Below are positions 1 to 64,000 of a stretch of DNA of 64,000 bases, piece after piece. The stretch's first letter is position 1. The number at the start of each line of letters is the position of its first letter. The notes below the pieces were generated by a model. It worked only from the letters and a program-made list of their open reading frames with translations, ran no database searches and was not told the origin of the DNA. The translations under genes and the position numbers were made by a program. Source of the DNA: Acidovorax sp. 69 (GTDB lineage: Bacteria; Pseudomonadota; Gammaproteobacteria; Burkholderiales; Burkholderiaceae_C); assembly GCF_002797445.1 (NCBI RefSeq), contig NZ_PGEP01000001.1:3906501-3970500 (forward strand). The letters are read 5' to 3'.

Positions 1-1
1 C

Positions 2-169
2 GTGTTAGCCATCGAGGCCGGCGACCCCGTGGCTGCGCGCGCGGCGGCAGCACAGCACATGAAAAATGCACTGGCCCGCATTGCGCAGGCCGACCTGGCG
101 TTCTGGGCGCAAGACGGTGCGCGGCTGGCCCAGCCGCTGGTAGCGGCGTCGGCACCGCTGGTGTTCTAA
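2..169 (+). CDS. C-terminal end of a GntR-family (FCD-type) transcriptional regulator, partial
   Basis: An open frame enters from the left edge and ends at TAA 167-169, giving about 55 residues. The pattern is an alanine-rich helix with A-x-x-H-M followed by a short tail, which resembles the last helix of FCD ligand-binding domains (FadR subfamily of GntR regulators). These usually sit beside the sugar-acid operons they repress. The position just upstream of a GntP permease and the threonate genes fits that role. The DNA-binding domain lies outside the window, so the family call rests on a short tail plus context. I infer that it controls the operon starting at 474. Confidence 0.5.
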   Translation: MLAIEAGDPVAARAAAAQHMKNALARIAQADLAFWAQDGARLAQPLVAASAPLVF

Positions 170-324
170 ACCCCAACTCGGGGCGAGCGATAGCGGCTGC
201 GGGTTGCCTCTGCCATCCCTAGAACGCTATCAAAGACATAGCTAGCAGCGCATGCAGAATGGGCGCATCAACCCCAAAAGACCCCTAATGGGGTGCATTC
301 CGCCCACACCCAACCCATCTGATA

Positions 325-336
325 CGGGTTAACCCG
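325..336. promoter_or_regulatory. Perfect palindrome CGGGTTAACCCG, possible operator
   Basis: CGGGTTAACCCG is fully self-complementary and lies 138 bases upstream of the permease start. Perfect 12-base symmetry in a promoter gap is typical of a dimeric regulator site. Which protein binds it is unknown. Confidence 0.35.
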
Positions 337-357
337 CACCAAAAGGATGCGCAATAA

Positions 358-377
358 TTTGTATGATAACCATATAA
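358..377. promoter_or_regulatory. AT-rich imperfect palindrome, candidate GntR/FCD operator
   Basis: The stretch TTTGTATGATAACCATATAA is AT-rich in a GC-rich region, with TATG/CATA half-sites around a short centre. FCD-type GntR regulators often bind sites of the form TTGTATnATACAA, which this resembles. It lies about 100 bases upstream of the permease gene. No binding data can be derived here. Confidence 0.4.
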
Positions 378-473
378 ACACACCAACCAGAGTGCCTGCG
401 GGAATGGCAACAAGGGGTTTGCAAAGCCCCGTTCCCCGTATTGACACCCTTCCATCCCGGAGATATCCCGCAC

Positions 474-1841
474 ATGTCCACCCTCGCACTTCTCGGCATC
501 GGCGCCGGCAGCATTGGCCTGCTCCTGTTGCTCATCATTCGCTGGCAGGTCCACGCTTTCGTGGCGATGATGCTGGTGAGCTTTCTGGTGGCGTTTGCCA
601 CGGGCATGCCCATTGGCGACATCATCAGCACGCTGATTGCGGGCATGGGCGGCACGCTGGGTTCGGTCGCCATCCTGGTGGCGCTGGGCTCCATGCTGGG
701 GCGCATGATCGAGGTCTCGGGCGGTGCGGCCAGCCTGGCCAACCGCTTTACGCAGCTGCTGGGCCCCACGCGGGTGCCCATGGCGCTCACGGCGGCTGCG
801 CTGGTGTTGTCGATTCCCGTGTTTTTTGATGTGGGCTTCATCATCCTGGTGCCTATCGTGTATGGCTTTTGCAAGGCGGCGGGTGTCAACCCCATCAAGT
901 TCGGCCTGCCCGTGGCGGGCATCATGCTGGCCGTCCACGTGGTGGTGCCTCCGCACCCCGGCATCGTGGGCGGCGCCGCCATCGTCAAGGGCGATATCGG
1001 CTGGATCACCATCATTGGCCTGGCCATCTGCATTCCGCTGGCGGTGCTCTCGCAGTACGTGGCAGGCTGGCTCAACCGCAAGGGCTATCCCATGCTGCCC
1101 ACCACCGCCGAGCAGTTTGCAGCCTTTGGGAAAAGCGACGAAACGGCCCCGTCCAAAACCCGCAGTGCACCCGGCGTAGGCACCATTCTGGCGCTCATCC
1201 TGATCCCGCTGGCCCTCATCATGGCTGGCACCACGGGTGCTACCCTGCTGCCCAAGGGCGACAGCCTGCGCAACGTGCTGGGCTTCATCGGCTCGCCCAT
1301 TTTTGCGCTGATGGTGGCCGTGGGCCTGGCGATGTTTTTGCTGGGCCGCAACCAGGGCTGGAACCGCGAACGCACCAACGCCATCATGGAATCGGCCCTG
1401 CCCCCTGCCGCCACCGTGATCCTGGTGACCGGCGCGGGTGGTGTGTTTGCCAAGGTGCTCACGGCCAGCGGCATTGGTGCTGCGCTGTCGCAAAGCCTCA
1501 CGGCCACGCACCTGCCGCTGATATTGCTGGCGTTCATCATCTCGCTGGCCCTGCGCGCCGCACAGGGTTCGGCCACCGTGGCCATCATCACCACCTGCGG
1601 CTTGCTGGCCGATGCGATGGCCGGTGGCGGGTATTCCCCCTTGCAAGTGGCGCTGCTCACGGTGGCCATTGGCTTTGGCAGCCTGGGCCTGTCGCACGTC
1701 AACGATTCAGGCTTCTGGATCGTGACCCGCTACCTGGGCCTGAGCGTGGGCGATGGCCTGCGCACCTGGACGGTGCTGACCACTGTGCTGGGCCTGGCAG
1801 GTTTTGCAATGACCGCCCTGCTCTGGGCCCTGGTGGCCTGA
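474..1841 (+). CDS. GntP-family sugar-acid:H+ symporter, probable threonate/erythronate permease
   Basis: A 455-residue, strongly hydrophobic polytopic inner-membrane protein. The signature HVNDSGFW near residue 405 is typical of the GntP gluconate permease family. An in-frame TTG at 441 exists, but the ATG at 474 follows a GGAGA-like ribosome site and opens directly into the first membrane segment, so it is preferred. It is the first gene of a tight operon with ltnD-otnK-otnC-otnI. I infer that it imports the four-carbon sugar acid handled by those enzymes; GntP members elsewhere take gluconate, so the substrate comes from context. Confidence 0.85.
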   Translation: MSTLALLGIGAGSIGLLLLLIIRWQVHAFVAMMLVSFLVAFATGMPIGDIISTLIAGMGGTLGSVAILVALGSMLGRMIEVSGGAASLANRFTQLLGPTRVPMALTAAALVLSIPVFFDVGFIILVPIVYGFCKAAGVNPIKFGLPVAGIMLAVHVVVPPHPGIVGGAAIVKGDIGWITIIGLAICIPLAVLSQYVAGWLNRKGYPMLPTTAEQFAAFGKSDETAPSKTRSAPGVGTILALILIPLALIMAGTTGATLLPKGDSLRNVLGFIGSPIFALMVAVGLAMFLLGRNQGWNRERTNAIMESALPPAATVILVTGAGGVFAKVLTASGIGAALSQSLTATHLPLILLAFIISLALRAAQGSATVAIITTCGLLADAMAGGGYSPLQVALLTVAIGFGSLGLSHVNDSGFWIVTRYLGLSVGDGLRTWTVLTTVLGLAGFAMTALLWALVA

Positions 1842-1876
1842 GCCCCTTTTTCCTGATTCACTGAAGGACTGACAAC

Positions 1877-2782
1877 ATGACCCAACCCACCGTAGGCATC
1901 ATCGGCCTGGGCGCCATGGGCGCCGGCATTGCCAAAACCTTGCGCAACAACGGCTTCGCCATCCACGTGTGCGACGTGCGCCCCGGCGTGGCCGAAGCCT
2001 TTGTGGCCGAAGGCGGCACCGCACACGCCACCACGGCGGCCCTGGCGGCAGTGAGCGATGTGGTCGTGTCGGTGGTGGTCAACGCCGCGCAGACCGAGAG
2101 CGTGCTGTTTGGTGAGAACGGTGCAGCAGCTGCCATGCGCCCTGGCAGCACCTTCGTGATGTGCTCCACCGTGGATCCTAGCTGGTCAGTGGCCCTTGAA
2201 GCGCGCCTGAATGCGCTGGGCCTGCACTACGTGGACGCACCCATCTCCGGCGGCGCTGCCAAGGCGGCATCGGGCCAGATGACCATGATGACCTCGGCCC
2301 AACCCGAGGCCTATGCCGCCGCCAACGCCGTACTCGACGGCATGGCAGGCAAGGTGTACCGCCTGGGGGACAAGGCGGGCGCGGGCAGCAAGGTCAAGAT
2401 CATCAACCAGCTGCTGGCCGGTGTGCACATTGCCGTGGCCGCCGAAGCCATGGCCCTGGGCTTGCGCGAAGGGGTGGATGCTGCTGCGTTGTACGAAGTG
2501 ATCACAAACAGCGCAGGCAACAGCTGGATGTTTGAAAACCGCATGGCCCATGTGCTGGCGGGCGACTACACGCCGCTGTCGGCTGTCGATATCTTTGTGA
2601 AGGACCTGGGCCTGGTGCTGGACACCGCCCGCGCCAGCAAATTCCCCCTGCCGCTGGCCGCCACCGCACACCAGATGTTCATGCAGGCATCGACCGCAGG
2701 CTTTGCCAAGGAAGATGACAGCGCCGTGATCAAGATCTTCCCTGGCATCACCCTGCCCGAAGGGAAGGAGAAAAAGGCATGA
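1877..2782 (+). CDS. ltnD: L-threonate dehydrogenase (3-hydroxyisobutyrate dehydrogenase family)
   Basis: A 301-residue NAD-dependent beta-hydroxyacid dehydrogenase. The Rossmann glycine motif GLGAMG lies at about residues 11-16, the substrate loop has SGGAAKAASG near 123-132, and the catalytic lysine is in the GSKVKIINQ segment. In the known threonate pathway LtnD oxidises L-threonate at C2 to 2-oxo-tetronate, which OtnI isomerises for OtnK. The stop overlaps the start of otnK (ATGA), so the two are translationally coupled. The related D-erythronate enzyme is also possible, because specificity cannot be read from sequence alone. Confidence 0.88.
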   Translation: MTQPTVGIIGLGAMGAGIAKTLRNNGFAIHVCDVRPGVAEAFVAEGGTAHATTAALAAVSDVVVSVVVNAAQTESVLFGENGAAAAMRPGSTFVMCSTVDPSWSVALEARLNALGLHYVDAPISGGAAKAASGQMTMMTSAQPEAYAAANAVLDGMAGKVYRLGDKAGAGSKVKIINQLLAGVHIAVAAEAMALGLREGVDAAALYEVITNSAGNSWMFENRMAHVLAGDYTPLSAVDIFVKDLGLVLDTARASKFPLPLAATAHQMFMQASTAGFAKEDDSAVIKIFPGITLPEGKEKKA

Positions 2783-4056
2783 CGCGCGCACGTGCACTTT
2801 TGGGCTGCATTGCCGACGACTTCACCGGCGCGACCGACCTGGCCAACAACCTGGTGCGTGCCGGCATGCGCGTGGTACAGGCCATGGGCGTGCCCACGGC
2901 CCCGTTGGATACCGAGGCCGATGCCATCGTGGTCGCGCTCAAGTCGCGCACCATTCCCAAAGACGCAGCCATCGCCCAGTCGCTGGCCGCGCTGCAGTGG
3001 CTCCAGGCGCAGGGCGCCGAGCAGATCTACTTCAAGTACTGCTCCACGTTTGACAGCACGGCCGAGGGCAATATCGGCCCCGTGACCGATGCGCTGATGC
3101 AGGCCCTGGGCACCGATTTCACCATCGCCACGCCCGCCTTCCCCGACAACAAGCGCACCGTGTTCAAGGGCTACCTGTTTGTGGGCGATGTGCTGCTGAG
3201 CGAGAGCGGCATGCAGAACCACCCGCTCACGCCCATGGCCGACCCCAACCTGGTGCGCGTGCTGCAAGCGCAGACCGCAAGCCGCGTGGGCTTGATTGAC
3301 CACAGCGTGGTGGCGCAGGGCGAGGCCGCCATCCGCGCACGCATCGATCAACTGAAGGCCGAGGGTGTGCGCATGGCCGTGGTCGATGCGGTGTCGAACG
3401 CCGACCTTCTGCGCCTGGGCCCGGCGCTCAAGGGCATGCCGCTGGTCACCGCGGGCTCAGGCGTGGCCATTGGCCTGCCGGGCAACTTTGGCGTGGCGCC
3501 CAGCAACGAGGCAGCCCGCCTGCCCGCCGCTCAAGGGTTGCAGGCCATCGTGTCGGGCAGCTGCTCGGTGGCCACCAACCAGCAGGTGATGGATTTCATC
3601 AAAGCGGGCCAACCCGCCCTGGCCATCGACCCGCTGCGCATCGCCGCAGGCGTGGACGTGGCCGCCGAAGCGCTGGTATGGGCGGAAGGCCACATCGGCC
3701 AAGGCCCGGTGCTGGTGTATTCCACCGCCGAGCCATCGGCTGTGCGCGCCATACAGGGCAAGCTGGGGTCTGACAAGGCCGGTGCCATGGTGGAAGACAC
3801 CATTGCGGCCATTGCACGTGGCCTGGTGCAGCGCGGCGTGCGCCAGCTCATCGTGGCGGGCGGTGAAACCTCGGGGGCCTGCGTGCAGGCCTTGGGCATC
3901 ACGCAAATGCGCATTGGCGGTCAGATCGACCCCGGCGTGCCGTGGTGCCATGCCGTGGCCCCCGATGCGAAGGACGGCCTGCACATCACGCTGAAATCGG
4001 GCAACTTTGGCAGCACCGATTTCTTCACCAAGGCTTTTGCACAATTGCAGGCATGA
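2779..4056 (+). CDS. otnK: 3-oxo-tetronate kinase (DUF1537 four-carbon acid sugar kinase)
   Basis: 425 residues, the usual length for the four-carbon acid sugar kinase family. The N terminus has the family signature CIADDFTGATDLA and the C-terminal nucleotide-binding part has GGETSGACVQALG. OtnK phosphorylates 3-oxo-tetronate to the 4-phosphate in the cytoplasm. A GGAAGGAG ribosome site lies inside the end of ltnD, and ATGA overlaps occur at both ends (with ltnD and otnC), which supports a single translational unit. Confidence 0.9.
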   Translation: MTRARALLGCIADDFTGATDLANNLVRAGMRVVQAMGVPTAPLDTEADAIVVALKSRTIPKDAAIAQSLAALQWLQAQGAEQIYFKYCSTFDSTAEGNIGPVTDALMQALGTDFTIATPAFPDNKRTVFKGYLFVGDVLLSESGMQNHPLTPMADPNLVRVLQAQTASRVGLIDHSVVAQGEAAIRARIDQLKAEGVRMAVVDAVSNADLLRLGPALKGMPLVTAGSGVAIGLPGNFGVAPSNEAARLPAAQGLQAIVSGSCSVATNQQVMDFIKAGQPALAIDPLRIAAGVDVAAEALVWAEGHIGQGPVLVYSTAEPSAVRAIQGKLGSDKAGAMVEDTIAAIARGLVQRGVRQLIVAGGETSGACVQALGITQMRIGGQIDPGVPWCHAVAPDAKDGLHITLKSGNFGSTDFFTKAFAQLQA

Positions 4057-4775
4057 GCAACACCGCCGCCACCACCTCCGCCTTCATGGATGAAAGCGAA
4101 GCCCGCGCCGAAATCTGCCGCGTGGGCCGCAGCCTGTTTGAGCGCGGCTACGTGCACGCCACCGCGGGCAACATCAGTGTGCGCCTGGCCGATGGCTATC
4201 TCATCACCCCCACCGATGCGTGCCTGGGCACGCTGCAGCCCGAGCGGCTGGCACGGCTGGACGCGCAAGGCCAGCAGGTGGCTGGCGACCGGGCCAGCAA
4301 GACGATTGCGCTGCACCGGCAGATCTACGAAGCCTCTGCAAACACCAAAGCGCCCGCACGCTGCGTGATCCACACGCACAGCACGCACCTGGTGGCTTGC
4401 TCGCTGCAAGCCGACACCGCTGCAGGCGGCCAGCTGGCGCCCGATGCCCAATTGCTGCCGCCCATCACGCCCTACTTTGTGATGAAAGTGGGCCGCGTGC
4501 CGCACATCCCTTACCACCGCCCCGGAGACGCCGCAGCGGCGGCGCTGGTGGCGCAGACGATCACCCGGTACGCCACTCAAGGCAGCCCTGTGCGCGCCGT
4601 GATGCTGGCACGCCTGGGGCCCAACGTGTGGCACGACACGCCCGCCGCCGCCATGGCCGTGCTGGAAGAGCTGGAAGAAACCGCGCGTCTGTGGCTGCTG
4701 TGCCAGCCCCGGCCTGCGCCGCTGACCGAGCCCCAGATCGAAGAACTGCGCCATACCTTTGGCGCCCAGTGGTAA
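4053..4775 (+). CDS. otnC: 3-oxo-tetronate 4-phosphate decarboxylase (class II aldolase/adducin fold)
   Basis: 240 residues. The start at 4053 overlaps the otnK stop; longer in-frame starts lie inside otnK and are rejected. The motif TAGNISVRL and the zinc-ligand segment HTHSTHL mark the class II aldolase fold. OtnC decarboxylates the OtnK product to dihydroxyacetone phosphate. Its position directly after otnK matches characterised otn clusters. Confidence 0.88.
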   Translation: MSNTAATTSAFMDESEARAEICRVGRSLFERGYVHATAGNISVRLADGYLITPTDACLGTLQPERLARLDAQGQQVAGDRASKTIALHRQIYEASANTKAPARCVIHTHSTHLVACSLQADTAAGGQLAPDAQLLPPITPYFVMKVGRVPHIPYHRPGDAAAAALVAQTITRYATQGSPVRAVMLARLGPNVWHDTPAAAMAVLEELEETARLWLLCQPRPAPLTEPQIEELRHTFGAQW

Positions 4776-4808
4776 GGCCACGCCTTAGCCCAAGACAGAA
4801 GGAATCCG

Positions 4809-5606
4809 ATGCCCCGCTTTGCCGCCAATTTGTCCATGCTCTACAACGACGTGGACTTTCTAGACCGCTTTGCCGCTGCCGCCCACGACGGCTTCAAGGC
4901 GGTGGAATACCTCTTCCCCTATGCCTACCCCGCCCAAGAGCTGGCCGCACGCCTGCAGGCCCACGGCCTGCAGCAGGTGCTGTTCAACGCCCCGCCCGGA
5001 GACTGGGACGCCGGTGAGCGCGGCCTGGCCAGCCTGCCGGGGCGCGAAGCCGAGTTCCGCCAAGGCATCACCAAGGCCGTTGAATACGCCCAGGCCCTGA
5101 AGTGCCCCCGCATCCATGTGATGGCAGGCCTGGTGCCGCAGGGCGCAGATGCCGCCACCGTGCGTGCCACCTACATCGCCAACGTGGGCTACGCCGCCGA
5201 GCAGGCTGCGCCCCACGGCATCCAGATCCTTCTGGAACCCATCAATGGCCGCGACATGCCCGGCTTCTTCCTGAGCCGCCAGGACCAGGCCCACGCACTG
5301 ATCGCGGAGATCGGTGCGGCGAATGTGAAAGTGCAGATGGACCTGTACCACTGCCAGATTGTGGAAGGCGACCTCGCCATGAAAATCCGCCAGTACCTGC
5401 CCACCGGCAACGTCGGGCACCTGCAGATCGCTGGCGTGCCCGAGCGCCACGAGCCCGATGTGGGCGAGCTGAACTACACCTACCTGTTTAAGCTGCTCGA
5501 CAGCCTGGGGTATGACGGCTGGATTGGCTGCGAATACCGCCCGGCCCGCGGCGCCGCTGCGCACGCCACCTCGGATGGATTGGGCTGGCTCAAGCCCTGG
5601 CTGTAA
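4809..5606 (+). CDS. otnI: 2-oxo-tetronate isomerase (hydroxypyruvate isomerase family)
   Basis: 265 residues with a TIM-barrel xylose-isomerase-like fold of the Hyi/OtnI family. The metal-site segment [14 protein letters not shown] and [12 protein letters not shown] are visible. OtnI interconverts 2-oxo- and 3-oxo-tetronate and so links LtnD to OtnK. An AAGGAA ribosome site precedes the ATG after a 33-base gap from otnC. This is the last gene of the threonate operon. Hyi-type hydroxypyruvate isomerase is the alternative, but the neighbours favour OtnI. Confidence 0.86.
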
Positions 5607-5731
5607 ACCGGTCTCTCTGCGCTGGCACAGACCCGCACCAAAGCAGCTACAGCATGCCAGCCGCTGGTGCGGCGCGCACCATCGCGCAGCACACCGGGCG
5701 TCTTCCGGCGACTGCACGCGACACCCAGGCA

Positions 5732-5746
5732 TGGCACAGATCCTGC
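5732..5746 (+). promoter_or_regulatory. Weak sigma-54-like promoter element
   Basis: TGGCAC-N5-CTGC keeps the invariant GG and GC at the correct spacing for a -24/-12 promoter, with one mismatch to TTGC. It lies about 240 bases upstream of the substrate-binding protein gene. Such matches occur by chance in GC-rich DNA. It is listed because better candidates lie elsewhere in the same cluster. Confidence 0.3.
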
Positions 5747-5763
5747 GAATACCTCGCTACCAA

Positions 5764-5813
5764 GAGTAGAAGCGTTCAGCGGCCACCGCCCGGAAATTGC
5801 TCTTGAAGCATGC
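5764..5813. repeat. Arm A of a split inverted repeat (partner at 9657-9737)
   Basis: Two blocks, CAAGAGTAGAAGCGTTCA and CCGGAAATTGCTCTTGAAGC, are the exact reverse complements of two blocks found in the opposite order at 9657-9737. Here they are about 12 bases apart; in the partner they are about 40 apart. The pair encloses the binding protein, both oxygenases and the VOC gene. It may be a dispersed repeat or the footprint of an inverted or mobile segment. Confidence 0.6.
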
Positions 5814-5984
5814 AATGGACCGACGCCCTCGGAGGGTGCCGGGTCTGGCAGCGTGTCTTCAGGATGCGGGGAATCCTCTCTTGCCTGAACGCGTTGTGGG
5901 TTGCATGCCCGTTCGGCTGGGTGTGAGGCGCGGCTTTTGCACCCGGCTGTGGTTGACCCACCATCGCCAATGGAGTGCCTCATC

Positions 5985-7013
5985 ATGCAACGCCGTTCCC
6001 TTATCCGCGCCACCGGCGCCGCCGCCCTGCTGTACGCCACACCCTTTGTGCGCGCCCAGGGCAATCTGCAGAAATTCAAGTTCAACCTGGGTTGGAAAAT
6101 CGAGGCCTCGGGCGCAGGTTTTTTGCTCGCGCAGCAACGTGGCTACTACAAGGACGCCGGGCTGGATGTGGCCGTCGACACGGGCAACGGCTCGGCATCG
6201 GCGATCAGTCTCGTGGCAGGTGGTGCGTATGACGTGGCATCGGCCGACCTCTCGACCATGATCGAGTTCAACACGGCCAACCCGCAGGCCAAGCTGGCGG
6301 CCGTGGCCATCCAGTACGACCTGAACCCCAATTCGGTCATGGTGCGCAAGGACGGCGCCATCAAGAAGCCCACCGACCTCGCGGGCAAGACCATCCTGGG
6401 CCAGCCCTTCAACGCCTCGCGCAAACTGTTTCCGGCCTTTGCCAAGGCGCAGGGCTTTGATGGCAGCACGGTGAAATGGGAGAACGTTGCGCCCGACATC
6501 GGCGACACGCGGTTCGTCAAAGGCGACTTCGATGCCGCTGCGTACTTCTTCTTTACCGGTCTGCTCAACCTGAAGGCGCGGGGTCTGGGACCCGATCAGA
6601 TCACGGTCTTCCGCTTTTCGGACTACGGCCTCAAGTCGTACGGCAACGGGCTGATCGCCAACGCCAAGAGCATGCAGGAAAACCCCGAGGCCATGAAGGC
6701 GTTCGTGAAAGCCACCACGCGCGGCTGGGTCGATGCGATTGCCGACCCGCGTGCAGGGGCTGCAGCCATCAAGGCGCGCGAGCCGCTGGCCAATGAAGAG
6801 ATCGAATTCGAGCGCCTGCAGCTCATCGTGGACGGCACGATGAAAACCGCTGAGACACGCGCCAACGGCTGGGGCGCTGCCACTGCCACACGCCTGCAGG
6901 CCACCATCGACGAGACCGTGGCGGCCTTTGGCCTCAAGAGCACTCTGGCGGTGGCTGACATCTGGACCGACCGCTTCCTGCCCACAGCGGCCGATCGCAA
7001 GCTCAAGGCCTGA
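5985..7013 (+). CDS. ABC transporter periplasmic substrate-binding protein (NMT1/SsuA-like)
   Basis: 342 residues. The N terminus MQRRSLIRATGAAALLY has a twin-arginine-like or Sec export signal ending near AQG, followed by a mature domain typical of taurine/nitrate/HMP-type binding proteins (NMT1/THI5-like). No permease or ATPase follows it. The nearest matching pair is at 16178-17946, behind a second binding protein, so the two may share a transporter. Other in-frame starts upstream (including an ATG at 5970) lack the compact signal peptide at the right distance. The gene sits directly before the 2-oxoglutarate oxygenase gene, suggesting that the imported compound is hydroxylated. Confidence 0.8.
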   Translation: MQRRSLIRATGAAALLYATPFVRAQGNLQKFKFNLGWKIEASGAGFLLAQQRGYYKDAGLDVAVDTGNGSASAISLVAGGAYDVASADLSTMIEFNTANPQAKLAAVAIQYDLNPNSVMVRKDGAIKKPTDLAGKTILGQPFNASRKLFPAFAKAQGFDGSTVKWENVAPDIGDTRFVKGDFDAAAYFFFTGLLNLKARGLGPDQITVFRFSDYGLKSYGNGLIANAKSMQENPEAMKAFVKATTRGWVDAIADPRAGAAAIKAREPLANEEIEFERLQLIVDGTMKTAETRANGWGAATATRLQATIDETVAAFGLKSTLAVADIWTDRFLPTAADRKLKA

Positions 7014-7026
7014 CCAGGGGATCGCC

Positions 7027-8025
7027 ATGGGCATCCCCCTCATCGACCTCAGCGGGGCGCTGCAGTCTGGTGCGCCCCACAGCCCGGCCGTAACTGCTGT
7101 GGCGACCCAGCTGCGCCAGGCCTGCATGGGCACTGGCTTCTTCTACGTGCTGAACCATGGCGTTCCAACAGAAGTCATCGCGCGCCAGTTTGCCCTGGCG
7201 CAGCAGTTCTTCGATCTGCCGCTGGCGGACAAAGAAGCCATCTCGCTGCACCGTTCGCCCTCCATGCGTGGCTACGAAAGCCTGGGTGGGCAGACGTTGG
7301 ACGCCAGCGCTCGCCCGGACCTCAAGGAAAGTTTTTACTGCGGTCTGGATTACGCGGCCGACCACCCCTATGTGCAGCGCGGCTACCACTCTTACGGCTG
7401 CAACCAGTGGCCCGAAGCGCTGCCCGACCTGGCCGTACACAGCCGCACCTACATCGCCGCCCTGCAGCAGTTGGCGCTGCGGCTGATGCAGTTGCTAGCG
7501 CTGTCCCTTCACCTTCCGGAAGACTTCTTTGACCACACGCACCAGAGTCCCATGCTCACCCTGCGCCTGCTGCGCTACCCGCCGCACCCCGAGGGCGCCG
7601 ATGCGTTGACCTTTGGCGCGGGCGAACACACCGACTGGGGCGCGATCACCCTGCTGGCGCAAGACCGCCACGGCGGGCTGGAGGTGAAGCTGCCCGATGG
7701 CGAATGGGCAGCGGCCACGCCGGTGGACGGAGCGCTGGTGGTGAACCTGGGTGACATGATCCCGCGCTGGACCAATGGGCTGTACCGCTCCAACCCGCAC
7801 CGCGTGCGCAATGTGCACAGTGGCGACGCACCACGCCACTCCATTCCGTTCTTCTACACGCCCGACTACGAAGCGCAGGTGGTGCCTGTGCCCACCTGCG
7901 TTCCCGCAGGCGAGGCACCGCGCTTTGAACCCTGCACCGTGGGCGAGCACTTGCAGGCGATGTACCGCAAGACCTACGGCATGGGGCACGCCACCACTTC
8001 GGCCAGCGCAGCGGTGATGGCATGA
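7027..8025 (+). CDS. 2-oxoglutarate/Fe(II)-dependent oxygenase, isopenicillin N synthase-like
   Basis: 332 residues. The N-terminal DIOX_N-type region (FYVLNHGV, QFFDLPL) is followed by the double-stranded beta-helix core. The iron triad is visible as HTD near residue 201 (GEHTDWGA) and the distal His in NPHRVRN near 257; the 2-oxoglutarate-binding Arg is in RHSIPFF. Members hydroxylate small molecules; thymine-7-hydroxylase of fungi belongs to this broad family. The start at 7027 follows the binding-protein stop by 13 bases, and the stop overlaps the VOC gene (ATGA). The substrate is unknown; the context of deaminases and a RutR-like regulator suggests a nucleobase-like heterocycle. Confidence 0.85.
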   Translation: MGIPLIDLSGALQSGAPHSPAVTAVATQLRQACMGTGFFYVLNHGVPTEVIARQFALAQQFFDLPLADKEAISLHRSPSMRGYESLGGQTLDASARPDLKESFYCGLDYAADHPYVQRGYHSYGCNQWPEALPDLAVHSRTYIAALQQLALRLMQLLALSLHLPEDFFDHTHQSPMLTLRLLRYPPHPEGADALTFGAGEHTDWGAITLLAQDRHGGLEVKLPDGEWAAATPVDGALVVNLGDMIPRWTNGLYRSNPHRVRNVHSGDAPRHSIPFFYTPDYEAQVVPVPTCVPAGEAPRFEPCTVGEHLQAMYRKTYGMGHATTSASAAVMA

Positions 8026-8438
8026 AGCTCTGGTTCAACTTGCTGTGCCGTGACATCGATGCACAACTGCAGTTTTATCAAACCCTGCTGCAGTTGCCCG
8101 AGGCTGCGGGTACACGCTCGGCCATCTACCGTGCGGTGGAGACAGAGCACTTTCAGCTCGGTTTCAACGCGCACGAGGCCTATGCCCTGCTGGGCGTTGC
8201 CGACCGACAACCCGACGCGGCGGTACGGCCACCGCGCAGCGTGACGGGCTACGCCACTTTCATGCTGGACACGGCGGATGCCGTGGAGGCGGCAGGGGTG
8301 AAGGTGACAGCCCTGGGAGGGCAGATCATCAAGCCGCCCTACGCCACCTACTACGGCCAGTGGCAGGCGGTGCTGGCCGACCCGGAGGACAACGTGTTCC
8401 GCGTCAGTGCCATGGGTGGGCCGCGCAACGCCGTGTGA
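8022..8438 (+). CDS. VOC-superfamily (glyoxalase/dioxygenase-fold) protein
   Basis: 138 residues, starting inside the stop of the oxygenase gene and so translationally coupled. The two beta-alpha-beta-beta-beta halves are recognisable: LLCRDIDAQLQFYQTLL, then FMLDTADAVEAAG and VLADPEDNVFRV. This is a single-domain vicinal-oxygen-chelate protein; members act as glyoxalases, ring-cleavage dioxygenases, isomerases or binding proteins. I infer that it acts on the product of the neighbouring oxygenase. No specific reaction can be assigned. Confidence 0.8.
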   Translation: MKLWFNLLCRDIDAQLQFYQTLLQLPEAAGTRSAIYRAVETEHFQLGFNAHEAYALLGVADRQPDAAVRPPRSVTGYATFMLDTADAVEAAGVKVTALGGQIIKPPYATYYGQWQAVLADPEDNVFRVSAMGGPRNAV

Positions 8439-8516
8439 AGCAGGCGCCCACCCGATCCGCAATCAGCCATCCAAAGCAATGACGAGGTCACCCAACGGCT
8501 ACCCCGTCCGCACACA

Positions 8517-9511
8517 TCAATACGCCTTGAAGTTGGCCGCCACCCGCTGGTTCAGGTAGGCGCCCGCGGCAATCGCCGGGTACTTCTTGCCGGGCCCTTC
8601 GATGATGGCGTCGCGGTTGGCTTGCGCAAAGAATGCCATGCTGTAGCGCGGACCCATGTACTCGCCCGGCAAAGGATTCTTCACGCGGTGAAAGTTGCTG
8701 GGCAGCTGGTCATCGCTCCAGCGCATCAGCATGTCGCCGATATTGCAGGTGATCGCCTGCTCGTCGGGCGTCACCGACGTCCAGGCCTGGCTGTCCATCT
8801 CCTTGCCGGGGCACACCTGCAGACCGCCCTGGCCCTGGCGCTGGAAGAGCAAGGTCAGGCAGTCAAAGTCGGTATGAGCCCCAGCGCGCCACAGGCCCAG
8901 GTGGGCCTGCTGCTCGGGGGCGTGGCAAAGTAGTGCAACAGGCGCAAGGTGCTTTGGTAGCTGGCCTGTGCAGGGTCGTGCGCGCGGGCAAAGAAGTCCT
9001 CGTCAAACCCCAGCTTCCATGCAAAACACGACAGCACCTGCATCGCCACCTGCCAGCACTGCCCCTCGAAGGCGAGCATGGTGGCCTGAAAGCCCGCCAG
9101 CTCCTCGTCGGTAGGCCACAGGCCATCCATGTGCGGGCGGGTGATCTGGTACGACTCCTTCTGGTCGGGCGTTCCGGTGGATGGCCGCACCTGGGCGCGG
9201 CTTTCCCAGCCCACGTTGAGCGCCTTCTTGAGCGAGTATTGCGCCTTCACGGCATCCGGCAGCGCAAAGAAGCGCTCGGTCATCGCAAAGGCGTTGCGCA
9301 CCTCGGCCAGGTCAATGCCATGGTTCACGATCTGGAAGAAGCCCACATCGACGGCGGCATTCCATAGCTGGTCGGCAATCTCGGTCTTGCGCTGTGCAAA
9401 GTGTGTGAGGTCGATGCGGCGGATCTCGCGGCTCGCGGTTTCCGAACCCATCGCGCCCATGCGCGTTTCTTTTTGCAGCTCGGCGAGGTCATACGTGGCG
9501 GTGCTGGTCAT
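8517..9511 (-). pseudogene. Second IPNS-like 2-oxoglutarate/Fe(II) oxygenase, frameshifted
   Basis: Two minus-strand frames join into one oxygenase of about 331 residues. The first (from ATG 9511, behind AGGAGA) ends out of frame after LLHYFATPP. The second continues with the iron motif AHTDFDC and ends with the distal His/Arg region NFHRVKN and RYSMAFF. Adding one C to the C tract (G tract 8916-8920 on the plus strand) restores a continuous protein. All catalytic residues are present, so this is either a recent frameshift or a homopolymer sequencing error. It converges with the VOC gene and diverges from the deaminase at 9942. Confidence 0.8.
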
Positions 9512-9618
9512 GCGGTTCTCCTGAAGACAAGTGGAAGGAAGAAAGGCCCTCCCGCCTGGCGCTTCAAGAGTGGATGGCACCGCTTGCACAGGCAGGGTGC
9601 CGTCACATCTTGAAGCCA

Positions 9619-9653
9619 CGGTGTGCACGGGCGCACACCGCTGTGCGCACAGC
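9619..9653. repeat. Two adjacent palindromes upstream of the oxygenase/deaminase pair
   Basis: CGGTGTGC and GCACACCG pair perfectly across six bases (9619-9640), and GCTGTGCGCACAGC (9640-9653) is a perfect 14-base palindrome. They may be regulator sites or transcript hairpins. Confidence 0.5.
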
Positions 9654-9656
9654 GGG

Positions 9657-9737
9657 CTTCAAGAGCAATTTCCGGCTGGCGTCGTTTCATGCGGGGTGGC
9701 ATGTTGGCTACGCAGTGAACGCTTCTACTCTTGCCCT
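9657..9737. repeat. Arm B of the split inverted repeat (partner at 5764-5813)
   Basis: GCTTCAAGAGCAATTTCCGG and TGAACGCTTCTACTCTTG are exact reverse complements of the two blocks at 5764-5813, but about 40 rather than 12 bases apart. Conservation of both blocks with a variable centre suggests a structured dispersed element rather than chance. Confidence 0.6.
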
Positions 9738-9744
9738 GGATGAT

Positions 9745-9759
9745 GCAAGAACAATGCCC
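9745..9759 (-). promoter_or_regulatory. Sigma-54-like element facing the second oxygenase gene
   Basis: On the minus strand GGGCAT-N5-TTGC fits the -24/-12 pattern with correct GG/GC spacing. It would give a leader of more than 200 bases before the ATG at 9511. This is a pattern match only. Confidence 0.3.
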
Positions 9760-9820
9760 AAGGCACCCGCGAGTGCACCCTGCAAGGCAGGCAGTGGGCG
9801 CATCAAAGCCATGCATACAT

Positions 9821-9851
9821 GTCACTGTTTGTGACTGGCATGCCAAATGCA
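9821..9851 (+). promoter_or_regulatory. Inverted repeat abutting a sigma-54-like element upstream of the deaminase
   Basis: GTCAC-TGTTT-GTGAC (9821-9835) is a perfect 5-base inverted repeat. It is immediately followed by TGGCATG-CCAA-ATGC (9836-9850), which has the -24 GG and -12 GC at the correct spacing and one mismatch to TTGC. The implied start of transcription is about 80 bases before the deaminase ATG. An operator directly against a promoter is plausible but unproven. Confidence 0.4.
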
Positions 9852-9941
9852 TAGCGCAACCCATCACAGCGGCGGGCTCGCAGACAGCCCGGCGTTGCAC
9901 GACGGCCAAGCACCCCACCACACCACAAACGGAGACAACCC

Positions 9942-10469
9942 ATGCACGCACTCATGTCCACATCCCCCGCCCCGCTTGAAGAACCTGTGCTTTTGGATGA
10001 CACCGATGGCACCTATTTGCGCCAAGCCATTGCCTGGTCGTGCACAGCGCGCGCGCGCGGCAACCGGCCCTTTGGTGCGGTGGTGATCGGCGCCGACGGC
10101 AAGCTGCTGGCCGAGGCCTATTGCAACACCACCGAAACCGGCGACTGCACCGGCCACGCCGAGACCAACGCCGTGCGCCAGCTCAGCCCCCGCATGGACC
10201 GCAACACGCTGGCCAAGGCCACGCTCTATTCGTCGGCAGAGCCTTGTGTGATGTGTGCAGGAGCCATCTTCTGGTCTGGCATCGGGCGCGTGGTGTTTGG
10301 CATTGATGCTGTGCGCCTGCGCGTTTTTCGGGGTGAGCGCGCCGAACAACGCGACGCCGAGCTGTCGTGCCGCGACGTGTTTGCGGCCTCGCCCCACGCC
10401 ATTGAATGCATCGGCCCGACGCTGGTGGAAGAAGCCAGCGCACCCCATGTCGGGTTCTGGAAAACCTGA
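9942..10469 (+). CDS. Zinc-dependent nucleobase-type deaminase (CMP/dCMP deaminase fold)
   Basis: 175 residues. The zinc site is complete: HAE near residue 72 (GHAETNAVR) and PCVMC near 101 (SSAEPCVMCAGAI). This is the cytidine/deoxycytidylate deaminase fold in its nucleobase or guanine deaminase-like branch. A GGAGACA ribosome site precedes the ATG. It is separate from tRNA adenosine deaminase TadA, which would not sit in a catabolic cluster. With the CodA-like hydrolase at 12329 it implies two deamination steps and release of ammonia. The substrate is unassigned. Confidence 0.82.
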   Translation: MHALMSTSPAPLEEPVLLDDTDGTYLRQAIAWSCTARARGNRPFGAVVIGADGKLLAEAYCNTTETGDCTGHAETNAVRQLSPRMDRNTLAKATLYSSAEPCVMCAGAIFWSGIGRVVFGIDAVRLRVFRGERAEQRDAELSCRDVFAASPHAIECIGPTLVEEASAPHVGFWKT

Positions 10470-10516
10470 AACCCGCCAGTGCAGGCAGAATCTGCGCCGC
10501 CCCTCACGCATCACCC

Positions 10517-11191
10517 ATGCCCCGCACCACCGTCATGACTGAATCCGACGCCGAAGCCGCCTCCGGCGCCCTGCTCAGCCGCGCCAAACAAGGCCGTGAG
10601 CGCATCCTGGGGGCCATCCGCGAGGCGGCCATTGCCGAGTTCAGCCGCCATGGCTTCAAGGGCGCATCCACCAAGGCCATTGCCGAGCGCGCGGGCCTGA
10701 CCAAGCCCCAGCTGCATTACTACATCAGCAGCAAGGAAGAGCTGTATGAAGAGCTGCTGTATTCGGTGCTCAACGGATGGTCGGGCGCTTTCATCTTTGA
10801 CAACAACAGCGACGACCCCAAGAAGGTGCTGAGCAGCTACGTGCGCAAGAAACTCGACTACGCACTGGACAACCCAGGCCTGTCGCGCATCTTCACCACC
10901 GAGGTGCTGGGCGGCGGCCGCAACCTGGGCAGATACTGGCCCGTGGCCGTCAAGTCCACCCAACAGAAGGTGGACCTGATCAACCGCTGGATTGCCGAAG
11001 GCCGCATGCGCAAGGTGGACGCCAAGGTGCTGCTCATGCAGATCTGGGGCATGACGCAGCACTACGCAGACTATGGCGTGCAAGTGCACATCATGCTGGG
11101 CCTGGCGCCCGACGAAGCCATCGACCGCGAGCCCGTCGTGCGTGAACTCACCAGCTTTGTGCTGCTGGGCTGCGGCCTCGCACCAGACTAA
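10517..11191 (+). CDS. TetR-family regulator, RutR-like
   Basis: 224 residues. The N-terminal helix-turn-helix (EFSRHGFKGASTKAIAERAG, then LHYYISSKEEL) lies at about 40-75. The C-terminal half resembles the RutR ligand domain, including IWGMTQHYADYGVQV, close to the equivalent segment of E. coli RutR, which binds uracil/thymine and controls pyrimidine use. A RutR-type half-site pair occurs just upstream of the next gene (11339-11367), so I infer that this protein regulates that promoter in response to a pyrimidine-like ligand. An alternative start at 10535 is possible because no strong ribosome site is visible. Confidence 0.82.
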   Translation: MPRTTVMTESDAEAASGALLSRAKQGRERILGAIREAAIAEFSRHGFKGASTKAIAERAGLTKPQLHYYISSKEELYEELLYSVLNGWSGAFIFDNNSDDPKKVLSSYVRKKLDYALDNPGLSRIFTTEVLGGGRNLGRYWPVAVKSTQQKVDLINRWIAEGRMRKVDAKVLLMQIWGMTQHYADYGVQVHIMLGLAPDEAIDREPVVRELTSFVLLGCGLAPD

Positions 11192-11317
11192 AGCCCCGCG
11201 CACATTTCTGGGCGGCCCCCGGATGCTGCGGGGCCAATACCGGGCGATTTGCACCAGCACGCGGCGCTGATGGGCCCCGTTGATCCATCACAAAGACGTT
11301 TTACCGATTTTTGTGGC

Positions 11318-11333
11318 TGGCACAGCCTTTGCA
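11318..11333 (+). promoter_or_regulatory. Near-consensus sigma-54 promoter
   Basis: CTGGCAC-N5-TTGCA matches the -24/-12 consensus (TGGCAC, five bases, TTGCW) at every key base. Transcription would begin near 11344, about 27 bases before the ferredoxin ATG. An NtrC-type half-site TGCACC lies at 11250-11255, but no full dyad is visible. The promoter implies an enhancer-binding activator, most simply nitrogen control by NtrC. Confidence 0.65.
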
Positions 11334-11338
11334 ACAGT

Positions 11339-11367
11339 TTGACCAATCGATCAAATCACATGGTCAA
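11339..11367. promoter_or_regulatory. RutR-type operator half-sites overlapping the transcription start
   Basis: TTGACCA (11339-11345) and TGGTCAA (11361-11367) are perfect inverted half-sites identical to those of the E. coli RutR consensus TTGACCAnnTGGTCAA, but spaced 15 bases apart rather than 2. The left half also pairs with CGATCAA at the canonical spacing (5 of 7 matches). The site lies between the sigma-54 promoter and the ATG, where a repressor would block initiation or clearance. The RutR-like gene is immediately upstream. Confidence 0.6.
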
Positions 11368-11370
11368 ACA

Positions 11371-11682
11371 ATGCAGACAGCCCCTGACACAGCCACCACA
11401 GCCGAGACTGCCAGCGCGGAACACCGGTTCGAGCTGATCCTGCAGCGCAGCCAGATGCGCCTGCCCGTTGCACCTGGCGAGAGCATCGCCGACGTCTTGC
11501 AGCTCGCTGGCGTGGCGCTGGAGACGCTGTGCGAGCAGGGCATGTGCGGCACCTGCGTGACCCGCTGGCTGGACGGCGAGCCCGACCACCGCGACAGCTG
11601 TCTGAGCGCCGACGAACAGCGCACCCACGTGGCGGTGTGCTGCGCACGTTGCCACAGCCCCACGCTCACGCTCGACCTCTAG
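11371..11682 (+). CDS. Stand-alone plant-type [2Fe-2S] ferredoxin (phthalate dioxygenase reductase-like domain)
   Basis: 103 residues. The cluster motif CEQGMCGTC lies near residues 55-63, and EPDHRDSCL with a later Cys follows. This is the pattern of the C-terminal ferredoxin domain of phthalate-dioxygenase-type reductases, here as a free protein without the FMN and NAD domains. The next gene encodes a flavodoxin-fold oxidoreductase that might reduce it. No Rieske oxygenase or P450 partner lies in the window, so the acceptor is unknown. It is the first gene behind the sigma-54/RutR-type control region. Confidence 0.82.
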   Translation: MQTAPDTATTAETASAEHRFELILQRSQMRLPVAPGESIADVLQLAGVALETLCEQGMCGTCVTRWLDGEPDHRDSCLSADEQRTHVAVCCARCHSPTLTLDL

Positions 11683-11717
11683 GCCCACCCACACCACCCA
11701 CCCGAAGGACACCCGCC

Positions 11718-12305
11718 ATGCGCATCCTCGTGATCTATTGCCACCCGGTAGAGACCAGCTACAACGCCGCCCTGCATACCGAGGTGGTGCAGCAGTTGCG
11801 CGGCGCGGGCCATGAGGTGGACGACTGCGACCTGTACGCCGAGGGCTTCAACCCCGTGATGACTCGCGAGGAACGCCTGGGCTACCACGAGGTACCGAGC
11901 AACCAATTGCCTGTGCAGGGCTATGTAGACCGCCTGCTGAAGGCCGAGGCCGTGGTGTTCTGCTTTCCCACCTGGTGCTTTGGCATGCCGGCCATGCTCA
12001 AGGGCTTCTTCGACCGGGTGCTGATGCCCGGCGTGGCCTTCGACATCAGCGACCCGCACAACGTCAAGCCCTCGCTCACGCACATCAAGCGCATCTCGGC
12101 TGTGGTCACCTATGGCCGCCCGCGCTGGACAGCGCTGTTCATGGGCGACCCTCCCCGCAAGTCCATCACCCGCTACATGCGCCTGCTCACGGGTGGCAAG
12201 GCGCGGGTGGACTACCACGCCTACTACCACATGAACGTGGCCACGCCACCCCGTCTGGCGGACTTCAAGGCCCGCGTGGGGCAGGCCATGGCCCGCTTTG
12301 CGTAA
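11718..12305 (+). CDS. NAD(P)H-dependent oxidoreductase, flavodoxin-like (NQO/MdaB type)
   Basis: 195 residues. The N terminus ILVIYCHPVETSYNAAL is the phosphate-binding loop of NAD(P)H:quinone-type flavoproteins, and FPTWCFGMPAMLKGFFDRV is the flavin-site segment of that family. It probably carries FMN or FAD in the cytoplasm. The position between a ferredoxin and an amidohydrolase suggests that it supplies electrons to the former or reduces a heterocyclic intermediate. It is followed after 23 bases by the amidohydrolase gene. Confidence 0.82.
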   Translation: MRILVIYCHPVETSYNAALHTEVVQQLRGAGHEVDDCDLYAEGFNPVMTREERLGYHEVPSNQLPVQGYVDRLLKAEAVVFCFPTWCFGMPAMLKGFFDRVLMPGVAFDISDPHNVKPSLTHIKRISAVVTYGRPRWTALFMGDPPRKSITRYMRLLTGGKARVDYHAYYHMNVATPPRLADFKARVGQAMARFA

Positions 12306-12328
12306 GACCACGTTCTAAGGACCACGGC

Positions 12329-13639
12329 ATGCACGCATCCAACACGCCCGACCACATCCTGCGCGCCCGGCTGCCGCGCTGGCTTCTACCCACGCAATGG
12401 CCCCAACAGGGCCACCAACCCGCGCTGGCCGACCTGCATCTGGCCCAGGGCCGCGTGGTGCACGTGCAGCCCCACGGCACGGCACCCGATCCGCAAGGCA
12501 CCCGGTGGGACGTGGCCGGTGCCCTGGTTCTGCCCGGCCTGGTGGACGCCCACACACACCTCGACAAAGCCTTCACCCTGCCGCGCATGGGTGTCGTCCA
12601 ACCCGGCCTGCTGGGCGCCATCGACGCGATGATGGTAGACCGCTTGGGATGGACCGAGGCCGACATCCACGCCCGCGCCAGCCGCGCGCTGCAATGGGCC
12701 TGCGAGGCCGGCACAGTGCACCTGCGCACCCACTGCGACTGGTGGGAGCCTGAGGCCCAGCCCTTGGCCTGGAACGTATTGCGCGCACTCGCCCACGACT
12801 GGGCCGACCGCATCACGTTGGAGCGCGTGAGCCTGATCCCCCTGCACCTGTACGCCAACCGCAGCACCGCCATGCGCCTGGCTGCCACCGTGGCTGACAG
12901 CGGCGGCGGCGCCCTGCTGGGTGGCTTCGTGCATTCCACCAACTGGGACCCACAGGCCTTGCGCCATTTGTTCGAGGCCGCGCAACACCACGGCCTGAAC
13001 GTGGACCTGCATGTGGACGAAGAGCTGCACCCCGGCGCCAAAGGACTGGCCACCACGGCCGCGCTGCTCAAGGAGCTGAGGTTCGAAGGCCATGTGGTCT
13101 GCGGCCACACCTGCGCCCTGGCTGCGCAGGACGAGGCGACCGCCCTGGCAACGCTGGACGCTGTGGCGCAAAGCCCCATCACGCTGGTCACGCTACCCAT
13201 CACCAACCTGCTGCTGCAGGACGCCACCACTGGCCGCACACCCCGCCAGCGTGGCCTCACCCTGGTGAAGGAAGCGCGCGCACGCGACATTCCCGTGCTG
13301 GTGGCCAGCGACAACGTGCAAGACCCGTTCTGCCCGGTGGGCAGCTTTGACCCGCTGGAGGCCCTGGCCACCGGCGTGCTGGCGGCGCAGCTCGACGCGC
13401 CGTTCGACCAGTGGAGCGAATCACTGTGCCGAGCCGACTGGCTGCGCACGGGCCCTGCGGCACTGCCCCTGCAGCCCGGCACTGTGGCCGACCTGCTGGT
13501 CTTCACCCAAGCCGACCACTGGGGCTTTCCGTCGCGTGCACAAGGCCGCGTGGTGCTGCGCCAGGGCCGCGTCGCCAGCGGCCATGCACCCGCCGCCTGG
13601 CATGTGCCCACACCCCAGTTGACAAGGAGCCCGGCATGA
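12329..13639 (+). CDS. CodA-like metal-dependent amidohydrolase (cytosine deaminase family)
   Basis: 436 residues; the ATG at 12329 follows CTAAGGA, and upstream in-frame starts lie inside the reductase gene. The first metal motif HTHLDKAF lies near residue 74. HVDEE and CGHTC supply later ligands, and ASDNVQDPFCPVGS near 325 is the active-site Asp segment typical of cytosine deaminase and related aminohydrolases such as N-isopropylammelide hydrolase. It likely deaminates or opens a nitrogen heterocycle. The stop overlaps the RidA gene start (ATGA). The true substrate may differ from cytosine. Confidence 0.83.
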   Translation: MHASNTPDHILRARLPRWLLPTQWPQQGHQPALADLHLAQGRVVHVQPHGTAPDPQGTRWDVAGALVLPGLVDAHTHLDKAFTLPRMGVVQPGLLGAIDAMMVDRLGWTEADIHARASRALQWACEAGTVHLRTHCDWWEPEAQPLAWNVLRALAHDWADRITLERVSLIPLHLYANRSTAMRLAATVADSGGGALLGGFVHSTNWDPQALRHLFEAAQHHGLNVDLHVDEELHPGAKGLATTAALLKELRFEGHVVCGHTCALAAQDEATALATLDAVAQSPITLVTLPITNLLLQDATTGRTPRQRGLTLVKEARARDIPVLVASDNVQDPFCPVGSFDPLEALATGVLAAQLDAPFDQWSESLCRADWLRTGPAALPLQPGTVADLLVFTQADHWGFPSRAQGRVVLRQGRVASGHAPAAWHVPTPQLTRSPA

Positions 13640-14124
13640 CCGCCACACCATCCACCACTGGCACCACTGGCACCGCGCCAGGCATTGCCCAGCCCCTGGC
13701 CCGCTACGCCGCCTGGCGCCGCGCGGGCGACTTCATTTACCTCAGCGGCGTCATCGCCGTGGACCCTGCGGCCAGCCGCATCGTGCGCGGCTATGCCGAC
13801 ATTCCTGACGAAGCCGCCACGCTGATCGGCCGCACCGGCGAGTTCAGCAGCGACATCAAAGAGGGCCCCATCCTCGCGCAGAGCTGGTACGTGCTCGACC
13901 GTATTCGTCTGACCATGGAAGCCGCGGGCGGCCAGATGTCGGACGTGTTCAAGCTCGTGCAGTACTTCAAGAACCTGGACCACTTCCCCCAGTACAGCCG
14001 CGTGCGCAAGCTGTTCTTCCCGGGCGAGCCGCCGGCCTCCACCGTGGTGGAGGTCTCAGGCATGTTGCCGACCCCCGACATTCTCATCGAGGTAGAGGCC
14101 ACCGCCTATCTCCCTCTGCACTAA
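13636..14124 (+). CDS. RidA/YjgF/UK114-family protein
   Basis: 162 residues, starting inside the amidohydrolase stop. The C-terminal segment STVVEVSGMLPTPDILIEVE carries the family pattern. RidA proteins hydrolyse reactive enamines/imines; the family member RutC acts in pyrimidine breakdown. Together with the RutR-like regulator this is a second parallel to the rut system, although RutA, RutB and RutD are absent. The trimer active-site Arg of canonical RidA is not obvious in the tail, so an enamine deaminase role is only probable. Confidence 0.8.
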   Translation: MTATPSTTGTTGTAPGIAQPLARYAAWRRAGDFIYLSGVIAVDPAASRIVRGYADIPDEAATLIGRTGEFSSDIKEGPILAQSWYVLDRIRLTMEAAGGQMSDVFKLVQYFKNLDHFPQYSRVRKLFFPGEPPASTVVEVSGMLPTPDILIEVEATAYLPLH

Positions 14125-14153
14125 CGCGTCCCCTTACACGAAAGACCCCGCCC

Positions 14154-15017
14154 ATGCTGCACGGCTACAACCCGCCCCACCGCTACCTGCCCTACCTGAG
14201 CTGGACCGAGATCGTGGACCTGCCCGACAAGGAGAACACCGTCATCGTTCTGCCCACGGGCGCCACAGAGCAGCACGGCCCCCACCTGCCCTGCGCGGTG
14301 GACACGGTCATCAGCGCCGGGGTGGTGGGCCATGCGCTGGCCCGCCTGCCAGCGGATGTGCCAGCGTTTGCGATGGCGCCCATCACCTACGGCAAGTCCG
14401 AGGAGCACCTGCACTTCCCTGGCACTGTCACCCTCAGTGGCGAAACCCTGCTGGCCACCATGAATGAGGTGGGCGAGTCGGTCTACCGCGCAGGCTTTCG
14501 CAAGTTGCTGTTCGTCAACGGCCACGGCGGCCAGCCGCAGGTGATGGAGATGTGCGCGCGCGAGCTGCGCCTGCGCCATGGCGACTTCATCGTGGTGCCC
14601 AGCTTCACCTGGCGCGTACCGCACGTGGCGGGCAAGTACCTGTCGGAGCAGGAAAAGAAACTGGCCATGCACGCGGGCCACGCCGAGACCGCGCTGATGC
14701 TGGCCTTGGCCCCAGACACCGTGCACATGGAGCGCGCGGTGGTCAACTACCCGCCCGTATTCGACTCGCCCCTGCTCTCGCCCGACGGCCGCCCCGCCTG
14801 CGCCTGGAGCGCACGCGACTTCGGGCCCAGCGGCATCATCGGCGACCCGCTGCCCGCCACCGCCGAGCAGGGCCACGCCATCCTCGATTCGCTGGCCGTG
14901 AGCTGGGCCGCCGCCATCACCGAGCTGCACAAGCTTCAATGGGCCGCACGCCCCGAGCCCACCTGGGGCCGCGCCAACCACACCGGCCATGTGGAGCAGT
15001 CCAGCGCCCTGGCTTGA
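14154..15017 (+). CDS. Creatininase-family amidohydrolase
   Basis: 287 residues, the normal family length. LPTGATEQHGPHLPCAVDT near residues 30-48 holds the metal-binding E-x-HG-x-HLP-x3-D pattern, and NGHGGQPQ near 122 is the second conserved motif. Members open cyclic amides (creatinine, FAPy-type deformylation, other lactams). In this cluster it could open the ring after hydroxylation and deamination. It lies 29 bases after the RidA gene and before the ABC importer. Confidence 0.85.
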   Translation: MLHGYNPPHRYLPYLSWTEIVDLPDKENTVIVLPTGATEQHGPHLPCAVDTVISAGVVGHALARLPADVPAFAMAPITYGKSEEHLHFPGTVTLSGETLLATMNEVGESVYRAGFRKLLFVNGHGGQPQVMEMCARELRLRHGDFIVVPSFTWRVPHVAGKYLSEQEKKLAMHAGHAETALMLALAPDTVHMERAVVNYPPVFDSPLLSPDGRPACAWSARDFGPSGIIGDPLPATAEQGHAILDSLAVSWAAAITELHKLQWAARPEPTWGRANHTGHVEQSSALA

Positions 15018-15102
15018 AACCTGCAAACGCAGCCACATCCCCTTTCCCTTCTCCCCTCGTTGCCCCTTCGTTCACCCTCCACCACCCTACCGGAGTAAAG
15101 CC

Positions 15103-16107
15103 ATGATGAAGACCGCTTCCCGCCTTTCCAAACTTGGTGCAGCCGCGCTGCTCGCTGTTGGTGCGCTCGCCACCACATCGGGCACCGCCCAGGCGCAAGA
15201 AAAGTTCACCTACATGACCAACTGGTACGCGCAGGCCGAGCACGGCGGCTTCTACCAGGCGGTGGCCACGGGTCTGTACAAGAAGTACGGCCTCGATGTG
15301 TCCATCAAAATGGGTGGCCCGCAGGTCAACATCGTGCAGATGATGGCCGCAGGCCAGGCTGAGTGTGTGATGGGATCGAGCGACCTGCAGATGATCCAGA
15401 TGCGCGAGGGCGGCGTGCCCGTGGTCAACGTGGCCGCAGTGTTCCAGAAAGACCCGCAGGTACTCATCGCGCATGAGGATGTGAAGAAGTTCGAAGACCT
15501 CAAGGGCAAGACCATTCTCATTGCCTCGTCGGCCCAGCGCGGCTACTGGCCCTGGCTCAAGGCCAAGTACGGTTTCACCGATTCGCAGACACGCCCTTAC
15601 ACCTTCAACATCCAGCCCTTCGTGGCCGACAAGAACACAGCGCAACAGGGCTACCTGACGTCGGAGCCGTTCGCCATCGCCAAGGCCGGCGTCAAGGCCA
15701 ACACACTGATGTTCAGCGACCAGGGCTACCCCGCCTACGCCACCACCATCTCGTGCATGGACAAGACGGTGAAGGACCGCAGCGCCGCCGTGGCCTCGTT
15801 CGTGAAGGCGTCGATGGAAGGCTGGAAGAGCTACCTGGCCGACCCGGCCCCTGCCAACGCCCTCATCAAGAAGGACAACCCCAACATGACCGATGAGCAA
15901 CTGGCCTACAGCGTGGCCAAGCTCAAGGAAATGGGCATGGCCACGGGCGGTGACGCAGCCGCCATGGGCATCGGCATCATGACCGACGCACGCGCCAAGG
16001 CCAGCTACGACTTCCTGGTCGAGTCCAAGCTCATCGACCCGGCCAAGGTGAAGCTGACCGAGACCTACACCACGTCGTTCGTCAAAGACCTCAAAGTCCT
16101 GCCCTGA
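15103..16107 (+). CDS. ABC transporter periplasmic substrate-binding protein (NMT1/THI5-like)
   Basis: 334 residues. A Sec signal peptide (about residues 1-31, ending AQAQ) precedes FTYMTNWYAQAEHGGFYQA, a pattern shared by NMT1/ThiY/RibY-type binding proteins that carry pyrimidine, riboflavin-like or other heterocyclic ligands. A CGGAG ribosome site supports ATG 15103 (15106 is also possible). It heads a complete importer with 16178-17946, which fits uptake of a nitrogen heterocycle processed by the upstream enzymes. Confidence 0.86.
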   Translation: MMKTASRLSKLGAAALLAVGALATTSGTAQAQEKFTYMTNWYAQAEHGGFYQAVATGLYKKYGLDVSIKMGGPQVNIVQMMAAGQAECVMGSSDLQMIQMREGGVPVVNVAAVFQKDPQVLIAHEDVKKFEDLKGKTILIASSAQRGYWPWLKAKYGFTDSQTRPYTFNIQPFVADKNTAQQGYLTSEPFAIAKAGVKANTLMFSDQGYPAYATTISCMDKTVKDRSAAVASFVKASMEGWKSYLADPAPANALIKKDNPNMTDEQLAYSVAKLKEMGMATGGDAAAMGIGIMTDARAKASYDFLVESKLIDPAKVKLTETYTTSFVKDLKVLP

Positions 16108-16177
16108 GCCTGACAGCCCTGAAACAGCGGCCGGTGCGCTCCCTTGCCAGCCCGGCCGCATCCATCGAAAGGCGACC

Positions 16178-17020
16178 ATGACATCCCCCACTGAATCTCC
16201 GCCGCTGGCACACGCCCCGATGCCCGCCACCTATTCCACACCCGCCGTGGAGGTACTCTCTGCCGAAAAGACCTACCCCAATGGCACCCAGGCCCTGCTG
16301 CCTGTGGACCTGACCATTGAGGAAGGCGAATTCGTCACGCTGCTCGGCCCCTCGGGCTGCGGCAAGAGCACGCTGCTGAAAATGGTCGCGGGCCTGCTGG
16401 AGCCCACCGACGGCCGCCTGCACCTGTGGCGCAAGCCGGTGGCGCAATTGGAAGAAAGCGGCAAGAAGATGGCATTTGTCTTCCAGTCGCCCACGCTCAT
16501 GCCCTGGGCCAGTGTGCAGACCAATGTGCGCCTGCCGCTGGACCTGGCCGGTGTGCCCCGCGCCGAGGCCGATGCCCGCGTGACCGAGGCGCTGGCGCTG
16601 GTGGGTCTGTCCAAGTTCGCCAGCGCCCTGCCCCGCGCGCTGTCCGGCGGCATGCAGATGCGCGTGTCGATCGCGCGTGGCCTGGTCACCCAACCCGACT
16701 TGCTGCTGATGGACGAGCCCTTTGGCGCGCTCGACGAGATCACGCGCCACAAGCTCGACGCCGACCTGCTGGACCTGTGGCGCAAGAAGAAGCTCACAGT
16801 GATTTTTGTGACCCACTCGATCCACGAGGCGGTGTTCCTCTCCAGCCGCGTGGTCATGATGGCCGCGCGCCCCGGCCGCGTGGTCGAAGAGTTCCGCATT
16901 GATGCGCCCTACCCCCGCACCGCCGACTTCATGGTGTCGCCCGAATTCAGCCGCTACGCCAAGCGGCTGCAAGACAGCCTGCTGCGCGCCAGCGTGGACA
17001 CCGAGGAGACCGTGGCATGA
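16178..17020 (+). CDS. ABC transporter ATP-binding protein (nitrate/taurine/HMP-type)
   Basis: 280 residues. Walker A GPSGCGKST, Q-loop FVFQSPTLMPW, signature LSGGMQMR, Walker B LLLMDEP and the H-loop VTHSIHEA are all present, so it is an intact NTPase. It drives import through the permease, whose start overlaps its stop (ATGA). Confidence 0.9.
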   Translation: MTSPTESPPLAHAPMPATYSTPAVEVLSAEKTYPNGTQALLPVDLTIEEGEFVTLLGPSGCGKSTLLKMVAGLLEPTDGRLHLWRKPVAQLEESGKKMAFVFQSPTLMPWASVQTNVRLPLDLAGVPRAEADARVTEALALVGLSKFASALPRALSGGMQMRVSIARGLVTQPDLLLMDEPFGALDEITRHKLDADLLDLWRKKKLTVIFVTHSIHEAVFLSSRVVMMAARPGRVVEEFRIDAPYPRTADFMVSPEFSRYAKRLQDSLLRASVDTEETVA

Positions 17021-17946
17021 GCACCCCCTTCCCCTCCGCTCCGATGGCATCACCGGTAGCTGCCTCCAGCACCACAACCACAACCGCACCACGCACTGCC
17101 TCGCCGCAGGCGGCATCCGCAAAAGCCGCGACGAAGGCAGCGCCCAAACGCCCACCGTTGATGGCGCAACCCCGCGTACAGCGCGTGGTGTACCCGCTGC
17201 TTGTTGGCGTGGTGCTGATTGCGCTGTGGCAAGGTCTGGTCACAGCGCTGGAACTGCCGCCCTACTTGGTGCCATCGCCCATCCTGATGATGAAGACGCT
17301 GTTCACCGACTGGGCGGCACTGGGCGGCTCGCTCTGGGTCACCGTCAAGATCACGGTGCTGGCATTTCTGGTGGCCACGGTGGCCGGGGTGCTGATCTCG
17401 TTCTTGTTCGTGCAGAGCAAACGCATCGAGACCGCTCTGTTCCCCTACGCCGTGCTTCTGCAGGTCACGCCCATCGTGGCCGTGGCGCCGCTCATCATCA
17501 TCTGGGTGAAGGACCCGATGGCCTCCATGGTGATCTGCGCTGCGCTAGTGGCGCTGTTCCCCATCATCAGCAACACCACGCTGGGCTTGCGCAGCGTGGA
17601 GCCGGACCTGCAAAGCTACTTCAAGCTCAACCGCGCCACCCGCATGCAGACCCTGCTGCGCCTGCGCATTCCGAGTGCGCTGCCCTACTTCTTCGGCGGG
17701 CTGCGCATCTCCAGCGGTCTGGCACTCATCGGCGCCGTGGTCGCCGAGTTCGTGGCCGGCACCGGCGGCCAGGGCGCTGGGCTGGCGTACCAGATCCTGC
17801 AGGCAGGCTTTCAGCTGAATATCCCGCGCATGTTCGCTGCGCTGCTGCTGATCTCGCTGACGGGTGTGGCGCTGTTCGCCCTGATGGCCTGGCTCACAAG
17901 AGCTGCACTAGGCAGCTGGCACGCGAGCGAAAACTCGCACGACTGA
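17017..17946 (+). CDS. ABC transporter permease (BPD type)
   Basis: 309 residues. A low-complexity Thr/Ala-rich cytoplasmic N terminus of about 45 residues precedes roughly six membrane segments. The EAA-like loop appears as YFKLNRATRMQTLLRLRIPS. The start overlaps the ATPase stop. It forms the membrane channel for the binding proteins at 15103 and possibly 5985. Confidence 0.9.
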   Translation: MSTPFPSAPMASPVAASSTTTTTAPRTASPQAASAKAATKAAPKRPPLMAQPRVQRVVYPLLVGVVLIALWQGLVTALELPPYLVPSPILMMKTLFTDWAALGGSLWVTVKITVLAFLVATVAGVLISFLFVQSKRIETALFPYAVLLQVTPIVAVAPLIIIWVKDPMASMVICAALVALFPIISNTTLGLRSVEPDLQSYFKLNRATRMQTLLRLRIPSALPYFFGGLRISSGLALIGAVVAEFVAGTGGQGAGLAYQILQAGFQLNIPRMFAALLLISLTGVALFALMAWLTRAALGSWHASENSHD

Positions 17947-18035
17947 CCCGCACCGCCACCATTTTTTTATACCGCGCCCGCGTGGTGGGGCCGCGCCTTG
18001 CCCCACCACCCGCTGCACCGACAGGAGAGACAGAC

Positions 18036-19427
18036 ATGACCACCGCCACCCCCGCCCACCAACTGCCCGAGCAGCTGCCCGACCTGGACTGGATTGCTGA
18101 CCCGCTGCGCGTGGGCCGCCTGTCGCAGGACTTTGCCTGGTTCAGCCCCGTGCTCAAGCGCGACCTGGCCGGTAAACGCGGCGATGTGGCCGTGCGCCCG
18201 CGCACGGAAAACGAAATCCGCCAGGTGGTGGCCGCCTGTGCCAGTGCGGGCATCCCCCTCACCGTGCGCGGCAGCGGCACCGGCAACTACGGCCAGAGCA
18301 CGCCACTGCACGGCGGCGTCATCCTGGACCTGTCGGGCTACAACGGCTTTGGCTGGGTGCGTGGCGGCGTGGGCCGCGCGCAAGCCGGCATTCGCCTGTC
18401 GGACTTCGACGCACAGGCCAAACCCCTGGGGCAGGAGCTGCGCTGGCTGCCCTCCACCTACCGCAGCGCCACGCTGGGCGGGCTGTTTGGCGGCGGCTTT
18501 GGCGGCGCGGGCTCCATCAACCATGGTCCGCTGGCCGCGCCCGGCAACGTGCTGGCGGTGCGCGCCATGACGGTGGAGCCCGAGCCCCAGATCATCGAGC
18601 TGCGCGGCCCCGAGGCCATGCTGCTGCACCACACCTACGGCACCAACGGCATCGTGCTGGAGCTGGAGGTGGCACTGACCCACGCCGTGGAGTGGACTGA
18701 ATGCATCGCCACCTTTGAGCAGTTCGATGCTGCACTGGAGTTTGCCGACCGCTTTGGCAGCGCGCCGGGGCTAGAGAAAAAAGAGGTGTGTTTTCTGGCC
18801 GCGCCCATTCCCCAATACTTCACCAGCCTGGCCGAGCATTTTCCCGCCAACCAGCATGCCGTGCTACTGCTGGTGGCACCGCACTCCGAGGCTGGCATGC
18901 GCGACATGGTAGCCCAGCACGGCGGCCAGGTCACCTACCGCAAGACCGCCGATGAGGTGGCCAGCAGCCACAAGACGCTGCTCGAATACACCTGGAACCA
19001 CACCACCTTGCACGCACTGAAAGTGGACAAGGGCCTGACCTATATCCAGAGCGGCTTCAACCCCATGCACCGCCTCAAGCAAGTGAAGGCGCTGGAGGCC
19101 GCGCTAAAGGGCGAGGTGATGATGCATCTGGAGTTTTTGCGCACCAAGGAAGGCGCCTTCAACTGCAGCGGACTGCAGATCATCCGCTACACCACCGAAG
19201 AGCGCCTGAACCAGATCATGCAGATCTACCGAGACCACGGCGTGCAGATCAACAACCCGCACGTGTTCATCGTGGAAGACGGCAAACAGAACCACCTGGA
19301 CCCCGCCGTAGTGACCATGAAGCGCCGCTTTGACCCTCAAGGCCTGCTCAACCCCGGCAAGCTGCGCAGCTGGTACGCGGCCGAACCATCGGCCCCCACA
19401 CAGACACCGGTACGCCAAACAGCGTAG
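18036..19427 (+). CDS. FAD-linked oxidase/dehydrogenase (glycolate oxidase/VAO-type)
   Basis: 463 residues; the ATG at 18036 follows AGGAGAGACAG. The PP-loop FAD domain is visible: VAVRPRTENEIRQVVAACA, then RGSGTGNYGQ, and GGLFGGGFGGAGS near residue 150. The C-terminal half matches FAD_lactate-oxidase-type proteins and ends with FDPQGLLNPGKL. It likely oxidises a hydroxy or amine intermediate of the pathway. It is the last gene of the cluster. Confidence 0.83.
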   Translation: MTTATPAHQLPEQLPDLDWIADPLRVGRLSQDFAWFSPVLKRDLAGKRGDVAVRPRTENEIRQVVAACASAGIPLTVRGSGTGNYGQSTPLHGGVILDLSGYNGFGWVRGGVGRAQAGIRLSDFDAQAKPLGQELRWLPSTYRSATLGGLFGGGFGGAGSINHGPLAAPGNVLAVRAMTVEPEPQIIELRGPEAMLLHHTYGTNGIVLELEVALTHAVEWTECIATFEQFDAALEFADRFGSAPGLEKKEVCFLAAPIPQYFTSLAEHFPANQHAVLLLVAPHSEAGMRDMVAQHGGQVTYRKTADEVASSHKTLLEYTWNHTTLHALKVDKGLTYIQSGFNPMHRLKQVKALEAALKGEVMMHLEFLRTKEGAFNCSGLQIIRYTTEERLNQIMQIYRDHGVQINNPHVFIVEDGKQNHLDPAVVTMKRRFDPQGLLNPGKLRSWYAAEPSAPTQTPVRQTA

Positions 19428-19436
19428 GCACAGTTT

Positions 19437-19503
19437 GTAGCCAAACAGGCTGCAAGCGCACGTCCGAAGTGCATAATCAGCTACTCATTTAGTAGCAAAT
19501 CAC
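19437..19503. repeat. Degenerate copy of the dispersed intergenic repeat
   Basis: Segments TAGCCAAACAGGCTGCAAGCGCA and AATCAGCTACTCATTTAGTAGCAAA resemble the repeat family best seen at 43445-43500 and 51061-51135. It lies in the gap before ureD. Confidence 0.4.
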
Positions 19504-19510
19504 TCGCCCC

Positions 19511-20347
19511 ATGCCCTGGCACGCCCGCCTGCAGCTCGACTACACGGCAGAACACAACGCCCGCACCGTGGCCCGCTATGAGCACAACGGGCCGCTGCGC
19601 ATCCTGCAAAGCCTGTACCCCGAGGGCGACGCCATCTGCCACAACGTGCTGGTGCACCCGCCCGGCGGCCTGGTGGGCGGCGACACACTGGACATCACCA
19701 CTACCGTGGGGCCCGGCGCGCATGGCCTGGTCACCACGCCCGGCGCCACGCGCTTCTACCGCTCCACCGGCCCGCTGGCGCTGCAGCGCAGCCACCTCAC
19801 CCTGGCCGAGGGCGCGCGCCTGGAATGGCTGCCGCTGGAGGCGCTTTGCTACAGCGCCTGCCACGCCGAAAACCACCTCACGCTGAACCTGGCCCCCGGC
19901 GCCGAGTGCATCGCCTGGGACGTGACCGCCCTGGGCCTGCCCCACGCAGGCCAACCGTTTGAACAAGGCCGCTTCACCCAGCACCTGGAAGTGCCCGGCC
20001 TGTGGCTGGAGCGCGGCGTGATCGACGCCGCCGACCACCGGCTGCTGAACAGCCCGCTGGGCCTGGCGGGCCACCGCTGCATGGCCAGCCTCTTCTTTGC
20101 CACCGGCTCTCTGCTTGACCGCGCACGCCGTGATGCCGCTCTGGACGCCGCTCGTGCTGTGATGGATCAACACCCCCAGGTCAAAGCCACCGCAGGCGCC
20201 ACCAGCCCCAACGACCGCATGGTGGTGGTGCGCGTGCTCGCGCCGCAGGTGGAGCCTGCGATGAAGCTGCTCAAGGCCGTGCGGGTGGCTTGGCGGGAGG
20301 TGTTGTGGGAACTGGAAGGCGAAGCGCCCAGGATTTGGGCCATGTAG
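19511..20347 (+). CDS. ureD: Urease accessory protein UreD, separated from the urease operon
   Basis: 278 residues, normal for UreD/UreH. The N terminus has WHARLQLDY, and VHPPGGLVGGDTLDI and HGLVTTPGATRFYRS are strong family motifs. UreD binds apo-urease and, with UreF and UreG, forms the nickel-delivery complex. It usually sits directly before ureA; here it is about 29 kb away, followed by an unrelated minus-strand regulator. No other ureD is seen in the window, so this copy must serve the operon at 49689. Confidence 0.93.
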   Translation: MPWHARLQLDYTAEHNARTVARYEHNGPLRILQSLYPEGDAICHNVLVHPPGGLVGGDTLDITTTVGPGAHGLVTTPGATRFYRSTGPLALQRSHLTLAEGARLEWLPLEALCYSACHAENHLTLNLAPGAECIAWDVTALGLPHAGQPFEQGRFTQHLEVPGLWLERGVIDAADHRLLNSPLGLAGHRCMASLFFATGSLLDRARRDAALDAARAVMDQHPQVKATAGATSPNDRMVVVRVLAPQVEPAMKLLKAVRVAWREVLWELEGEAPRIWAM

Positions 20348-20371
20348 GCCAGCAGGACACGGCGGGCGCCG

Positions 20372-21898
20372 TTAGGCAGCAGGCGGCGAGGCCCACAACA
20401 ACACCAGCCGATCCCGCACACGGCGACCAAACGTCCAGGCGATTTCATCGGGCGTTAGCGCGGGGCACAACTGGCGGGCTGCTGCCATCGCCGCTGCCGC
20501 CCCCTCTGGCTGCTCCTGACGGTCCAGAACAGCTGCCTCCAAAATGCGCGCCAGATGAAACCTGGGATCGTGCCGAATGGAGGCTCGCGCCTCCACCAGT
20601 GCCTCGTCCAACCGTTCCGCGCGCAGCAAGAACAGGCCCAACGCCCACTTCCAAAACCCCAGGCGCCGGTCCCGTGGGCTGATGCGCATCCCTAGCCGCA
20701 TGGTGTCGATGCCGCGCTCCAGTTGGCCTTTCAGGACCAGCGAGGCGCCCAGCGCCACATGCGCCTGCGCGTTGCTCGGATCGATCTCCAGCGCACGCTG
20801 AAGCACCTCAATGCCCTGGTCGTGATGCCCCAGGTCGCTCAGGGCGCAGCCTGCGTAACCCAGAACCTCGGAGCTTCCGTCATCCAGTTCAATGGCTTGC
20901 TGCGCTGCCTTCAAGACTTCAGCAGCGACACCGGGGCCGTTGGGAGCGAGGTACCCGATGTTCATGGACAAGGCCGTCAGCAAGGCATAGTGCGCGTAGC
21001 CGAGACCGAAAGCCGGGTCGAGCGCAATGCCCTGGCGCAGTTGGGACCGCGCCTCGGTCATCGCATCCCGGCTCCAGCCCTGCAGCGCGATCGATCCGAT
21101 CGCCTGGTGGTAATGGGCCCAGACGTTCAGGTTCTCCGGGCGCTGGCGGCGGATGTGGGCAATTTCGGCTCGCGTCAGCTCGGGCTCCAGCTCAGACATG
21201 ATTCCCCGGGCGATGTCTTCCTGCAAATCAACCGTTTGGTCACGGTGGCGGTCAAACCGGCCGCTCCATAAAACATGCCCCGACGCAGCATCGATAAGCT
21301 GCGTGGAGACTCGCAGAAGATCGCGGTGCGGACGGACGCTGCCTTCCACGACAAACCGAACGCCCAACTGGCGCGCGACGTCAGGCAGGGCAACCGCGTG
21401 GCCACGAAACGCAAAGGACGACGCCCGGGAGATCAATACAAAGCCAGGCACGCGGGCCAAAAGCGCGATGACGTCTTCCGCCAGGCCATCCGCCAGAAAG
21501 CCCACATGCGGGTCGTCAGACAGCACACTGAAGGGCAGCACCGCAATGGTCGGTCGGACCTCCTGGACTGACGGTGCCGCGAGAGGGATGGGGGCGTGGC
21601 CGGGCTTGGGCTCCAATGCAAACCGATACCCTTTGCCAGGAATCGTGACGATTGCGCGAGGCCCCAACAGCTTGCGCAAGGCCGATATCTGCACCGACAG
21701 ATTGTTCTCTTCCACCACCAGGCCAGGCCACACCGTGTCCAGGATCTCGGCTTTGGAGACCACCCTGTCGCGTTGGGCCAGCAGGCACAAAAGCAGATCA
21801 AAAGCGCGGGCACCGATGGCAGTCGCAACGCCCTCTACCCAAAGCGCTCGCTCGGCCGGCCGGACTTCAAAGCGATCAAAGTGATAGAGGTCTTGCAT
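20372..21898 (-). CDS. Winged-helix (OmpR/ToxR-type) regulator with TolB-like and TPR domains
   Basis: 508 residues. A trans_reg_C winged helix occupies about residues 1-95 (LLAQRDRVVSKAEILDTVWP, ISALRKLLG, TIPGKGYRFAL). A FlgO/TolB-like middle (IAVLPFSVLSDDPHVGFLADG reduced to its core IAVLPFSVLS) follows, then tetratricopeptide-like repeats (about 260-500). No membrane segment is obvious. CadC-like and adenylate-cyclase-associated regulators have this build. The target may be the divergent DUF4242-OsmC pair, inferred from position only. Confidence 0.82.
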   Translation of the reverse strand: MQDLYHFDRFEVRPAERALWVEGVATAIGARAFDLLLCLLAQRDRVVSKAEILDTVWPGLVVEENNLSVQISALRKLLGPRAIVTIPGKGYRFALEPKPGHAPIPLAAPSVQEVRPTIAVLPFSVLSDDPHVGFLADGLAEDVIALLARVPGFVLISRASSFAFRGHAVALPDVARQLGVRFVVEGSVRPHRDLLRVSTQLIDAASGHVLWSGRFDRHRDQTVDLQEDIARGIMSELEPELTRAEIAHIRRQRPENLNVWAHYHQAIGSIALQGWSRDAMTEARSQLRQGIALDPAFGLGYAHYALLTALSMNIGYLAPNGPGVAAEVLKAAQQAIELDDGSSEVLGYAGCALSDLGHHDQGIEVLQRALEIDPSNAQAHVALGASLVLKGQLERGIDTMRLGMRISPRDRRLGFWKWALGLFLLRAERLDEALVEARASIRHDPRFHLARILEAAVLDRQEQPEGAAAAMAAARQLCPALTPDEIAWTFGRRVRDRLVLLWASPPAA

Positions 21899-22018
21899 CA
21901 GCCACCTTAGACAGCGCCATCGTTAGGAAGATTTAGCGGATTCTTGCGAACTTTAAAGGACCGGCGTGGCCCTGCTCGGTACCGTGGGGGCACCTACCAC
22001 TTCCGCAGAGAAAACATC

Positions 22019-22294
22019 ATGCCCACATTCGTGATCGAGCGCACCATTGCCGGTATCGGGGCTGCCAGCGCGGCAGACCTGCAAGCCATCTCCCGCACAT
22101 CGTGCGACGTGCTCCGCAGCATGGGCCCGGACGTACATTGGGTCCAAAGCTATGTGACGGGGGACAAGGTCTACTGCGTCTACAACGCCGCCAGCGAACA
22201 GCTTGTGCGCGAGCATGCCCGGCTGGGCGGCTTCCCCATCGACAGCGTAGCGCGGGTCGTCACCACCATCGACCCCACCACGGCTGAGGCCTGA
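22019..22294 (+). CDS. DUF4242 family protein (SCO4226 nickel-binding-like)
   Basis: 91 residues. The sequence FVIERTIAGIG, then WVQSYVTGDKVYCVYNA and EHARLGGFP, matches the DUF4242 family, in which SCO4226 binds nickel. It is divergent from the winged-helix/TPR regulator and followed at once by an OsmC gene, so both may form a stress-related unit. A nickel role would be notable near ureD but is not shown. Confidence 0.78.
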   Translation: MPTFVIERTIAGIGAASAADLQAISRTSCDVLRSMGPDVHWVQSYVTGDKVYCVYNAASEQLVREHARLGGFPIDSVARVVTTIDPTTAEA

Positions 22295-22341
22295 TGCCCC
22301 GCTGTGTGCCAGAACACCACCCATTGTTGAGGAGACTTGCC

Positions 22342-22878
22342 ATGACAAGCAGCGTTTACGAAGCCCAGAAAAACTTGCGCGGCCAATACAAGCACACGCC
22401 CGCGTCGGCCCGGGTCACCGACGAGGCGTTCACTCGCGGGCGCGACTTGGCGGATCCCTTCCATTCCCAGGTTCATGTCGTGAACGGCGGCTCCGCGGCC
22501 ATACCGTTCGGCGTGCACAGCGGCGTGGGGGGGCCGTATGACGCGCCTTGTCCAGGCGACCTGCTGTGCGCCGCGCTGGCCGCTTGCCAGGAGTCGTCAA
22601 TCCGCCTCGTGGCAAACCTCATGGGGATCGAGCTGACCGCATTGGAAGTCCGCGTCAAGGCCACTGCCGACCTGCGCGGCGCCATGGGCATTGAGCCCGA
22701 TGTACCAGTGGCCTTCCAGTCCATCGACTGCGACGTGCATCTGCAGGCACAAGATGGCACCCCGCCCGACATGCTGGACAAGCTGCGCGTGGCCGCCCAG
22801 CGGTGTTGCGTGGTGGGACAAACGCTGCTGTCACCGCCAACACTGAAAACCACCTTTCACATGGGTGAGGGGCAGTGA
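22342..22878 (+). CDS. OsmC-family peroxiredoxin-like protein
   Basis: 178 residues; the ATG at 22342 is behind GAGGAGA. An upstream in-frame start is rejected. The first redox Cys is in LCAALAACQESSIRLVA, and the second region is RCCVVGQTL, as in OsmC/Ohr relatives that reduce organic hydroperoxides. It is co-directional with the DUF4242 gene. Confidence 0.82.
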   Translation: MTSSVYEAQKNLRGQYKHTPASARVTDEAFTRGRDLADPFHSQVHVVNGGSAAIPFGVHSGVGGPYDAPCPGDLLCAALAACQESSIRLVANLMGIELTALEVRVKATADLRGAMGIEPDVPVAFQSIDCDVHLQAQDGTPPDMLDKLRVAAQRCCVVGQTLLSPPTLKTTFHMGEGQ

Positions 22879-22981
22879 CTGGGTTAACGGCAGAGCGACA
22901 GAGCGACGGCCCACGCTGGCGGAGACCATGGCACGGAGAGCAACCCTCCGCGCCCCCCCCGCGCAAGGGGTTGCCCAGCCC

Positions 22982-24199
22982 TCAGCCGCCTGGCACCGTC
23001 AGCAGGCCATCCGCCTTGAACATCGCGCGAATCCCCCGCACCGCCTGCCGGATCCGCGCCTCGTTCTCGATCAGCGCAAACCGCACGTACTCATCGCCCT
23101 GGTCGCCAAAGCCGATGCCTGGCGAAACGCACACCTTGGCTTTGTCGAGCAACTGCCGTGCAAACTCCAGCGAGCCCAGAGCGCGGTAGGGCTCGGGAAT
23201 GCGGGCCCAGATGTACATGCTGGCTTTGGGGCAGTCCACAGCCCAGCCGGATTCGATGAGGCCTTTGTAGAGCACGTCGCGGCGGCGCTGGTACTGGGCG
23301 GCGATGTCTTTCACGCACTGCTGGTCGCCCTCCAGCGCAGCGATGGCGGCCACCTGCAGGGGCGTGAAGGTGCCGTAGTCGTGGTAACTCTTGATGCGGG
23401 CGAGCGCCGCCACCAGGTCCAGGTTACCTACCATGAAGCCAATGCGCCAGCCGGCCATGTTGTAGCTTTTGCTCAGGGTGAAAAACTCCACCGCCACGTC
23501 CTTGGCGCCGGGCACTTCCATGATGCTGGGGGCACGGTAGCCGTCATACACGATGTCGGCATAGGCCAGGTCATGCACCACCAGGATGTCGTGCTTCTTG
23601 GCCAGGGCGATCACGCGTTCGAAGAAGCCCAACTCCACACACTGCGCGGTGGGGTTGCTGGGAAAGCCGAAGATCATCATCTTGGGCTTGGGGTAGCTGC
23701 CGCGGATGGCTTTTTCCAGCTCGGCAAAAAAGTCCACATCGGGCGCCACGGGCACGCTGCGGATGTCAGCACCGGCAATCACCGCGCCGTAGATGTGGAT
23801 GGGGTAGCTCGGGTCGGGCACCAGGACGGTGTCGCCCCGGTCCAGCGTGGCCAGCATCAGGTGGGCCAGGCCCTCTTTGGAGCCGATGGTGACGATGGCC
23901 TCGGTGTCGGGGTTGATGTCCACCGCATAGCGGTCTTTGTACCAGTGGCTGATGGCGCGGCGCAGGCGCGGAATGCCTTTGCTGGCGCTGTAGCCGTGGG
24001 TGTCGGGCCGCTGGGCCACTTCGGTGAGCTTGGCGACGATGTGCGGTGGCGTGGCCCCGTCAGGGTTGCCCATGCTCATATCGATGATGTCTTCGCCACG
24101 GCGGCGGGCGGCGAGTTTCAGCTCGGCCGTGATGTTGAAGACGTAGGGAGGGAGGCGATCAATGCGCGCAAAGCGGCGCTTGCCTTGAGAAGCAGACAT
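22982..24199 (-). CDS. alaC: Alanine transaminase-like class I aminotransferase
   Basis: 405 residues. The PLP-binding lysine is in [15 protein letters not shown], and SNPTAQCVE and the N-terminal [11 protein letters not shown] match AlaC (YfdZ). It makes alanine from pyruvate and glutamate in the cytoplasm. In many betaproteobacteria alaC precedes hom and thrC; those genes do not follow here. Aspartate aminotransferase-like specificity is the main alternative. Confidence 0.85.
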
Positions 24200-24333
24200 G
24201 CTGGTGAACTTTCACGTAAGCGCCCGGAACCGTCCGAGCGACGTGGCCAACAATGGGGTTGGCCCGCGTTCAATGTATCTCACAACGCGGTGATCCATCC
24301 GCACATTGCAGCGCTGTCGCGCCGCCGCTACGG

Positions 24334-25572
24334 TCAGGCCGCTGCGCCCTGTGTGGCACGTTGAATGGCGCGCTCGCTCATCAACGCCCAGGCAAACATG
24401 GCCACACCACCAATGCCCAACAGCACACCCACCCAGCCGGTGGATGTCCAGCCCATGCCCTGCGCAATGGCAACACCCCCCAGCCACGCGCCGAGGGCGT
24501 TGGCGGCATTGAAGGCCGAGTGGTTGAGTGCGGCGGCCAGCGTTTGTGCGTCGCCCGCCACGTCCATCAGCCGGATCTGCAGCGCGGGGCCAATAGCGAC
24601 CACGGTGCCCAGGAAGAAGGTGGCCAGCGCAGCGCTGACAGGGTGGTGTGCTGCAGGCACAAACAGCGCCATGACTACGATGGACCACAGCAGCACCTTG
24701 CCCACGGTGGGCATGAGGGCCTTGTCGGCCATGCGCGAGCCGACGATGTTGCCCGCCACCATGCCCAGGCCAAACAGTGACAGCACAAAGGGCATGAGCG
24801 CAGGGGGCATGCCCGCTACTTCCAGCAGCGTGGGCTTGATGTAGCTGAACACCGCGAACATCCCGCCAAAGCCGATGGCACCAATGCCCAGCGTGAACCA
24901 CACCTGCTTGCGTGCCAGAGCCCCCAGCTCACGCAGTGGGCTGGCGCCGTGAGACGCGGGCATGGCAGGCACCCACAGCCGCAACATGACCACAGCCGCC
25001 ACAGCGATGAGACCCACGAAGACGAAGGCAGCGCGCCAGCCAAAGTGCTCGCCCAACGCCGCCGCAATAGGCACGCCGACCAGCGTGGCGGTGGTCAGCC
25101 CGAGCATGACCCAGCCCACGGCGCGCGCCCGGCGCCCTGGCGGTGCCAGCGCCGCAGCCACCAGTGCGGCCACGCCAAAGTAGGTGCCATGTGGCAGGCC
25201 GGTGAGCAAACGCATGGCGCTGAGCGAGGCATAACCAGGCGCCAGGGCCGATGCAAAATTGCCCAGCGCATACACCACCATCAGCGCCATCAGCAGTGCG
25301 CGCCGCCCCCAGTGGGCGCACAGCACCGCCAGCACGGGCGCACCGACCACCACGCCCAGGGCATAGGCGCTGATGACGTGGCCGGCCTGCGGAATGCTCA
25401 CGCCAATGTCGCGCGCCACCTCGGGCAGCAGGCCCATGATGACAAACTCTCCCGTGCCGATGGAAAAACCACCCACCCCGAGGGCCAGCACGGCACGCAC
25501 CAGGGTGCGCTCATCAGTGCGGTCATCGGCGGGGGTGAGGGTGGTAAACGATGAGGACGGGGACACGGTCAT
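24334..25572 (-). CDS. MFS efflux transporter (DHA1/AraJ-like)
   Basis: 412 residues with about 12 membrane segments. FVIMGLLPEVARDIGVS is typical of AraJ/YdhP-like sugar or drug exporters, and RLLTGLPHGTYFGVAA is the loop following. A longer frame starts at 25647, but its extra 25 Cys-rich residues do not fit; the ATG at 25572 is chosen. The substrate is unknown. Confidence 0.83.
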   Translation of the reverse strand: MTVSPSSSFTTLTPADDRTDERTLVRAVLALGVGGFSIGTGEFVIMGLLPEVARDIGVSIPQAGHVISAYALGVVVGAPVLAVLCAHWGRRALLMALMVVYALGNFASALAPGYASLSAMRLLTGLPHGTYFGVAALVAAALAPPGRRARAVGWVMLGLTTATLVGVPIAAALGEHFGWRAAFVFVGLIAVAAVVMLRLWVPAMPASHGASPLRELGALARKQVWFTLGIGAIGFGGMFAVFSYIKPTLLEVAGMPPALMPFVLSLFGLGMVAGNIVGSRMADKALMPTVGKVLLWSIVVMALFVPAAHHPVSAALATFFLGTVVAIGPALQIRLMDVAGDAQTLAAALNHSAFNAANALGAWLGGVAIAQGMGWTSTGWVGVLLGIGGVAMFAWALMSERAIQRATQGAAA

Positions 25573-25949
25573 GGCAATCGGAGGGAGCTGCACAGGCGAA
25601 CAGCAGCGACAAGAGAATGGCGCGGGGAAGCAACCCCACACAGACAAGGGAAAACCCTAGCTTTGGAACCATAACATGCCCCGCCATGCGGCGCTGACGC
25701 GGGGGATTGACACCAACAAAACATCTCGCGCCACCCGGCCTGCACCGCAGCGTCCTCGACAAGATCCGACCACAGGTTGGATGGGCGCACCTGCCGCAGG
25801 CCGAGCGCAACCACATCACCGCGTGTGGCATCGACGGGACGCATGGCCCGACAGTGTGGAGCGATCTGGCCCGGATGCCGGGCTGCTGAAGCGCCTGCCA
25901 GGCCAGTCGCTCCTCCTCCACTGCGTATTTCTGCGCGCGCCTTGCCGCG
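25573..25949. other. Gap upstream of the MFS gene; no credible gene
   Basis: 377 bases downstream of the cyclase gene and upstream of the MFS gene. Short frames exist on both strands (for example 25569-25844 minus), but they have no family resemblance or ribosome site. I see no clear promoter, repeat or terminator. Confidence 0.4.
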
Positions 25950-27035
25950 TTACCGCGAAGCCACCAGCAACTGCACAAACATCTGCACCTTGGCGTTGCA
26001 CTCGGGGCTGATGGAGGTGAACTCCAGCCCTGCCAACCACTGGTCGCCCTCCGGCTTGAAGGTGATGACACGGGCGTACACGTCCATGGCGCGGTAGTCC
26101 ACCAGCGTCAGGTCGAACTCCAGCTTGATCTCGCTGTGCAGCTCCAGAGGCTCGGTCACCTCAACCAGCAGGCCGTGGTAGCCGATGTCCCGGATGGCCG
26201 CGTGTACGATTTGCGGCACGATGATCTTGTCCTGCAAGCGCTGGCACAGACAAGGCAGGCGGGCATCCACGCGGTGGCTGCGGCGGAACTCCTGCCGGGG
26301 CACCTTGAGCTTGCGCGATGGAATGGCCACCAGTTCGCGCAGGCTCACGGGTTCGTGCCGACCCTTCACATACACCAGCATGGGTGCCGTGGCCGACACC
26401 AGCCCCCAGCAGCGCTGGTAGGTCGCCTCGCTGATGAGCACCTGGCCCCGCAGGCTGAAGGCCTCGATGCGCGAAGCCAGGTTCACCTCTTCGCCAATCA
26501 CGGTGTACTCGGAATACAGCTCCGACCCAAACCGGCCCGCCATCACATTGCCCGTGTTCACGCCAATGCCCAGAAACACCTGGGGCAGGCGCTCACGCAT
26601 GTGCTCCAGGTTCAGGTCACGCATGGCGATCTGCATCTCCACGGCACACAACAGCGCACGGTCCACGTCGTCGTCGCGGGCCACCGGTGCGCCGAACAAC
26701 ACCATGATCGAGTCGCCCATGAACTTGTCGATGGTTCCCTGGTGCTTGAAAACTACTTCACTCAGGCGCGACAGACAGCGGTTGAGCGCCGCGATCACCA
26801 CGGCCGCTGGCAGCGATCCCGACAGTGCCGTGAAGCCCCGCAGGTCCGCGAGCAGGATGGTGACTTCACGCGGCGCCACGGCCAGGCCGTCTGTGGCGGC
26901 ACCTTCGGGGCACTCGATGCCGCGCAAGATGATGGCCATTTCGGCCTGTGCCGAGTCACTCAGGGGCGCGCCGGTCTCGCGCTCGATCAGCGCCTGCAGG
27001 CGGCGCACGGCGTCGTGGTTGAATTCTTTGTGCAT
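25950..27035 (-). CDS. Class III adenylate/guanylate cyclase fused to a C-terminal PilZ domain
   Basis: 361 residues. The catalytic domain covers about residues 50-240: the first metal Asp in ILLADLRGFTALS, the second in GDSIMVLFGAP, and YTVIGEEVNLASRIE near 165-180. From about residue 250, RRSHRVDAR supplies the RxxxR motif of PilZ and DIGYHG the second binding element, with Gly in place of the usual Ser. PilZ binds cyclic di-GMP, so this protein may make cAMP or cGMP under cyclic di-GMP control. No membrane segment is seen; it should be cytoplasmic. Confidence 0.85.
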   Translation of the reverse strand: MHKEFNHDAVRRLQALIERETGAPLSDSAQAEMAIILRGIECPEGAATDGLAVAPREVTILLADLRGFTALSGSLPAAVVIAALNRCLSRLSEVVFKHQGTIDKFMGDSIMVLFGAPVARDDDVDRALLCAVEMQIAMRDLNLEHMRERLPQVFLGIGVNTGNVMAGRFGSELYSEYTVIGEEVNLASRIEAFSLRGQVLISEATYQRCWGLVSATAPMLVYVKGRHEPVSLRELVAIPSRKLKVPRQEFRRSHRVDARLPCLCQRLQDKIIVPQIVHAAIRDIGYHGLLVEVTEPLELHSEIKLEFDLTLVDYRAMDVYARVITFKPEGDQWLAGLEFTSISPECNAKVQMFVQLLVASR

Positions 27036-27332
27036 GAAAGACGGGGGGTATGAACCTGTTCAAAGGCCGGATTGCCAGCGCACACCCGCCCCAAGACGCG
27101 CGATGGCAACCAGCCCACAACAACACCCAGAATAGGCGCCCGTCCCGGGGTGGGTCAAGCCGGTGAAACCAGTGCGGGCCAAACCGCAACACCCCGCGCT
27201 TGCAGTGCGCGGGCCCGGTGCGCGGCCTGCACAGCGCTGGCGCCATGCAAGACACTGAAACTTTGAGTCATTTTGGCCGCCAGCGCTTGAATATCAAGCG
27301 CTGATAGCTATCAAAATCAAAGCAATCAGCAC
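27036..27332. other. Gap upstream of the cyclase gene, holding a dispersed repeat
   Basis: 297 bases. The left part must carry the cyclase promoter (minus strand), with no clear elements recognised. The right part holds a well-formed copy of the intergenic repeat at 27268-27321. Confidence 0.4.
27268..27321. repeat. Dispersed intergenic repeat, intact palindromic core
   Basis: Core AGCGCTTGA-ATA-TCAAGCGCT (27282-27302) is a perfect 9-base stem with a 3-base loop, flanked by TTTTGGC on the left and TAGCTATCAAAAT on the right. This arrangement recurs through the window (for example 43445, 51061, 63398). The position 3' of a gene suggests a transcript-end hairpin. Confidence 0.7.
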
Positions 27333-28166
27333 CTAGCTAAACGACGCTATCACCGGGTGCTGCGCCCCCACAGCGCTGCCACCCACGGGCTTGCGCTGTT
27401 TGCACAAGAACTCCCCCGACACCCCGTCATAGTCCCAGCGTGCGGCGTACCGAGTCCACCCGCCAGGCGAGGCACCCGAGGCTTCGATGCTCAGCACCAC
27501 CAGGCTGTTCGGGCTGCCATGGCGCAGGCGGTGCGACACCGCCGTGCCCGCACGGCTGGCCCACAGGCCCGGCCGGGGCTCCAGCAAGCCAGGCTCGTGC
27601 ACATGGCCCGACAACAGCATCTGAGCGCCGGCAGTCTGCCAGCGTTGCACGGCTTCGTCGGCGCGCGCGGGGCGATGCGCGGGGTCGTCCGCAGTGCGGC
27701 CTACCAGCGGGTGGTGGCTGGCCACAATGCGCCACGCATCCGGCGGTGCACGCGCCAGCAACAGGGCCACATGCTCAATCTGCGCGGATGACAAGCTACC
27801 CCGCTCATGGCGCCAGGCGCGGGTGGTGTTCACCCCCACCACATAAAACGCACCGGCTTGCCGAACGGGCTCCTGATCGATCCCGAACCAGTGGGCATAA
27901 CGTTCATAGGCCCGCCCCCAACGCAACCACCACGCAAACAGCGGCAGGTCGTGGTTGCCCGCCAGCACCAGGGTGGAACGCGCATGCAGGCCGTGTACAA
28001 AATGCGCCGCCTGCTCAAACTGCGCTGCGGTGGCGCGCTGGGTAAGGTCCCCCGACACCACCACCATCGACACCCCCAGCCGGTGCGCCAGACGCTGCAC
28101 CGCATCACACACAACACGGTCATGTGCGCCGAAGTGCAGGTCCGACAAATGCATCAAGACAGTCAT
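27333..28166 (-). CDS. Calcineurin-like metallophosphoesterase
   Basis: 277 residues. Metal motifs appear in order: DLHFG, VSGDLTQ, GNHDLP, then ASHHPLV and SGHVHEP. These are all five blocks of the Mn/Fe phosphodiesterase family (CpdA-like or lipid/nucleotide phosphoesterase). The start at 28166 gives MTVLMHLSDLHFG; a longer frame into the lipid kinase is rejected. It is co-directional with the lipid kinase 40 bases upstream. A cAMP phosphodiesterase role would fit the nearby cyclase but is not established. Confidence 0.84.
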   Translation of the reverse strand: MTVLMHLSDLHFGAHDRVVCDAVQRLAHRLGVSMVVVSGDLTQRATAAQFEQAAHFVHGLHARSTLVLAGNHDLPLFAWWLRWGRAYERYAHWFGIDQEPVRQAGAFYVVGVNTTRAWRHERGSLSSAQIEHVALLLARAPPDAWRIVASHHPLVGRTADDPAHRPARADEAVQRWQTAGAQMLLSGHVHEPGLLEPRPGLWASRAGTAVSHRLRHGSPNSLVVLSIEASGASPGGWTRYAARWDYDGVSGEFLCKQRKPVGGSAVGAQHPVIASFS

Positions 28167-28206
28167 GGTAATGGCCTGGGCACTGCGGGCGAATGACAGC
28201 GCCGCA

Positions 28207-29274
28207 TCACGCGGGCAGCAAACCGGGCACAGGCGCGGGCGCATCCTGTGGCGGCGTGGCCATCACACCATGAGCGTCCGGCGCATCGGCTCGCACCTGA
28301 TTGCCGGGCGCTACCAGCCACAACGGCCGCGCGCTCAGGCGAAAGTGCAGGGGCGGCGACATCCATTCGCGCTCGCCATCAAAAGCCACCTTGACTTGGG
28401 GTGGGCGCCAGCTGGCCGGGGCCACGCTCAGCTCAGAACAGGCCATGCTGACCACCGCATTGTCTTTGCCCAGCTGGCCTGTGGCCGCATTCCACACCGT
28501 GCGCGCAATGGCCCAACGGCCCTGGGGCTTGAGCATCACTACCGCCAGCTGCCCGCCGTCGGCCACCATCTGCGCCTGTGGCAGGCCCATTCGATCCAGC
28601 TGCAAAGGGTTGTTGCCCACGAACAGCGTGGTGACCAGGTGCTCCTCCTGGCGTGCTTCGGCGCCCTGGTGGGTTTTCATCACCACCCGCCAGCGGCGGC
28701 TGGATGCGGGGCGGAACAGACTCCAGACCGCAGAGGCCACAGCGACCCAACGCGATCGCCCAAACCGGCGCGAGGCCATTTCGCGATCGGCCAGCAACTT
28801 GGGGTACAGCCCCACACTGGCATTGACCACAAACATGCGGCGGTTGACAAACCCCACCTGCACAGGCCGCACATCGCCCGCGTGCAGCGCTTGCAACAAG
28901 TCCTGCACGGCGGTTTCGGGGTCCAGCGCCAGGCCGTGTTCACGGCTGAAATAGTTGAAGGTGCCCATGGGCACCACCCCCACCGGCACCCCGGCGCGCA
29001 ACGCCGCCGCAGCCACCGCATTGATGGTGCCGTCGCCCCCAGCAGCGACCACCAGCCCACCGTCTGCATGGGCGGCTTGCGCTGCGGCCTCGGCCAGCGG
29101 CACGATGTCGCCGCGCCGGTCGGGCACATGCCAGACGACGTCGTGAGTTTGCAAGGCAGGCACGCCCTCCAGCTTGGCGCGCAACAGGTCCAGGTCCGCC
29201 CCTGGGCGCTTGGGTACCACCAGGTGGATAGGGCCATGGAAGCGGATGGGGGGTGGATGCTCAAGAGGTGTCAT
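28207..29274 (-). CDS. Diacylglycerol kinase-family lipid kinase
   Basis: About 355 residues. The nucleotide-binding motif GGDGTINAVA and the following PVGVVPMGTFNYFSRE mark the DAGK_cat family. Members phosphorylate diacylglycerol, sphingosine-like or other lipids. A GTG at 29304 would add ten residues; ATG 29274 is chosen without a strong ribosome site. It forms a likely unit with the metallophosphoesterase and faces a PAP2 phosphatase, so the group may serve phospholipid turnover. Confidence 0.82.
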   Translation of the reverse strand: MTPLEHPPPIRFHGPIHLVVPKRPGADLDLLRAKLEGVPALQTHDVVWHVPDRRGDIVPLAEAAAQAAHADGGLVVAAGGDGTINAVAAAALRAGVPVGVVPMGTFNYFSREHGLALDPETAVQDLLQALHAGDVRPVQVGFVNRRMFVVNASVGLYPKLLADREMASRRFGRSRWVAVASAVWSLFRPASSRRWRVVMKTHQGAEARQEEHLVTTLFVGNNPLQLDRMGLPQAQMVADGGQLAVVMLKPQGRWAIARTVWNAATGQLGKDNAVVSMACSELSVAPASWRPPQVKVAFDGEREWMSPPLHFRLSARPLWLVAPGNQVRADAPDAHGVMATPPQDAPAPVPGLLPA

Positions 29275-29570
29275 GGTGCAGATCTGCAGCGGGGCCACAG
29301 ACACAGGCGATACCAGTGTCTACACCCCGAAGTTCGGATTTTTCAAGGCCCCATGCTCGCAGCCCGACCGGCGCTGCACAGCCAGCCACCGCCCACTGCC
29401 CTTGTCGGCGCAGGCCGACAACCACAGGCCAGCCGTCACGACGACGGTGCTGCTGCAGTCCCTGGTGGCATTCACCCAGAAACTTTGAGGCTGCTGGACG
29501 GTCCTGTACAAAGGGCCGCCGTGCGGCGGGCGTGACACACCCCGGCCGCAGCCGAATCCCTACAACAACG
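29275..29570. other. Divergent gap between the lipid kinase and PAP2 phosphatase genes
   Basis: 296 bases expected to hold promoters for both genes. I see no strong palindrome, repeat or recognisable promoter. Confidence 0.35.
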
Positions 29571-30443
29571 ATGCCCCCTTCAACGACAACCACCACTGCA
29601 GCCACCACCCTCACCACACAGGCCGCCGAACTCGGGACCCTCCTCGCCCACCACCCGTTGGCCGTGTGGGCAATCGGCATGCTGGCCGCTGCGCTGCTGG
29701 GGTTGGCGGGCCTTGCAGCCCTGCGTTGTGTGCAGCGACACCGCCCTGTATTGCCCCCTGTACCCCCCATGCGAGCGCACGGGACTTTGCTGGCGGCCAT
29801 GGGTGTATCCGCTTGCACATGGGTGCTGGCGGGTGCCGCCATGGCCGACTTGGCAGCAAGCGGCCGCCCCGGCGGACCTTGGGGGGCGTTGGACGACGCA
29901 TTGGCAGCGGGCCTGCAGGTGCAGACGCCCACCGCTGTACTGCAGCTGTTCTCCGCACTCACCCACCTGGGCGACACCGGGGTGCTGACGGCGTTGACCG
30001 CCACGGTGACCCTGGTGCTGTGGCAGCGCCAGCAGCGGTTGCTGGCCACCGGCTGGCTGGTGGCCATGGCCGGCAACGGCGCCCTGACCCGTGTGCTCAA
30101 GAACCTGTTCGAGCGGGTGCGGCCTGAACACCTGCACGGCATTGCGCAGGCAGAGGGATTCAGCTTTCCCAGCGGGCACAGCAGTGCATCCATGGTGGCC
30201 TACGCCATGCTGGCCTACCTGGCAACACGGCAACTGACACGCCCATGGCATGCCCCTGCCGTGGCAACCGCAGGGGTCCTGATCTTCACCACCGGATGGA
30301 GTCGCGCTGTGTTGCAGGTGCACTACGCCAGCGATGTGCTGGCAGGCTGGCTGCTCGGGGGAACATGGATGCTGTGCACCGTGCTCATCATCGAAAGCCT
30401 GCGGGGCTGGCGCACCCCAGCGCCCGGTCGGGCCCGGGCCTGA
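29571..30443 (+). CDS. PAP2-family membrane phosphatase
   Basis: 290 residues. The three PAP2 motifs are present: KNLFERVRP near 175, FPSGHSS near 200 and SRAVLQVHYASDVLAG near 245. Several membrane segments surround them. It likely dephosphorylates phosphatidate or undecaprenyl pyrophosphate at the periplasmic face. A Thr-rich N terminus precedes the first helix. The stop lies 4 bases from the convergent urtE stop. Confidence 0.85.
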   Translation: MPPSTTTTTAATTLTTQAAELGTLLAHHPLAVWAIGMLAAALLGLAGLAALRCVQRHRPVLPPVPPMRAHGTLLAAMGVSACTWVLAGAAMADLAASGRPGGPWGALDDALAAGLQVQTPTAVLQLFSALTHLGDTGVLTALTATVTLVLWQRQQRLLATGWLVAMAGNGALTRVLKNLFERVRPEHLHGIAQAEGFSFPSGHSSASMVAYAMLAYLATRQLTRPWHAPAVATAGVLIFTTGWSRAVLQVHYASDVLAGWLLGGTWMLCTVLIIESLRGWRTPAPGRARA

Positions 30444-30447
30444 ACAC

Positions 30448-31140
30448 TCAGATCGCGACGAGGTTGCGAATGCCCTTGGCCTCCATCTCGCTGCCGGGGC
30501 CGCGTGCAATCACCTCGCCGCGCTCCATCACCAGGTAGTCGTCAGCCAGTTCCTCCGCGAAGTCGTAGTACTGCTCGCACAGCAGGATCGCCATCTCACC
30601 CTTGTCGGCCAGCATGCGGATCACGCGGCCGATGTCCTTGATGATGCTGGGCTGGATGCCTTCGGTGGGCTCGTCCAGGATCAGCAAACGCGGGCCGGGG
30701 GCCAGCGCGCGGGCAATCGCCAGTTGCTGCTGTTGCCCCCCCGACAGGTCACCGCCCCGGCGCTTGAGCATCTGCTTGAGCACAGGGAAGAGTTCATACA
30801 GGTGTGGCGGCACGGGGGTAGAACCACTTTTGTAGGCCAGGCCCATGCGCAGGTTTTCTTCCACCGTGAGGCGGCCAAAAATCTCGCGGCCCTGTGGGAC
30901 GAAGCCGATGCCGGCGCGCGCACGGTCATACGGCGTGGCTTTGTCGATGGGTTTGCCATCGAACGTGATGCTGCCGCTCTTGATGGGAACCAGCCCCATG
31001 AGGCTTTTGAGCAGCGTGGTTTTCCCCACCCCATTGCGACCGAGCAGCACGGTGACTTTGCCGGGCGTGGCAGTGAGGCTCACGTCGCGCAGGATGTGGG
31101 AGCCGCCGTAGTACTGGTTGATGTTTTGGACGGTGAGCAT
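30448..31140 (-). CDS. urtE: Urea ABC transporter ATP-binding subunit UrtE
   Basis: 230 residues. MLTVQNINQYYGGSHILRD is a UrtE-like N terminus. Walker A GRNGVGKTT, signature LSGGQQQQLAIAR and Walker B LLILDEPTEGIQPS are present; the last is shared by UrtE/LivF proteins. It energises urea import with UrtD. It is last in the urtABCDE operon, after a 76-base gap that holds a dispersed repeat. Confidence 0.92.
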   Translation of the reverse strand: MLTVQNINQYYGGSHILRDVSLTATPGKVTVLLGRNGVGKTTLLKSLMGLVPIKSGSITFDGKPIDKATPYDRARAGIGFVPQGREIFGRLTVEENLRMGLAYKSGSTPVPPHLYELFPVLKQMLKRRGGDLSGGQQQQLAIARALAPGPRLLILDEPTEGIQPSIIKDIGRVIRMLADKGEMAILLCEQYYDFAEELADDYLVMERGEVIARGPGSEMEAKGIRNLVAI

Positions 31141-31147
31141 GGTGACC

Positions 31148-31207
31148 TGGAGTGTTTTGAGCTTGTAGCGCCTATTCCATATGCGCCAGTAGCTATATTT
31201 TTGATAG
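31148..31207. repeat. Dispersed intergenic repeat between urtD and urtE
   Basis: GTTTTGAGCTTGTAGCGCC-(ATTCCATAT)-GCGCCAGTAGCTATATTTTTGATAG has the family layout, with a weakened core stem. It occupies most of the gap and could change the ratio of the two ATPase messages. Confidence 0.5.
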
Positions 31208-31216
31208 TGGATGCCT

Positions 31217-32092
31217 TCACCGACCGAGGTACACCTCGATCACGCGCTCGTCGGCCTGCACCTGGTCGAGCGTGCCTTCGGCCAGCACCGACCCATCGCA
31301 CAGCACCGTCACCTTCTCGGAGATGGTGCGGATAAAGCCCATGTCGTGCTCCACCACCATGAGCGAATGTTTGCCCTTGAGCGTGAGGAACAGCTCAGCA
31401 GTGCGTGCGGTCTCCTCGTCTGTCATGCCCGCCACGGGCTCGTCGAGCAGCAGCAGCTTGGGGTCCTGCATCAGCAGCATGCCAATCTCCAGCCACTGCT
31501 TTTGCCCATGGCTCAGGTTGCCGGATTGGCGCGTCACGCTGTCGGCCAGGTGGATGGTGTGCAGGATGTCGGCCAGCCGGTCGGACTGCGCTGAGTCGAG
31601 CTTGAAGAACATGCTCGACTTCACGCCCTTGTGGGTCTTCAAGGCCAGCTCCAGGTTCTCGAACACGCTGAGCTGCTCGAACACGGTGGGTTTCTGGAAC
31701 TTGCGGCCTATCCCTAAGCTGGCGATCTCGGGCTCGTTGTGGCGCAGCAGGTCGATCGTGCTGCCGAAGAACACTGTGCCCTGGTTGGGCCGCGTCTTGC
31801 CGGTGATGATGTCCATCATCGTGGTCTTGCCCGCGCCATTGGGGCCGATGATGCAACGCAGCTCGCCGGGGGCAATGTCCAGGCTCAGGCCGTTGATGGC
31901 CTTGAAGCCATCAAAACTCACATGCACGTCTTCGAGGTACAGGATGCGGCCATGGGCCACGTCCACTTCGCCAGGGACGGCGACACGCGAGAAACCTGCG
32001 GCACGGCCGCCGGATTCGGTTTGGCCCGTGGCCGCTGGCGCCAGCTTTTCCTGAAAACGCCGCGCCCCTTCTTCCATCAGATCGGGCGTCAT
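31217..32092 (-). CDS. urtD: Urea ABC transporter ATP-binding subunit UrtD
   Basis: 291 residues. Walker A GPNGAGKTT, a LSHGQKQWLEIGML signature (H in place of G, normal in UrtD) and Walker B LLLLDEPVAGM are present. An N-terminal extension of about 50 residues precedes the domain. The start overlaps the urtC stop (ATGA). A long frame running into urtC and urtB in another phase is an artefact. Confidence 0.92.
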   Translation of the reverse strand: MTPDLMEEGARRFQEKLAPAATGQTESGGRAAGFSRVAVPGEVDVAHGRILYLEDVHVSFDGFKAINGLSLDIAPGELRCIIGPNGAGKTTMMDIITGKTRPNQGTVFFGSTIDLLRHNEPEIASLGIGRKFQKPTVFEQLSVFENLELALKTHKGVKSSMFFKLDSAQSDRLADILHTIHLADSVTRQSGNLSHGQKQWLEIGMLLMQDPKLLLLDEPVAGMTDEETARTAELFLTLKGKHSLMVVEHDMGFIRTISEKVTVLCDGSVLAEGTLDQVQADERVIEVYLGR

Positions 32093-33240
32093 TGCGCGGC
32101 TCCCTTCGTCGCGGTTGTTTTTGCCTGGGTCTTGGCCTTGAGCTTCTTCACCAGCCCCACCACGCCATCGGGCAGGAACAGCGTGACGGCAATGAACAAC
32201 GCGCCCAGAAAGTACAGCCAGAACTCTGGCGCCGTCACCGTGAGCCAGCTCTTGGCACCGTTGACGATGAACGCACCGACGATGGGCCCGATCAGCGTGG
32301 CACGCCCCCCCACGGCGGCCCATACGGCGATCTCGATGGAGTTGGCGGCGCTCATCTCGCCGGGGTTGATGATGCCGACCTGGGGCACGTAGAGCGCACC
32401 CGCCACACCGCACATCATGGCACTGATGGTCCAGATGGTGAGCTTGTAGGGCAGCGGCGAGTAGCCCGAGAACATGACCCGCGTCTCCGCATCGCGCACG
32501 GCCTGCAGCACGCGGCCGAACTTGCTGCGCACCAGCCAGCGCGCCAGCAAGAAGAAGCCGAGCAGCGACAGCCCGGTCATCACAAACAGCAGCATGCGCA
32601 TGGTCGGAGTGGCAATGGGCGTGCCCAGAATGCGCTTGAAGTCGGTAAACCCGTTGTTGCCGCCAAAGCCCGTCTCGTTGCGAAAGAACAGCAGCATGGC
32701 CGCATACGTCATGGCCTGGGTGATGATGGAAAAGTACACGCCCTTGATGCGCGAGCGGAAGGCGAAGTAGCCGAACACGAACGCAATCACGCCCGGCACC
32801 GCCACGATGAGGAACAGCGTGGCGACGAAGCTGTCGGACAACATCCAGTGCCAGGGCAGCTCCTTCCAGTCGAGGAACACCATGAAATCGGGCAGATCGC
32901 TCTTGTAGTTGCCGTCGCGGCCAATCTGGCGCATGAGGTACATGCCCATCACGTAGCCGCCCAAAGCGAAGAACAAGCCGTGGCCCAGGCTCAGGATGCC
33001 GGTGTAGCCCCAGATCAGGTCCATGGCCAGCGCGCAGATGGCGTAGCACATGATCTTGCCGACCAGGGCCACGGCGTAGTCGCTCATGTGCAACGGGCTG
33101 CCCGCAGGCACCCACAGGTTGAGCACGGGCGCCACGGCGCACACCACGATGAGTGCAACGAAAAATGCAGACCAGCCGCCGCGTGAGAGCAGGGGTACCG
33201 GAGCGGGCAGCTGGATGGGGGAAGTGGATGGAGTCGTCAT
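32089..33240 (-). CDS. urtC: Urea ABC transporter permease UrtC
   Basis: 383 residues with about 10 membrane segments of the LivM type. MDLIWGYTGILSLGHGLFFA and GGRATLIGPIVGAFIVNGAK are typical UrtC segments. The ATG at 33240 is preferred over a start 8 codons earlier. It lies 24 bases after urtB. Confidence 0.92.
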   Translation of the reverse strand: MTTPSTSPIQLPAPVPLLSRGGWSAFFVALIVVCAVAPVLNLWVPAGSPLHMSDYAVALVGKIMCYAICALAMDLIWGYTGILSLGHGLFFALGGYVMGMYLMRQIGRDGNYKSDLPDFMVFLDWKELPWHWMLSDSFVATLFLIVAVPGVIAFVFGYFAFRSRIKGVYFSIITQAMTYAAMLLFFRNETGFGGNNGFTDFKRILGTPIATPTMRMLLFVMTGLSLLGFFLLARWLVRSKFGRVLQAVRDAETRVMFSGYSPLPYKLTIWTISAMMCGVAGALYVPQVGIINPGEMSAANSIEIAVWAAVGGRATLIGPIVGAFIVNGAKSWLTVTAPEFWLYFLGALFIAVTLFLPDGVVGLVKKLKAKTQAKTTATKGAAQ

Positions 33241-33264
33241 GGTGTGTCTGTCTCTGTCGGCCAC

Positions 33265-34845
33265 TCAATCTGCGGTGCGGCCCTTGACCGCAAAGATGCC
33301 CTGGGGCCGCTTCTGGATGAAGATGATGATGAACACCAGAACTGCAATCTTGGCCAGCACCGCACCCGCCCAGCCTTCCAGAAATTTGTTGAGCACACCC
33401 AGGCCCAGCGCCGCATACACCGTGCCTGCCAGCTGGCCCACGCCGCCCAATACCACCACCATGAAGGCATCGACGATGTAGCTCTGGCCCAGGTCGGGGC
33501 CCACGTTGCCCACCTGGCTCAAAGCACAACCTGCCAGGCCCGCGATGCCCGAGCCCAGCGCAAAGGCCATGGTGTCGATGCGTGCGGTGTTCACGCCCAT
33601 GCACGACGCGATGGGGCGGTTTTGGGTGACGCCGCGCACAAACAAGCCCAGGCGCGTGCGGCCGATCAGGTAGCCCATGCCCAGCAGCACGGCGATGGCA
33701 AAGCCGATGATGACCAGCCGGTTGTAGGGCAGCGTGAGGTTGGAGAGCACCTGCACCCCGCCACTCATCCACGCAGGGTTCTCCACCCCCACGTTCTGCG
33801 CGCCAAAAATCGTGCGCACCAGTTGCATCAGCACCAGGCTGATGCCCCAGGTGGCCAGCAACGTCTCCAGCGGGCGGCCGTACAGAAAGCGCAGCACGCC
33901 ACGCTCCAGCACCGCGCCCACGGCGGCGGATGCGCCAAAGGCCAGCGGCAGCGCAGCGACCAGATACCAGTCAAACGCGCCCGGAAAATACTTTTGAAAG
34001 ATGCCTTGCACCACATAGGTGGCATAGGCGCCAATCATCATCAGCTCACCATGGGCCATGTTGATGACGCCCATGAGGCCGTAGGTGATGGCCAGGCCCA
34101 GCGCCACCAGCAGCAGGATGGAGCCCAGGCTGATGCCCGAGAACGCAGCGCCCAGGCGCTCGCCCCAGGCCAGTTTTTCATCCAGCGCCTTGAGGGCCGT
34201 TTGCAGCGCGGCCTTGACCTTGGGGTCTTCTTCGACCGTGGCCCGCTCATTGAGCAGCAGGCGCGTGTCGGGCGTGGCGCTGAGTGACAGTGCCTGGGCA
34301 GCGGTGATGCGCTGTGCGGCGTCGTCACTGCCCAGCAACGTGGCAGCGCGGGCCAGCTCCAGCTGGGTCTTGATGTTGTCGTTGGTTTCCAGCGCAAGCG
34401 CCTTGTCCAGCAAGGGCAAACGCCCCGCATCGGGCTCTTTGGTCAGCGCCTTGGCAGCGGCCATGCGCCGGGTTTCGTCTTTGCCAAACAGCGCCAGGCC
34501 CGCCAGGGCCGTGTCGATCTCGCCGCGCATGCGGTTGTTGTTGATGATGTCTTCGGCATCGGCAGGCACGGGCACTTCGGCGCCAGTCACAGGGTCGATG
34601 CCCTTGTCGTCACGCACGATCAAGGCCTTGCCGCCCGCCACTTTCACCGCATCGTCAGCCAGTGCCTGCAGAAAGGCGGCGATGCGCTCGCTGGGATCCA
34701 CCACGGCCTGCTGCACAGCGGCCACACGGTCATCGGTCTCGCCAGCGGCCATGGCCAGGGCCTGCTCAGCGGTGAGGGCGTTCGCTTGAACCGTGGCACA
34801 CAACAGTATGCAGGCAAGCAGCCGGGAAAATAGTGAGGAAAGCAT
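33265..34845 (-). CDS. urtB: Urea ABC transporter permease UrtB
   Basis: 526 residues. Signal sequence (about 1-23, ending ANA), a helical periplasmic region of roughly 220 residues, then a LivH-type permease domain (about 230-526) with MGVINMAHGELMMIGAYATY. The long N-terminal extension is characteristic of UrtB. It pairs with UrtC to form the channel. Confidence 0.92.
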   Translation of the reverse strand: MLSSLFSRLLACILLCATVQANALTAEQALAMAAGETDDRVAAVQQAVVDPSERIAAFLQALADDAVKVAGGKALIVRDDKGIDPVTGAEVPVPADAEDIINNNRMRGEIDTALAGLALFGKDETRRMAAAKALTKEPDAGRLPLLDKALALETNDNIKTQLELARAATLLGSDDAAQRITAAQALSLSATPDTRLLLNERATVEEDPKVKAALQTALKALDEKLAWGERLGAAFSGISLGSILLLVALGLAITYGLMGVINMAHGELMMIGAYATYVVQGIFQKYFPGAFDWYLVAALPLAFGASAAVGAVLERGVLRFLYGRPLETLLATWGISLVLMQLVRTIFGAQNVGVENPAWMSGGVQVLSNLTLPYNRLVIIGFAIAVLLGMGYLIGRTRLGLFVRGVTQNRPIASCMGVNTARIDTMAFALGSGIAGLAGCALSQVGNVGPDLGQSYIVDAFMVVVLGGVGQLAGTVYAALGLGVLNKFLEGWAGAVLAKIAVLVFIIIFIQKRPQGIFAVKGRTAD

Positions 34846-34879
34846 GGAAGGGCCAGTCGGTCAAAAAGGCGGTCGGCCT

Positions 34880-35006
34880 GTGCCACGCGCACAGCCCATA
34901 CCAGTGCCCCCGCGCAAGGGCCGCCCCGCCGCGCTGGGGGCGTCCCCCTGCCCGCATCGCGCAGCGATGCGAGAGCGGGGGGAAGGCGCAAAGCGCCTCA
35001 GGGGGG
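34880..35006. repeat. GC-rich hairpin element between urtA and urtB
   Basis: The 161-base urtA-urtB gap contains CGCATCGC-GCA-GCGATGCG (34953-34971), a perfect 8-base stem, flanked by C-rich and G-rich runs that also pair (GGGGGCGTCCCCC; GAGAGCGGGGGG) and by GGCGCAAAGCGCC. Stacked stems right after the urtA stop would stabilise or attenuate the message, giving more binding protein than permease. It resembles GC-rich intergenic elements that recur in Comamonadaceae (recollection, not checked). Confidence 0.6.
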
Positions 35007-36269
35007 TTACTTCTTTTCGGGCTCGTCCTTCTTCTTGTCGTTGCCTTCGATGTAAGGGCTCCATGGCTTGGCCTTCACAGGGCCAGGGGTCTTCCACACC
35101 ACGTTGAACTGGCCGTCGGCCTTGATCTCGCCGATGAACACGCTCTTGTGCAGGTGGTGGTTCTTCTCGTCCATCTTGGAGACGATGCCCGACGGCGCCT
35201 TGAAGGTCTGGCCGGCCATGGCGGCGATGACCTTGTCCACATCGGTGCTCTTGGCCTTTTCAACCGCTTGCTTCCACATGTTGATGCCGATGTAGGTGGC
35301 TTCCATCGGGTCGTTGGTGAGCGGCTTGTCCTTGTGTCCAGCGATGCCCTTGGCTTTGGCGTAGTCGCCCCACTTCTTCATGAACGCGGTGTTCTCTGGG
35401 CTCTTGATGGACTGGAAGTAGTTCCAGGCGGCCAGGTGGCCCACGAGCGGCTTGGTGTCCACGCCGCGCAGCTCTTCTTCGCCCACGCTGAATGCGACCA
35501 CGGGCACGTCCTTGGCCTTCAGGCCCGCGTTGCCCAGTTCCTTGTAGAAAGGCACATTCGAGTCGCCGTTGATGGTGGAGACCACCGCCGTCTTGCCGCC
35601 CTGGCTGAACTTCTTGATGTCGGCCACGATGGTCTGGTAATCGCTGTGACCAAACGGCGTGTACTTTTCGTCGATGTCGGAATCCTTCACGCCCTTGGAC
35701 TTGAGGTAAGCGCGCAGGATCTTGTTGGTGGTGCGGGGATAGACGTAGTCGGTGCCCAGCAGCACCCAGCGCTTGGCGCTGCCGCCGTCCTTGCTCATCA
35801 GGTAGTCCACCGCAGGGATGGCCTGCTGGTTGGGCGCGGCACCGGTGTAGAACACGTTCTTGGACAGCTCTTCACCTTCATATTGCACGGGGTAGAACAG
35901 CAGGCCGTTCATTTCTTCGACCACCGGCAGTACCGACTTACGGCTCACCGAGGTCCAGCAACCGAAGATGACCGAGACCTTGTCCTGGCCCAGCAGTTGC
36001 TTGGTCTTTTCAGCGAACAGAGGCCAGTTGGAGGCAGGGTCCACCACCACGGGTTCGAGCTTCTTGCCCAGCACGCCGCCCTTGGCGTTGATCTCGTCGA
36101 TGGCCATCAGCACGGTGTCTTTCAACACAGTTTCCGAAATGGCCATGGTGCCCGAGAGGCTGTGCAAGATGCCGACCTTGATGGTGTCCTGTGCGTAGGC
36201 GGGCAGAGCCGACAGGCCAGCGAGCGTAGCGACGGCCGCGAGGGCCTTGAGGGAATAACGACGTTGCAT
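35007..36269 (-). CDS. urtA: Urea ABC transporter substrate-binding protein UrtA
   Basis: 420 residues; the signal peptide is [18 protein letters not shown] onward to AYA. The mature part starts [19 protein letters not shown], the typical UrtA opening, and [15 protein letters not shown] is also family-specific. ATG 36269 is chosen over a start nine codons upstream. It ends in a Lys-rich tail. First gene of urtABCDE. No sigma-54 site was recognised upstream. Confidence 0.93.
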
Positions 36270-36697
36270 GTGTGCTTCTCCGGTGGGTGGTTTCAAACCG
36301 CTTCGGCCGACGGGCTCCTTCGTGGAACCTTTGGATCGGTCGATGGATTGAATTCTGGAGACAGCCCCCGCCTTCGCAAATACGCCGGGTGGCGTACATC
36401 ATCACAAGGCCTTCCCCCTCCCCGCGCTGGAGAAGGCCGCAGGCACCCGGGATGTGCAAACGTCGCAAGGGCCGGAACGGCGGGATGCGGCAGACGCCCA
36501 GCGCACAACGAGGATCCGCAGCAACGCCCCGCGGGATGGCCCAGGCACCAGAACCCTTCATGGCATCAGGGTATCTACGCATTTACACCAAAAAACGATC
36601 TATCCGACTGCATCAAACATGTGGATTTCCACAATGGAGAGGGCGGATCTGCGACGTACAGTCACGCACCCCGTTTTTGTTGTCCCAGAGGCACCCC
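36270..36697. other. Divergent control region between urtA and dctA
   Basis: 428 bases without a gene. The part next to dctA (about 36565-36640) is AT-rich for this genome and is the likely promoter zone; TTTACA followed by TATCCG is only a loose sigma-70 match. I found no -24/-12 element on the minus strand for urtA or on the plus strand for dctA. Confidence 0.4.
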
Positions 36698-38050
36698 ATG
36701 CAACCCAGCCATTCCACGCCCAAAAAGCTGCCCCTCTACCGATCCCTTTACATCCAGGTGCTCACCGCCGTGGTGGTGGGGGTTCTGCTGGGGCACTTCT
36801 ACCCGGCCCTGGGCGAGCAGATGAAGCCCCTGGGTGATGGTTTCATCAAGCTGATCAAGATGATCATCGCGCCCATCATCTTCTGCACCGTGGTGATCGG
36901 TATCGCGGGCATGGAAGACATGAAGAAGGTGGGCAAGACTGGCGGGCTGGCTCTGTTGTACTTCGAGGTCGTGAGTTCGGTGGCCCTCGTCATTGGCCTG
37001 ATCTTCGTCAACGTGTTGCAGCCGGGCGCGGGAATGAACGTGGATGCCTCGACGCTGGACACCAAGTCCATCGCGGCCTACACCGGCCCCGGCAAGATGA
37101 CCACCACCACGGACTTCCTGCTGAACATCATCCCCACCACGCTGATCGACGCCTTCGCCAAGGGCGAGATCCTGCAGGTGTTGCTGATCGCGGTGATGTT
37201 CGGCTTTGCGCTGCACCGCTTCGGTGGCCGCGGCACGCTGGTTTTTGACATGATCGAGAAGACCTCGCACGTGCTGTTCACCATCGTGGGCTACATCATG
37301 AAAGTGGCCCCCATCGGCGCTTTCGGTGCGATGTCGTTCACCATTGGCAAGTATGGCGTGGGCACGCTGCTGTCCCTGGGCAAGCTCATGGGCGTGTTCT
37401 ACCTGACCTGCCTGATCTTCATCTTCGTGGTGTTGGGCACGATTGCCAAGTTCCACGGCTTCTCGATCTGGAAGTTCATCAAGTACATCAAGGAAGAGCT
37501 TCTCATCGTGCTGGGCACCTCGTCCAGCGAATCGGTGCTGCCGCGCATGATGGAAAAGATGGAGCTGCTGGGCGCCAAAAAATCCACCGTGGGCCTGGTG
37601 ATTCCCACTGGCTACTCGTTCAACCTGGACGGCACCTCTATCTACCTGACCATGGCGGCCGTGTTCATTGCCCAGGCCACCAATACGCCCATGACACTGA
37701 CACAGGAGATCACGCTGCTGGCCGTGTTGCTGCTCACCTCCAAGGGCGCAGCGGGCATCACGGGCAGCGGCTTCATCGTGCTGGCGGCCACGCTGTCGGC
37801 GGTGGGCACGGTGCCGGTGGCGGGCCTGGCACTGATCCTGGGCATTGACCGCTTCATGTCCGAAGCCCGCGCACTGACCAACCTGATCGGCAACGGTGTG
37901 GCCACCCTGGTGGTGGCCAAGTGGACGGGTGACCTCGATACCGAGCAACTCGACAAGCACCTGAACAACCCCGGCTGGCAGGACGCCCAGGAGCCCGAGG
38001 TGCTGCTGGACAAAAACACGGCCCACATGGACACTTCGGCCCGACCCTGA
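36698..38050 (+). CDS. dctA: C4-dicarboxylate:cation symporter DctA
   Basis: 450 residues with the DAACS fold. [32 protein letters not shown] (re-entrant loop HP1), [13 protein letters not shown] (the NMDGT-like motif of helix 7) and [13 protein letters not shown] (HP2) are all present. It imports succinate, fumarate and malate. An intrinsic terminator follows at 38078. Longer in-frame starts extend into the gap and are rejected. Confidence 0.93.
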
Positions 38051-38077
38051 TCCCCATTTTGTTGGAACCTCACCAAG

Positions 38078-38111
38078 GCCCTGCCCGGTTAACCCGGGCA
38101 GGGCTTTTTTT
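38078..38111 (+). terminator. Intrinsic terminator after dctA
   Basis: GCCCTGCCCGG-TTAAC-CCGGGCAGGGC forms a perfect 11-base stem and is followed by seven T residues (38105-38111), 28 bases after the dctA stop. Confidence 0.92.
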
Positions 38112-38363
38112 GTCCCGTCGCCAAGACTTGAACGCAAGCGTCCACAGACCACGCACAGAGGCCCCACCCGGCACCAGGGGTGGATGCCGGCGGGGCTCCA
38201 CCGCTTTGCCAAGCGTGTGCCGCACAGCGTCACATAGCCGACATTCACCATGGGCATTGCGCTGCACAGTGGCGCTAGGATGGCCCCCTGCCCTTGCCGC
38301 TCATCGCCCCCTGTGAGGCCATGGTGGCAGGCGCGCACCTTTTTTGAACATTCAGGACAACCC

Positions 38364-40634
38364 ATGGTGAAACGACGCACAGTGCTTCTCGGCGGCGGCG
38401 CAACAGCTGGCGCGCTGGTCATCGGCTGGGGAGTGATGCCCCCACGACAGCGCCTTCACACTGCGCAGCGCCTGCCCCCGGCGCCCGGGCAGGTGGCGCT
38501 CAACGGCTGGCTCAAGGTGGATGCGGACAACACGGTGACCGTGATGATGGCCAAGTCTGAAATGGGCCAAGGCACACACACCGGCCTGGCCGCGATCCTG
38601 GCCGAGGAGCTGGACGCCGACTGGGCCCAGGTGCGGCTGGAGATGGCGCCCATCGATGACATCTACAACAACCTGGCCACTGTGGTGGACGGCCTGCCGT
38701 TTCACCCAGACAACGACGGCACGATCAAGGCCGTGGCAGGCTGGCTCACCGCCAAAACCATGCGCGAGGTGGGTGTGATGATGACGGGCGGCTCGTCCAG
38801 CATCAAGGACTTGTGGCAACCCATGCGCGAGGCCGGTGCCCACGCCCGCGCCCTGTTGATCAGCGCCGCCGCCGCGCAGTGGAAAGTGCAGGCGGCCGAA
38901 TGCACCACCAACGCAGGCTGGGTGGAGCACGCTGCCGGTCAACGTGCCACGTTTGGCGAACTGGCCGCAATCGCAGCGCAGCAGCCATTGCCGGGCAAGG
39001 TCACGCTCAAAAAACCCGCCGCATTCAAACTCATTGGCAAACCGCTGAAGCGCATCGAGGCGGCCTCCAAGCTCAACGGCACTGCGGTGTTTGGCATCGA
39101 TGCCAACCCGCCCGGCCTGCTGCACGCCAGTGTGGTGATGTGCCCCACGCGCGGCGGCAAGGTGGCCCGCTTTGACGGTGCCGCCGCACAGGCGTTGCCG
39201 GGCGTGAAGAAGGTGCTGGCAGTGCCCCCCTTTCACGGCGGCACCGGCGCGGTGGCCGTGATTGCCGACACACCCTGGCACGCCAAGAAGGCGGCGGCGG
39301 CCGTCACCGTAGAGTGGGACCACGGCCCGGCCGCCACGCTGTCGAGTGCCGCCGTCATGACCCAGCTGGTCCAGGCGCTGGACCAGGCCCAGGGCTTTGG
39401 TTACCACAGCGTGGGCGACGTGGACACCGCCATGCAAGCAGCCACCACCACCCTCACCGCCGACTACCACGCGCCCTACCTGGCCCACGCCGCGATGGAA
39501 CCCATCAATTGCACGGCGCAGTTCAAGGACGGTACTGCCACTGTGTGGACATCGACCCAGGTGCCGGGCCTGGCGCGCATGGCGGCCGCCAAGGCCCTGG
39601 GCATTGACGACAACCAGGTGACCGTGCACCAACTGCTGCTGGGTGGTGGCTTTGGCCGACGGCTGGAGGTGGACTACGTGGCCCAGGCCGCCGCGATTGC
39701 CAGGGCCGCCGATGGCGCGCCGGTGCAAACCCTGTGGTCCCGCGAGCAGGACACGCAGCACGACTTCTACCGCCCCGCCTGCGTGGCCCGTTTCAAGGCG
39801 GGGCTGGACGCGCAAGGCCAACTGGTGGCCTGGCACAACGTATCGGCCGGCCAGGCCATCGTGCCGCAGGTACTGGCCCGCACCTTTGGCCTGCCCGGCG
39901 CCGGGCCCGACAAGACCACGTCCGAAGGCGCGTTCGACCAGCCCTACGAGTGGCCCCATGCACGCATCGCCCACGAGATCATCGACCTGCCACTGCCCGT
40001 GGGCTTCTGGCGCTCGGTGGGGCATTCGCACCAGGCGTTCTTCAAAGAGAGTTTTGTCGACGAGGCGGCCCACGCGGTCAAACAAGACCCGGTGGCTTTC
40101 CGCGCCGCGCTCCTCCAGAAGCACCCGCGCCACCTGCGTGTGCTCAAAACTGCCGCAGAGCTGGCTGGCTGGGGCACGCCCCTGGCCGCCAATGCCACGG
40201 GCACCCGGCGCGCGCGGGGCATCGCGCTGCACCAGTCGTTCGGCTCGATCGTGGCGCAGGTGGCCGAAGTGTCGGTGGGGCCTGACAAGGCCCTGCGCGT
40301 GCACCGCGTGGTGTGTGTGATCGACTGCGGCGCAGCGGTCAACCCCAATCTCATCACCCAGCAGATGGAAAGCGCCGTAGTGTTCGGCCTCACTGCGGCA
40401 GTGCATGGCGAAGTGACCATCAAAGACGGCCAGGTGCAGCAAAGCAACCTGCACGACTACCCCCTGCTGCGCATGGCCGATTGCCCTCAGATCGAGACCC
40501 ACATCATCGCCAGCGCCGAACCGCCCGAGGGCGTGGGCGAACCCGGTGTGCCCCCCATCGCACCCGCCGTGGCCAATGCGGTGTTTGCCTTGACCGGCCA
40601 ACGCCTGCGCGCATTGCCCCTCAAGCTCAGCTGA
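38364..40634 (+). CDS. Molybdopterin-binding aldehyde/isoquinoline oxidoreductase, large subunit (IorB-like)
   Basis: 756 residues. A twin-arginine-like signal (KRRTVLLGGGATAGAL) at the N terminus suggests periplasmic export. Two Ald_Xan_dh_C2 halves follow. LLGGGFGRRLEVDYV near 425 binds the cofactor, and GVGEPGVPPIAPAVANA near 723 carries the catalytic Glu. This is the IorB type, which lacks FAD and pairs with a small 2Fe-2S subunit encoded next. No cytochrome subunit or XdhC-type maturation factor is adjacent. The substrate is an aldehyde or N-heterocycle, not resolved. Confidence 0.85.
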   Translation: MVKRRTVLLGGGATAGALVIGWGVMPPRQRLHTAQRLPPAPGQVALNGWLKVDADNTVTVMMAKSEMGQGTHTGLAAILAEELDADWAQVRLEMAPIDDIYNNLATVVDGLPFHPDNDGTIKAVAGWLTAKTMREVGVMMTGGSSSIKDLWQPMREAGAHARALLISAAAAQWKVQAAECTTNAGWVEHAAGQRATFGELAAIAAQQPLPGKVTLKKPAAFKLIGKPLKRIEAASKLNGTAVFGIDANPPGLLHASVVMCPTRGGKVARFDGAAAQALPGVKKVLAVPPFHGGTGAVAVIADTPWHAKKAAAAVTVEWDHGPAATLSSAAVMTQLVQALDQAQGFGYHSVGDVDTAMQAATTTLTADYHAPYLAHAAMEPINCTAQFKDGTATVWTSTQVPGLARMAAAKALGIDDNQVTVHQLLLGGGFGRRLEVDYVAQAAAIARAADGAPVQTLWSREQDTQHDFYRPACVARFKAGLDAQGQLVAWHNVSAGQAIVPQVLARTFGLPGAGPDKTTSEGAFDQPYEWPHARIAHEIIDLPLPVGFWRSVGHSHQAFFKESFVDEAAHAVKQDPVAFRAALLQKHPRHLRVLKTAAELAGWGTPLAANATGTRRARGIALHQSFGSIVAQVAEVSVGPDKALRVHRVVCVIDCGAAVNPNLITQQMESAVVFGLTAAVHGEVTIKDGQVQQSNLHDYPLLRMADCPQIETHIIASAEPPEGVGEPGVPPIAPAVANAVFALTGQRLRALPLKLS

Positions 40635-40655
40635 CCCCGACGCACCGGAGCCCCC

Positions 40656-41117
40656 ATGACCACCACCATCACCCTCAACGGCCAACCCATCGCCGTCCAT
40701 GCCGAACCCGACACGCCCCTGCTGTGGGTGCTGCGCGGCGAGCTGCAGATGAACGGCACCAAGTTTGGCTGCGGCATGGCCCTGTGCGGCGCCTGCACCG
40801 TGCACCTGAACGGCGAGCCCGTGCGTGCCTGTATCACGCCCCTCTCTGCGGTCGGCAATGCCCCTGTGACCACCATCGAAGGCCTGCAGGGCCCCGAAGC
40901 CACGGCGCTGCGCGAGGCGTGGACGGCGGTCGACGTGGCCCAATGTGGCTACTGCCAGAGCGGACAGCTGATGTCCGCCTGCGCACTGCTCAAGAAAACG
41001 CCACGGCCCAGCGACGCCGACATCGCTGCCGCCATGTCGGGCAACGCCTGCCGCTGCGGCACCTACCCGCGCATCCGCGCGGCCATCCACCAGGCGGCGG
41101 GGAACAAAGTGGCTTGA
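40656..41117 (+). CDS. [2Fe-2S] small subunit of the IorB-like oxidoreductase (IorA-like)
   Basis: 153 residues. The plant-type cluster [15 protein letters not shown]-x-PVRAC lies at about 40-62, and the second cluster has CGYCQSGQ and CRCGTY near 100-140. These are the standard four-plus-four cysteines of xanthine-oxidase-type small subunits. It lies 21 bases after the large subunit; the order large-then-small is less common than the reverse. It carries electrons from the Mo site. Confidence 0.88.
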
Positions 41118-41421
41118 TGGGTTTTTATTATTTTGATAGCAAACTATCCAATAAATACAAGCACTTCACTGCATTTTCGCCACATTTTTTCTACCCTGAC
41201 TCTGACGGCTTGCGTCCCACGGGTCGCGCACGCACACCGCTCCAGCCCACCATGGCCCGCATGCGCCACGGTTTGTGCACGAAGAGGGGGCTGGATAGCG
41301 CCGGACACGGGGGTGCGGCCAGGCGGAGTGCAACTTTCACGCAAGGGGCCACGCCGGGCCAGGAGCAGCATGCGCTGAAAACGGCGCACAGGCCGCCCGG
41401 CGCATGGGGCCCACCCAACCG
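41118..41421. other. Convergent gap with a degenerate dispersed repeat
   Basis: About 300 bases between two converging genes. The first 50 bases (TTTATTATTTTGATAGCAAACTATCC region, 41121-41165) are AT-rich and resemble the dispersed repeat without its palindromic core. The rest shows no convincing gene or terminator. Confidence 0.4.
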
Positions 41422-42492
41422 TCAGTTCAGCCGCGCCCCACGGGCATCGCCTTGCGGGCCGTTGAGCGAATGCGCGGCATCCGTACCGCCGCAGTGCGAC
41501 TCGTCGCAGTGCACCACGTTGCGCCCTGACTCCTTCGCGCGATACAGCGCCTGGTCCGCCAGGTTCACCAGCGCTTCAAAATCCAGGCACGCACCCTTGC
41601 GCAAGGTGGCCACACCAACGCTCACCGTGACCGAGACCGTGGCCCCTGTGTCATTGACCGGCACCCGCAGCGCCGCCACTTCGTACCGCAAGGATTCCGC
41701 CGCGTGCAGGGCGCTGGCGCCATCGGTTTCGGGCAACACGATGACGAATTCCTCGCCCCCGAAGCGGGCCACGATGTCCACGCCGCTGCGCCTGCGCCCG
41801 GCACAGGCCTGGGCCACCGCGCAGATCACCCGGTCGCCAGCCAGATGTCCCCAGGCGTCATTGACCGCCTTGAACAGATCGATGTCCACCACCAGCAACG
41901 ACAGCGGGTGATCAAACCGCACGGAACGCTTGTATTCATTGGCCCCCAGCTCCATGAGCGTGCGCCGGTTGGCCAAGCCCGTCAGCGCATCGTTGGCTGC
42001 GAGCCGCTCCAGCGCCGCGTTCAGCTCTTGCAACAGCTGGTTCTGCGCCACCAGCTGCTGGTTGATCTGCGCAATTTCGTCTTCTTTCTGCTTGCGGTCG
42101 TGGATGTTGAAAGTGACCCCGATCAGGCGTTTGCCCGGGGTGGCGCTGCTGCGGTCCATGATGCGGCCGTAATTGGCAAACCAGATCCATTCGCCCGCCT
42201 TGGAGCGCAGCCGGAACTCCGCACGGTACTGCGGCGTTGTGCCCGCCACATGGGCGGCCACCGCCTGGCGCACGACCTCCAGGTCACCCGGATGAAACAG
42301 ACCGTAGATGTCCTGCAGGCCCGACACCATCTCGTCCTCGGTAAATCCCAGCTCCAGGAAGGTCTTGACCGCCTTGTGGGTGACCTGGCCGGTCACCAGG
42401 TCGTTCTCCCACAGGTCCAGCCCGGCGGCCTCCAGCACCAGCTCCAGCCGCTCCCTGTTCAGGTCTTCCTTTTCACCCATGGTGCTGCGCAT
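41422..42492 (-). CDS. PAS-GGDEF diguanylate cyclase
   Basis: 356 residues. A PAS/PAC domain (about 15-135; YRAEFRLRSKAGEWIWF, GVTFNIHDRKQ), a short coiled coil, then GGDEF with NDALTGLANRR and FGGEEFVIVLPE near 270. GGEEF is an active signature. An RxxD product-inhibition site is not evident, as Ser replaces the Arg. There is no membrane segment. ATG 42480 is an alternative start. It makes cyclic di-GMP, which could feed the PilZ-cyclase at 25950. Confidence 0.87.
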   Translation of the reverse strand: MRSTMGEKEDLNRERLELVLEAAGLDLWENDLVTGQVTHKAVKTFLELGFTEDEMVSGLQDIYGLFHPGDLEVVRQAVAAHVAGTTPQYRAEFRLRSKAGEWIWFANYGRIMDRSSATPGKRLIGVTFNIHDRKQKEDEIAQINQQLVAQNQLLQELNAALERLAANDALTGLANRRTLMELGANEYKRSVRFDHPLSLLVVDIDLFKAVNDAWGHLAGDRVICAVAQACAGRRRSGVDIVARFGGEEFVIVLPETDGASALHAAESLRYEVAALRVPVNDTGATVSVTVSVGVATLRKGACLDFEALVNLADQALYRAKESGRNVVHCDESHCGGTDAAHSLNGPQGDARGARLN

Positions 42493-42756
42493 CCATCACT
42501 GTGTACATCACAGCGCCAGTGGTGACCGCCTGACAATCCGCCCATTTGCACGTAGGCTCAGCCATCGCACGTTCCTTTTCGATATGGCTGGCACGATACG
42601 CCAGCGCGGGGGGTTGTCAACCCAAGGCCCGCCGCTGTGGGGCACCCTGGCGACGTGCGGAGGCAGCCCGGGGGAAAGCACACTGGCAGAGCGCTGCGCC
42701 TTCGCCTATGCTCTGCCCAGCGGTTATCCTGACAGAGCAATCCCTTCCAAGACACC

Positions 42757-43443
42757 ATGAGCACCCCCGAAAAATCCACCGTCTACAGCACTGAAGACCT
42801 CCTGATCAGCCTGTGCAACTCCGTCACCCGCGTGCTGGGCGTGGCCACGCACAGCCAGATCCACTACTCCGGCATGGTGCAGCGCATCAGCAAGACCTGC
42901 CTGAAACCCGACATCGGCTGCTTTGTGCTGTTCGATGGCGGCTTCTCGGGGCTGGTGATCATCAACTTCTCGGCCCAGGCGGCCATGGAGTTGTACGCCA
43001 ACTACCTGCTGAACATGGGCATGTCCAAGGATGACCTGGTCAGCTCCTACACGTCCGACGAAGTGAGCAACGTGATGGGCGAGCTGATGAACCAGGTGGT
43101 GGGCGACTTCACTGGCAAGGTGCGCCGCGAACTGCAGACCCACATCACCCAGAACCAGCCCAAGATGCTGGTGCTGAACAAGCAGGTGCAGCTCTCCGTG
43201 GACGCCAACCTCGACAAGCCCGAGGCCCGCCGCGTGACCTTCTACACCAGCAACAACAATATCTTCTATCTGGAACTGGCCATCGATCGCACCGAGTTCA
43301 TCAAACTCTACGACTTTGAAGCCCAGGAAGTGCCGGACGCCGACGCACTCATGGCGCAGTCACAAGAAGCCCCCCCCGTGCCCGCACCACTGCCCGCTGG
43401 GCAAGACGACACCGATGCGCTGCTCAAGTCGTTGGGCATGTGA
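42757..43443 (+). CDS. DUF3334/CheX-like protein
   Basis: 228 residues. The segment DEVSNVMGELMNQVVGDFTG resembles the E-x2-N-x2-G pattern of CheC/CheX phosphatases, and IISFxx-like strands surround it. The overall pattern matches a conserved proteobacterial family that I recall as DUF3334. The C terminus is Pro/Ala-rich and ends DALLKSLGM. It is divergent from the diguanylate cyclase. CheX-type proteins dephosphorylate CheY-like receivers; that activity is inference here. Confidence 0.7.
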   Translation: MSTPEKSTVYSTEDLLISLCNSVTRVLGVATHSQIHYSGMVQRISKTCLKPDIGCFVLFDGGFSGLVIINFSAQAAMELYANYLLNMGMSKDDLVSSYTSDEVSNVMGELMNQVVGDFTGKVRRELQTHITQNQPKMLVLNKQVQLSVDANLDKPEARRVTFYTSNNNIFYLELAIDRTEFIKLYDFEAQEVPDADALMAQSQEAPPVPAPLPAGQDDTDALLKSLGM

Positions 43444-43444
43444 A

Positions 43445-43500
43445 AATCATCAAAAACAATAGCTACTAGCGCTTTATAAATAAGCGCTAGAGCCGGTTTT
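43445..43500. repeat. Dispersed intergenic repeat with perfect stem
   Basis: CTAGCGCTT (43466-43474) pairs with AAGCGCTAG (43482-43490) across a 7-base AT loop. CAAAAACAATAGCTA flanks it on the left and AGCCGGTTTTT on the right, so it could end transcription of the gene at 42757. A second, diverged copy follows at 43562-43612. Confidence 0.75.
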
Positions 43501-43561
43501 TACTGAAATTTTCAAGGTAGGCATGTGGAGGCGTGGCACAAAGGCTTCGCCGCCTGCCTTA

Positions 43562-43612
43562 CTTCAAAATGAATAGCTTCCCGCGCTTCGTCGATAAGCG
43601 CGAGAAGCCCCA
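43562..43612. repeat. Second, diverged copy of the dispersed repeat
   Basis: CTTCAAAATGAATAGCTTCC, then CGCGCTTCGTCGATAAGCGCG and AGAAGCCCC keep the flank-stem-flank order of the copy at 43445. CGCGCTT/AAGCGCG still pairs across seven bases (TCGTCGAT region), showing compensated change in the stem. Confidence 0.55.
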
Positions 43613-43711
43613 AAGCCCATCCATCTGCCTCTCGGGCTTGGGGCCGCTGCCCGATGCGGATCGTCCACACAGCCAGCGCCTGTGCGGACACGCGGGATTT
43701 CCGCTGCAAGG

Positions 43712-44644
43712 TCAGCGCCGCGCGCCTAGCCGCTCCGCGATCCAGATGCCACCCAGCACCATTGCCAGCGCCAGTGCGTGGTACGCCCCCACAGGCTCGC
43801 TGAGAACCCACACGGCCAGCGCAGGGCCGAAAACGGGGTTGAGGTTGAGGAACACACTGGCACGCGCCGGGCCGATCAGCTCCACCGCGCGGATGAAAAG
43901 GATCTGCGAAACAAAAGACGGCAGCAGCCCCACGTAAACCAGAATGAGCCAGCCCTGCAGCGTCGGCCAGAAAAAGCGCCCGGTCGCCACTTCGGCCGCC
44001 AGCAGTGGCAAGGAGGCCAGAGCCGCCACGCCCGCCACCGCAGAGAAGAAAACCAGCGGAGGCACCGGCGGCCGGGACCTGAGCCCCAGCGTGTAGCCGG
44101 CATACAGCACCGAGGCCAGCAGGATCCACAGGTCGCCCCTGTTGAAGTCAAGCGCCGCCAGCACGGCCCAAGTGCCCCGCGAGGCCACGATGGCCACACC
44201 CGCCAGCGTAATCACCACACCTGCCATCTGCAATGCAGTGACACGCAGCCCCAGAAACAGCACACCGCCCAGCAACACCAGCACCGGAATCATTCCCTGG
44301 ATCAGCGCCAGATTGACGGCCGTGGTGTGGTGGGCTGCAGCGTAGAACAGCGCGTTGAAAGCGGTAAAACCGCTGACGCCCATGAGCGCCAGATATGTCC
44401 AGCGCCCCCGCAGCGCAGGCAGGTGCTGCGCCACCTGTTGGCGCGCGACGAACCACAGCGCGATGCAGGCGATGCTCCAGCGCGCCGTGGTGAGCATCAT
44501 GGGAGACACATGGCCCACGGCCAGGCGCGCCGCGACGGCATTGCTGCCCCAGATGAGGGTGGTCACGATCAGAAGCAGGGCCGGGCGCTGGTAAAGGCCA
44601 CGCCAAAAAGCACCACGCGCAGCGGCAGAAGGGGAAGCGGACAT
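43712..44644 (-). CDS. EamA/DMT-family transporter
   Basis: 310 residues with ten predicted membrane segments in two EamA repeats (TTLIWGSNAVAARLAVGHVS at the first; LPSFVSQILFIRAVELIGPA in the second). These inner-membrane exporters move metabolites or amino acids. Start 44680 would add 12 residues; neither start has a strong ribosome site. Confidence 0.83.
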   Translation of the reverse strand: MSASPSAAARGAFWRGLYQRPALLLIVTTLIWGSNAVAARLAVGHVSPMMLTTARWSIACIALWFVARQQVAQHLPALRGRWTYLALMGVSGFTAFNALFYAAAHHTTAVNLALIQGMIPVLVLLGGVLFLGLRVTALQMAGVVITLAGVAIVASRGTWAVLAALDFNRGDLWILLASVLYAGYTLGLRSRPPVPPLVFFSAVAGVAALASLPLLAAEVATGRFFWPTLQGWLILVYVGLLPSFVSQILFIRAVELIGPARASVFLNLNPVFGPALAVWVLSEPVGAYHALALAMVLGGIWIAERLGARR

Positions 44645-44735
44645 GGCAGCGAGCGTAGCAAACTCGGTGTGAGCCGCCATCCATGCAGATCACCCGCTCG
44701 CAGGCACAGGCTGCGAAGCCAAAACGCCCAAGGCG

Positions 44736-45806
44736 CTACCCCTCAAACTGCGGATGCAGCTGTCGGATGCGGTTCATCGCCATCGCCGCAGCGGCCGTGC
44801 GGGTCTCCACCCCCAGCTTGGCAAAAACGCGCTCCAGGTGCTTCTTGACCGTGGCGGGGCTGGCGCCAAGGATGTCGCCGATGTCGCGGTTGATCTTGCC
44901 CTTGACGACCCAGTACAGCACCTCGGCCTCGCGGGCGGTGAGCTTGAAGGACAGGCTCATGGATTCGATGATCTTGGCGTCCGACACCTCGCGCATCACG
45001 ATGAGCCAGTCGCCGCCGCCAGCGCTGTCACCCGCCTGCTGGTGCAGCCGGAAGGTGAGGCGGCGTGCACCCTGCTCCACGGCCAGGCGCGGCGGCTCGG
45101 CCAGGGACGCCGCCAACAGCTCGGCCGCGTTGTCGGCCAGCACATGGCGGCGCAGCCAGGCCTGCACAGGCTCGGGCGCCCATTGGCCAAATGCGGTGGG
45201 TGCACCGTCGGGCCCCACTTCGCCGAAGTAGCTTTGCAGCAGCTCGCGCGCCAGCGGGGTCTGCCACACGATGCGGCCGTCCGACGCGCGCACCGTGATG
45301 CTGGCGTAGCCAAAGGCGTCGAGTGCATTGCGCGCCTCGCGGGCCTGGCGCGCGTCCTGCCGCGCCTTGCGGGCCGCCCCCAGGTGCACGCCCATACGGG
45401 CCATGACCTCGCGCGGTTTGATGGGCTTGGTGACGTAGTCCACACCGCCTGCCTCCAGCGCAGCCACCAGGTGCTCGGTCTCAGTGAGCCCGGTCATGAA
45501 GATGATGGGGATGTGCGCCGTGGCGGGGTTGGCCTTGAGCCGCCGTGCCACTTCAAAGCCATCCATTCCCGGCATCATGGCGTCGAGCAAAACAATGTCG
45601 GGCAGGGCCTGGGCCGCGCGCTGCAACGCGGCCTCGCCATGGGTGGCCACCAACACGGTGTAGCCCGATTCGTCGAGCGCATCGTGCAGCACGGCCAGGT
45701 TGTCGGGCACATCGTCCACGATCAGCACCACGTCGCTGTCGGTGCGGTCCAGCGCTGCGCCCGGTGGGGCTTGCACCCAGGGCGAAGGGGGAATTGCGGT
45801 GTTCAT
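44736..45806 (-). CDS. Response regulator with receiver, PAS-like linker and LuxR-type DNA-binding domain
   Basis: 356 residues. The receiver domain (about 25-145) has VDDVPDN, the phospho-acceptor Asp in LLDAMMPGMDGFEV and Lys in VTKPIKP. A PAS-like middle (ITVRASDGRIVWQTPLAREL) follows. The C-terminal GerE helix-turn-helix contains LTAREAEVLYWVVKGKINRD and ATVKKHLERVFAKL. The ATG overlaps the sensor kinase stop (TGATG), so it is the cognate partner of the fusion at 45806-49471. Likely targets are the urease operon or transport genes (inference). Confidence 0.88.
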   Translation of the reverse strand: MNTAIPPSPWVQAPPGAALDRTDSDVVLIVDDVPDNLAVLHDALDESGYTVLVATHGEAALQRAAQALPDIVLLDAMMPGMDGFEVARRLKANPATAHIPIIFMTGLTETEHLVAALEAGGVDYVTKPIKPREVMARMGVHLGAARKARQDARQAREARNALDAFGYASITVRASDGRIVWQTPLARELLQSYFGEVGPDGAPTAFGQWAPEPVQAWLRRHVLADNAAELLAASLAEPPRLAVEQGARRLTFRLHQQAGDSAGGGDWLIVMREVSDAKIIESMSLSFKLTAREAEVLYWVVKGKINRDIGDILGASPATVKKHLERVFAKLGVETRTAAAAMAMNRIRQLHPQFEG

Positions 45807-48800
45807 CACGATGGCGCCTGCTCCAGAATCTGGCCCATGGCATCGAACTGGAACTGCTTGGCCAGTTGCCGCATGGTGGTCACAAAAATGCTGTGCGCAG
45901 GCTGGCTGCGTTCGATGTCGTCCAGGGTGTTGAGGATGCCACGGTAGTAGCCCAGCGCCACCACCTGTCCCAGTGCAGTCAGGGCGTTGGCATCGGGGTA
46001 GGTCAGGGGCTGTGGCTGCGTAGATGCGGCCGTTGTTGTTGACACGTCAGCCCCCTGAACAGCGGCCTCGTCGTGCAGCCACTGCAGGCCCAGGCGGCGC
46101 TCCAGCCAGTCGATCAGCTCGGTATGGCGCACGGGCTTGACGATGAAGTCCTCCGGGCGGATGTCCACATCGTTGTCCAGCGCCTTGTCGAACGCGTTGG
46201 CGGACACGATGGCGCAGTGGAGTTCTGCGAGGTGCATCTGCCGCACACGCCGCAGGGTCTCCCACCCGTCAATACCGGGCATGGCCAGGTCCATGAAGAT
46301 CGCGTGCGGCCGGTAGCCCGCAGCCAGCAGATCGAGCGCATCGTGCCCACTGGCGGCCTGCCGCAGCTCAAAACCCAGGGGTTCCAACAGCTCGCGCAGC
46401 AGCTCGCGGTCGGGCTCCTCGTTGTCCACCACCAGGATGCGACGGCGCTCGCCCGCATAACCCCTGCGGGTGCGCTGTGCGCGGGCTGCCGATGCAGTGG
46501 GCACGGGTGCGGCCTTGCCCAGGGCCTCGGCGTGCACTTCGGGCAGGAACAGCTTGACGTGGAATACCGACCCCAGGCCAGGGGTGCTGGTCACCGTCAA
46601 TTCCCCCCCCATCAGCGCCGTGAGCATTTTGGCAATGGTCAGGCCCAGGCCTGCCCCCGGCGCTGCCGCAACGGCGCTTGCGCTGCTGGCACCGCCGCCC
46701 CGCGCGAAAGGCTCAAAGATGCGGTCGATCTCGTCAGCCGTGAGTCCTGGCCCCGTGTCCTGCACCTCGATGCGGGCCATCTCGCGCGCATAACGCACTC
46801 GCAAGGTGACGGTGCCATGCGCCGTGAACTTGACGGCGTTGCCCAGCAGGTTGATGAGGATCTGGCGCAGGCGCTTTTCGTCGGCCCGCACCACCTCGGG
46901 GATCACCCCTAACACATCGAACTGGAACGCCAGGCCCTTGGCGGCCGCCTGCAGCTCGAACAGGCTGGCCATCTCGTGCAGACCATCGGCAAAACGCGCG
47001 GGTGCCACATCCAGTGTGAGCTTGCCCGACTCGATGCGCGCGATGTCCAGCGTGCCTTCGATGAGCGACAGGAGGTGCTCGCCGCCCCGGCGGATCACGT
47101 GCACGGCCTGCTTGCGGTGCGGGGGCACGCCTGCGTCTTCGCCCATCAGCTGCGCATAGCCCAGGATGGAGTTGAGCGGTGTGCGGATCTCGTGGCTGAT
47201 GGCGCTGATGTAGCGGCTCTTGGCCTGGTTGGCCTGGTCAGCGGCGCGCTGGGCGGCCTCGGCCACCTGGCGCGCCTGCTCGGCCACGCTGCGTGCGGTC
47301 TGCAGGGCTTCGTCGGTCTGGCGGTGCAATTCGATCTCGCGCACCAGAAGGCCGGTCTGGCGGTTGGATTCTTCCTGTGCCACCTGGCGGCTTTTGTGCG
47401 CCAGCACCAGCCACCAGGCCACGATGCCCGAGATGACCAGCAGCGCAAGGTACGCCTTGAGTAGCCCCGAGCGCAGGGCCACAGCGGGCGCTGCCATCAC
47501 CTCGATGTCGGTGGCCGCTTGCGCAATGGTGTTGAGTTCCTGGTGGTACAGCAGGCCCATCACCGAGGCCAGCAGCGGCGCTATCACCAGCATCAACAGC
47601 AGAAAATGGCCCAGGCCCGTGTCCAGGTAACGCCACATGGCGCGGGGCAGCACCCAGCGCAGCGCGGCCGACCACTGCACTGCCATGCTGGCGTGGGGCT
47701 TGCACAGGTCACCACAGCGCGCATCCAGCGTGCAGCACAGCGAGCAGATGGCGCCCCGGTAGGCGGGGCACTGGGCCATGTCGGGCGCTTCGTACTCGCG
47801 CTCGCAGATCACGCAGCGCTGCGCGGTGGTGCGCCGGTAGCTCATCCGGGCCTCTGTGCCCAGCCCTCCTTCGGCATTGCGGCGCAGCGGGCCATGCAGG
47901 GGCACGGCCACCACGTCGGCCAGCGCAGCGGGCTCCGACTGGCGGGCAATGTAATAGCGCCCCCCGGTGGCCCATGCAATGAGTGGCGCGGTCACAAAGG
48001 CCACCGCCATCGCAATCACGGCCGAAAAGGCTTGCGGCAACGGGCCAAACAGCCCCAGGTGTGCGCTGATGGACAGGATGGACGCCAGTGCCATCGAGCC
48101 CACACCCACGGGGTTGATGTCGTACAGGTGCGCGCGCTTGAACTCAATGCCCTTGGGAGACAGGCCCAGCGGCTTGTTGATGACGAGGTCGGCCACCACC
48201 GACATGATCCAGGCGATGGCGATGTTGGAGTACAGCCCCAGCACCTCGCCCATGGCGCGGAACACGTTCATCTCCATCAGCATGAAGGCGATCAGCGTGT
48301 TGAACACCACCCACACCACCCGCCCCGGGTGGCTGTGCGTGAGCCGCGAGAAGAAGTTGGACCACGCCAGCGAGCCCGCGTAGGCATTGGTCACGTTGAT
48401 CTTGAGCTGCGAGATCACCACAAACAACGCCGTGGCCGCCACCGCCCAGCCGTAGTTGGGGAACACATATTCATACGCGGCCAGGTACATCTGGTTCGGG
48501 TCGACCGCGCGCTCGGCCGGCACCATGTGGGTGAGCGCCAGGTACGCCAACAACGCACCGCCCAGCATCTTGAGCACGCCCAGCACCACCCAGCCTGGCC
48601 CGCCCACCAGCACGCCCAGCCACCAGCGCCCGCGCGTGGCGGGGGTGGAAGCGGGCATGAAGCGCAGGTAATCGGCCTGCTCCCCCATCTGGGTAATCAG
48701 CGCAATGCCGACTGTGAGGGCTGCACCAAACAAGGGCAATTGAAACGTCGCGCCGCGCATCAATTCACCACCGTAGTGCACAACCCCAGAAAACGCACCA

Positions 48801-49471
48801 GGATCGCGCACCAACACATAGGCAAACGGCACCACCAGCATCACCAGCCACAGCGGCTGTGTCCACATTTGCAGCCGGCTGATGGCCGAAACGCCATGGG
48901 TGACCAGCGGAATCACCACGATGGCGCAGATCAGGTAACCCCAGGTGGGCGGGATGTCGAGCGCCAGCTCCAGCGCGTAGGCCATCACGGCGGCCTCCAG
49001 CGCGAAGAAGATGAAGGTGAACGATGCGTAGATGAGCGAGGTGAGCGTAGAGCCGATGTAGCCAAACCCCGCGCCGCGCGTGAGCAAATCCATGTCCACC
49101 CCGTAGCGCGCCGCATACACGCTGATGGGCAGCCCCGCCAGAAAGATGATGAGCCCCGTGGCCACGATGGCCCAGAAGGCGTTGATGAAGCCGTACTGCA
49201 CCAGCAGCGTGGCACCCACGGCCTCCAGAATCAAAAACGACGCCGCACCAAACGCCGTGTTGGCCACCCGCCATTCAGACCATTTGCGAAAGCGCTGCGG
49301 GGTGTAGCGCAGCGCGTAGTCTTCCATGGTCTCGGTGGCCACCCAGCTGTTGTAGTCGCGGCGCACCTTGACCACTTGCTGGGGCGCTTGCGCATCCACA
49401 TCCTGCCCCGACGGCTGCACCGGCACAGCATCAGCAGGGGCAATGGGGGCAGTGAGAAGTGGCATGGGCAT
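45806..49471 (-). CDS. NCS1-family permease fused to a hybrid sensor histidine kinase
   Basis: 1221 residues. About 60-500 form a 12-segment NCS1 purine/cytosine permease-like domain (GADADLL-like region reads VDMDLLTRGAGFGYIGS; QMGEQADYLRFMP). About 552-590 is a Cys-rich stretch with CVIC, then C, CSLCC, C and CKPH, possibly a metal site. Two further membrane segments (about 625-690) and a coiled coil lead to HisKA with SHEIRTPLN near 760, HATPase_c (NLLGNAVKF, DTGPGL, GAGLGL) to about 1000, and a receiver with Asp in FMDLAMPG near 1061 and Lys in IVKPVRH near 1113. It appears to be a transporter used as a sensor, like the SLC5-kinase fusion CbrA but with an NCS1 module. It diverges from ureA, so the ligand may be urea, a nucleobase or hydantoin-like. 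Confidence 0.88.
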   Translation of the reverse strand: MPMPLLTAPIAPADAVPVQPSGQDVDAQAPQQVVKVRRDYNSWVATETMEDYALRYTPQRFRKWSEWRVANTAFGAASFLILEAVGATLLVQYGFINAFWAIVATGLIIFLAGLPISVYAARYGVDMDLLTRGAGFGYIGSTLTSLIYASFTFIFFALEAAVMAYALELALDIPPTWGYLICAIVVIPLVTHGVSAISRLQMWTQPLWLVMLVVPFAYVLVRDPGAFSGVVHYGGELMRGATFQLPLFGAALTVGIALITQMGEQADYLRFMPASTPATRGRWWLGVLVGGPGWVVLGVLKMLGGALLAYLALTHMVPAERAVDPNQMYLAAYEYVFPNYGWAVAATALFVVISQLKINVTNAYAGSLAWSNFFSRLTHSHPGRVVWVVFNTLIAFMLMEMNVFRAMGEVLGLYSNIAIAWIMSVVADLVINKPLGLSPKGIEFKRAHLYDINPVGVGSMALASILSISAHLGLFGPLPQAFSAVIAMAVAFVTAPLIAWATGGRYYIARQSEPAALADVVAVPLHGPLRRNAEGGLGTEARMSYRRTTAQRCVICEREYEAPDMAQCPAYRGAICSLCCTLDARCGDLCKPHASMAVQWSAALRWVLPRAMWRYLDTGLGHFLLLMLVIAPLLASVMGLLYHQELNTIAQAATDIEVMAAPAVALRSGLLKAYLALLVISGIVAWWLVLAHKSRQVAQEESNRQTGLLVREIELHRQTDEALQTARSVAEQARQVAEAAQRAADQANQAKSRYISAISHEIRTPLNSILGYAQLMGEDAGVPPHRKQAVHVIRRGGEHLLSLIEGTLDIARIESGKLTLDVAPARFADGLHEMASLFELQAAAKGLAFQFDVLGVIPEVVRADEKRLRQILINLLGNAVKFTAHGTVTLRVRYAREMARIEVQDTGPGLTADEIDRIFEPFARGGGASSASAVAAAPGAGLGLTIAKMLTALMGGELTVTSTPGLGSVFHVKLFLPEVHAEALGKAAPVPTASAARAQRTRRGYAGERRRILVVDNEEPDRELLRELLEPLGFELRQAASGHDALDLLAAGYRPHAIFMDLAMPGIDGWETLRRVRQMHLAELHCAIVSANAFDKALDNDVDIRPEDFIVKPVRHTELIDWLERRLGLQWLHDEAAVQGADVSTTTAASTQPQPLTYPDANALTALGQVVALGYYRGILNTLDDIERSQPAHSIFVTTMRQLAKQFQFDAMGQILEQAPS

Positions 49472-49688
49472 GGAATGACGGCAAGCCCTGCAGGTGCAGT
49501 TTCCATGCCACGGCCAACCCTAGCGCGCACAGTCCCTGCGCCAGATGACGTATGGCGGGCACGGGGCTTGCTGCCTATGATGGAACGGCTCTCATCAGAT
49601 CCCCCCGTACGCCACAGAACACACCCCTCATGGTCACCCCGCATTGACGGCCGCACGAGCCAATGACCCCAGCATTGAGTAAAACGAT
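49472..49688. other. Divergent control region between the NCS1-kinase and ureA
   Basis: 217 bases. It holds a strong sigma-54-like promoter toward ureA (49557-49572), a weak minus-strand element TGGCATG-N4-CTGC (49496-49510) very close to the kinase start, and one NtrC-like half-site GGTGCA at 49493-49498. No gene. Confidence 0.5.
49557..49572 (+). promoter_or_regulatory. Sigma-54-type promoter of the urease operon
   Basis: GGGCACG-N4-TTGCT matches the -24/-12 consensus at all but the first base, with exact spacing. Initiation would fall near 49583, about 105 bases before the ureA ATG. Urease under NtrC/sigma-54 control is known in other bacteria. Confidence 0.6.
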
Positions 49689-49991
49689 ATGGAACTGACT
49701 CCTCGCGAAAAAGACAAGCTCTTGATCTTCACCGCCGCCCTGCTGGCCGAGCGGCGCAAGGCCCGAGGCCTGAAGCTCAACTACCCGGAGGCCATGGCCC
49801 TGATCAGCGCCGCCGTGATGGAAGGCGCCCGCGACGGCAAGACCGCGGCGCAACTGATGAGCGAAGGCCGCAGCGTGCTGACCCGCGCCGACGTGATGGA
49901 CGGCATCGCCGAGATGATTCCGGACATCCAGGTGGAAGCCACCTTCCCGGACGGCACCAAGCTCGTCACCGTCCATCAGCCGATCGTCTGA
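49689..49991 (+). CDS. ureA: Urease gamma subunit
   Basis: 100 residues, exact family length. [20 protein letters not shown] and [11 protein letters not shown] are diagnostic. First structural gene of the operon; forms the (alpha-beta-gamma)3 nickel enzyme that hydrolyses urea to ammonia and carbamate. A 33-base gap leads to the HupE/UreJ gene. Confidence 0.96.
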
Positions 49992-50024
49992 CCTCTTTTT
50001 CCCCTTTCTCTCTGTGGAGCCCCC

Positions 50025-50642
50025 ATGCGCATCGCACTCTCACACCGCCACACAGTCGCTCTTTTTTTCATAGCAGTCAGCGCAATCAGTACAAGCGCCA
50101 GTGCCCATACCGGTGCTGAATCTCACATCCACAACAGCTTTCTGAGCGGCTTTGCCCACCCCTTGTTCGGCCTGGACCACCTGGCCGCCATGGTCGCCGT
50201 GGGCCTGTGGAGCGCCCTGGCTGCGCGCAGCGCCGGACGCGAATTGCTGTGGGGCCCCGTGGGCTTCGCAGCCATGCTGCTAGTGGGCGCGGTGCTGGGC
50301 CTGCAAGGTGTGGCCCTGCCTGCGGTGGAGCCGATGATTGCCGCGTCGCTGCTGGTCACCGGCCTGCTCGTGGTGTCGCGCCTGCGGGTGCCGGGCGCGT
50401 TGGCAGCGTTGGGCGTGGGCGTGTTCGCCGTGTTTCATGGCGTGGCCCACGGCTATGAGCTGGCAGGCAGTGACAGCGCCTGGCAAACCCTGGCAGGCAT
50501 GCTGACAGCCACGGTACTGCTGCACGGCGCGGGTCTGGCGGCTGGCTGGGCACTGCGCAACCGCCACACATGGCTGGCACGCGCTGCCGGGGCTGGCGTG
50601 GCCGCGTTCGGCGGTGCGTTGCTGTTGCAGCAGATGGCGTGA
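50025..50642 (+). CDS. ureJ: HupE/UreJ-family nickel transporter
   Basis: 205 residues with a signal-like N terminus and about six membrane segments. HPLFGLDHLAAM near residue 45 is the HPxxGxDHxLAM metal motif of HupE/UreJ, and FHGVAHGYEL is the second His-rich segment. It probably supplies nickel for urease maturation. The position between ureA and ureB is common in this family. Confidence 0.88.
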   Translation: MRIALSHRHTVALFFIAVSAISTSASAHTGAESHIHNSFLSGFAHPLFGLDHLAAMVAVGLWSALAARSAGRELLWGPVGFAAMLLVGAVLGLQGVALPAVEPMIAASLLVTGLLVVSRLRVPGALAALGVGVFAVFHGVAHGYELAGSDSAWQTLAGMLTATVLLHGAGLAAGWALRNRHTWLARAAGAGVAAFGGALLLQQMA

Positions 50643-50682
50643 TGGCAGTGATCCCAACGATGCATGCCAAGCTGACAAGCCT

Positions 50683-50713
50683 CTCTCCCCGACCCTCTCC
50701 AGCCAGGGGAGAG
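50683..50713. repeat. Hairpin element between ureJ and ureB
   Basis: CTCTCCCC (50683-50690) pairs with GGGGAGAG (50706-50713) across 15 bases, with a further CTCTCC in the loop. This is a short intergenic hairpin of a type seen scattered in proteobacterial genomes. Confidence 0.6.
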
Positions 50714-50743
50714 GGAGTAGTTCCTAACCATGGATAACTCACC

Positions 50744-51049
50744 ATGATCCCAGGCGAACTCATCACCGAACCCGGCGAGCACCTGCTCAACACCGGCCGC
50801 CGCACCCTCACCCTGCTGGTGCGCAACACCGGCGATCGGCCCATCCAGGTCGGCTCGCACTATCACTTTGCCGAAACCAACAACGCCCTGGGTTTTGACC
50901 GCACGGCTGCACGCGGCATGCGGCTGAACATCGCATCCGGCACCGCCGTGCGGTTTGAGCCGGGCCAGGAGCGCACGGTCGAGTTGGTGGACTACGCGGG
51001 CGAGCGCAAGGTGTTCGGCTTTCAGGGCATGACCCAGGGCGCGCTGTAG
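50744..51049 (+). CDS. ureB: Urease beta subunit
   Basis: 101 residues. [19 protein letters not shown] at the N terminus and [15 protein letters not shown] are diagnostic. A full-length, normal member. It is followed by a 104-base gap with a dispersed repeat. Confidence 0.96.
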
Positions 51050-51060
51050 CCCCTGCTCTA

Positions 51061-51135
51061 CCAATTTTGAGCCAAATTGGCCTCTAGCGCTTTATTAATA
51101 AGCGCTGGCAGCTATCAAAATAATAGTAATTAGTT
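51061..51135. repeat. Dispersed intergenic repeat between ureB and ureC
   Basis: AGCGCTT (51086-51092) pairs with AAGCGCT (51100-51106) across a 7-base AT loop; GGCCTCT and GGCAGCTATCAAAATAATAG flank it. An additional CCAATTTTGAGCCAAATTGG stem lies just upstream (51061-51080). Confidence 0.7.
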
Positions 51136-51153
51136 CTCGCGGAGCACCCCACC

Positions 51154-52872
<1,719 letters not shown>

Positions 52873-52883
52873 GATCGCGCCCC

Positions 52884-53363
52884 ATGAGCGACTTGCTGCA
52901 CGACCTGCAAATCCGACTGGACGGCCTCTCCGATCCACGCATCGAAGCCTTCATGCAAGAGCATTTGAAGGACATGCACGCCACCTCGCCGCCCGAGAGC
53001 GTGCACGCTCTCGACATGGCGCAGCTGCGCCAGCCCGAGATCCGCTTCTGGACGGCCTGGCGCGGCGATGGCGAGCTGGTGGGTACCGGCGCGCTCAAGC
53101 ATCTGGACACCGGGCATGCCGAACTCAAGTCCATGCGCACTGCGGCCAGCGCGCGCGGCCAAGGCGTGGGACGCGCCGTGCTGGAACACATCCTGTGCCA
53201 GGCGGTGGACCTGGGCTATCAGCGCATCAGCCTCGAAACTGGAACCCAGCCCTTTTTTGAACCCGCGCACCAGCTGTACCTGCGCTACGGGTTTACCGAC
53301 TGCGCCCCTTTCGGCAGCTACCGGACAGACCCCCACAGCCGCTACATGAGCCGCGCGCTGTAG
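52884..53363 (+). CDS. GNAT-family N-acetyltransferase inside the urease operon
   Basis: 159 residues. AELKSMRTAASARGQGVGRA carries the acetyl-CoA pyrophosphate loop (RGQGVGRA), and LYLRYGFTDCAPFG is the typical C-terminal strand. It begins 11 bases after ureC and lies before ureE, so it is co-transcribed. It is not a known urease factor; the substrate is unknown. Confidence 0.85.
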   Translation: MSDLLHDLQIRLDGLSDPRIEAFMQEHLKDMHATSPPESVHALDMAQLRQPEIRFWTAWRGDGELVGTGALKHLDTGHAELKSMRTAASARGQGVGRAVLEHILCQAVDLGYQRISLETGTQPFFEPAHQLYLRYGFTDCAPFGSYRTDPHSRYMSRAL

Positions 53364-53440
53364 ATCGGCCGCACACCACAGGTGACGGCCAAGGCCACAA
53401 TGTGTTCCTTGTCCACCTTGCCCCCTCCGCCCCTCTTGCC

Positions 53441-54154
53441 ATGATCCAGGTCTCCAAACTTCTCCCCCAAGGCCAAGGCCTCGCTCCCGTGCTGCTCAAG
53501 CGCGCCACCACCATCGCGCTGGACTGGGACGTGCGCCAGAAAAGCCGTTTTGCCGCCACCGACTCCGCCGGGCGCGAGCTGGGCATCTTTTTGCCGCGTG
53601 GCACGCTGGTGCGCGGCGGCGATGTGCTGGTGGCCGAAGACGGCTCCATGGTCCGCGTGATCGCCGCGCCTCAGCCGGTGCTCGTCATCACGCATTGCAA
53701 AAACCACGGCACCCCGTTCGACCTGACCCGCGCCGCCTACCACCTGGGCAACCGCCATGTGCCCATCGAGCTGCAGCCCGACCACCTCAAGATCGAACCC
53801 GACCACGTGCTGGCCGACATGCTGCGTGCCATGCACCTGATCGTCAAAGCGCAAGACCTGCCGTTTGAACCCGAAGGCGGTGCCTATGCCGCAGGGCATG
53901 GCGGCGGGCACCACCACAGCGGACACGACCATGACAGCGACCATGACCATGACCATGGTCACGCCCACGACGCTGCACACGACCACGCCAACGCAGTGGC
54001 GCATGGCCACGAACACACGCACACGCACACGCATCCGGATGGGCCCGCGCAGTCCGCTGCACCGGCGGCTGCTCCAGCACGCGGCCGCACGGTAGCGATC
54101 CCTGTGGTCGCCCAGGGCCATGTGCATGGCCCCGACTGCAACCACGATCACTGA
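53441..54154 (+). CDS. ureE: Urease accessory protein UreE with a long His-rich tail
   Basis: 237 residues from ATG 53441; a start at 53402 would add 13 residues lacking resemblance to UreE. The UreE N- and C-domains (about 1-150) contain LGIFLPRGTLVRGGD, the metal-site His in HLGNRHVPIEL and LIVKAQDLPFEPEGGAY. From about 155 a tail of more than 25 His with Asp repeats extends to the end (HDHDSDHDHDHGHAHD-like). It is a nickel chaperone; the tail would bind many Ni ions. Confidence 0.93.
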   Translation: MIQVSKLLPQGQGLAPVLLKRATTIALDWDVRQKSRFAATDSAGRELGIFLPRGTLVRGGDVLVAEDGSMVRVIAAPQPVLVITHCKNHGTPFDLTRAAYHLGNRHVPIELQPDHLKIEPDHVLADMLRAMHLIVKAQDLPFEPEGGAYAAGHGGGHHHSGHDHDSDHDHDHGHAHDAAHDHANAVAHGHEHTHTHTHPDGPAQSAAPAAAPARGRTVAIPVVAQGHVHGPDCNHDH

Positions 54155-54168
54155 CCACTGCCCACTGC

Positions 54169-54204
54169 CAGTGACCTTGCCAGTGACCTTGCCAGTGACC
54201 ATGA
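54169..54204. repeat. Three tandem copies of a 12-base unit
   Basis: CAGTGACCTTGC occurs at 54169-54180 and 54181-54192, with a third variant CAGTGACCATGA at 54193-54204. It lies just after ureE. Confidence 0.85.
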
Positions 54205-54216
54205 CCTCCACCCCCA

Positions 54217-54288
54217 CCGTTCGGGCTGAGCCCGTCGAAGCCGAGACACGGCGCCTTACCAGCCGTTCGACGCGCTCAGGGCGAACGG
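54217..54288. repeat. REPIN-like inverted pair between ureE and ureF
   Basis: CCGTTCGGGCTGAGCCCGTC (start 54217) is matched in reverse by GACGCGCTCAGGGCGAACGG (end 54288), about 25 bases apart. The unit CCGTTCG-(G/C)2-CTGAGC-x-CGTCGAA is a REP-type palindromic sequence, and the inverted pair is the REPIN layout moved by RAYT transposases. No RAYT gene lies in the window. Confidence 0.75.
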
Positions 54289-54305
54289 ACTGAAGAGATA
54301 GCAGC

Positions 54306-55016
54306 GTGCGCCCAGACCGCCCCGCCCCCCTGCCAGCAGCCAGCCTGCTGCAACTCATCTGGCTCGCCTCGCCCGCGCTGCCCGTGGGCGGCTTCTCGTA
54401 TTCAGAGGGGTTAGAAAGCGCTATTGAAAATGCAGGTCTTGCCACTGAGGCTGCTGTGGGTGAATGGCTGCTCGACCAGCTCCATATCACCCAATCCCGC
54501 GGCGACATGGCCCTGATCGCCAAGGCGGTAGGCGCCTGGCGCCGGGGCGACATGGCGCATGTGAAAGAACTCAACGACTGGGTGCTGCACACCCGCGAAA
54601 CGAGCGAGCTGCGGCTGCAGGCCGAGCAGATGGGCCGCTCCATGGCCGACTGGCTGCGCAACCAGAACCTGGGCGACGAACAGGCCCTGCCCGCCATCCG
54701 CCACCTGGCCGCCCTGCCCCCCACCTACCCCGTCGCCTTTGCGCTGGCCGCATCCACCACCCAGGCGCCTGTGCGCGATGTGCTGCTGGCCTATGCCTTT
54801 GGCTGGGCCGAGAACATGGTGCAGGCGGCCCTCAAATCCATGCAACTGGGCCAAAGTGCAGGCCAGCGCATCCTGGCGCGGCTGGCCGATGCCATCCCTG
54901 CTGCCGCAGACCATGCCATCAGCCTCATGGACAGCGAACGCCAGGCCTTCTCCCCCATGCTGGCCATCCTGAGCGCCCAGCACGAGGTGCAATATTCAAG
55001 ACTTTTTCGCTCTTAG
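54306..55016 (+). CDS. ureF: Urease accessory protein UreF
   Basis: 236 residues from GTG 54306. [21 protein letters not shown] is the UreF signature region (core [15 protein letters not shown]), and [16 protein letters not shown] is conserved. UreF bridges UreD and UreG in nickel insertion. The last residues and stop lie within a dispersed-repeat-like sequence (55003-55060). Confidence 0.94.
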
Positions 55017-55060
55017 CGCACGCCCCATATGCGCAAGCAGCTATTGATTTAATAGTAAAC
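55003..55060. repeat. Dispersed repeat overlapping the ureF stop
   Basis: TTTTTCGCTCTTAGCGCACG, CCATATGCGCAAGCAGCTATTG and TTTAATAGTAA follow the family order. It supplies the ureF stop codon, so its arrival may have set the end of UreF. Confidence 0.5.
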
Positions 55061-55066
55061 AACGCC

Positions 55067-55746
55067 ATGACCAACACGCTGCACCACATCGCCAATCGCA
55101 CTAAAAACCTGCCCCCCTGCGTGTAGGCATCGGCGGCCCCGTGGGCTCCGGCAAAACCACGCTGCTCGAAATGCTGTGCAAAACCATGCGCGATGACTAC
55201 GACCTCATCGCCATCACCAACGACATCTACACCAAGGAAGACCAGCGCCTGCTCACCGTGAGCGGCGCCCTGCCCGCAGAACGCATCCTGGGCGTGGAGA
55301 CCGGCGGCTGCCCGCACACCGCCATCCGCGAGGACTGCTCCATCAACCTCGAAGCCATCGACCGCATGCTCGGCGAGTTCCCCAACGCCGACATCGTGTT
55401 TGTGGAAAGCGGTGGCGACAACCTGGCCGCCACCTTCAGCCCCGAGTTGAGCGACCTCACCATCTACGTCATCGACGTCGCTGCGGGCGAAAAAATCCCC
55501 CGCAAGGGCGGCCCCGGCATCACCAAAAGCGATTTGTTCATCATCAACAAGACCGACCTGGCCCCCCATGTGGGCGCCAACCTGGATGTGATGCACGCCG
55601 ATACCACCCGAATGCGCACCAATACCCAGGGCCTGCTCAAGCCCTTTGTGATGACCAACCTGAAGACTCTGGCGGGCGTCGCCGATGTGGTGAAGTTCAT
55701 CGAGACGCGGGGCATGCTGAAAAACCAAGCCCCCTCAATCGACTAG
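55067..55746 (+). pseudogene. ureG: Urease accessory GTPase UreG, apparent one-base frameshift
   Basis: ATG 55067 opens [17 protein letters not shown], a normal UreG start, but then reads CV-stop at 55124. The remaining protein continues in the next frame as [18 protein letters not shown] with the Walker A intact, then [14 protein letters not shown] and [15 protein letters not shown], to a TAG at 55744. Adding one C to the six-C tract 55112-55117 gives [17 protein letters not shown] and a full UreG of about 226 residues. A GTG at 55141 could only give a protein lacking part of the P-loop strand. UreG GTP hydrolysis is required for nickel insertion, so a true frameshift would disable urease. 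A sequencing error in the C run is equally possible. Confidence 0.9.
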
Positions 55747-55889
55747 AGCCATCGCGCTCTCACGGAGCGGCCCCTGGTGATTTTGCGACTGTCAGAAATT
55801 CTGCAGGTTGGCATGACTCACGGAGCGCTTTTTGTTGTGAATGGCGCAGCGAGAGAGGCACACGAGTCCAACGGCTAATCGACCTCTAT

Positions 55890-56702
55890 TCACTGAAGCC
55901 AGCGTCGGCGCTGAATCCATAGAACTCCCAGCAACAGCGTGCTCAGCATCATCAGTCCCCACTCGCCAAGAGTAGGAACCGACACCGCGGTGCTGGCAGA
56001 CCCCGCCACAGTCGTACTATTGAAAACTTCGGTGACATCGCTGGGTGTGAGGACGCGACCATAAACGCGAACCTCATCAATTAACCCCCCGAAAAACTCG
56101 TCGTTACGACCTTGAGCATTGATTCCAATCCGCAACGGTTGAGCGTTATCAGTAGCCAACACGACGCCTAGTTTTGTGTCCTGAATTGATCCATTTACAT
56201 AAAACAAAAGAGTGCTGCCGTCATAACTCACAGCGACATGAGTCCAAACACCCTGAGGCAGAAAAAAACCGGAGGAATGATCGTTGCCTTCACCGATCAT
56301 TCGTAGTTCTCCCCCCCCCTCCATCAGTACAGAGAACCGCTGATTTGCGTTAGTTTGCCCCCAGCTCACCACGTTTCCGTTGTCGGCCGTGGATGACGGA
56401 TTCACCCAAAATGAAACCGTACGGGCATCACCGCCGCCAGGCAGGACCCCTGCGAGCCCTGATACCTCTACAAAACTAGTTGCGTTGTTAAAACTACCAG
56501 CCTGTCCAACCCGCCCGGCGGCGTACGTCAGCGAGGTGGCTGCACCATTTCGCCCGCCCCCAGATGAATCGTTGACGTTGTTCTCAAAGCCGTACCAGCC
56601 AAGCAACCCTGTAGTCATATCAGCATGAGCCGAAATAGCAGCGACCGCAATCAAGCCACCGACAACAGCCCGCATCAATCGCGGTACAAGCTTTAAAGTC
56701 AT
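55890..56702 (-). CDS. LamG-domain exported protein with an IPTL-CTERM sorting signal
   Basis: 270 residues. The signal peptide is about 1-26 (ending SAHA). A LamG/concanavalin-like domain follows: GWYGFENNVNDSSGGGRNG, VSFWVNPSS, WTHVAVSYDGSTLLFYVNG, GGLIDEVRVYGRVLT. The C terminus VPTLGEWGLMM plus a hydrophobic helix and RRRW is the IPTL-CTERM signal for archaeosortase-like exosortase processing. Codon use and the upstream region are more AT-rich than in neighbours. A TTG start 6 codons upstream is less likely. It lies between ureG and a duplicated ureG end, so it looks inserted. Confidence 0.87.
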   Translation of the reverse strand: MTLKLVPRLMRAVVGGLIAVAAISAHADMTTGLLGWYGFENNVNDSSGGGRNGAATSLTYAAGRVGQAGSFNNATSFVEVSGLAGVLPGGGDARTVSFWVNPSSTADNGNVVSWGQTNANQRFSVLMEGGGELRMIGEGNDHSSGFFLPQGVWTHVAVSYDGSTLLFYVNGSIQDTKLGVVLATDNAQPLRIGINAQGRNDEFFGGLIDEVRVYGRVLTPSDVTEVFNSTTVAGSASTAVSVPTLGEWGLMMLSTLLLGVLWIQRRRWLQ

Positions 56703-56840
56703 ATACAGTTTTTTCAACAAGAGATAGTTACATTTTCTATCAAAAATTTATTCACACGGTTTGAGAGTTCTTTCTCTTTATTTTCACCACAGCGTGCACC
56801 GCGCCAGGGCACGGGGGCAACACAGCGCCCTGGTCCACAT

Positions 56841-56906
56841 GCGGATGTGGTGAAGTTCATCGAGACGCGGGGCATGCTGCAAAAATCAGCACCCGCAGTC
56901 AGCTAG
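56841..56906 (+). pseudogene. Duplicated 3' end of ureG (22 codons)
   Basis: [13 protein letters not shown] followed by QKSAPAVS and TAG repeats the end of UreG ([16 protein letters not shown]...). Bases 56844-56879 are identical to 55684-55719 (36 bases), after which the two ends differ. This is not an expressed gene. It suggests that the DNA 55747-56840 entered at the end of ureG and left the former tail next to the tRNA. Confidence 0.85.
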
Positions 56907-56926
56907 AATCCGCAGCTTCCGTTCCC

Positions 56927-57014
56927 GGAGACGTGGGTGAGCGGTTTAAACCAGCAGTCTTGAAAACTGCCGACGGGCAACCGTCCGTGAGTTCGAATCT
57001 CACCGTCTCCGCCA
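56927..57014 (+). tRNA. tRNA-Ser (anticodon UGA)
   Basis: GGAGACG pairs with CGTCTCC, followed by discriminator G and an encoded CCA (57012-57014). The anticodon stem GCAGT/ACTGC encloses CTTGAAA with anticodon TGA at 56961-56963. A long variable arm (CGACGGGCAACCGTCCG) marks a class II serine tRNA; the T arm GAGTTCGAATCTC is intact. Confidence 0.96.
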
Positions 57015-57539
57015 AAAAACGGCTTTGCGATGATGGCGCCCACTCACTTGTGGGCGTTTTTGTTGGTACTGCAGGCGCAACGCGCCACCACTTTGCAAGC
57101 CTGCCCCCAAGAGCAGCGATCCCCCCCCCCCCCGCACGCACCCATGGCTGGCATGCGGCGGCCACTGTTTGTGCGCTGGTTTTGAGGGGCTGTTGGGTGG
57201 CTACGCTACGGCAAAGCCCCCACCTAAAAAGCTGCGTCCACACATTTGCCCTGATGTTCGTGGGCTGGCCCGGGGCTTTTGCTCTCACGCCTGGCCCCCT
57301 ATCTGCGTGATGCCCGAAACAGATTGACTGCACTCGGCTCTGCATGCAGGCTGCAGCGAGGTTACAAACTCCAGAACCACCCATACCCTGTGAAGTTGGG
57401 GCACCCTGCACAAAACAATGTTTTACTTTCCGACAAGAAAGTGCCACCCTGTCCCTAGCGATGGCCAGAGGTAGTTGACCTTAGGTTGACAGAGAAGATT
57501 GTCTTTGCCTCAACCCTCGAGATCTGAGTGACCCCACAC
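57015..57539. other. Gap after tRNA-Ser with terminator and a 13-C run
   Basis: 525 bases with no supportable gene. The terminator at 57037-57061 is followed by low-similarity DNA including an uninterrupted run of 13 C (57121-57133). The 3' part must hold the promoter of the GGDEF/EAL gene; no clear elements were recognised. Confidence 0.5.
57037..57061 (+). terminator. Intrinsic terminator after tRNA-Ser
   Basis: CGCCCAC (57037-57043) pairs with GTGGGCG (57050-57056) across six bases and is followed by five T residues. Confidence 0.85.
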
Positions 57540-60316
57540 ATGTCGAACTTCCGGTTGAGAACCTGGCTGGTTGTTCTGATCCTGATGGCTGTCCTGCCAT
57601 CACTGGTGGTGGTGCTGATCAACCACCAGAGCAACCAGGCGGTCTCGCTTGAACGAGCAACGACACAGATGGAGGCCGTGGCCCGCCTGGCAGCGGCGAC
57701 CCATGAGCAGTCTGTTGAGGGAGTACGACAGATCCTTGGCACCATTTCGAGCGGCCCCTCGGTACGCCGCTACGATCTGGAGCAGCTGTGCATCGAGTTC
57801 ATCGACAACGTGGCAAAGGCCAGTCCGAGTTACAGCATCATCGGCGTCTTGACCCTGGAGGGCAAGGCGCGTTGCATGAAAGATGAACAACTCAAGGCCA
57901 TCGACTTCAGCGATCGTCAGTACTTTAAAGACGCCATCGAAGGCCGACAGTTCACGGTGGGCGAATATGTCTTTGGCCGGGCCAGCGGAAAAAAGGCACT
58001 CACCTACTCGGTGCCTGTCTACGACTACCAAGACCAGCTCAAGGGGGTGGCCTTTGCGGGCCTGGATCTCGAAAAGGTTGATCAGCGGCTCAAGGGCTTG
58101 CATCTTGACCCAGACACACAGATTTTTCTCGTGAGCTCATCGGGCCTGCTGCTGGCCTCGACACACAAGACACTGGACGACATTGGCAGCTTGCACGACG
58201 ACCCGGGCCTGAAGGAATTGCTCTCGGCGCAGGCAAAGCCACAAGACCGCTCGGGCCCCATACAGGTAGGCGAATCGCTTTATGTGATCGCGCCGGTAGA
58301 CCACGCAGGCATGTCCAGGACGTTTTTCGTGACGCGGGCCAACCAGCAGGCCATTCTTGGCCGAGGCCTGAGCCAGTTGCGATCGCAGCTGCTGGTCCTG
58401 ATGGCCAGCGCGGTGTTGAGCGTCCTGTTGGCCTGGGTGATAGCAACACGAAAGATATCGGTGCCCATCCAGCGGCTGGTGCAACGGATGAATCTGGCTG
58501 GCAAGGGCGGTTACGGGTCAATACCCCAGACCGAGGAAGTGGTGCTGACATCGCTGGAGTTCAACCTGCTGAACCACCACCTCAGCGACATGCTCCGGCA
58601 GCTCCAGCTTCATCAGGCCGCAGTGGCCTCCAGCAGCGATGGCATCGTGATCTGCGACGCATTGCAGGCAGACATGCCGATGGTCTATGTCAATCCTGCT
58701 TTCGAACGCATGACGGGTTACGCCGCCAGCGAGGTTTTGGGTAAAAGCTGCAGGTTCCTGCAGTCGGAAGACCGGGACCAACCGGCCGTTGCCCAGATTC
58801 GACAAGCGGTGGCGGCCAACAAGGAGGTGGCGGTCACCCTCCGGAACTACCGGCATGACGGCTCGCTGTTCTGGAACAGCCTGCGGATTGCGCCCGTCAG
58901 AGACGCCAGGGGGCTGGTGACCCACTATGTCGGGATCCAGACCGACGTCACCGGCCGGATACAGAACGAGGAGGAGCTTGCGCGGCGGGCGAGCCATGAC
59001 TGGCTGACAGGCCTGCCCAATCGCACGCTGCTGGAGGACCGGATTTCGCTGGCCATAGAGCGTGCCAAGCGCGAGAACGCGGCCTTCACGATCGCCTTCA
59101 TCGATCTCGACAACTTCAAGGTCTTCAACGACAGCATCGGGCACGCGGCGGGGGATACATTGCTGGTGGAGGTCGGCAGAAGGCTGACCCAATCGGTTCG
59201 GGCGCAGGACACGGTCAGCCGCCTGGGTGGTGATGAAATTGTCGTGGTGTTCGAGGGGCTCGGTGAGCCCTCCCTGCTCCGCGAGGCCCTGATCAGGCTG
59301 CAGAATCGGCTGGAGGAGCCGGTGCACCTGCACGGCAAAGACTATGTGGTGGCCGCCAGCATCGGGATCGCCAATTTCCCCAAAGACGGTGACTCCGCCC
59401 AGTCGCTGCTCCAACACGCGGACATCGCGATGTACAAGGCCAAGGCCGATGGACGTGGCGTGGTGCGGGCGTATGACCCGGCGCTGGACGCCCGCAGCAA
59501 CGAGAAGCTTGAGCTCAGCAACGCGCTGCGCAAAGGCTTGGCCAACCGGGAGTTTGAACTGCACTACCAGCCCAAGGTGGAGTCCGGCACCGGGCTTTTG
59601 AGTGGATTCGAAGCACTCGTGCGTTGGCATCACCCTGTGCATGGGCTGATCCCGCCGCTTCAGTTCATCGCACACTCGCAGAGCAGACCGGCCTGATCGT
59701 GTCGCTGGGTCGTTGGGTTCTGCAAGAGGCATGTGCCCAGCTGCAGCAATGGCGCACCGATGGCGTGGTGGATGTACCCATGGCGGTCAACGTGTCAGGT
59801 ATCCAGTTCCGTCAGGATGACTTCAACGCGACGGTGGCAAGCGCATTGGCCAGCACGGGGCTGCCGGCAGACCGTTTGCACATTGAGATCACGGAGTCCG
59901 TGATGATTGACGGCCAAGAGAGCTTGCGTGCGACGCTTCACCGCATCCGATCGCAGGGCGTGAAGATCGCGCTGGACGACTTCGGTACCGGCTACTCTAG
60001 CCTGAGCTACCTGAAGCGCTTTCCCATCGACTACGTCAAGATTGACCGCTCATTTGTCAGAGACATCACCACCGATCCGGCCGATGCAGCCATTTGCAGC
60101 ACCATCATCTCGATGGCGCACAACCTGGGCATGCAAGTGATCGCTGAAGGCGTAGAGACTGCCGAGCAAGCCCAATTCCTGCGCGAGCGCCGGTGTGACC
60201 AGCTTCAGGGCTATCTGATTGGCAAGCCCAAGAATGCATCAGAGGTGGCACAGGGGCAAAATTCATACCCTCCCGATGCGGGGGAAACTCACATTAGATC
60301 CAAGTCCCCAGTCTGA
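57540..60316 (+). pseudogene. Cache-PAS-GGDEF-EAL cyclic di-GMP protein, frameshifted in the EAL domain
   Basis: The first frame gives about 718 residues. A membrane helix (11-29), a periplasmic Cache domain (to about 280; [19 protein letters not shown]), a second helix near 290-305, HAMP-like linker, PAS (about 360-480), GGDEF with LGGDEI near 562 and an RAQD inhibitory site, then EAL starting at GFEALVRW near 690. At 59671-59674 a CA repeat breaks the frame: FIA then HSQ-stop, while the other frame reads [16 protein letters not shown] through DDFGTGYSSLSYL to 60316. Removing one CA restores FIALAEQTG. GTG 57528 is an alternative start. As given, a protein with cyclase but no phosphodiesterase would be made. 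Confidence 0.85.
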
Positions 60317-60597
60317 GTGATATTGAATTGCCCTACATGGTCCGCCCAAGGAGAACAAGCTTCTACGTCGTGATGGTCTGAAGGGTTTGCTGCCTTACAT
60401 CCGGGCTGTTGGTGCAGTGGTGGCTGCTGCCCATGATGGCTATTCGCGGCGGGGATTCCTATCTCCGGGATGTACTCAAGGTACTGGCGATTTGTCGGAA
60501 TTTCCCAACCCGGTTTGACCGCCATTCCATCGACACGCTTTGAGCAGGTTCTCCTTGAAATCGGTGTTGTAGGTTTGAGGCGCTCCGCGCTGAAGGA
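60317..60597. other. Non-coding flank of the IS110 remnant
   Basis: 281 bases between the EAL stop and the transposase remnant. It presumably contains the end of the insertion element, but I could not define a terminus. No gene is supported. Confidence 0.35.
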
Positions 60598-60960
60598 TCA
60601 GGCAGTCACCGCCTCAAGCGGATTCCAACGGGTGCGGTCGAAGGCCATGCCCCTGGCTAGAACTGCCCACGCGGTGCGCGCCATCTTGTTGGCCAACGCG
60701 ACCACGACGGTGTTGTGATGTCGTCGCTGCAGCAACCGTTCCATCCCGTCAGATTTTCCGGATCGGGCAATCACGGCCCTGGCGCCGGCGATCAACAAGG
60801 TCCGCAGGTAGGTGTTTCCACGCTTGGAAATGCCCAACTGCTGCGTCTTCCCGCCGGTGCCCACGTGACGAGGGACCCGCTCTACCATGAGGCGAACTGC
60901 CGAGCGGATTTGAATCGCCCCGCCACGCCCAAAAGGTACGACGCAGTTGCCGCGCTGCTG
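60598..60960 (-). pseudogene. Decayed 3' fragment of an IS110/IS1111-family transposase
   Basis: On the minus strand, FKSARQFASW in one frame continues in another as VPRHVGTGGKTQQLGISKRG, then NTYLRTLLIAGARAVI and VVVALANKMARTAWAVL. These are the Transposase_20 domain motifs of IS110 elements (normally GLVPRQHSTGGK, ISKRGN.YLR.LLI, ALANK.AR..WA). The N-terminal DEDD domain is missing, and a stop plus frameshift lies near 60890, so it is dead. Confidence 0.82.
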
Positions 60961-61105
60961 CGGCTGGCACACGCTGTCTTGATCAAAGTCAATTTGATGA
61001 AGAGCACCAAAAACGAGACCCGCCACCCCAGTGGTGTTACAGATGGGCACCCACTGTGAGGAGCCTTACGGTATGGTGAAGGTCCCGCTTCCCGGAACCT
61101 CTCTC

Positions 61106-61435
61106 ATGATGAACATCCCTTTTGCCGCCGCTGGTGGCTTGGTCGTTGCCGTGCTGACGACCGGTTGTGCAAGCCACGGGCAGCCAGTCGCGCAGTCTGG
61201 CAGCCCCACGGCGGCAATGTCCACCCAAGTGGTGCCGTGCAACGCCCAGCCGGCCCAGTTCGCCGTCGGACAAAACAGCACCGCATCGGTGATGGAGTCG
61301 GCACGGGTGCGATCCGGCGCACAAATAGCCCGCATCCTGCGCCCAGGCCAGATCATCACCAAAGAATTCGATATGCAGCGGCTCAACCTGGAGGTGGGCA
61401 ACGATGGCCGCATTCTGGCGGTGCGCTGCGGCTGA
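61106..61435 (+). CDS. I78-family peptidase inhibitor lipoprotein
   Basis: 109 residues. Signal peptide with lipobox LTTGC at about residues 17-21, a short linker, then C-x3-PAQFAVGQNSTAS, SGAQIARILRPGQIITKEF and ending RLNLEVGNDGRILAVRCG, the inhibitor I78 pattern. It would be anchored in a membrane of the envelope and protect against serine proteases. Upstream in-frame starts lie in the IS remnant. Confidence 0.85.
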   Translation: MMNIPFAAAGGLVVAVLTTGCASHGQPVAQSGSPTAAMSTQVVPCNAQPAQFAVGQNSTASVMESARVRSGAQIARILRPGQIITKEFDMQRLNLEVGNDGRILAVRCG

Positions 61436-61537
61436 CCATTACCGGGCGGCGGACGCCCCATTGACCTGCCGCTGTGCGGGGCCCGGAGCCTGAATCGGCA
61501 CCGAGGTGGCCGCCTTCGGCGGTAGCTCGCCGCAGTG

Positions 61538-62797
61538 TCAATCCGCCAGGAATAGCTCCTGCAGATCACTCAGGAAATCGAATCCCCGCTCTGTCGGGCG
61601 CACGCGGGCCATGTCGCGCTCGATGAGTCCCTTGCGCTCTGCCGCCTCCAGCCCCTTGGCAATGGCGGTGATCGGCAGGCCCGTGCGGGCCATGAAGTCC
61701 TGGAGCGCGAAACCATCACGCAGGCGCAGCGCGTTGAGCATGTACTCAAACGGCAGATCTGCCCGGCGCACCTCGTCATCCTGCGCCACAGCTCGCCCGG
61801 CCAGGGCGTTGTCCATGTACAGACGGGGCTCACGAAAGCGCACCTGACGCACCACACGGTGCGCAAAACTGAGCTTGCTGTGGGCGCCCGCGCCAATACC
61901 CAGGTAGTCACCAAACTGCCAATAGTTGGTGTTGTGAAAACACGCGTGGCCGGGCTGGGCGTAGGCGGAGATTTCGTACCGTGCCATACCGGCCTGGCCC
62001 GTCATCTCAGTGATGCGGTCCAGCATGGCGTAAGCCTGGTCGTCTTCGGGGATGACCGGGGGAAACTTGGCGAAGTAGGTATTGGGCTCGATGGTCAGGT
62101 GATAGATGGAGATATGCGGTGGCTTGAGGGCCAACGCTGTCTGCATGTCCTGCTCCAGCTCCAACGACGTTTGTCCTGGAAGCGCATACATGATGTCGAG
62201 GTTGAAGGTGTCAAACGCCTGCGCGGCCTCTTCGACCGCCGCGATGGCCTGGGCGCGGTCGTGCACCCTGCCCAACGATTGGAGGTGCTGGTCGTTAAAG
62301 CTCTGAACCCCAATCGACAAGCGCGTAACCCCAGCCGCCCGGAAAGCCCGAAAGCGGTCTTTCTCGAACGTGCCGGGATTGGCTTCCAGCGTGATCTCGC
62401 AGTCGGGCTCCAGCCGCAGGCGGGCACGAATGTCACCGATCAGCCGATCGATGGCAGTGGGCGAAAACAGGCTGGGCGTGCCCCCGCCAATGAAGATGCT
62501 GTGCACCGTACGGCCCCAGATCAACGGCAGTGCCGCTTCCAGGTCGGCCATCAGGGCATCGATGTAGCGCTGCTCCGGCACCTGACTGGTATTGCCATCG
62601 CGGAATTCATGCGAGTTGAAATCGCAATAGGGGCACTTTTTGAGGCACCAGGGCAGGTGCACGTACAGCGACAGCGGTGGAAGGCTCTGCAGTTGCAGCA
62701 GGCCAGGGCGCATGTAGTGCTGGATGTCGCGCACTGGCGCAGGTTCAGCGTCGCTCTGCGGCAGGATAGGAATATGGCCCATGGTCTCAGCGCCCAT
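61538..62797 (-). CDS. hemW: Radical SAM heme chaperone HemW
   Basis: 419 residues. The [4Fe-4S] motif CLKKCPYCDF lies near 51-60, followed by FIGGGTPSLF, IGVQSFND and the HemW-specific C-terminal domain (WQFGDYLGIGAGAHS). HemW delivers heme and was once named HemN-like. It starts right after the rdgB stop, with ATG 62782 as an alternative. Confidence 0.92.
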   Translation of the reverse strand: MGAETMGHIPILPQSDAEPAPVRDIQHYMRPGLLQLQSLPPLSLYVHLPWCLKKCPYCDFNSHEFRDGNTSQVPEQRYIDALMADLEAALPLIWGRTVHSIFIGGGTPSLFSPTAIDRLIGDIRARLRLEPDCEITLEANPGTFEKDRFRAFRAAGVTRLSIGVQSFNDQHLQSLGRVHDRAQAIAAVEEAAQAFDTFNLDIMYALPGQTSLELEQDMQTALALKPPHISIYHLTIEPNTYFAKFPPVIPEDDQAYAMLDRITEMTGQAGMARYEISAYAQPGHACFHNTNYWQFGDYLGIGAGAHSKLSFAHRVVRQVRFREPRLYMDNALAGRAVAQDDEVRRADLPFEYMLNALRLRDGFALQDFMARTGLPITAIAKGLEAAERKGLIERDMARVRPTERGFDFLSDLQELFLAD

Positions 62798-63397
62798 TCA
62801 CAGCCAGCGCTCGCGCATCAGCGCCAACATCTGCGCGGCAGACCGGCCCCGGTGGCTGTGGGTGTTCTTGACCTCTACGGGCAATTCGGCAAAGGTCTTG
62901 CCAAATTCTGGAATGAGCATGACCGGGTCGAACCCAAAGCCATTGCTACCACGGGGTTGCGCAGTGATCTCGCCCACCACACGACCGACAGCGATCAGCG
63001 GTTCCGGGTCTTGTGGGCTGCGCACGGCCACCAGGGTGCTGACCATGGCGGCACGGCGGTTACCCACACCTTGCAACTGCTCCAGCAAAGCACGTACGTT
63101 GTTGGCATCGCTTTTTTCGTAGCCGAACTGGGTGCAGTAGTAGGCCGTGTCTACCCCAGGCAACCCGCCAAAGGCGTCGACGCACATGCCAGCATCGTCA
63201 GCCAAGGCGGGCAGTCCGGTATGTGCAGAGGCAAATCGGGCCTTGGCCAATGCGTTCTCGACAAAGGTCCGAAAAGGCTCCTCGGCCTCGCCCACGCCCA
63301 AATCGGCCTGGCGCACCAATTCGACGCCCAGTGGCGCGAACATGGCTTGCAGCTCGGCCAATTTGCCGCGGTTGTTGGATGCAAGAACAATTTTCAT
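62798..63397 (-). CDS. rdgB: dITP/XTP pyrophosphatase (RdgB/HAM1)
   Basis: 199 residues. ASNNRGKLAELQAMF at the N terminus, ADDAGMCVDAFGG, SNGFGFDPVM and HRGRSAAQML at the C terminus are all family motifs. It hydrolyses non-canonical purine triphosphates. ATG 63397 gives MKIVLASNN; a start 12 codons upstream lies in a dispersed repeat. Confidence 0.94.
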   Translation of the reverse strand: MKIVLASNNRGKLAELQAMFAPLGVELVRQADLGVGEAEEPFRTFVENALAKARFASAHTGLPALADDAGMCVDAFGGLPGVDTAYYCTQFGYEKSDANNVRALLEQLQGVGNRRAAMVSTLVAVRSPQDPEPLIAVGRVVGEITAQPRGSNGFGFDPVMLIPEFGKTFAELPVEVKNTHSHRGRSAAQMLALMRERWL

Positions 63398-63457
63398 AGC
63401 CAAAATGACCTGTAGCGCCTGTTCAGCATGCACAAGCAGCTATCAATTAGTGAGTAA
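63398..63457. repeat. Dispersed repeat between rph and rdgB
   Basis: AGCCAAAATGACCTGTAGCGCC, then TTCAGCATGCACAAGCAGCTA and TCAATTAGTGAG follow the family order with a weakened core. It fills the rph-rdgB gap. Confidence 0.55.
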
Positions 63458-63465
63458 AACAACCC

Positions 63466-64000
63466 TTATCGGATTTCAAGAAGCGCTTGCTGCTGCATCT
63501 GCATCAGCTCTCCAATGCCTTTTTCGGCCAGCACCAGCAGTTGGTCCATTTCTGCACGGGTAAAAGCCACGCCTTCAGCCGTGCCCTGCACCTCCACGAA
63601 ATGGCCCGCACCAGTCATCACCACGTTCATATCGGTATCGCAGTCCACGTCTTCGATATATTCCAGATCGAGCAGTGGTGTGCCTTGAACAATGCCCACG
63701 GAGATGGCCGCCACGGGCTGAAGCAAAGGCGTTTGCATGATCTTTCCGCTGGCGAGCAACTGGTTGACTGCGTCCTGAGCGGCCACCCAGGCACCGGTGA
63801 TGGCAGCGGTGCGCGTGCCTCCGTCGGCCTGGATCACGTCACAGTCGAGCTGAATCGTGCGCTCACCCAGCAGCTTGAGGTCGAACACGGCGCGCAGCGA
63901 ACGACCGATCAGGCGCTGGATCTCTTGTGTACGGCCGGTTTGTTTGCCACGTGCCGCTTCACGGTCACTGCGGGTGTGCGTAGCCCGCGGCAGCATGCCG
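63466..64000 (-). CDS. rph: Ribonuclease PH, C-terminal part (runs off the window)
   Basis: About 178 residues of roughly 240. [40 protein letters not shown] and [15 protein letters not shown] are diagnostic for RNase PH, the phosphorolytic tRNA 3'-end trimming enzyme. The N terminus lies beyond position 64000. The gene order rph-rdgB-hemW is common in betaproteobacteria. Confidence 0.95.

Follow-up and report, generated by a model that had tools for sequence, protein, structure and literature searches.

The question raised by this locus is whether its importer, oxygenases, deaminases and hydrolases serve one catabolic route and which ring compound they would take apart. The DNA analysed (the window) is a stretch of 64,000 nt from Acidovorax sp. 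69 (contig NZ_PGEP01000001.1), and all coordinates are positions in it. The first-pass annotation had assigned 14 genes to a single pathway for a pyrimidine- or purine-like compound. With Pfam and NCBIfam, all the gene types it named were found close to where it had placed them. A single unit is not what we see: the minus-strand gene OXY2 interrupts the set, and relatives carry two modules, which are also found apart. We read module A as the binding protein SBP1, the 2-oxoglutarate (2OG) oxygenases, the zinc deaminase and two riboswitches, and module B as the TetR regulator, ferredoxin, flavoprotein, CodA-like enzyme, RidA, creatininase-like hydrolase, ABC importer and FAD oxidase. The two linked gene sets probably import and dismantle purine- or pterin-like rings for nitrogen.

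Gene content and riboswitches

The features are listed in Table 1. The main clue, absent from the first-pass annotation, is a pair of xanthine (NMT1) riboswitches. Both score above the gathering threshold of the RF03054 covariance model; they lie 3.85 kb apart, face-to-face, with SBP1, OXY1, the VOC gene and OXY2 between them. The next gene 3′ of each is SBP1 or OXY2, respectively, the typical NMT1 and IPNS-like targets, and the same holds in relatives. Other members of RF03054 are reported, in the accessible part of Yu and Breaker 2020 (PMC7373994), to bind xanthine or urate and to repress expression; by analogy, the riboswitches of the window are predicted to do likewise. A third riboswitch 5′ of the zinc deaminase gene, such as occurs in one related locus (L045), was not found in a relaxed-threshold search. 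A guanidine riboswitch was also considered and rejected: the whole-window Rfam scan at the gathering threshold gave four matches, none of the guanidine class.

Table 1. Features of the locus, in window coordinates
Feature	Position	Strand	Evidence
Xanthine (NMT1) riboswitch, upstream of SBP1	5759..5807	+	Rfam RF03054, 53.5 bits (gathering 36)
SBP1, NMT1/THI5-like ABC binding protein	5985..7013	+	Pfam PF09084, 134 bits
OXY1, IPNS-like 2OG-Fe(II) oxygenase	7027..8025	+	Pfam DIOX_N and 2OG-FeII_Oxy
VOC/glyoxalase-fold protein	8022..8438	+	Pfam PF18029, PF00903, weak
OXY2, second IPNS-like oxygenase	8517..9511	-	Pfam on both pieces; alignment with relatives
Xanthine (NMT1) riboswitch, upstream of OXY2	9658..9735	-	Rfam RF03054, 47.0 bits (gathering 36)
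DEAM, dCMP/cytidine-type zinc deaminase, TadA/guanine-deaminase fold	9942..10469	+	Pfam PF00383
TetR regulator, RutR/YcdC-type C-terminal domain	10517..11191	+	Pfam PF08362
Inverted repeat GTTTGACCA / TGGTCAAAC, candidate TetR operator	11337..11369	.	Sequence repeat
2Fe-2S ferredoxin (Fer2)	11371..11682	+	Pfam PF00111
FLAV, Flavodoxin_2/NAD(P)H oxidoreductase-like protein	11718..12305	+	Pfam PF02525
CODA, cytosine-deaminase-like amidohydrolase	12329..13639	+	NCBIfam NF005759; PDB cytosine deaminases
RidA-family protein	13636..14124	+	Pfam PF01042
CREAT, creatininase-family hydrolase	14154..15017	+	Pfam PF02633, 242 bits (cut-off 31.3)
SBP2, NMT1-type binding protein	15106..16107	+	Pfam PF09084
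ABC importer ATPase	16178..17020	+	Pfam PF00005
ABC importer permease	17017..17946	+	Pfam PF00528
FADOX, VAO-type FAD enzyme, FAD_binding_4	18036..19427	+	Related to PDB 6V42
UreD, urease accessory protein, cluster neighbour	19511..20347	+	Pfam PF01774

The cluster holds neither an ATPase nor a permease dedicated to SBP1. OXY1 matched no family in the NCBIfam search, and the best PDB match of DEAM is guanine deaminase 1wkq, with TadA variants nearly tied. The two IPNS-like oxygenases of the first-pass annotation are both there, except that the second is on the minus strand and frameshifted: OXY2 consists of two open pieces (8855-9511 and 8517-8852), and in an alignment with three relatives the gene differs in length by one base near 8918, before it reaches the region where relatives carry the HTD metal-ligand motif. 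This frameshift might be a sequencing error; in all 16 related loci where OXY2 was found it is a single open frame. The OXY2 relative in locus L073 matched no NCBIfam family.

In module B, CODA falls below the cytosine deaminase equivalog NF005759 (322 bits, cut-off 403) and far lower on other cytosine deaminase models; it is 36% identical to a FADOX neighbour in Rhizobium, and it is a candidate pterin- or guanine-type deaminase. SBP2 gave five weak PDB matches, among them 3ix1, which binds a pyrimidine, and 4nmy. A role for NMT1/ThiY proteins in thiamin salvage was rejected: the matches of SBP2 to 3ix1 and THI5 are weak, and the accessible part of PMC7373994 describes the xanthine riboswitch as deaf to thiamin-related compounds.

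FADOX has as its nearest solved relative 6V42, titled in the PDB as a folate-catabolism flavin oxygenase; the two share a fold and can be aligned over their full length. In a tree for which 16 module B loci were picked by hand from 71, the FADOX clade (22 rows, support 100/100) is separate from the 6V42 clade (four rows, 100/100), whose members in Rhizobium, Agrobacterium and Palleronia have the same partner genes. The AlphaFold model of FADOX settles the family and not the substrate, and its match list leaves room for other families. The literature search found no paper naming 6V42 or 6V43.

Outside the cluster, 19-39 kb upstream from the first riboswitch, the genome encodes the complete route from xanthine to allantoate, with xanthine dehydrogenase (XDH), urate oxidase, HIU hydrolase, OHCU decarboxylase and allantoinase all present. 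Besides ureD next to the cluster, Pfam and NCBIfam place the remaining urease genes downstream, at 49689-55746.

Linkage and alternation in related genomes

A search for the gene set in related genomes, the check proposed by the first-pass annotation, revealed strong linkage rather than the scattering that would have refuted it. Among 71 homologous loci retrieved with FADOX (thresholds of 40% for both identity and coverage; contig ends truncate some loci), the neighbours are the permease (70), SBP2 (67), the ATPase (67), CREAT (65), the flavoprotein (62), TetR (57), RidA (49), the CodA-like enzyme (48), the zinc deaminase (34) and the ferredoxin (25), with the second oxygenase in 16 and the first in four. 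Since these neighbours recur across the loci, their clustering is not due to chance. In 61 of 65 loci, the six core genes of module B keep their order. Where the two modules were scored as occurring apart, and for the Variovorax loci, gene families were built by single linkage at 45% identity on the output of a home-made gene caller; loci extend to about 10 kb or to the end of the contig. Module B is reshuffled but complete in alpha- and gammaproteobacteria (gene order in distant taxa was surveyed in 18 of 22 genomes with a FADOX match, over no more than 4.3 kb per locus), and one genome has the gene set in whole paralogous copies. In Klebsiella, modules A and B are adjacent, and adjacency is also seen in Ramlibacter-type loci; PDR/VanB-type reductases stand in for the ferredoxin in loci of Klebsiella and Pantoea. 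Of the 299 genomes sampled from the phylum, 22 have a close or distant relative of FADOX.

The spacer between TetR and the ferredoxin or flavoprotein gene contains TTGACC-N12..20-GGTCAA in 31 of 51 loci; this pattern has 34 sites across the 1.35 Mb of the 71 loci, and one in the window.

The riboswitch was detected in 17 of 20 genomes with module B and in 22 of 180 without it (Fisher 2.2e-11 when genomes are counted, 3.9e-6 when genera are; phylogeny ignored). Here, genomes with module B are the 20, out of 28 with a FADOX match, whose best identity is at least 58%; the other eight were counted as without. The riboswitch search at the FADOX loci covered 49 of the 71. Moreover, an IPNS-like enzyme stands in 18 loci at the place where a Rieske enzyme stands in 19 others, and no locus has both (Fisher 3.4e-9, phylogeny ignored). 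The accessible part of PMC7373994 leaves open both the function of the riboswitch-controlled dioxygenases and the reason for a xanthine OFF switch; with so strict an alternation, assays of just two enzymes on a few purines would address the former question directly.

Preferred and alternative readings

The explanation we favour, at even chances, is a nitrogen-scavenging island for bicyclic heterocycles of the 2-amino-4-oxo type, that is, purines and probably pteridines, the substrates and the order of reactions being our inference. Observed directly are the family-level gene identities, the riboswitches and the genome context, as well as the conserved linkage, the OXY2/Rieske alternation and the separate FAD-enzyme clade. 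Import, hydroxylation, deamination and ring opening of an N-heterocycle, as first proposed, is still the simplest account. Several observations count against this explanation. The genome already encodes xanthine dehydrogenase, which leaves no need for an oxygenase acting on xanthine itself. Linkage of module A genes to module B is far weaker than linkage within module B, and most Variovorax loci have module B without any module A gene within 10 kb. OXY2 is broken in Acidovorax sp. 69, and the riboswitch is missing from three of the 20 genomes with module B and from five of the six distant loci scanned. FADOX lies apart from the 6V42 clade, and for 6V42 itself the function is that given in a PDB title. 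Furthermore, uptake and breakdown genes would not be expected to carry an OFF switch, except where their product is xanthine or urate.

The main competitor, which we hold unlikely though well ahead of the others, is that module B serves pterin or folate degradation only, CODA being a pterin deaminase and FADOX a pterin oxygenase, and that its proximity to purine genes is incidental. The title of the nearest solved FADOX relative and the same partner genes in the clade of that relative speak for it, as do the many Variovorax loci with module B alone and the order in Variovorax sp. F1 of a pterin deaminase gene followed by an "endoribonuclease" gene, resembling CODA-RidA (accessible part of PMC9513972). 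The association of module B with the xanthine riboswitch across genomes, the adjacency of the modules in Klebsiella and Ramlibacter-type loci and the fully supported separate clade of FADOX argue in the other direction. That the cluster consists of unrelated neighbours without a common pathway would fit the occurrence of the two modules apart in some genomes, but is very improbable given the ordered loci, the reshuffled complete sets in distant taxa and the whole paralogous copies.

A Rut-like variant for uracil, thymine or cytosine is suggested by the RutR-type regulator domain, RidA, the CodA-like enzyme and the TTGACC/GGTCAA repeat, which resembles the RutR box. It is improbable: the regulator reaches 130 of 368 bits on the RutR model, RidA 46 of 169 on RutC and the genome's best RutA match 58 of 498.3, RutB and RutD were not seen among the cluster genes, and the xanthine riboswitch rejects pyrimidine nucleobases (accessible part of PMC7373994). 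Hence, the parallel with rut drawn in the first-pass annotation is weak; of its "pyrimidine- or purine-like" substrate, the purine side is supported by the riboswitches, the nearby route from XDH to allantoate and urease. The least credible alternative is degradation of creatinine or hydantoin, to which the creatininase-family and CodA-like enzymes might point: CREAT fails the creatininase equivalog TIGR04448 (102 bits, cut-off 235) and scores higher on the MftE model (137 bits, cut-off 172), and neither creatinase nor sarcosine oxidase was noticed among the called genes.

Proposed route and known systems

In the nitrogen-scavenging island that we favour, SBP1 would capture its compound outside the cell and deliver it to the one ABC importer present, that of module B, a sharing that we infer together with the electron route. 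DEAM would strip the amino group, from guanine type to xanthine type, and the IPNS-like oxygenases would hydroxylate or demethylate the purine to xanthine or urate, which, when plentiful, would turn off the module A genes via both riboswitches. SBP2 and the importer would take up a related ring compound, with module B under the RutR-like TetR; CODA might then deaminate it and FADOX oxygenate the ring, with the flavoprotein and the ferredoxin providing electrons at some point, after which CREAT could open the weakened cyclic amide and RidA remove the imine. The products would enter XDH, PuuD, HIU hydrolase, PuuE, allantoate hydrolysis and then urease, all from the same region.

More tentatively, module B may be a general ring-dismantling cassette, and the riboswitch-linked IPNS-like and Rieske oxygenases interchangeable makers of xanthine or urate. 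The flavin oxygenase would activate a bicyclic ring, the creatininase-fold enzyme open it and RidA clear the imine, with paralogous copies differing in substrate, in one genome as well as across alpha-, beta- and gammaproteobacteria. The oxygenases would act on modified, e.g., methylated, purines; if they make xanthine or urate from these, it would be understandable that the OFF switch responds to xanthine and rejects the methylated forms. The FAD oxidase/creatininase/CodA/RidA/ABC cassette is widespread and its parts carry only generic family names in the records examined, so that one solved module B substrate would give a function to a large gene group in soil, plant-associated and enteric bacteria.

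That the set matches no pathway, as the first-pass annotation had it, is only half right, because the context of module A is published and a solved structure related to the FAD oxidase bears a folate-catabolism title. For the module B cassette, no description was found in the literature searched, with subscription journals mostly outside it, and one may be in print. The function of 6V42/6V43 is that of the PDB title only, and FADOX lies outside the 6V42 clade. The rut pathway has in common with module B a RutR-type regulator, RidA and the logic of import and ring opening, although the RutR, RutC and RutA models all stay below their cut-offs here. In the accessible part of PMC9513972, folate degradation in Variovorax, of the same bacterial family, proceeds by carboxypeptidase G and a pterin deaminase, and a CodA-like deaminase precedes a RidA-type gene, as it does here; no carboxypeptidase G was noted in the window's cluster, and CODA is likened to that deaminase by description. 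Module A has its closest counterpart in the Yu and Breaker purine-oxidation locus, as which we read it: the accessible part of PMC7373994 gives the same riboswitch class with downstream NMT1, pcbC/IPNS-like and tadA-like genes, as well as hutI-, PDR- and PRK12393-type neighbours, and in that part the FAD oxidase/creatininase/RidA/ABC cassette is not described. The riboswitch-linked dioxygenases are likened there to hpxD/hpxE. Compared by description with Klebsiella hpxDE (hypoxanthine/xanthine oxidation), the window's oxygenases are IPNS-like 2OG enzymes in a cluster without a Rieske gene, whereas other riboswitch loci, like hpxDE, hold a Rieske oxygenase in the place of OXY2.

Gene content and surroundings of the cluster

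The genes named in the first-pass annotation are present at 5.7–19.4 kb of the window, which belongs to a complete genome of 4.97 Mb (nearest relatives in our searches: Acidovorax), but one of them is not intact: OXY2, one of two IPNS-like 2-oxoglutarate (2OG) oxygenases, is broken by a frameshift. In all related loci where it was found (n = 16), OXY2 has an uninterrupted frame. To that list we add UreD, directly behind the last cluster gene, and two xanthine (NMT1) riboswitches (Rfam model RF03054), both above the Rfam gathering score. We have termed module A the riboswitches together with the NMT1-type binding protein SBP1, OXY1, OXY2 and a zinc deaminase; module B comprises a TetR gene, a ferredoxin, a flavoprotein, CODA (CodA-like), RidA, CREAT (creatininase-family), a second binding protein (SBP2), the ABC ATPase and permease, and FADOX, a VAO-type FAD enzyme.

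In the same genome, XdhA, XdhB, PuuD, XdhC, HIU hydrolase, PuuE and an OHCU decarboxylase fused to an allantoate-amidohydrolase-like domain, their identities confirmed with models, lie 19–39 kb upstream of the first riboswitch. A xanthine permease and another NMT1-type ABC importer are closer to the cluster, while UrtA and the urease genes follow downstream within the window; the cluster is therefore located inside a purine-to-urea region. Other features are collected in the table.

Features of the window, its genome and homologous loci
Feature	Sequence	Position	Strand	Remark
Probable tetronate (threonate/erythronate-type) catabolic set, apparently separate	window	441-5606		GntP-type permease, dehydrogenase, kinase, aldolase, isomerase; kinase is 3-oxo-tetronate kinase (NF043035, 642 bits), other members assigned by eye
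Xanthine (NMT1) riboswitch	window	5759-5807	+	faces the next riboswitch, 3.85 kb between
OXY2 frameshift	window	near 8918	-	
Xanthine (NMT1) riboswitch	window	9658-9735	-	
Large and 2Fe-2S subunits, molybdenum hydroxylase-like	window	38493-41117		XdhB match weak (68 bits)
5' ureB antisense sRNA (Rfam match)	window	51315-51604	-	99.6 bits; opposite urease alpha gene
Second creatininase-family gene	same genome	G000:C1:728126-728833		
Two FADOX-type genes	L065	16370 and 17803		different clades, near each other; likewise in L166 and L167
Another nitrogen-heterocycle set	Rhizobium sp. T136 (L154)	19743-23722		comes after the cassette: BMP-type ABC importer, isochorismatase-family hydrolases, ring-opening amidohydrolase
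CODA relative, 54% identity	pADP-1 atrazine plasmid (L155), NC_004956.1	92490-93821		adjoins ABC importer set, near cyanuric acid gene atzD
FADOX set	Ruegeria sp. TM1040 (L156)	7220-11389		with TauD-type dioxygenase and glutamine-amidotransferase-like gene; NMT1-type importer not found in this set

Conservation of the two modules

A FADOX search gave 71 loci, mostly in Comamonadaceae. In 61 of the 65 with at least 7.5 kb upstream, to which the gene-order count was restricted, the order flavoprotein-CREAT-SBP2-ATPase-permease-FADOX is kept; over all 71, we counted TetR in 57, RidA in 49, CODA in 48, the zinc deaminase in 34, ferredoxin in 25, UreD in 21, OXY2 in 16 and OXY1 in four. The core genes of module B thus stay closely together, CODA and RidA often join them, and genes from module A lie in the vicinity in some cases only. 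The repeat TTGACC-N-GGTCAA occupies the gap that separates TetR from the following module gene in 31 of 51 loci (34 sites in total across the 1.35 Mb of all 71 loci, a single one in the window); its half-site is similar to the RutR box.

Beyond these loci, a FADOX relative occurs in 22 of 299 genomes sampled across the phylum, and some genomes have more than one FADOX-type set. A plasmid-collection sample of 10 annotated loci (Comamonadaceae, Klebsiella, Pantoea, two Agrobacterium, Rhizobium, Ruegeria, Roseateles, Palleronia and Haematobacter) varies in gene order, with CREAT, CODA, RidA and the ABC importer each accompanying FADOX in nine. Sixteen more loci from family genomes, mostly with lower-identity FADOX copies, include CREAT and the ABC permease (13 each), CODA (10) and RidA (nine).

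RF03054 is present in 39 of 200 family genomes sampled, and 39 riboswitch loci were taken from the other 38 of these genomes. In 22 of these loci two riboswitches are arranged back to back, no more than 400 bases apart, instead of facing as in the window; locus L045 has the window-like arrangement plus a third riboswitch preceding the deaminase. The first gene 3′ of the 64 riboswitches in these loci is OXY2 (17), a binding protein of family f2 (16), a Rieske oxygenase (15), SBP1 (eight), SBP2 (four) or a singleton (four). OXY2 occurs in 18 of the 39 loci and a Rieske gene, whose cluster members have Rieske and VanA_C domains, in 19, with both in none and neither in two; we read this as one job done by two unrelated oxygenases. 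Nearby purine-pathway genes include UreD (15 loci), the OHCU decarboxylase fusion (six) and PuuE (four).

The two modules tend to co-occur: the riboswitch is found in 17 of 20 genomes with a close FADOX versus 22 of 180 without (the same 200 genomes), or per genus 11 of 14 versus 21 of 127, and somewhere in the genome in 47 of 49 module-B genomes searched. In Ramlibacter-type loci, a riboswitch comes straight after module B and ahead of another SBP2-type binding protein, a pair of Rieske genes and a gene of the PRK12393 type; in Klebsiella, the genes led by a riboswitch encode a binding protein, an amidohydrolase of the PRK12393 type and OXY2, and a LysR gene separates them from module B. Counting against the link, five of six distant loci scanned lack a riboswitch, and in many Variovorax loci no module A gene lies close to module B.

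Proposed pathway and known systems

We suggest that SBP1 and SBP2 share one importer, that the zinc deaminase and CODA take amino groups off guanine- or pterin-type rings, and that the 2OG oxygenases yield xanthine or urate. Such a role would account for an OFF switch that responds to just these two compounds. FADOX, CREAT and RidA could open the ring in module B, leaving final breakdown to the nearby purine pathway and urease. Because the genome already has XDH, the oxygenases would be less needed for plain oxidation of xanthine. According to PMC7373994, the riboswitch does not bind xanthine or urate monomethylated on N1, N3 or N7, a rejection that is consistent with, though no proof of, demethylation of modified purines.

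In searches of open-access papers, we found no description of the module B cassette or of its combination with module A. The riboswitch part of the cluster is of a kind already published (PMC7373994), and one relative of the module B cassette has a solved structure.
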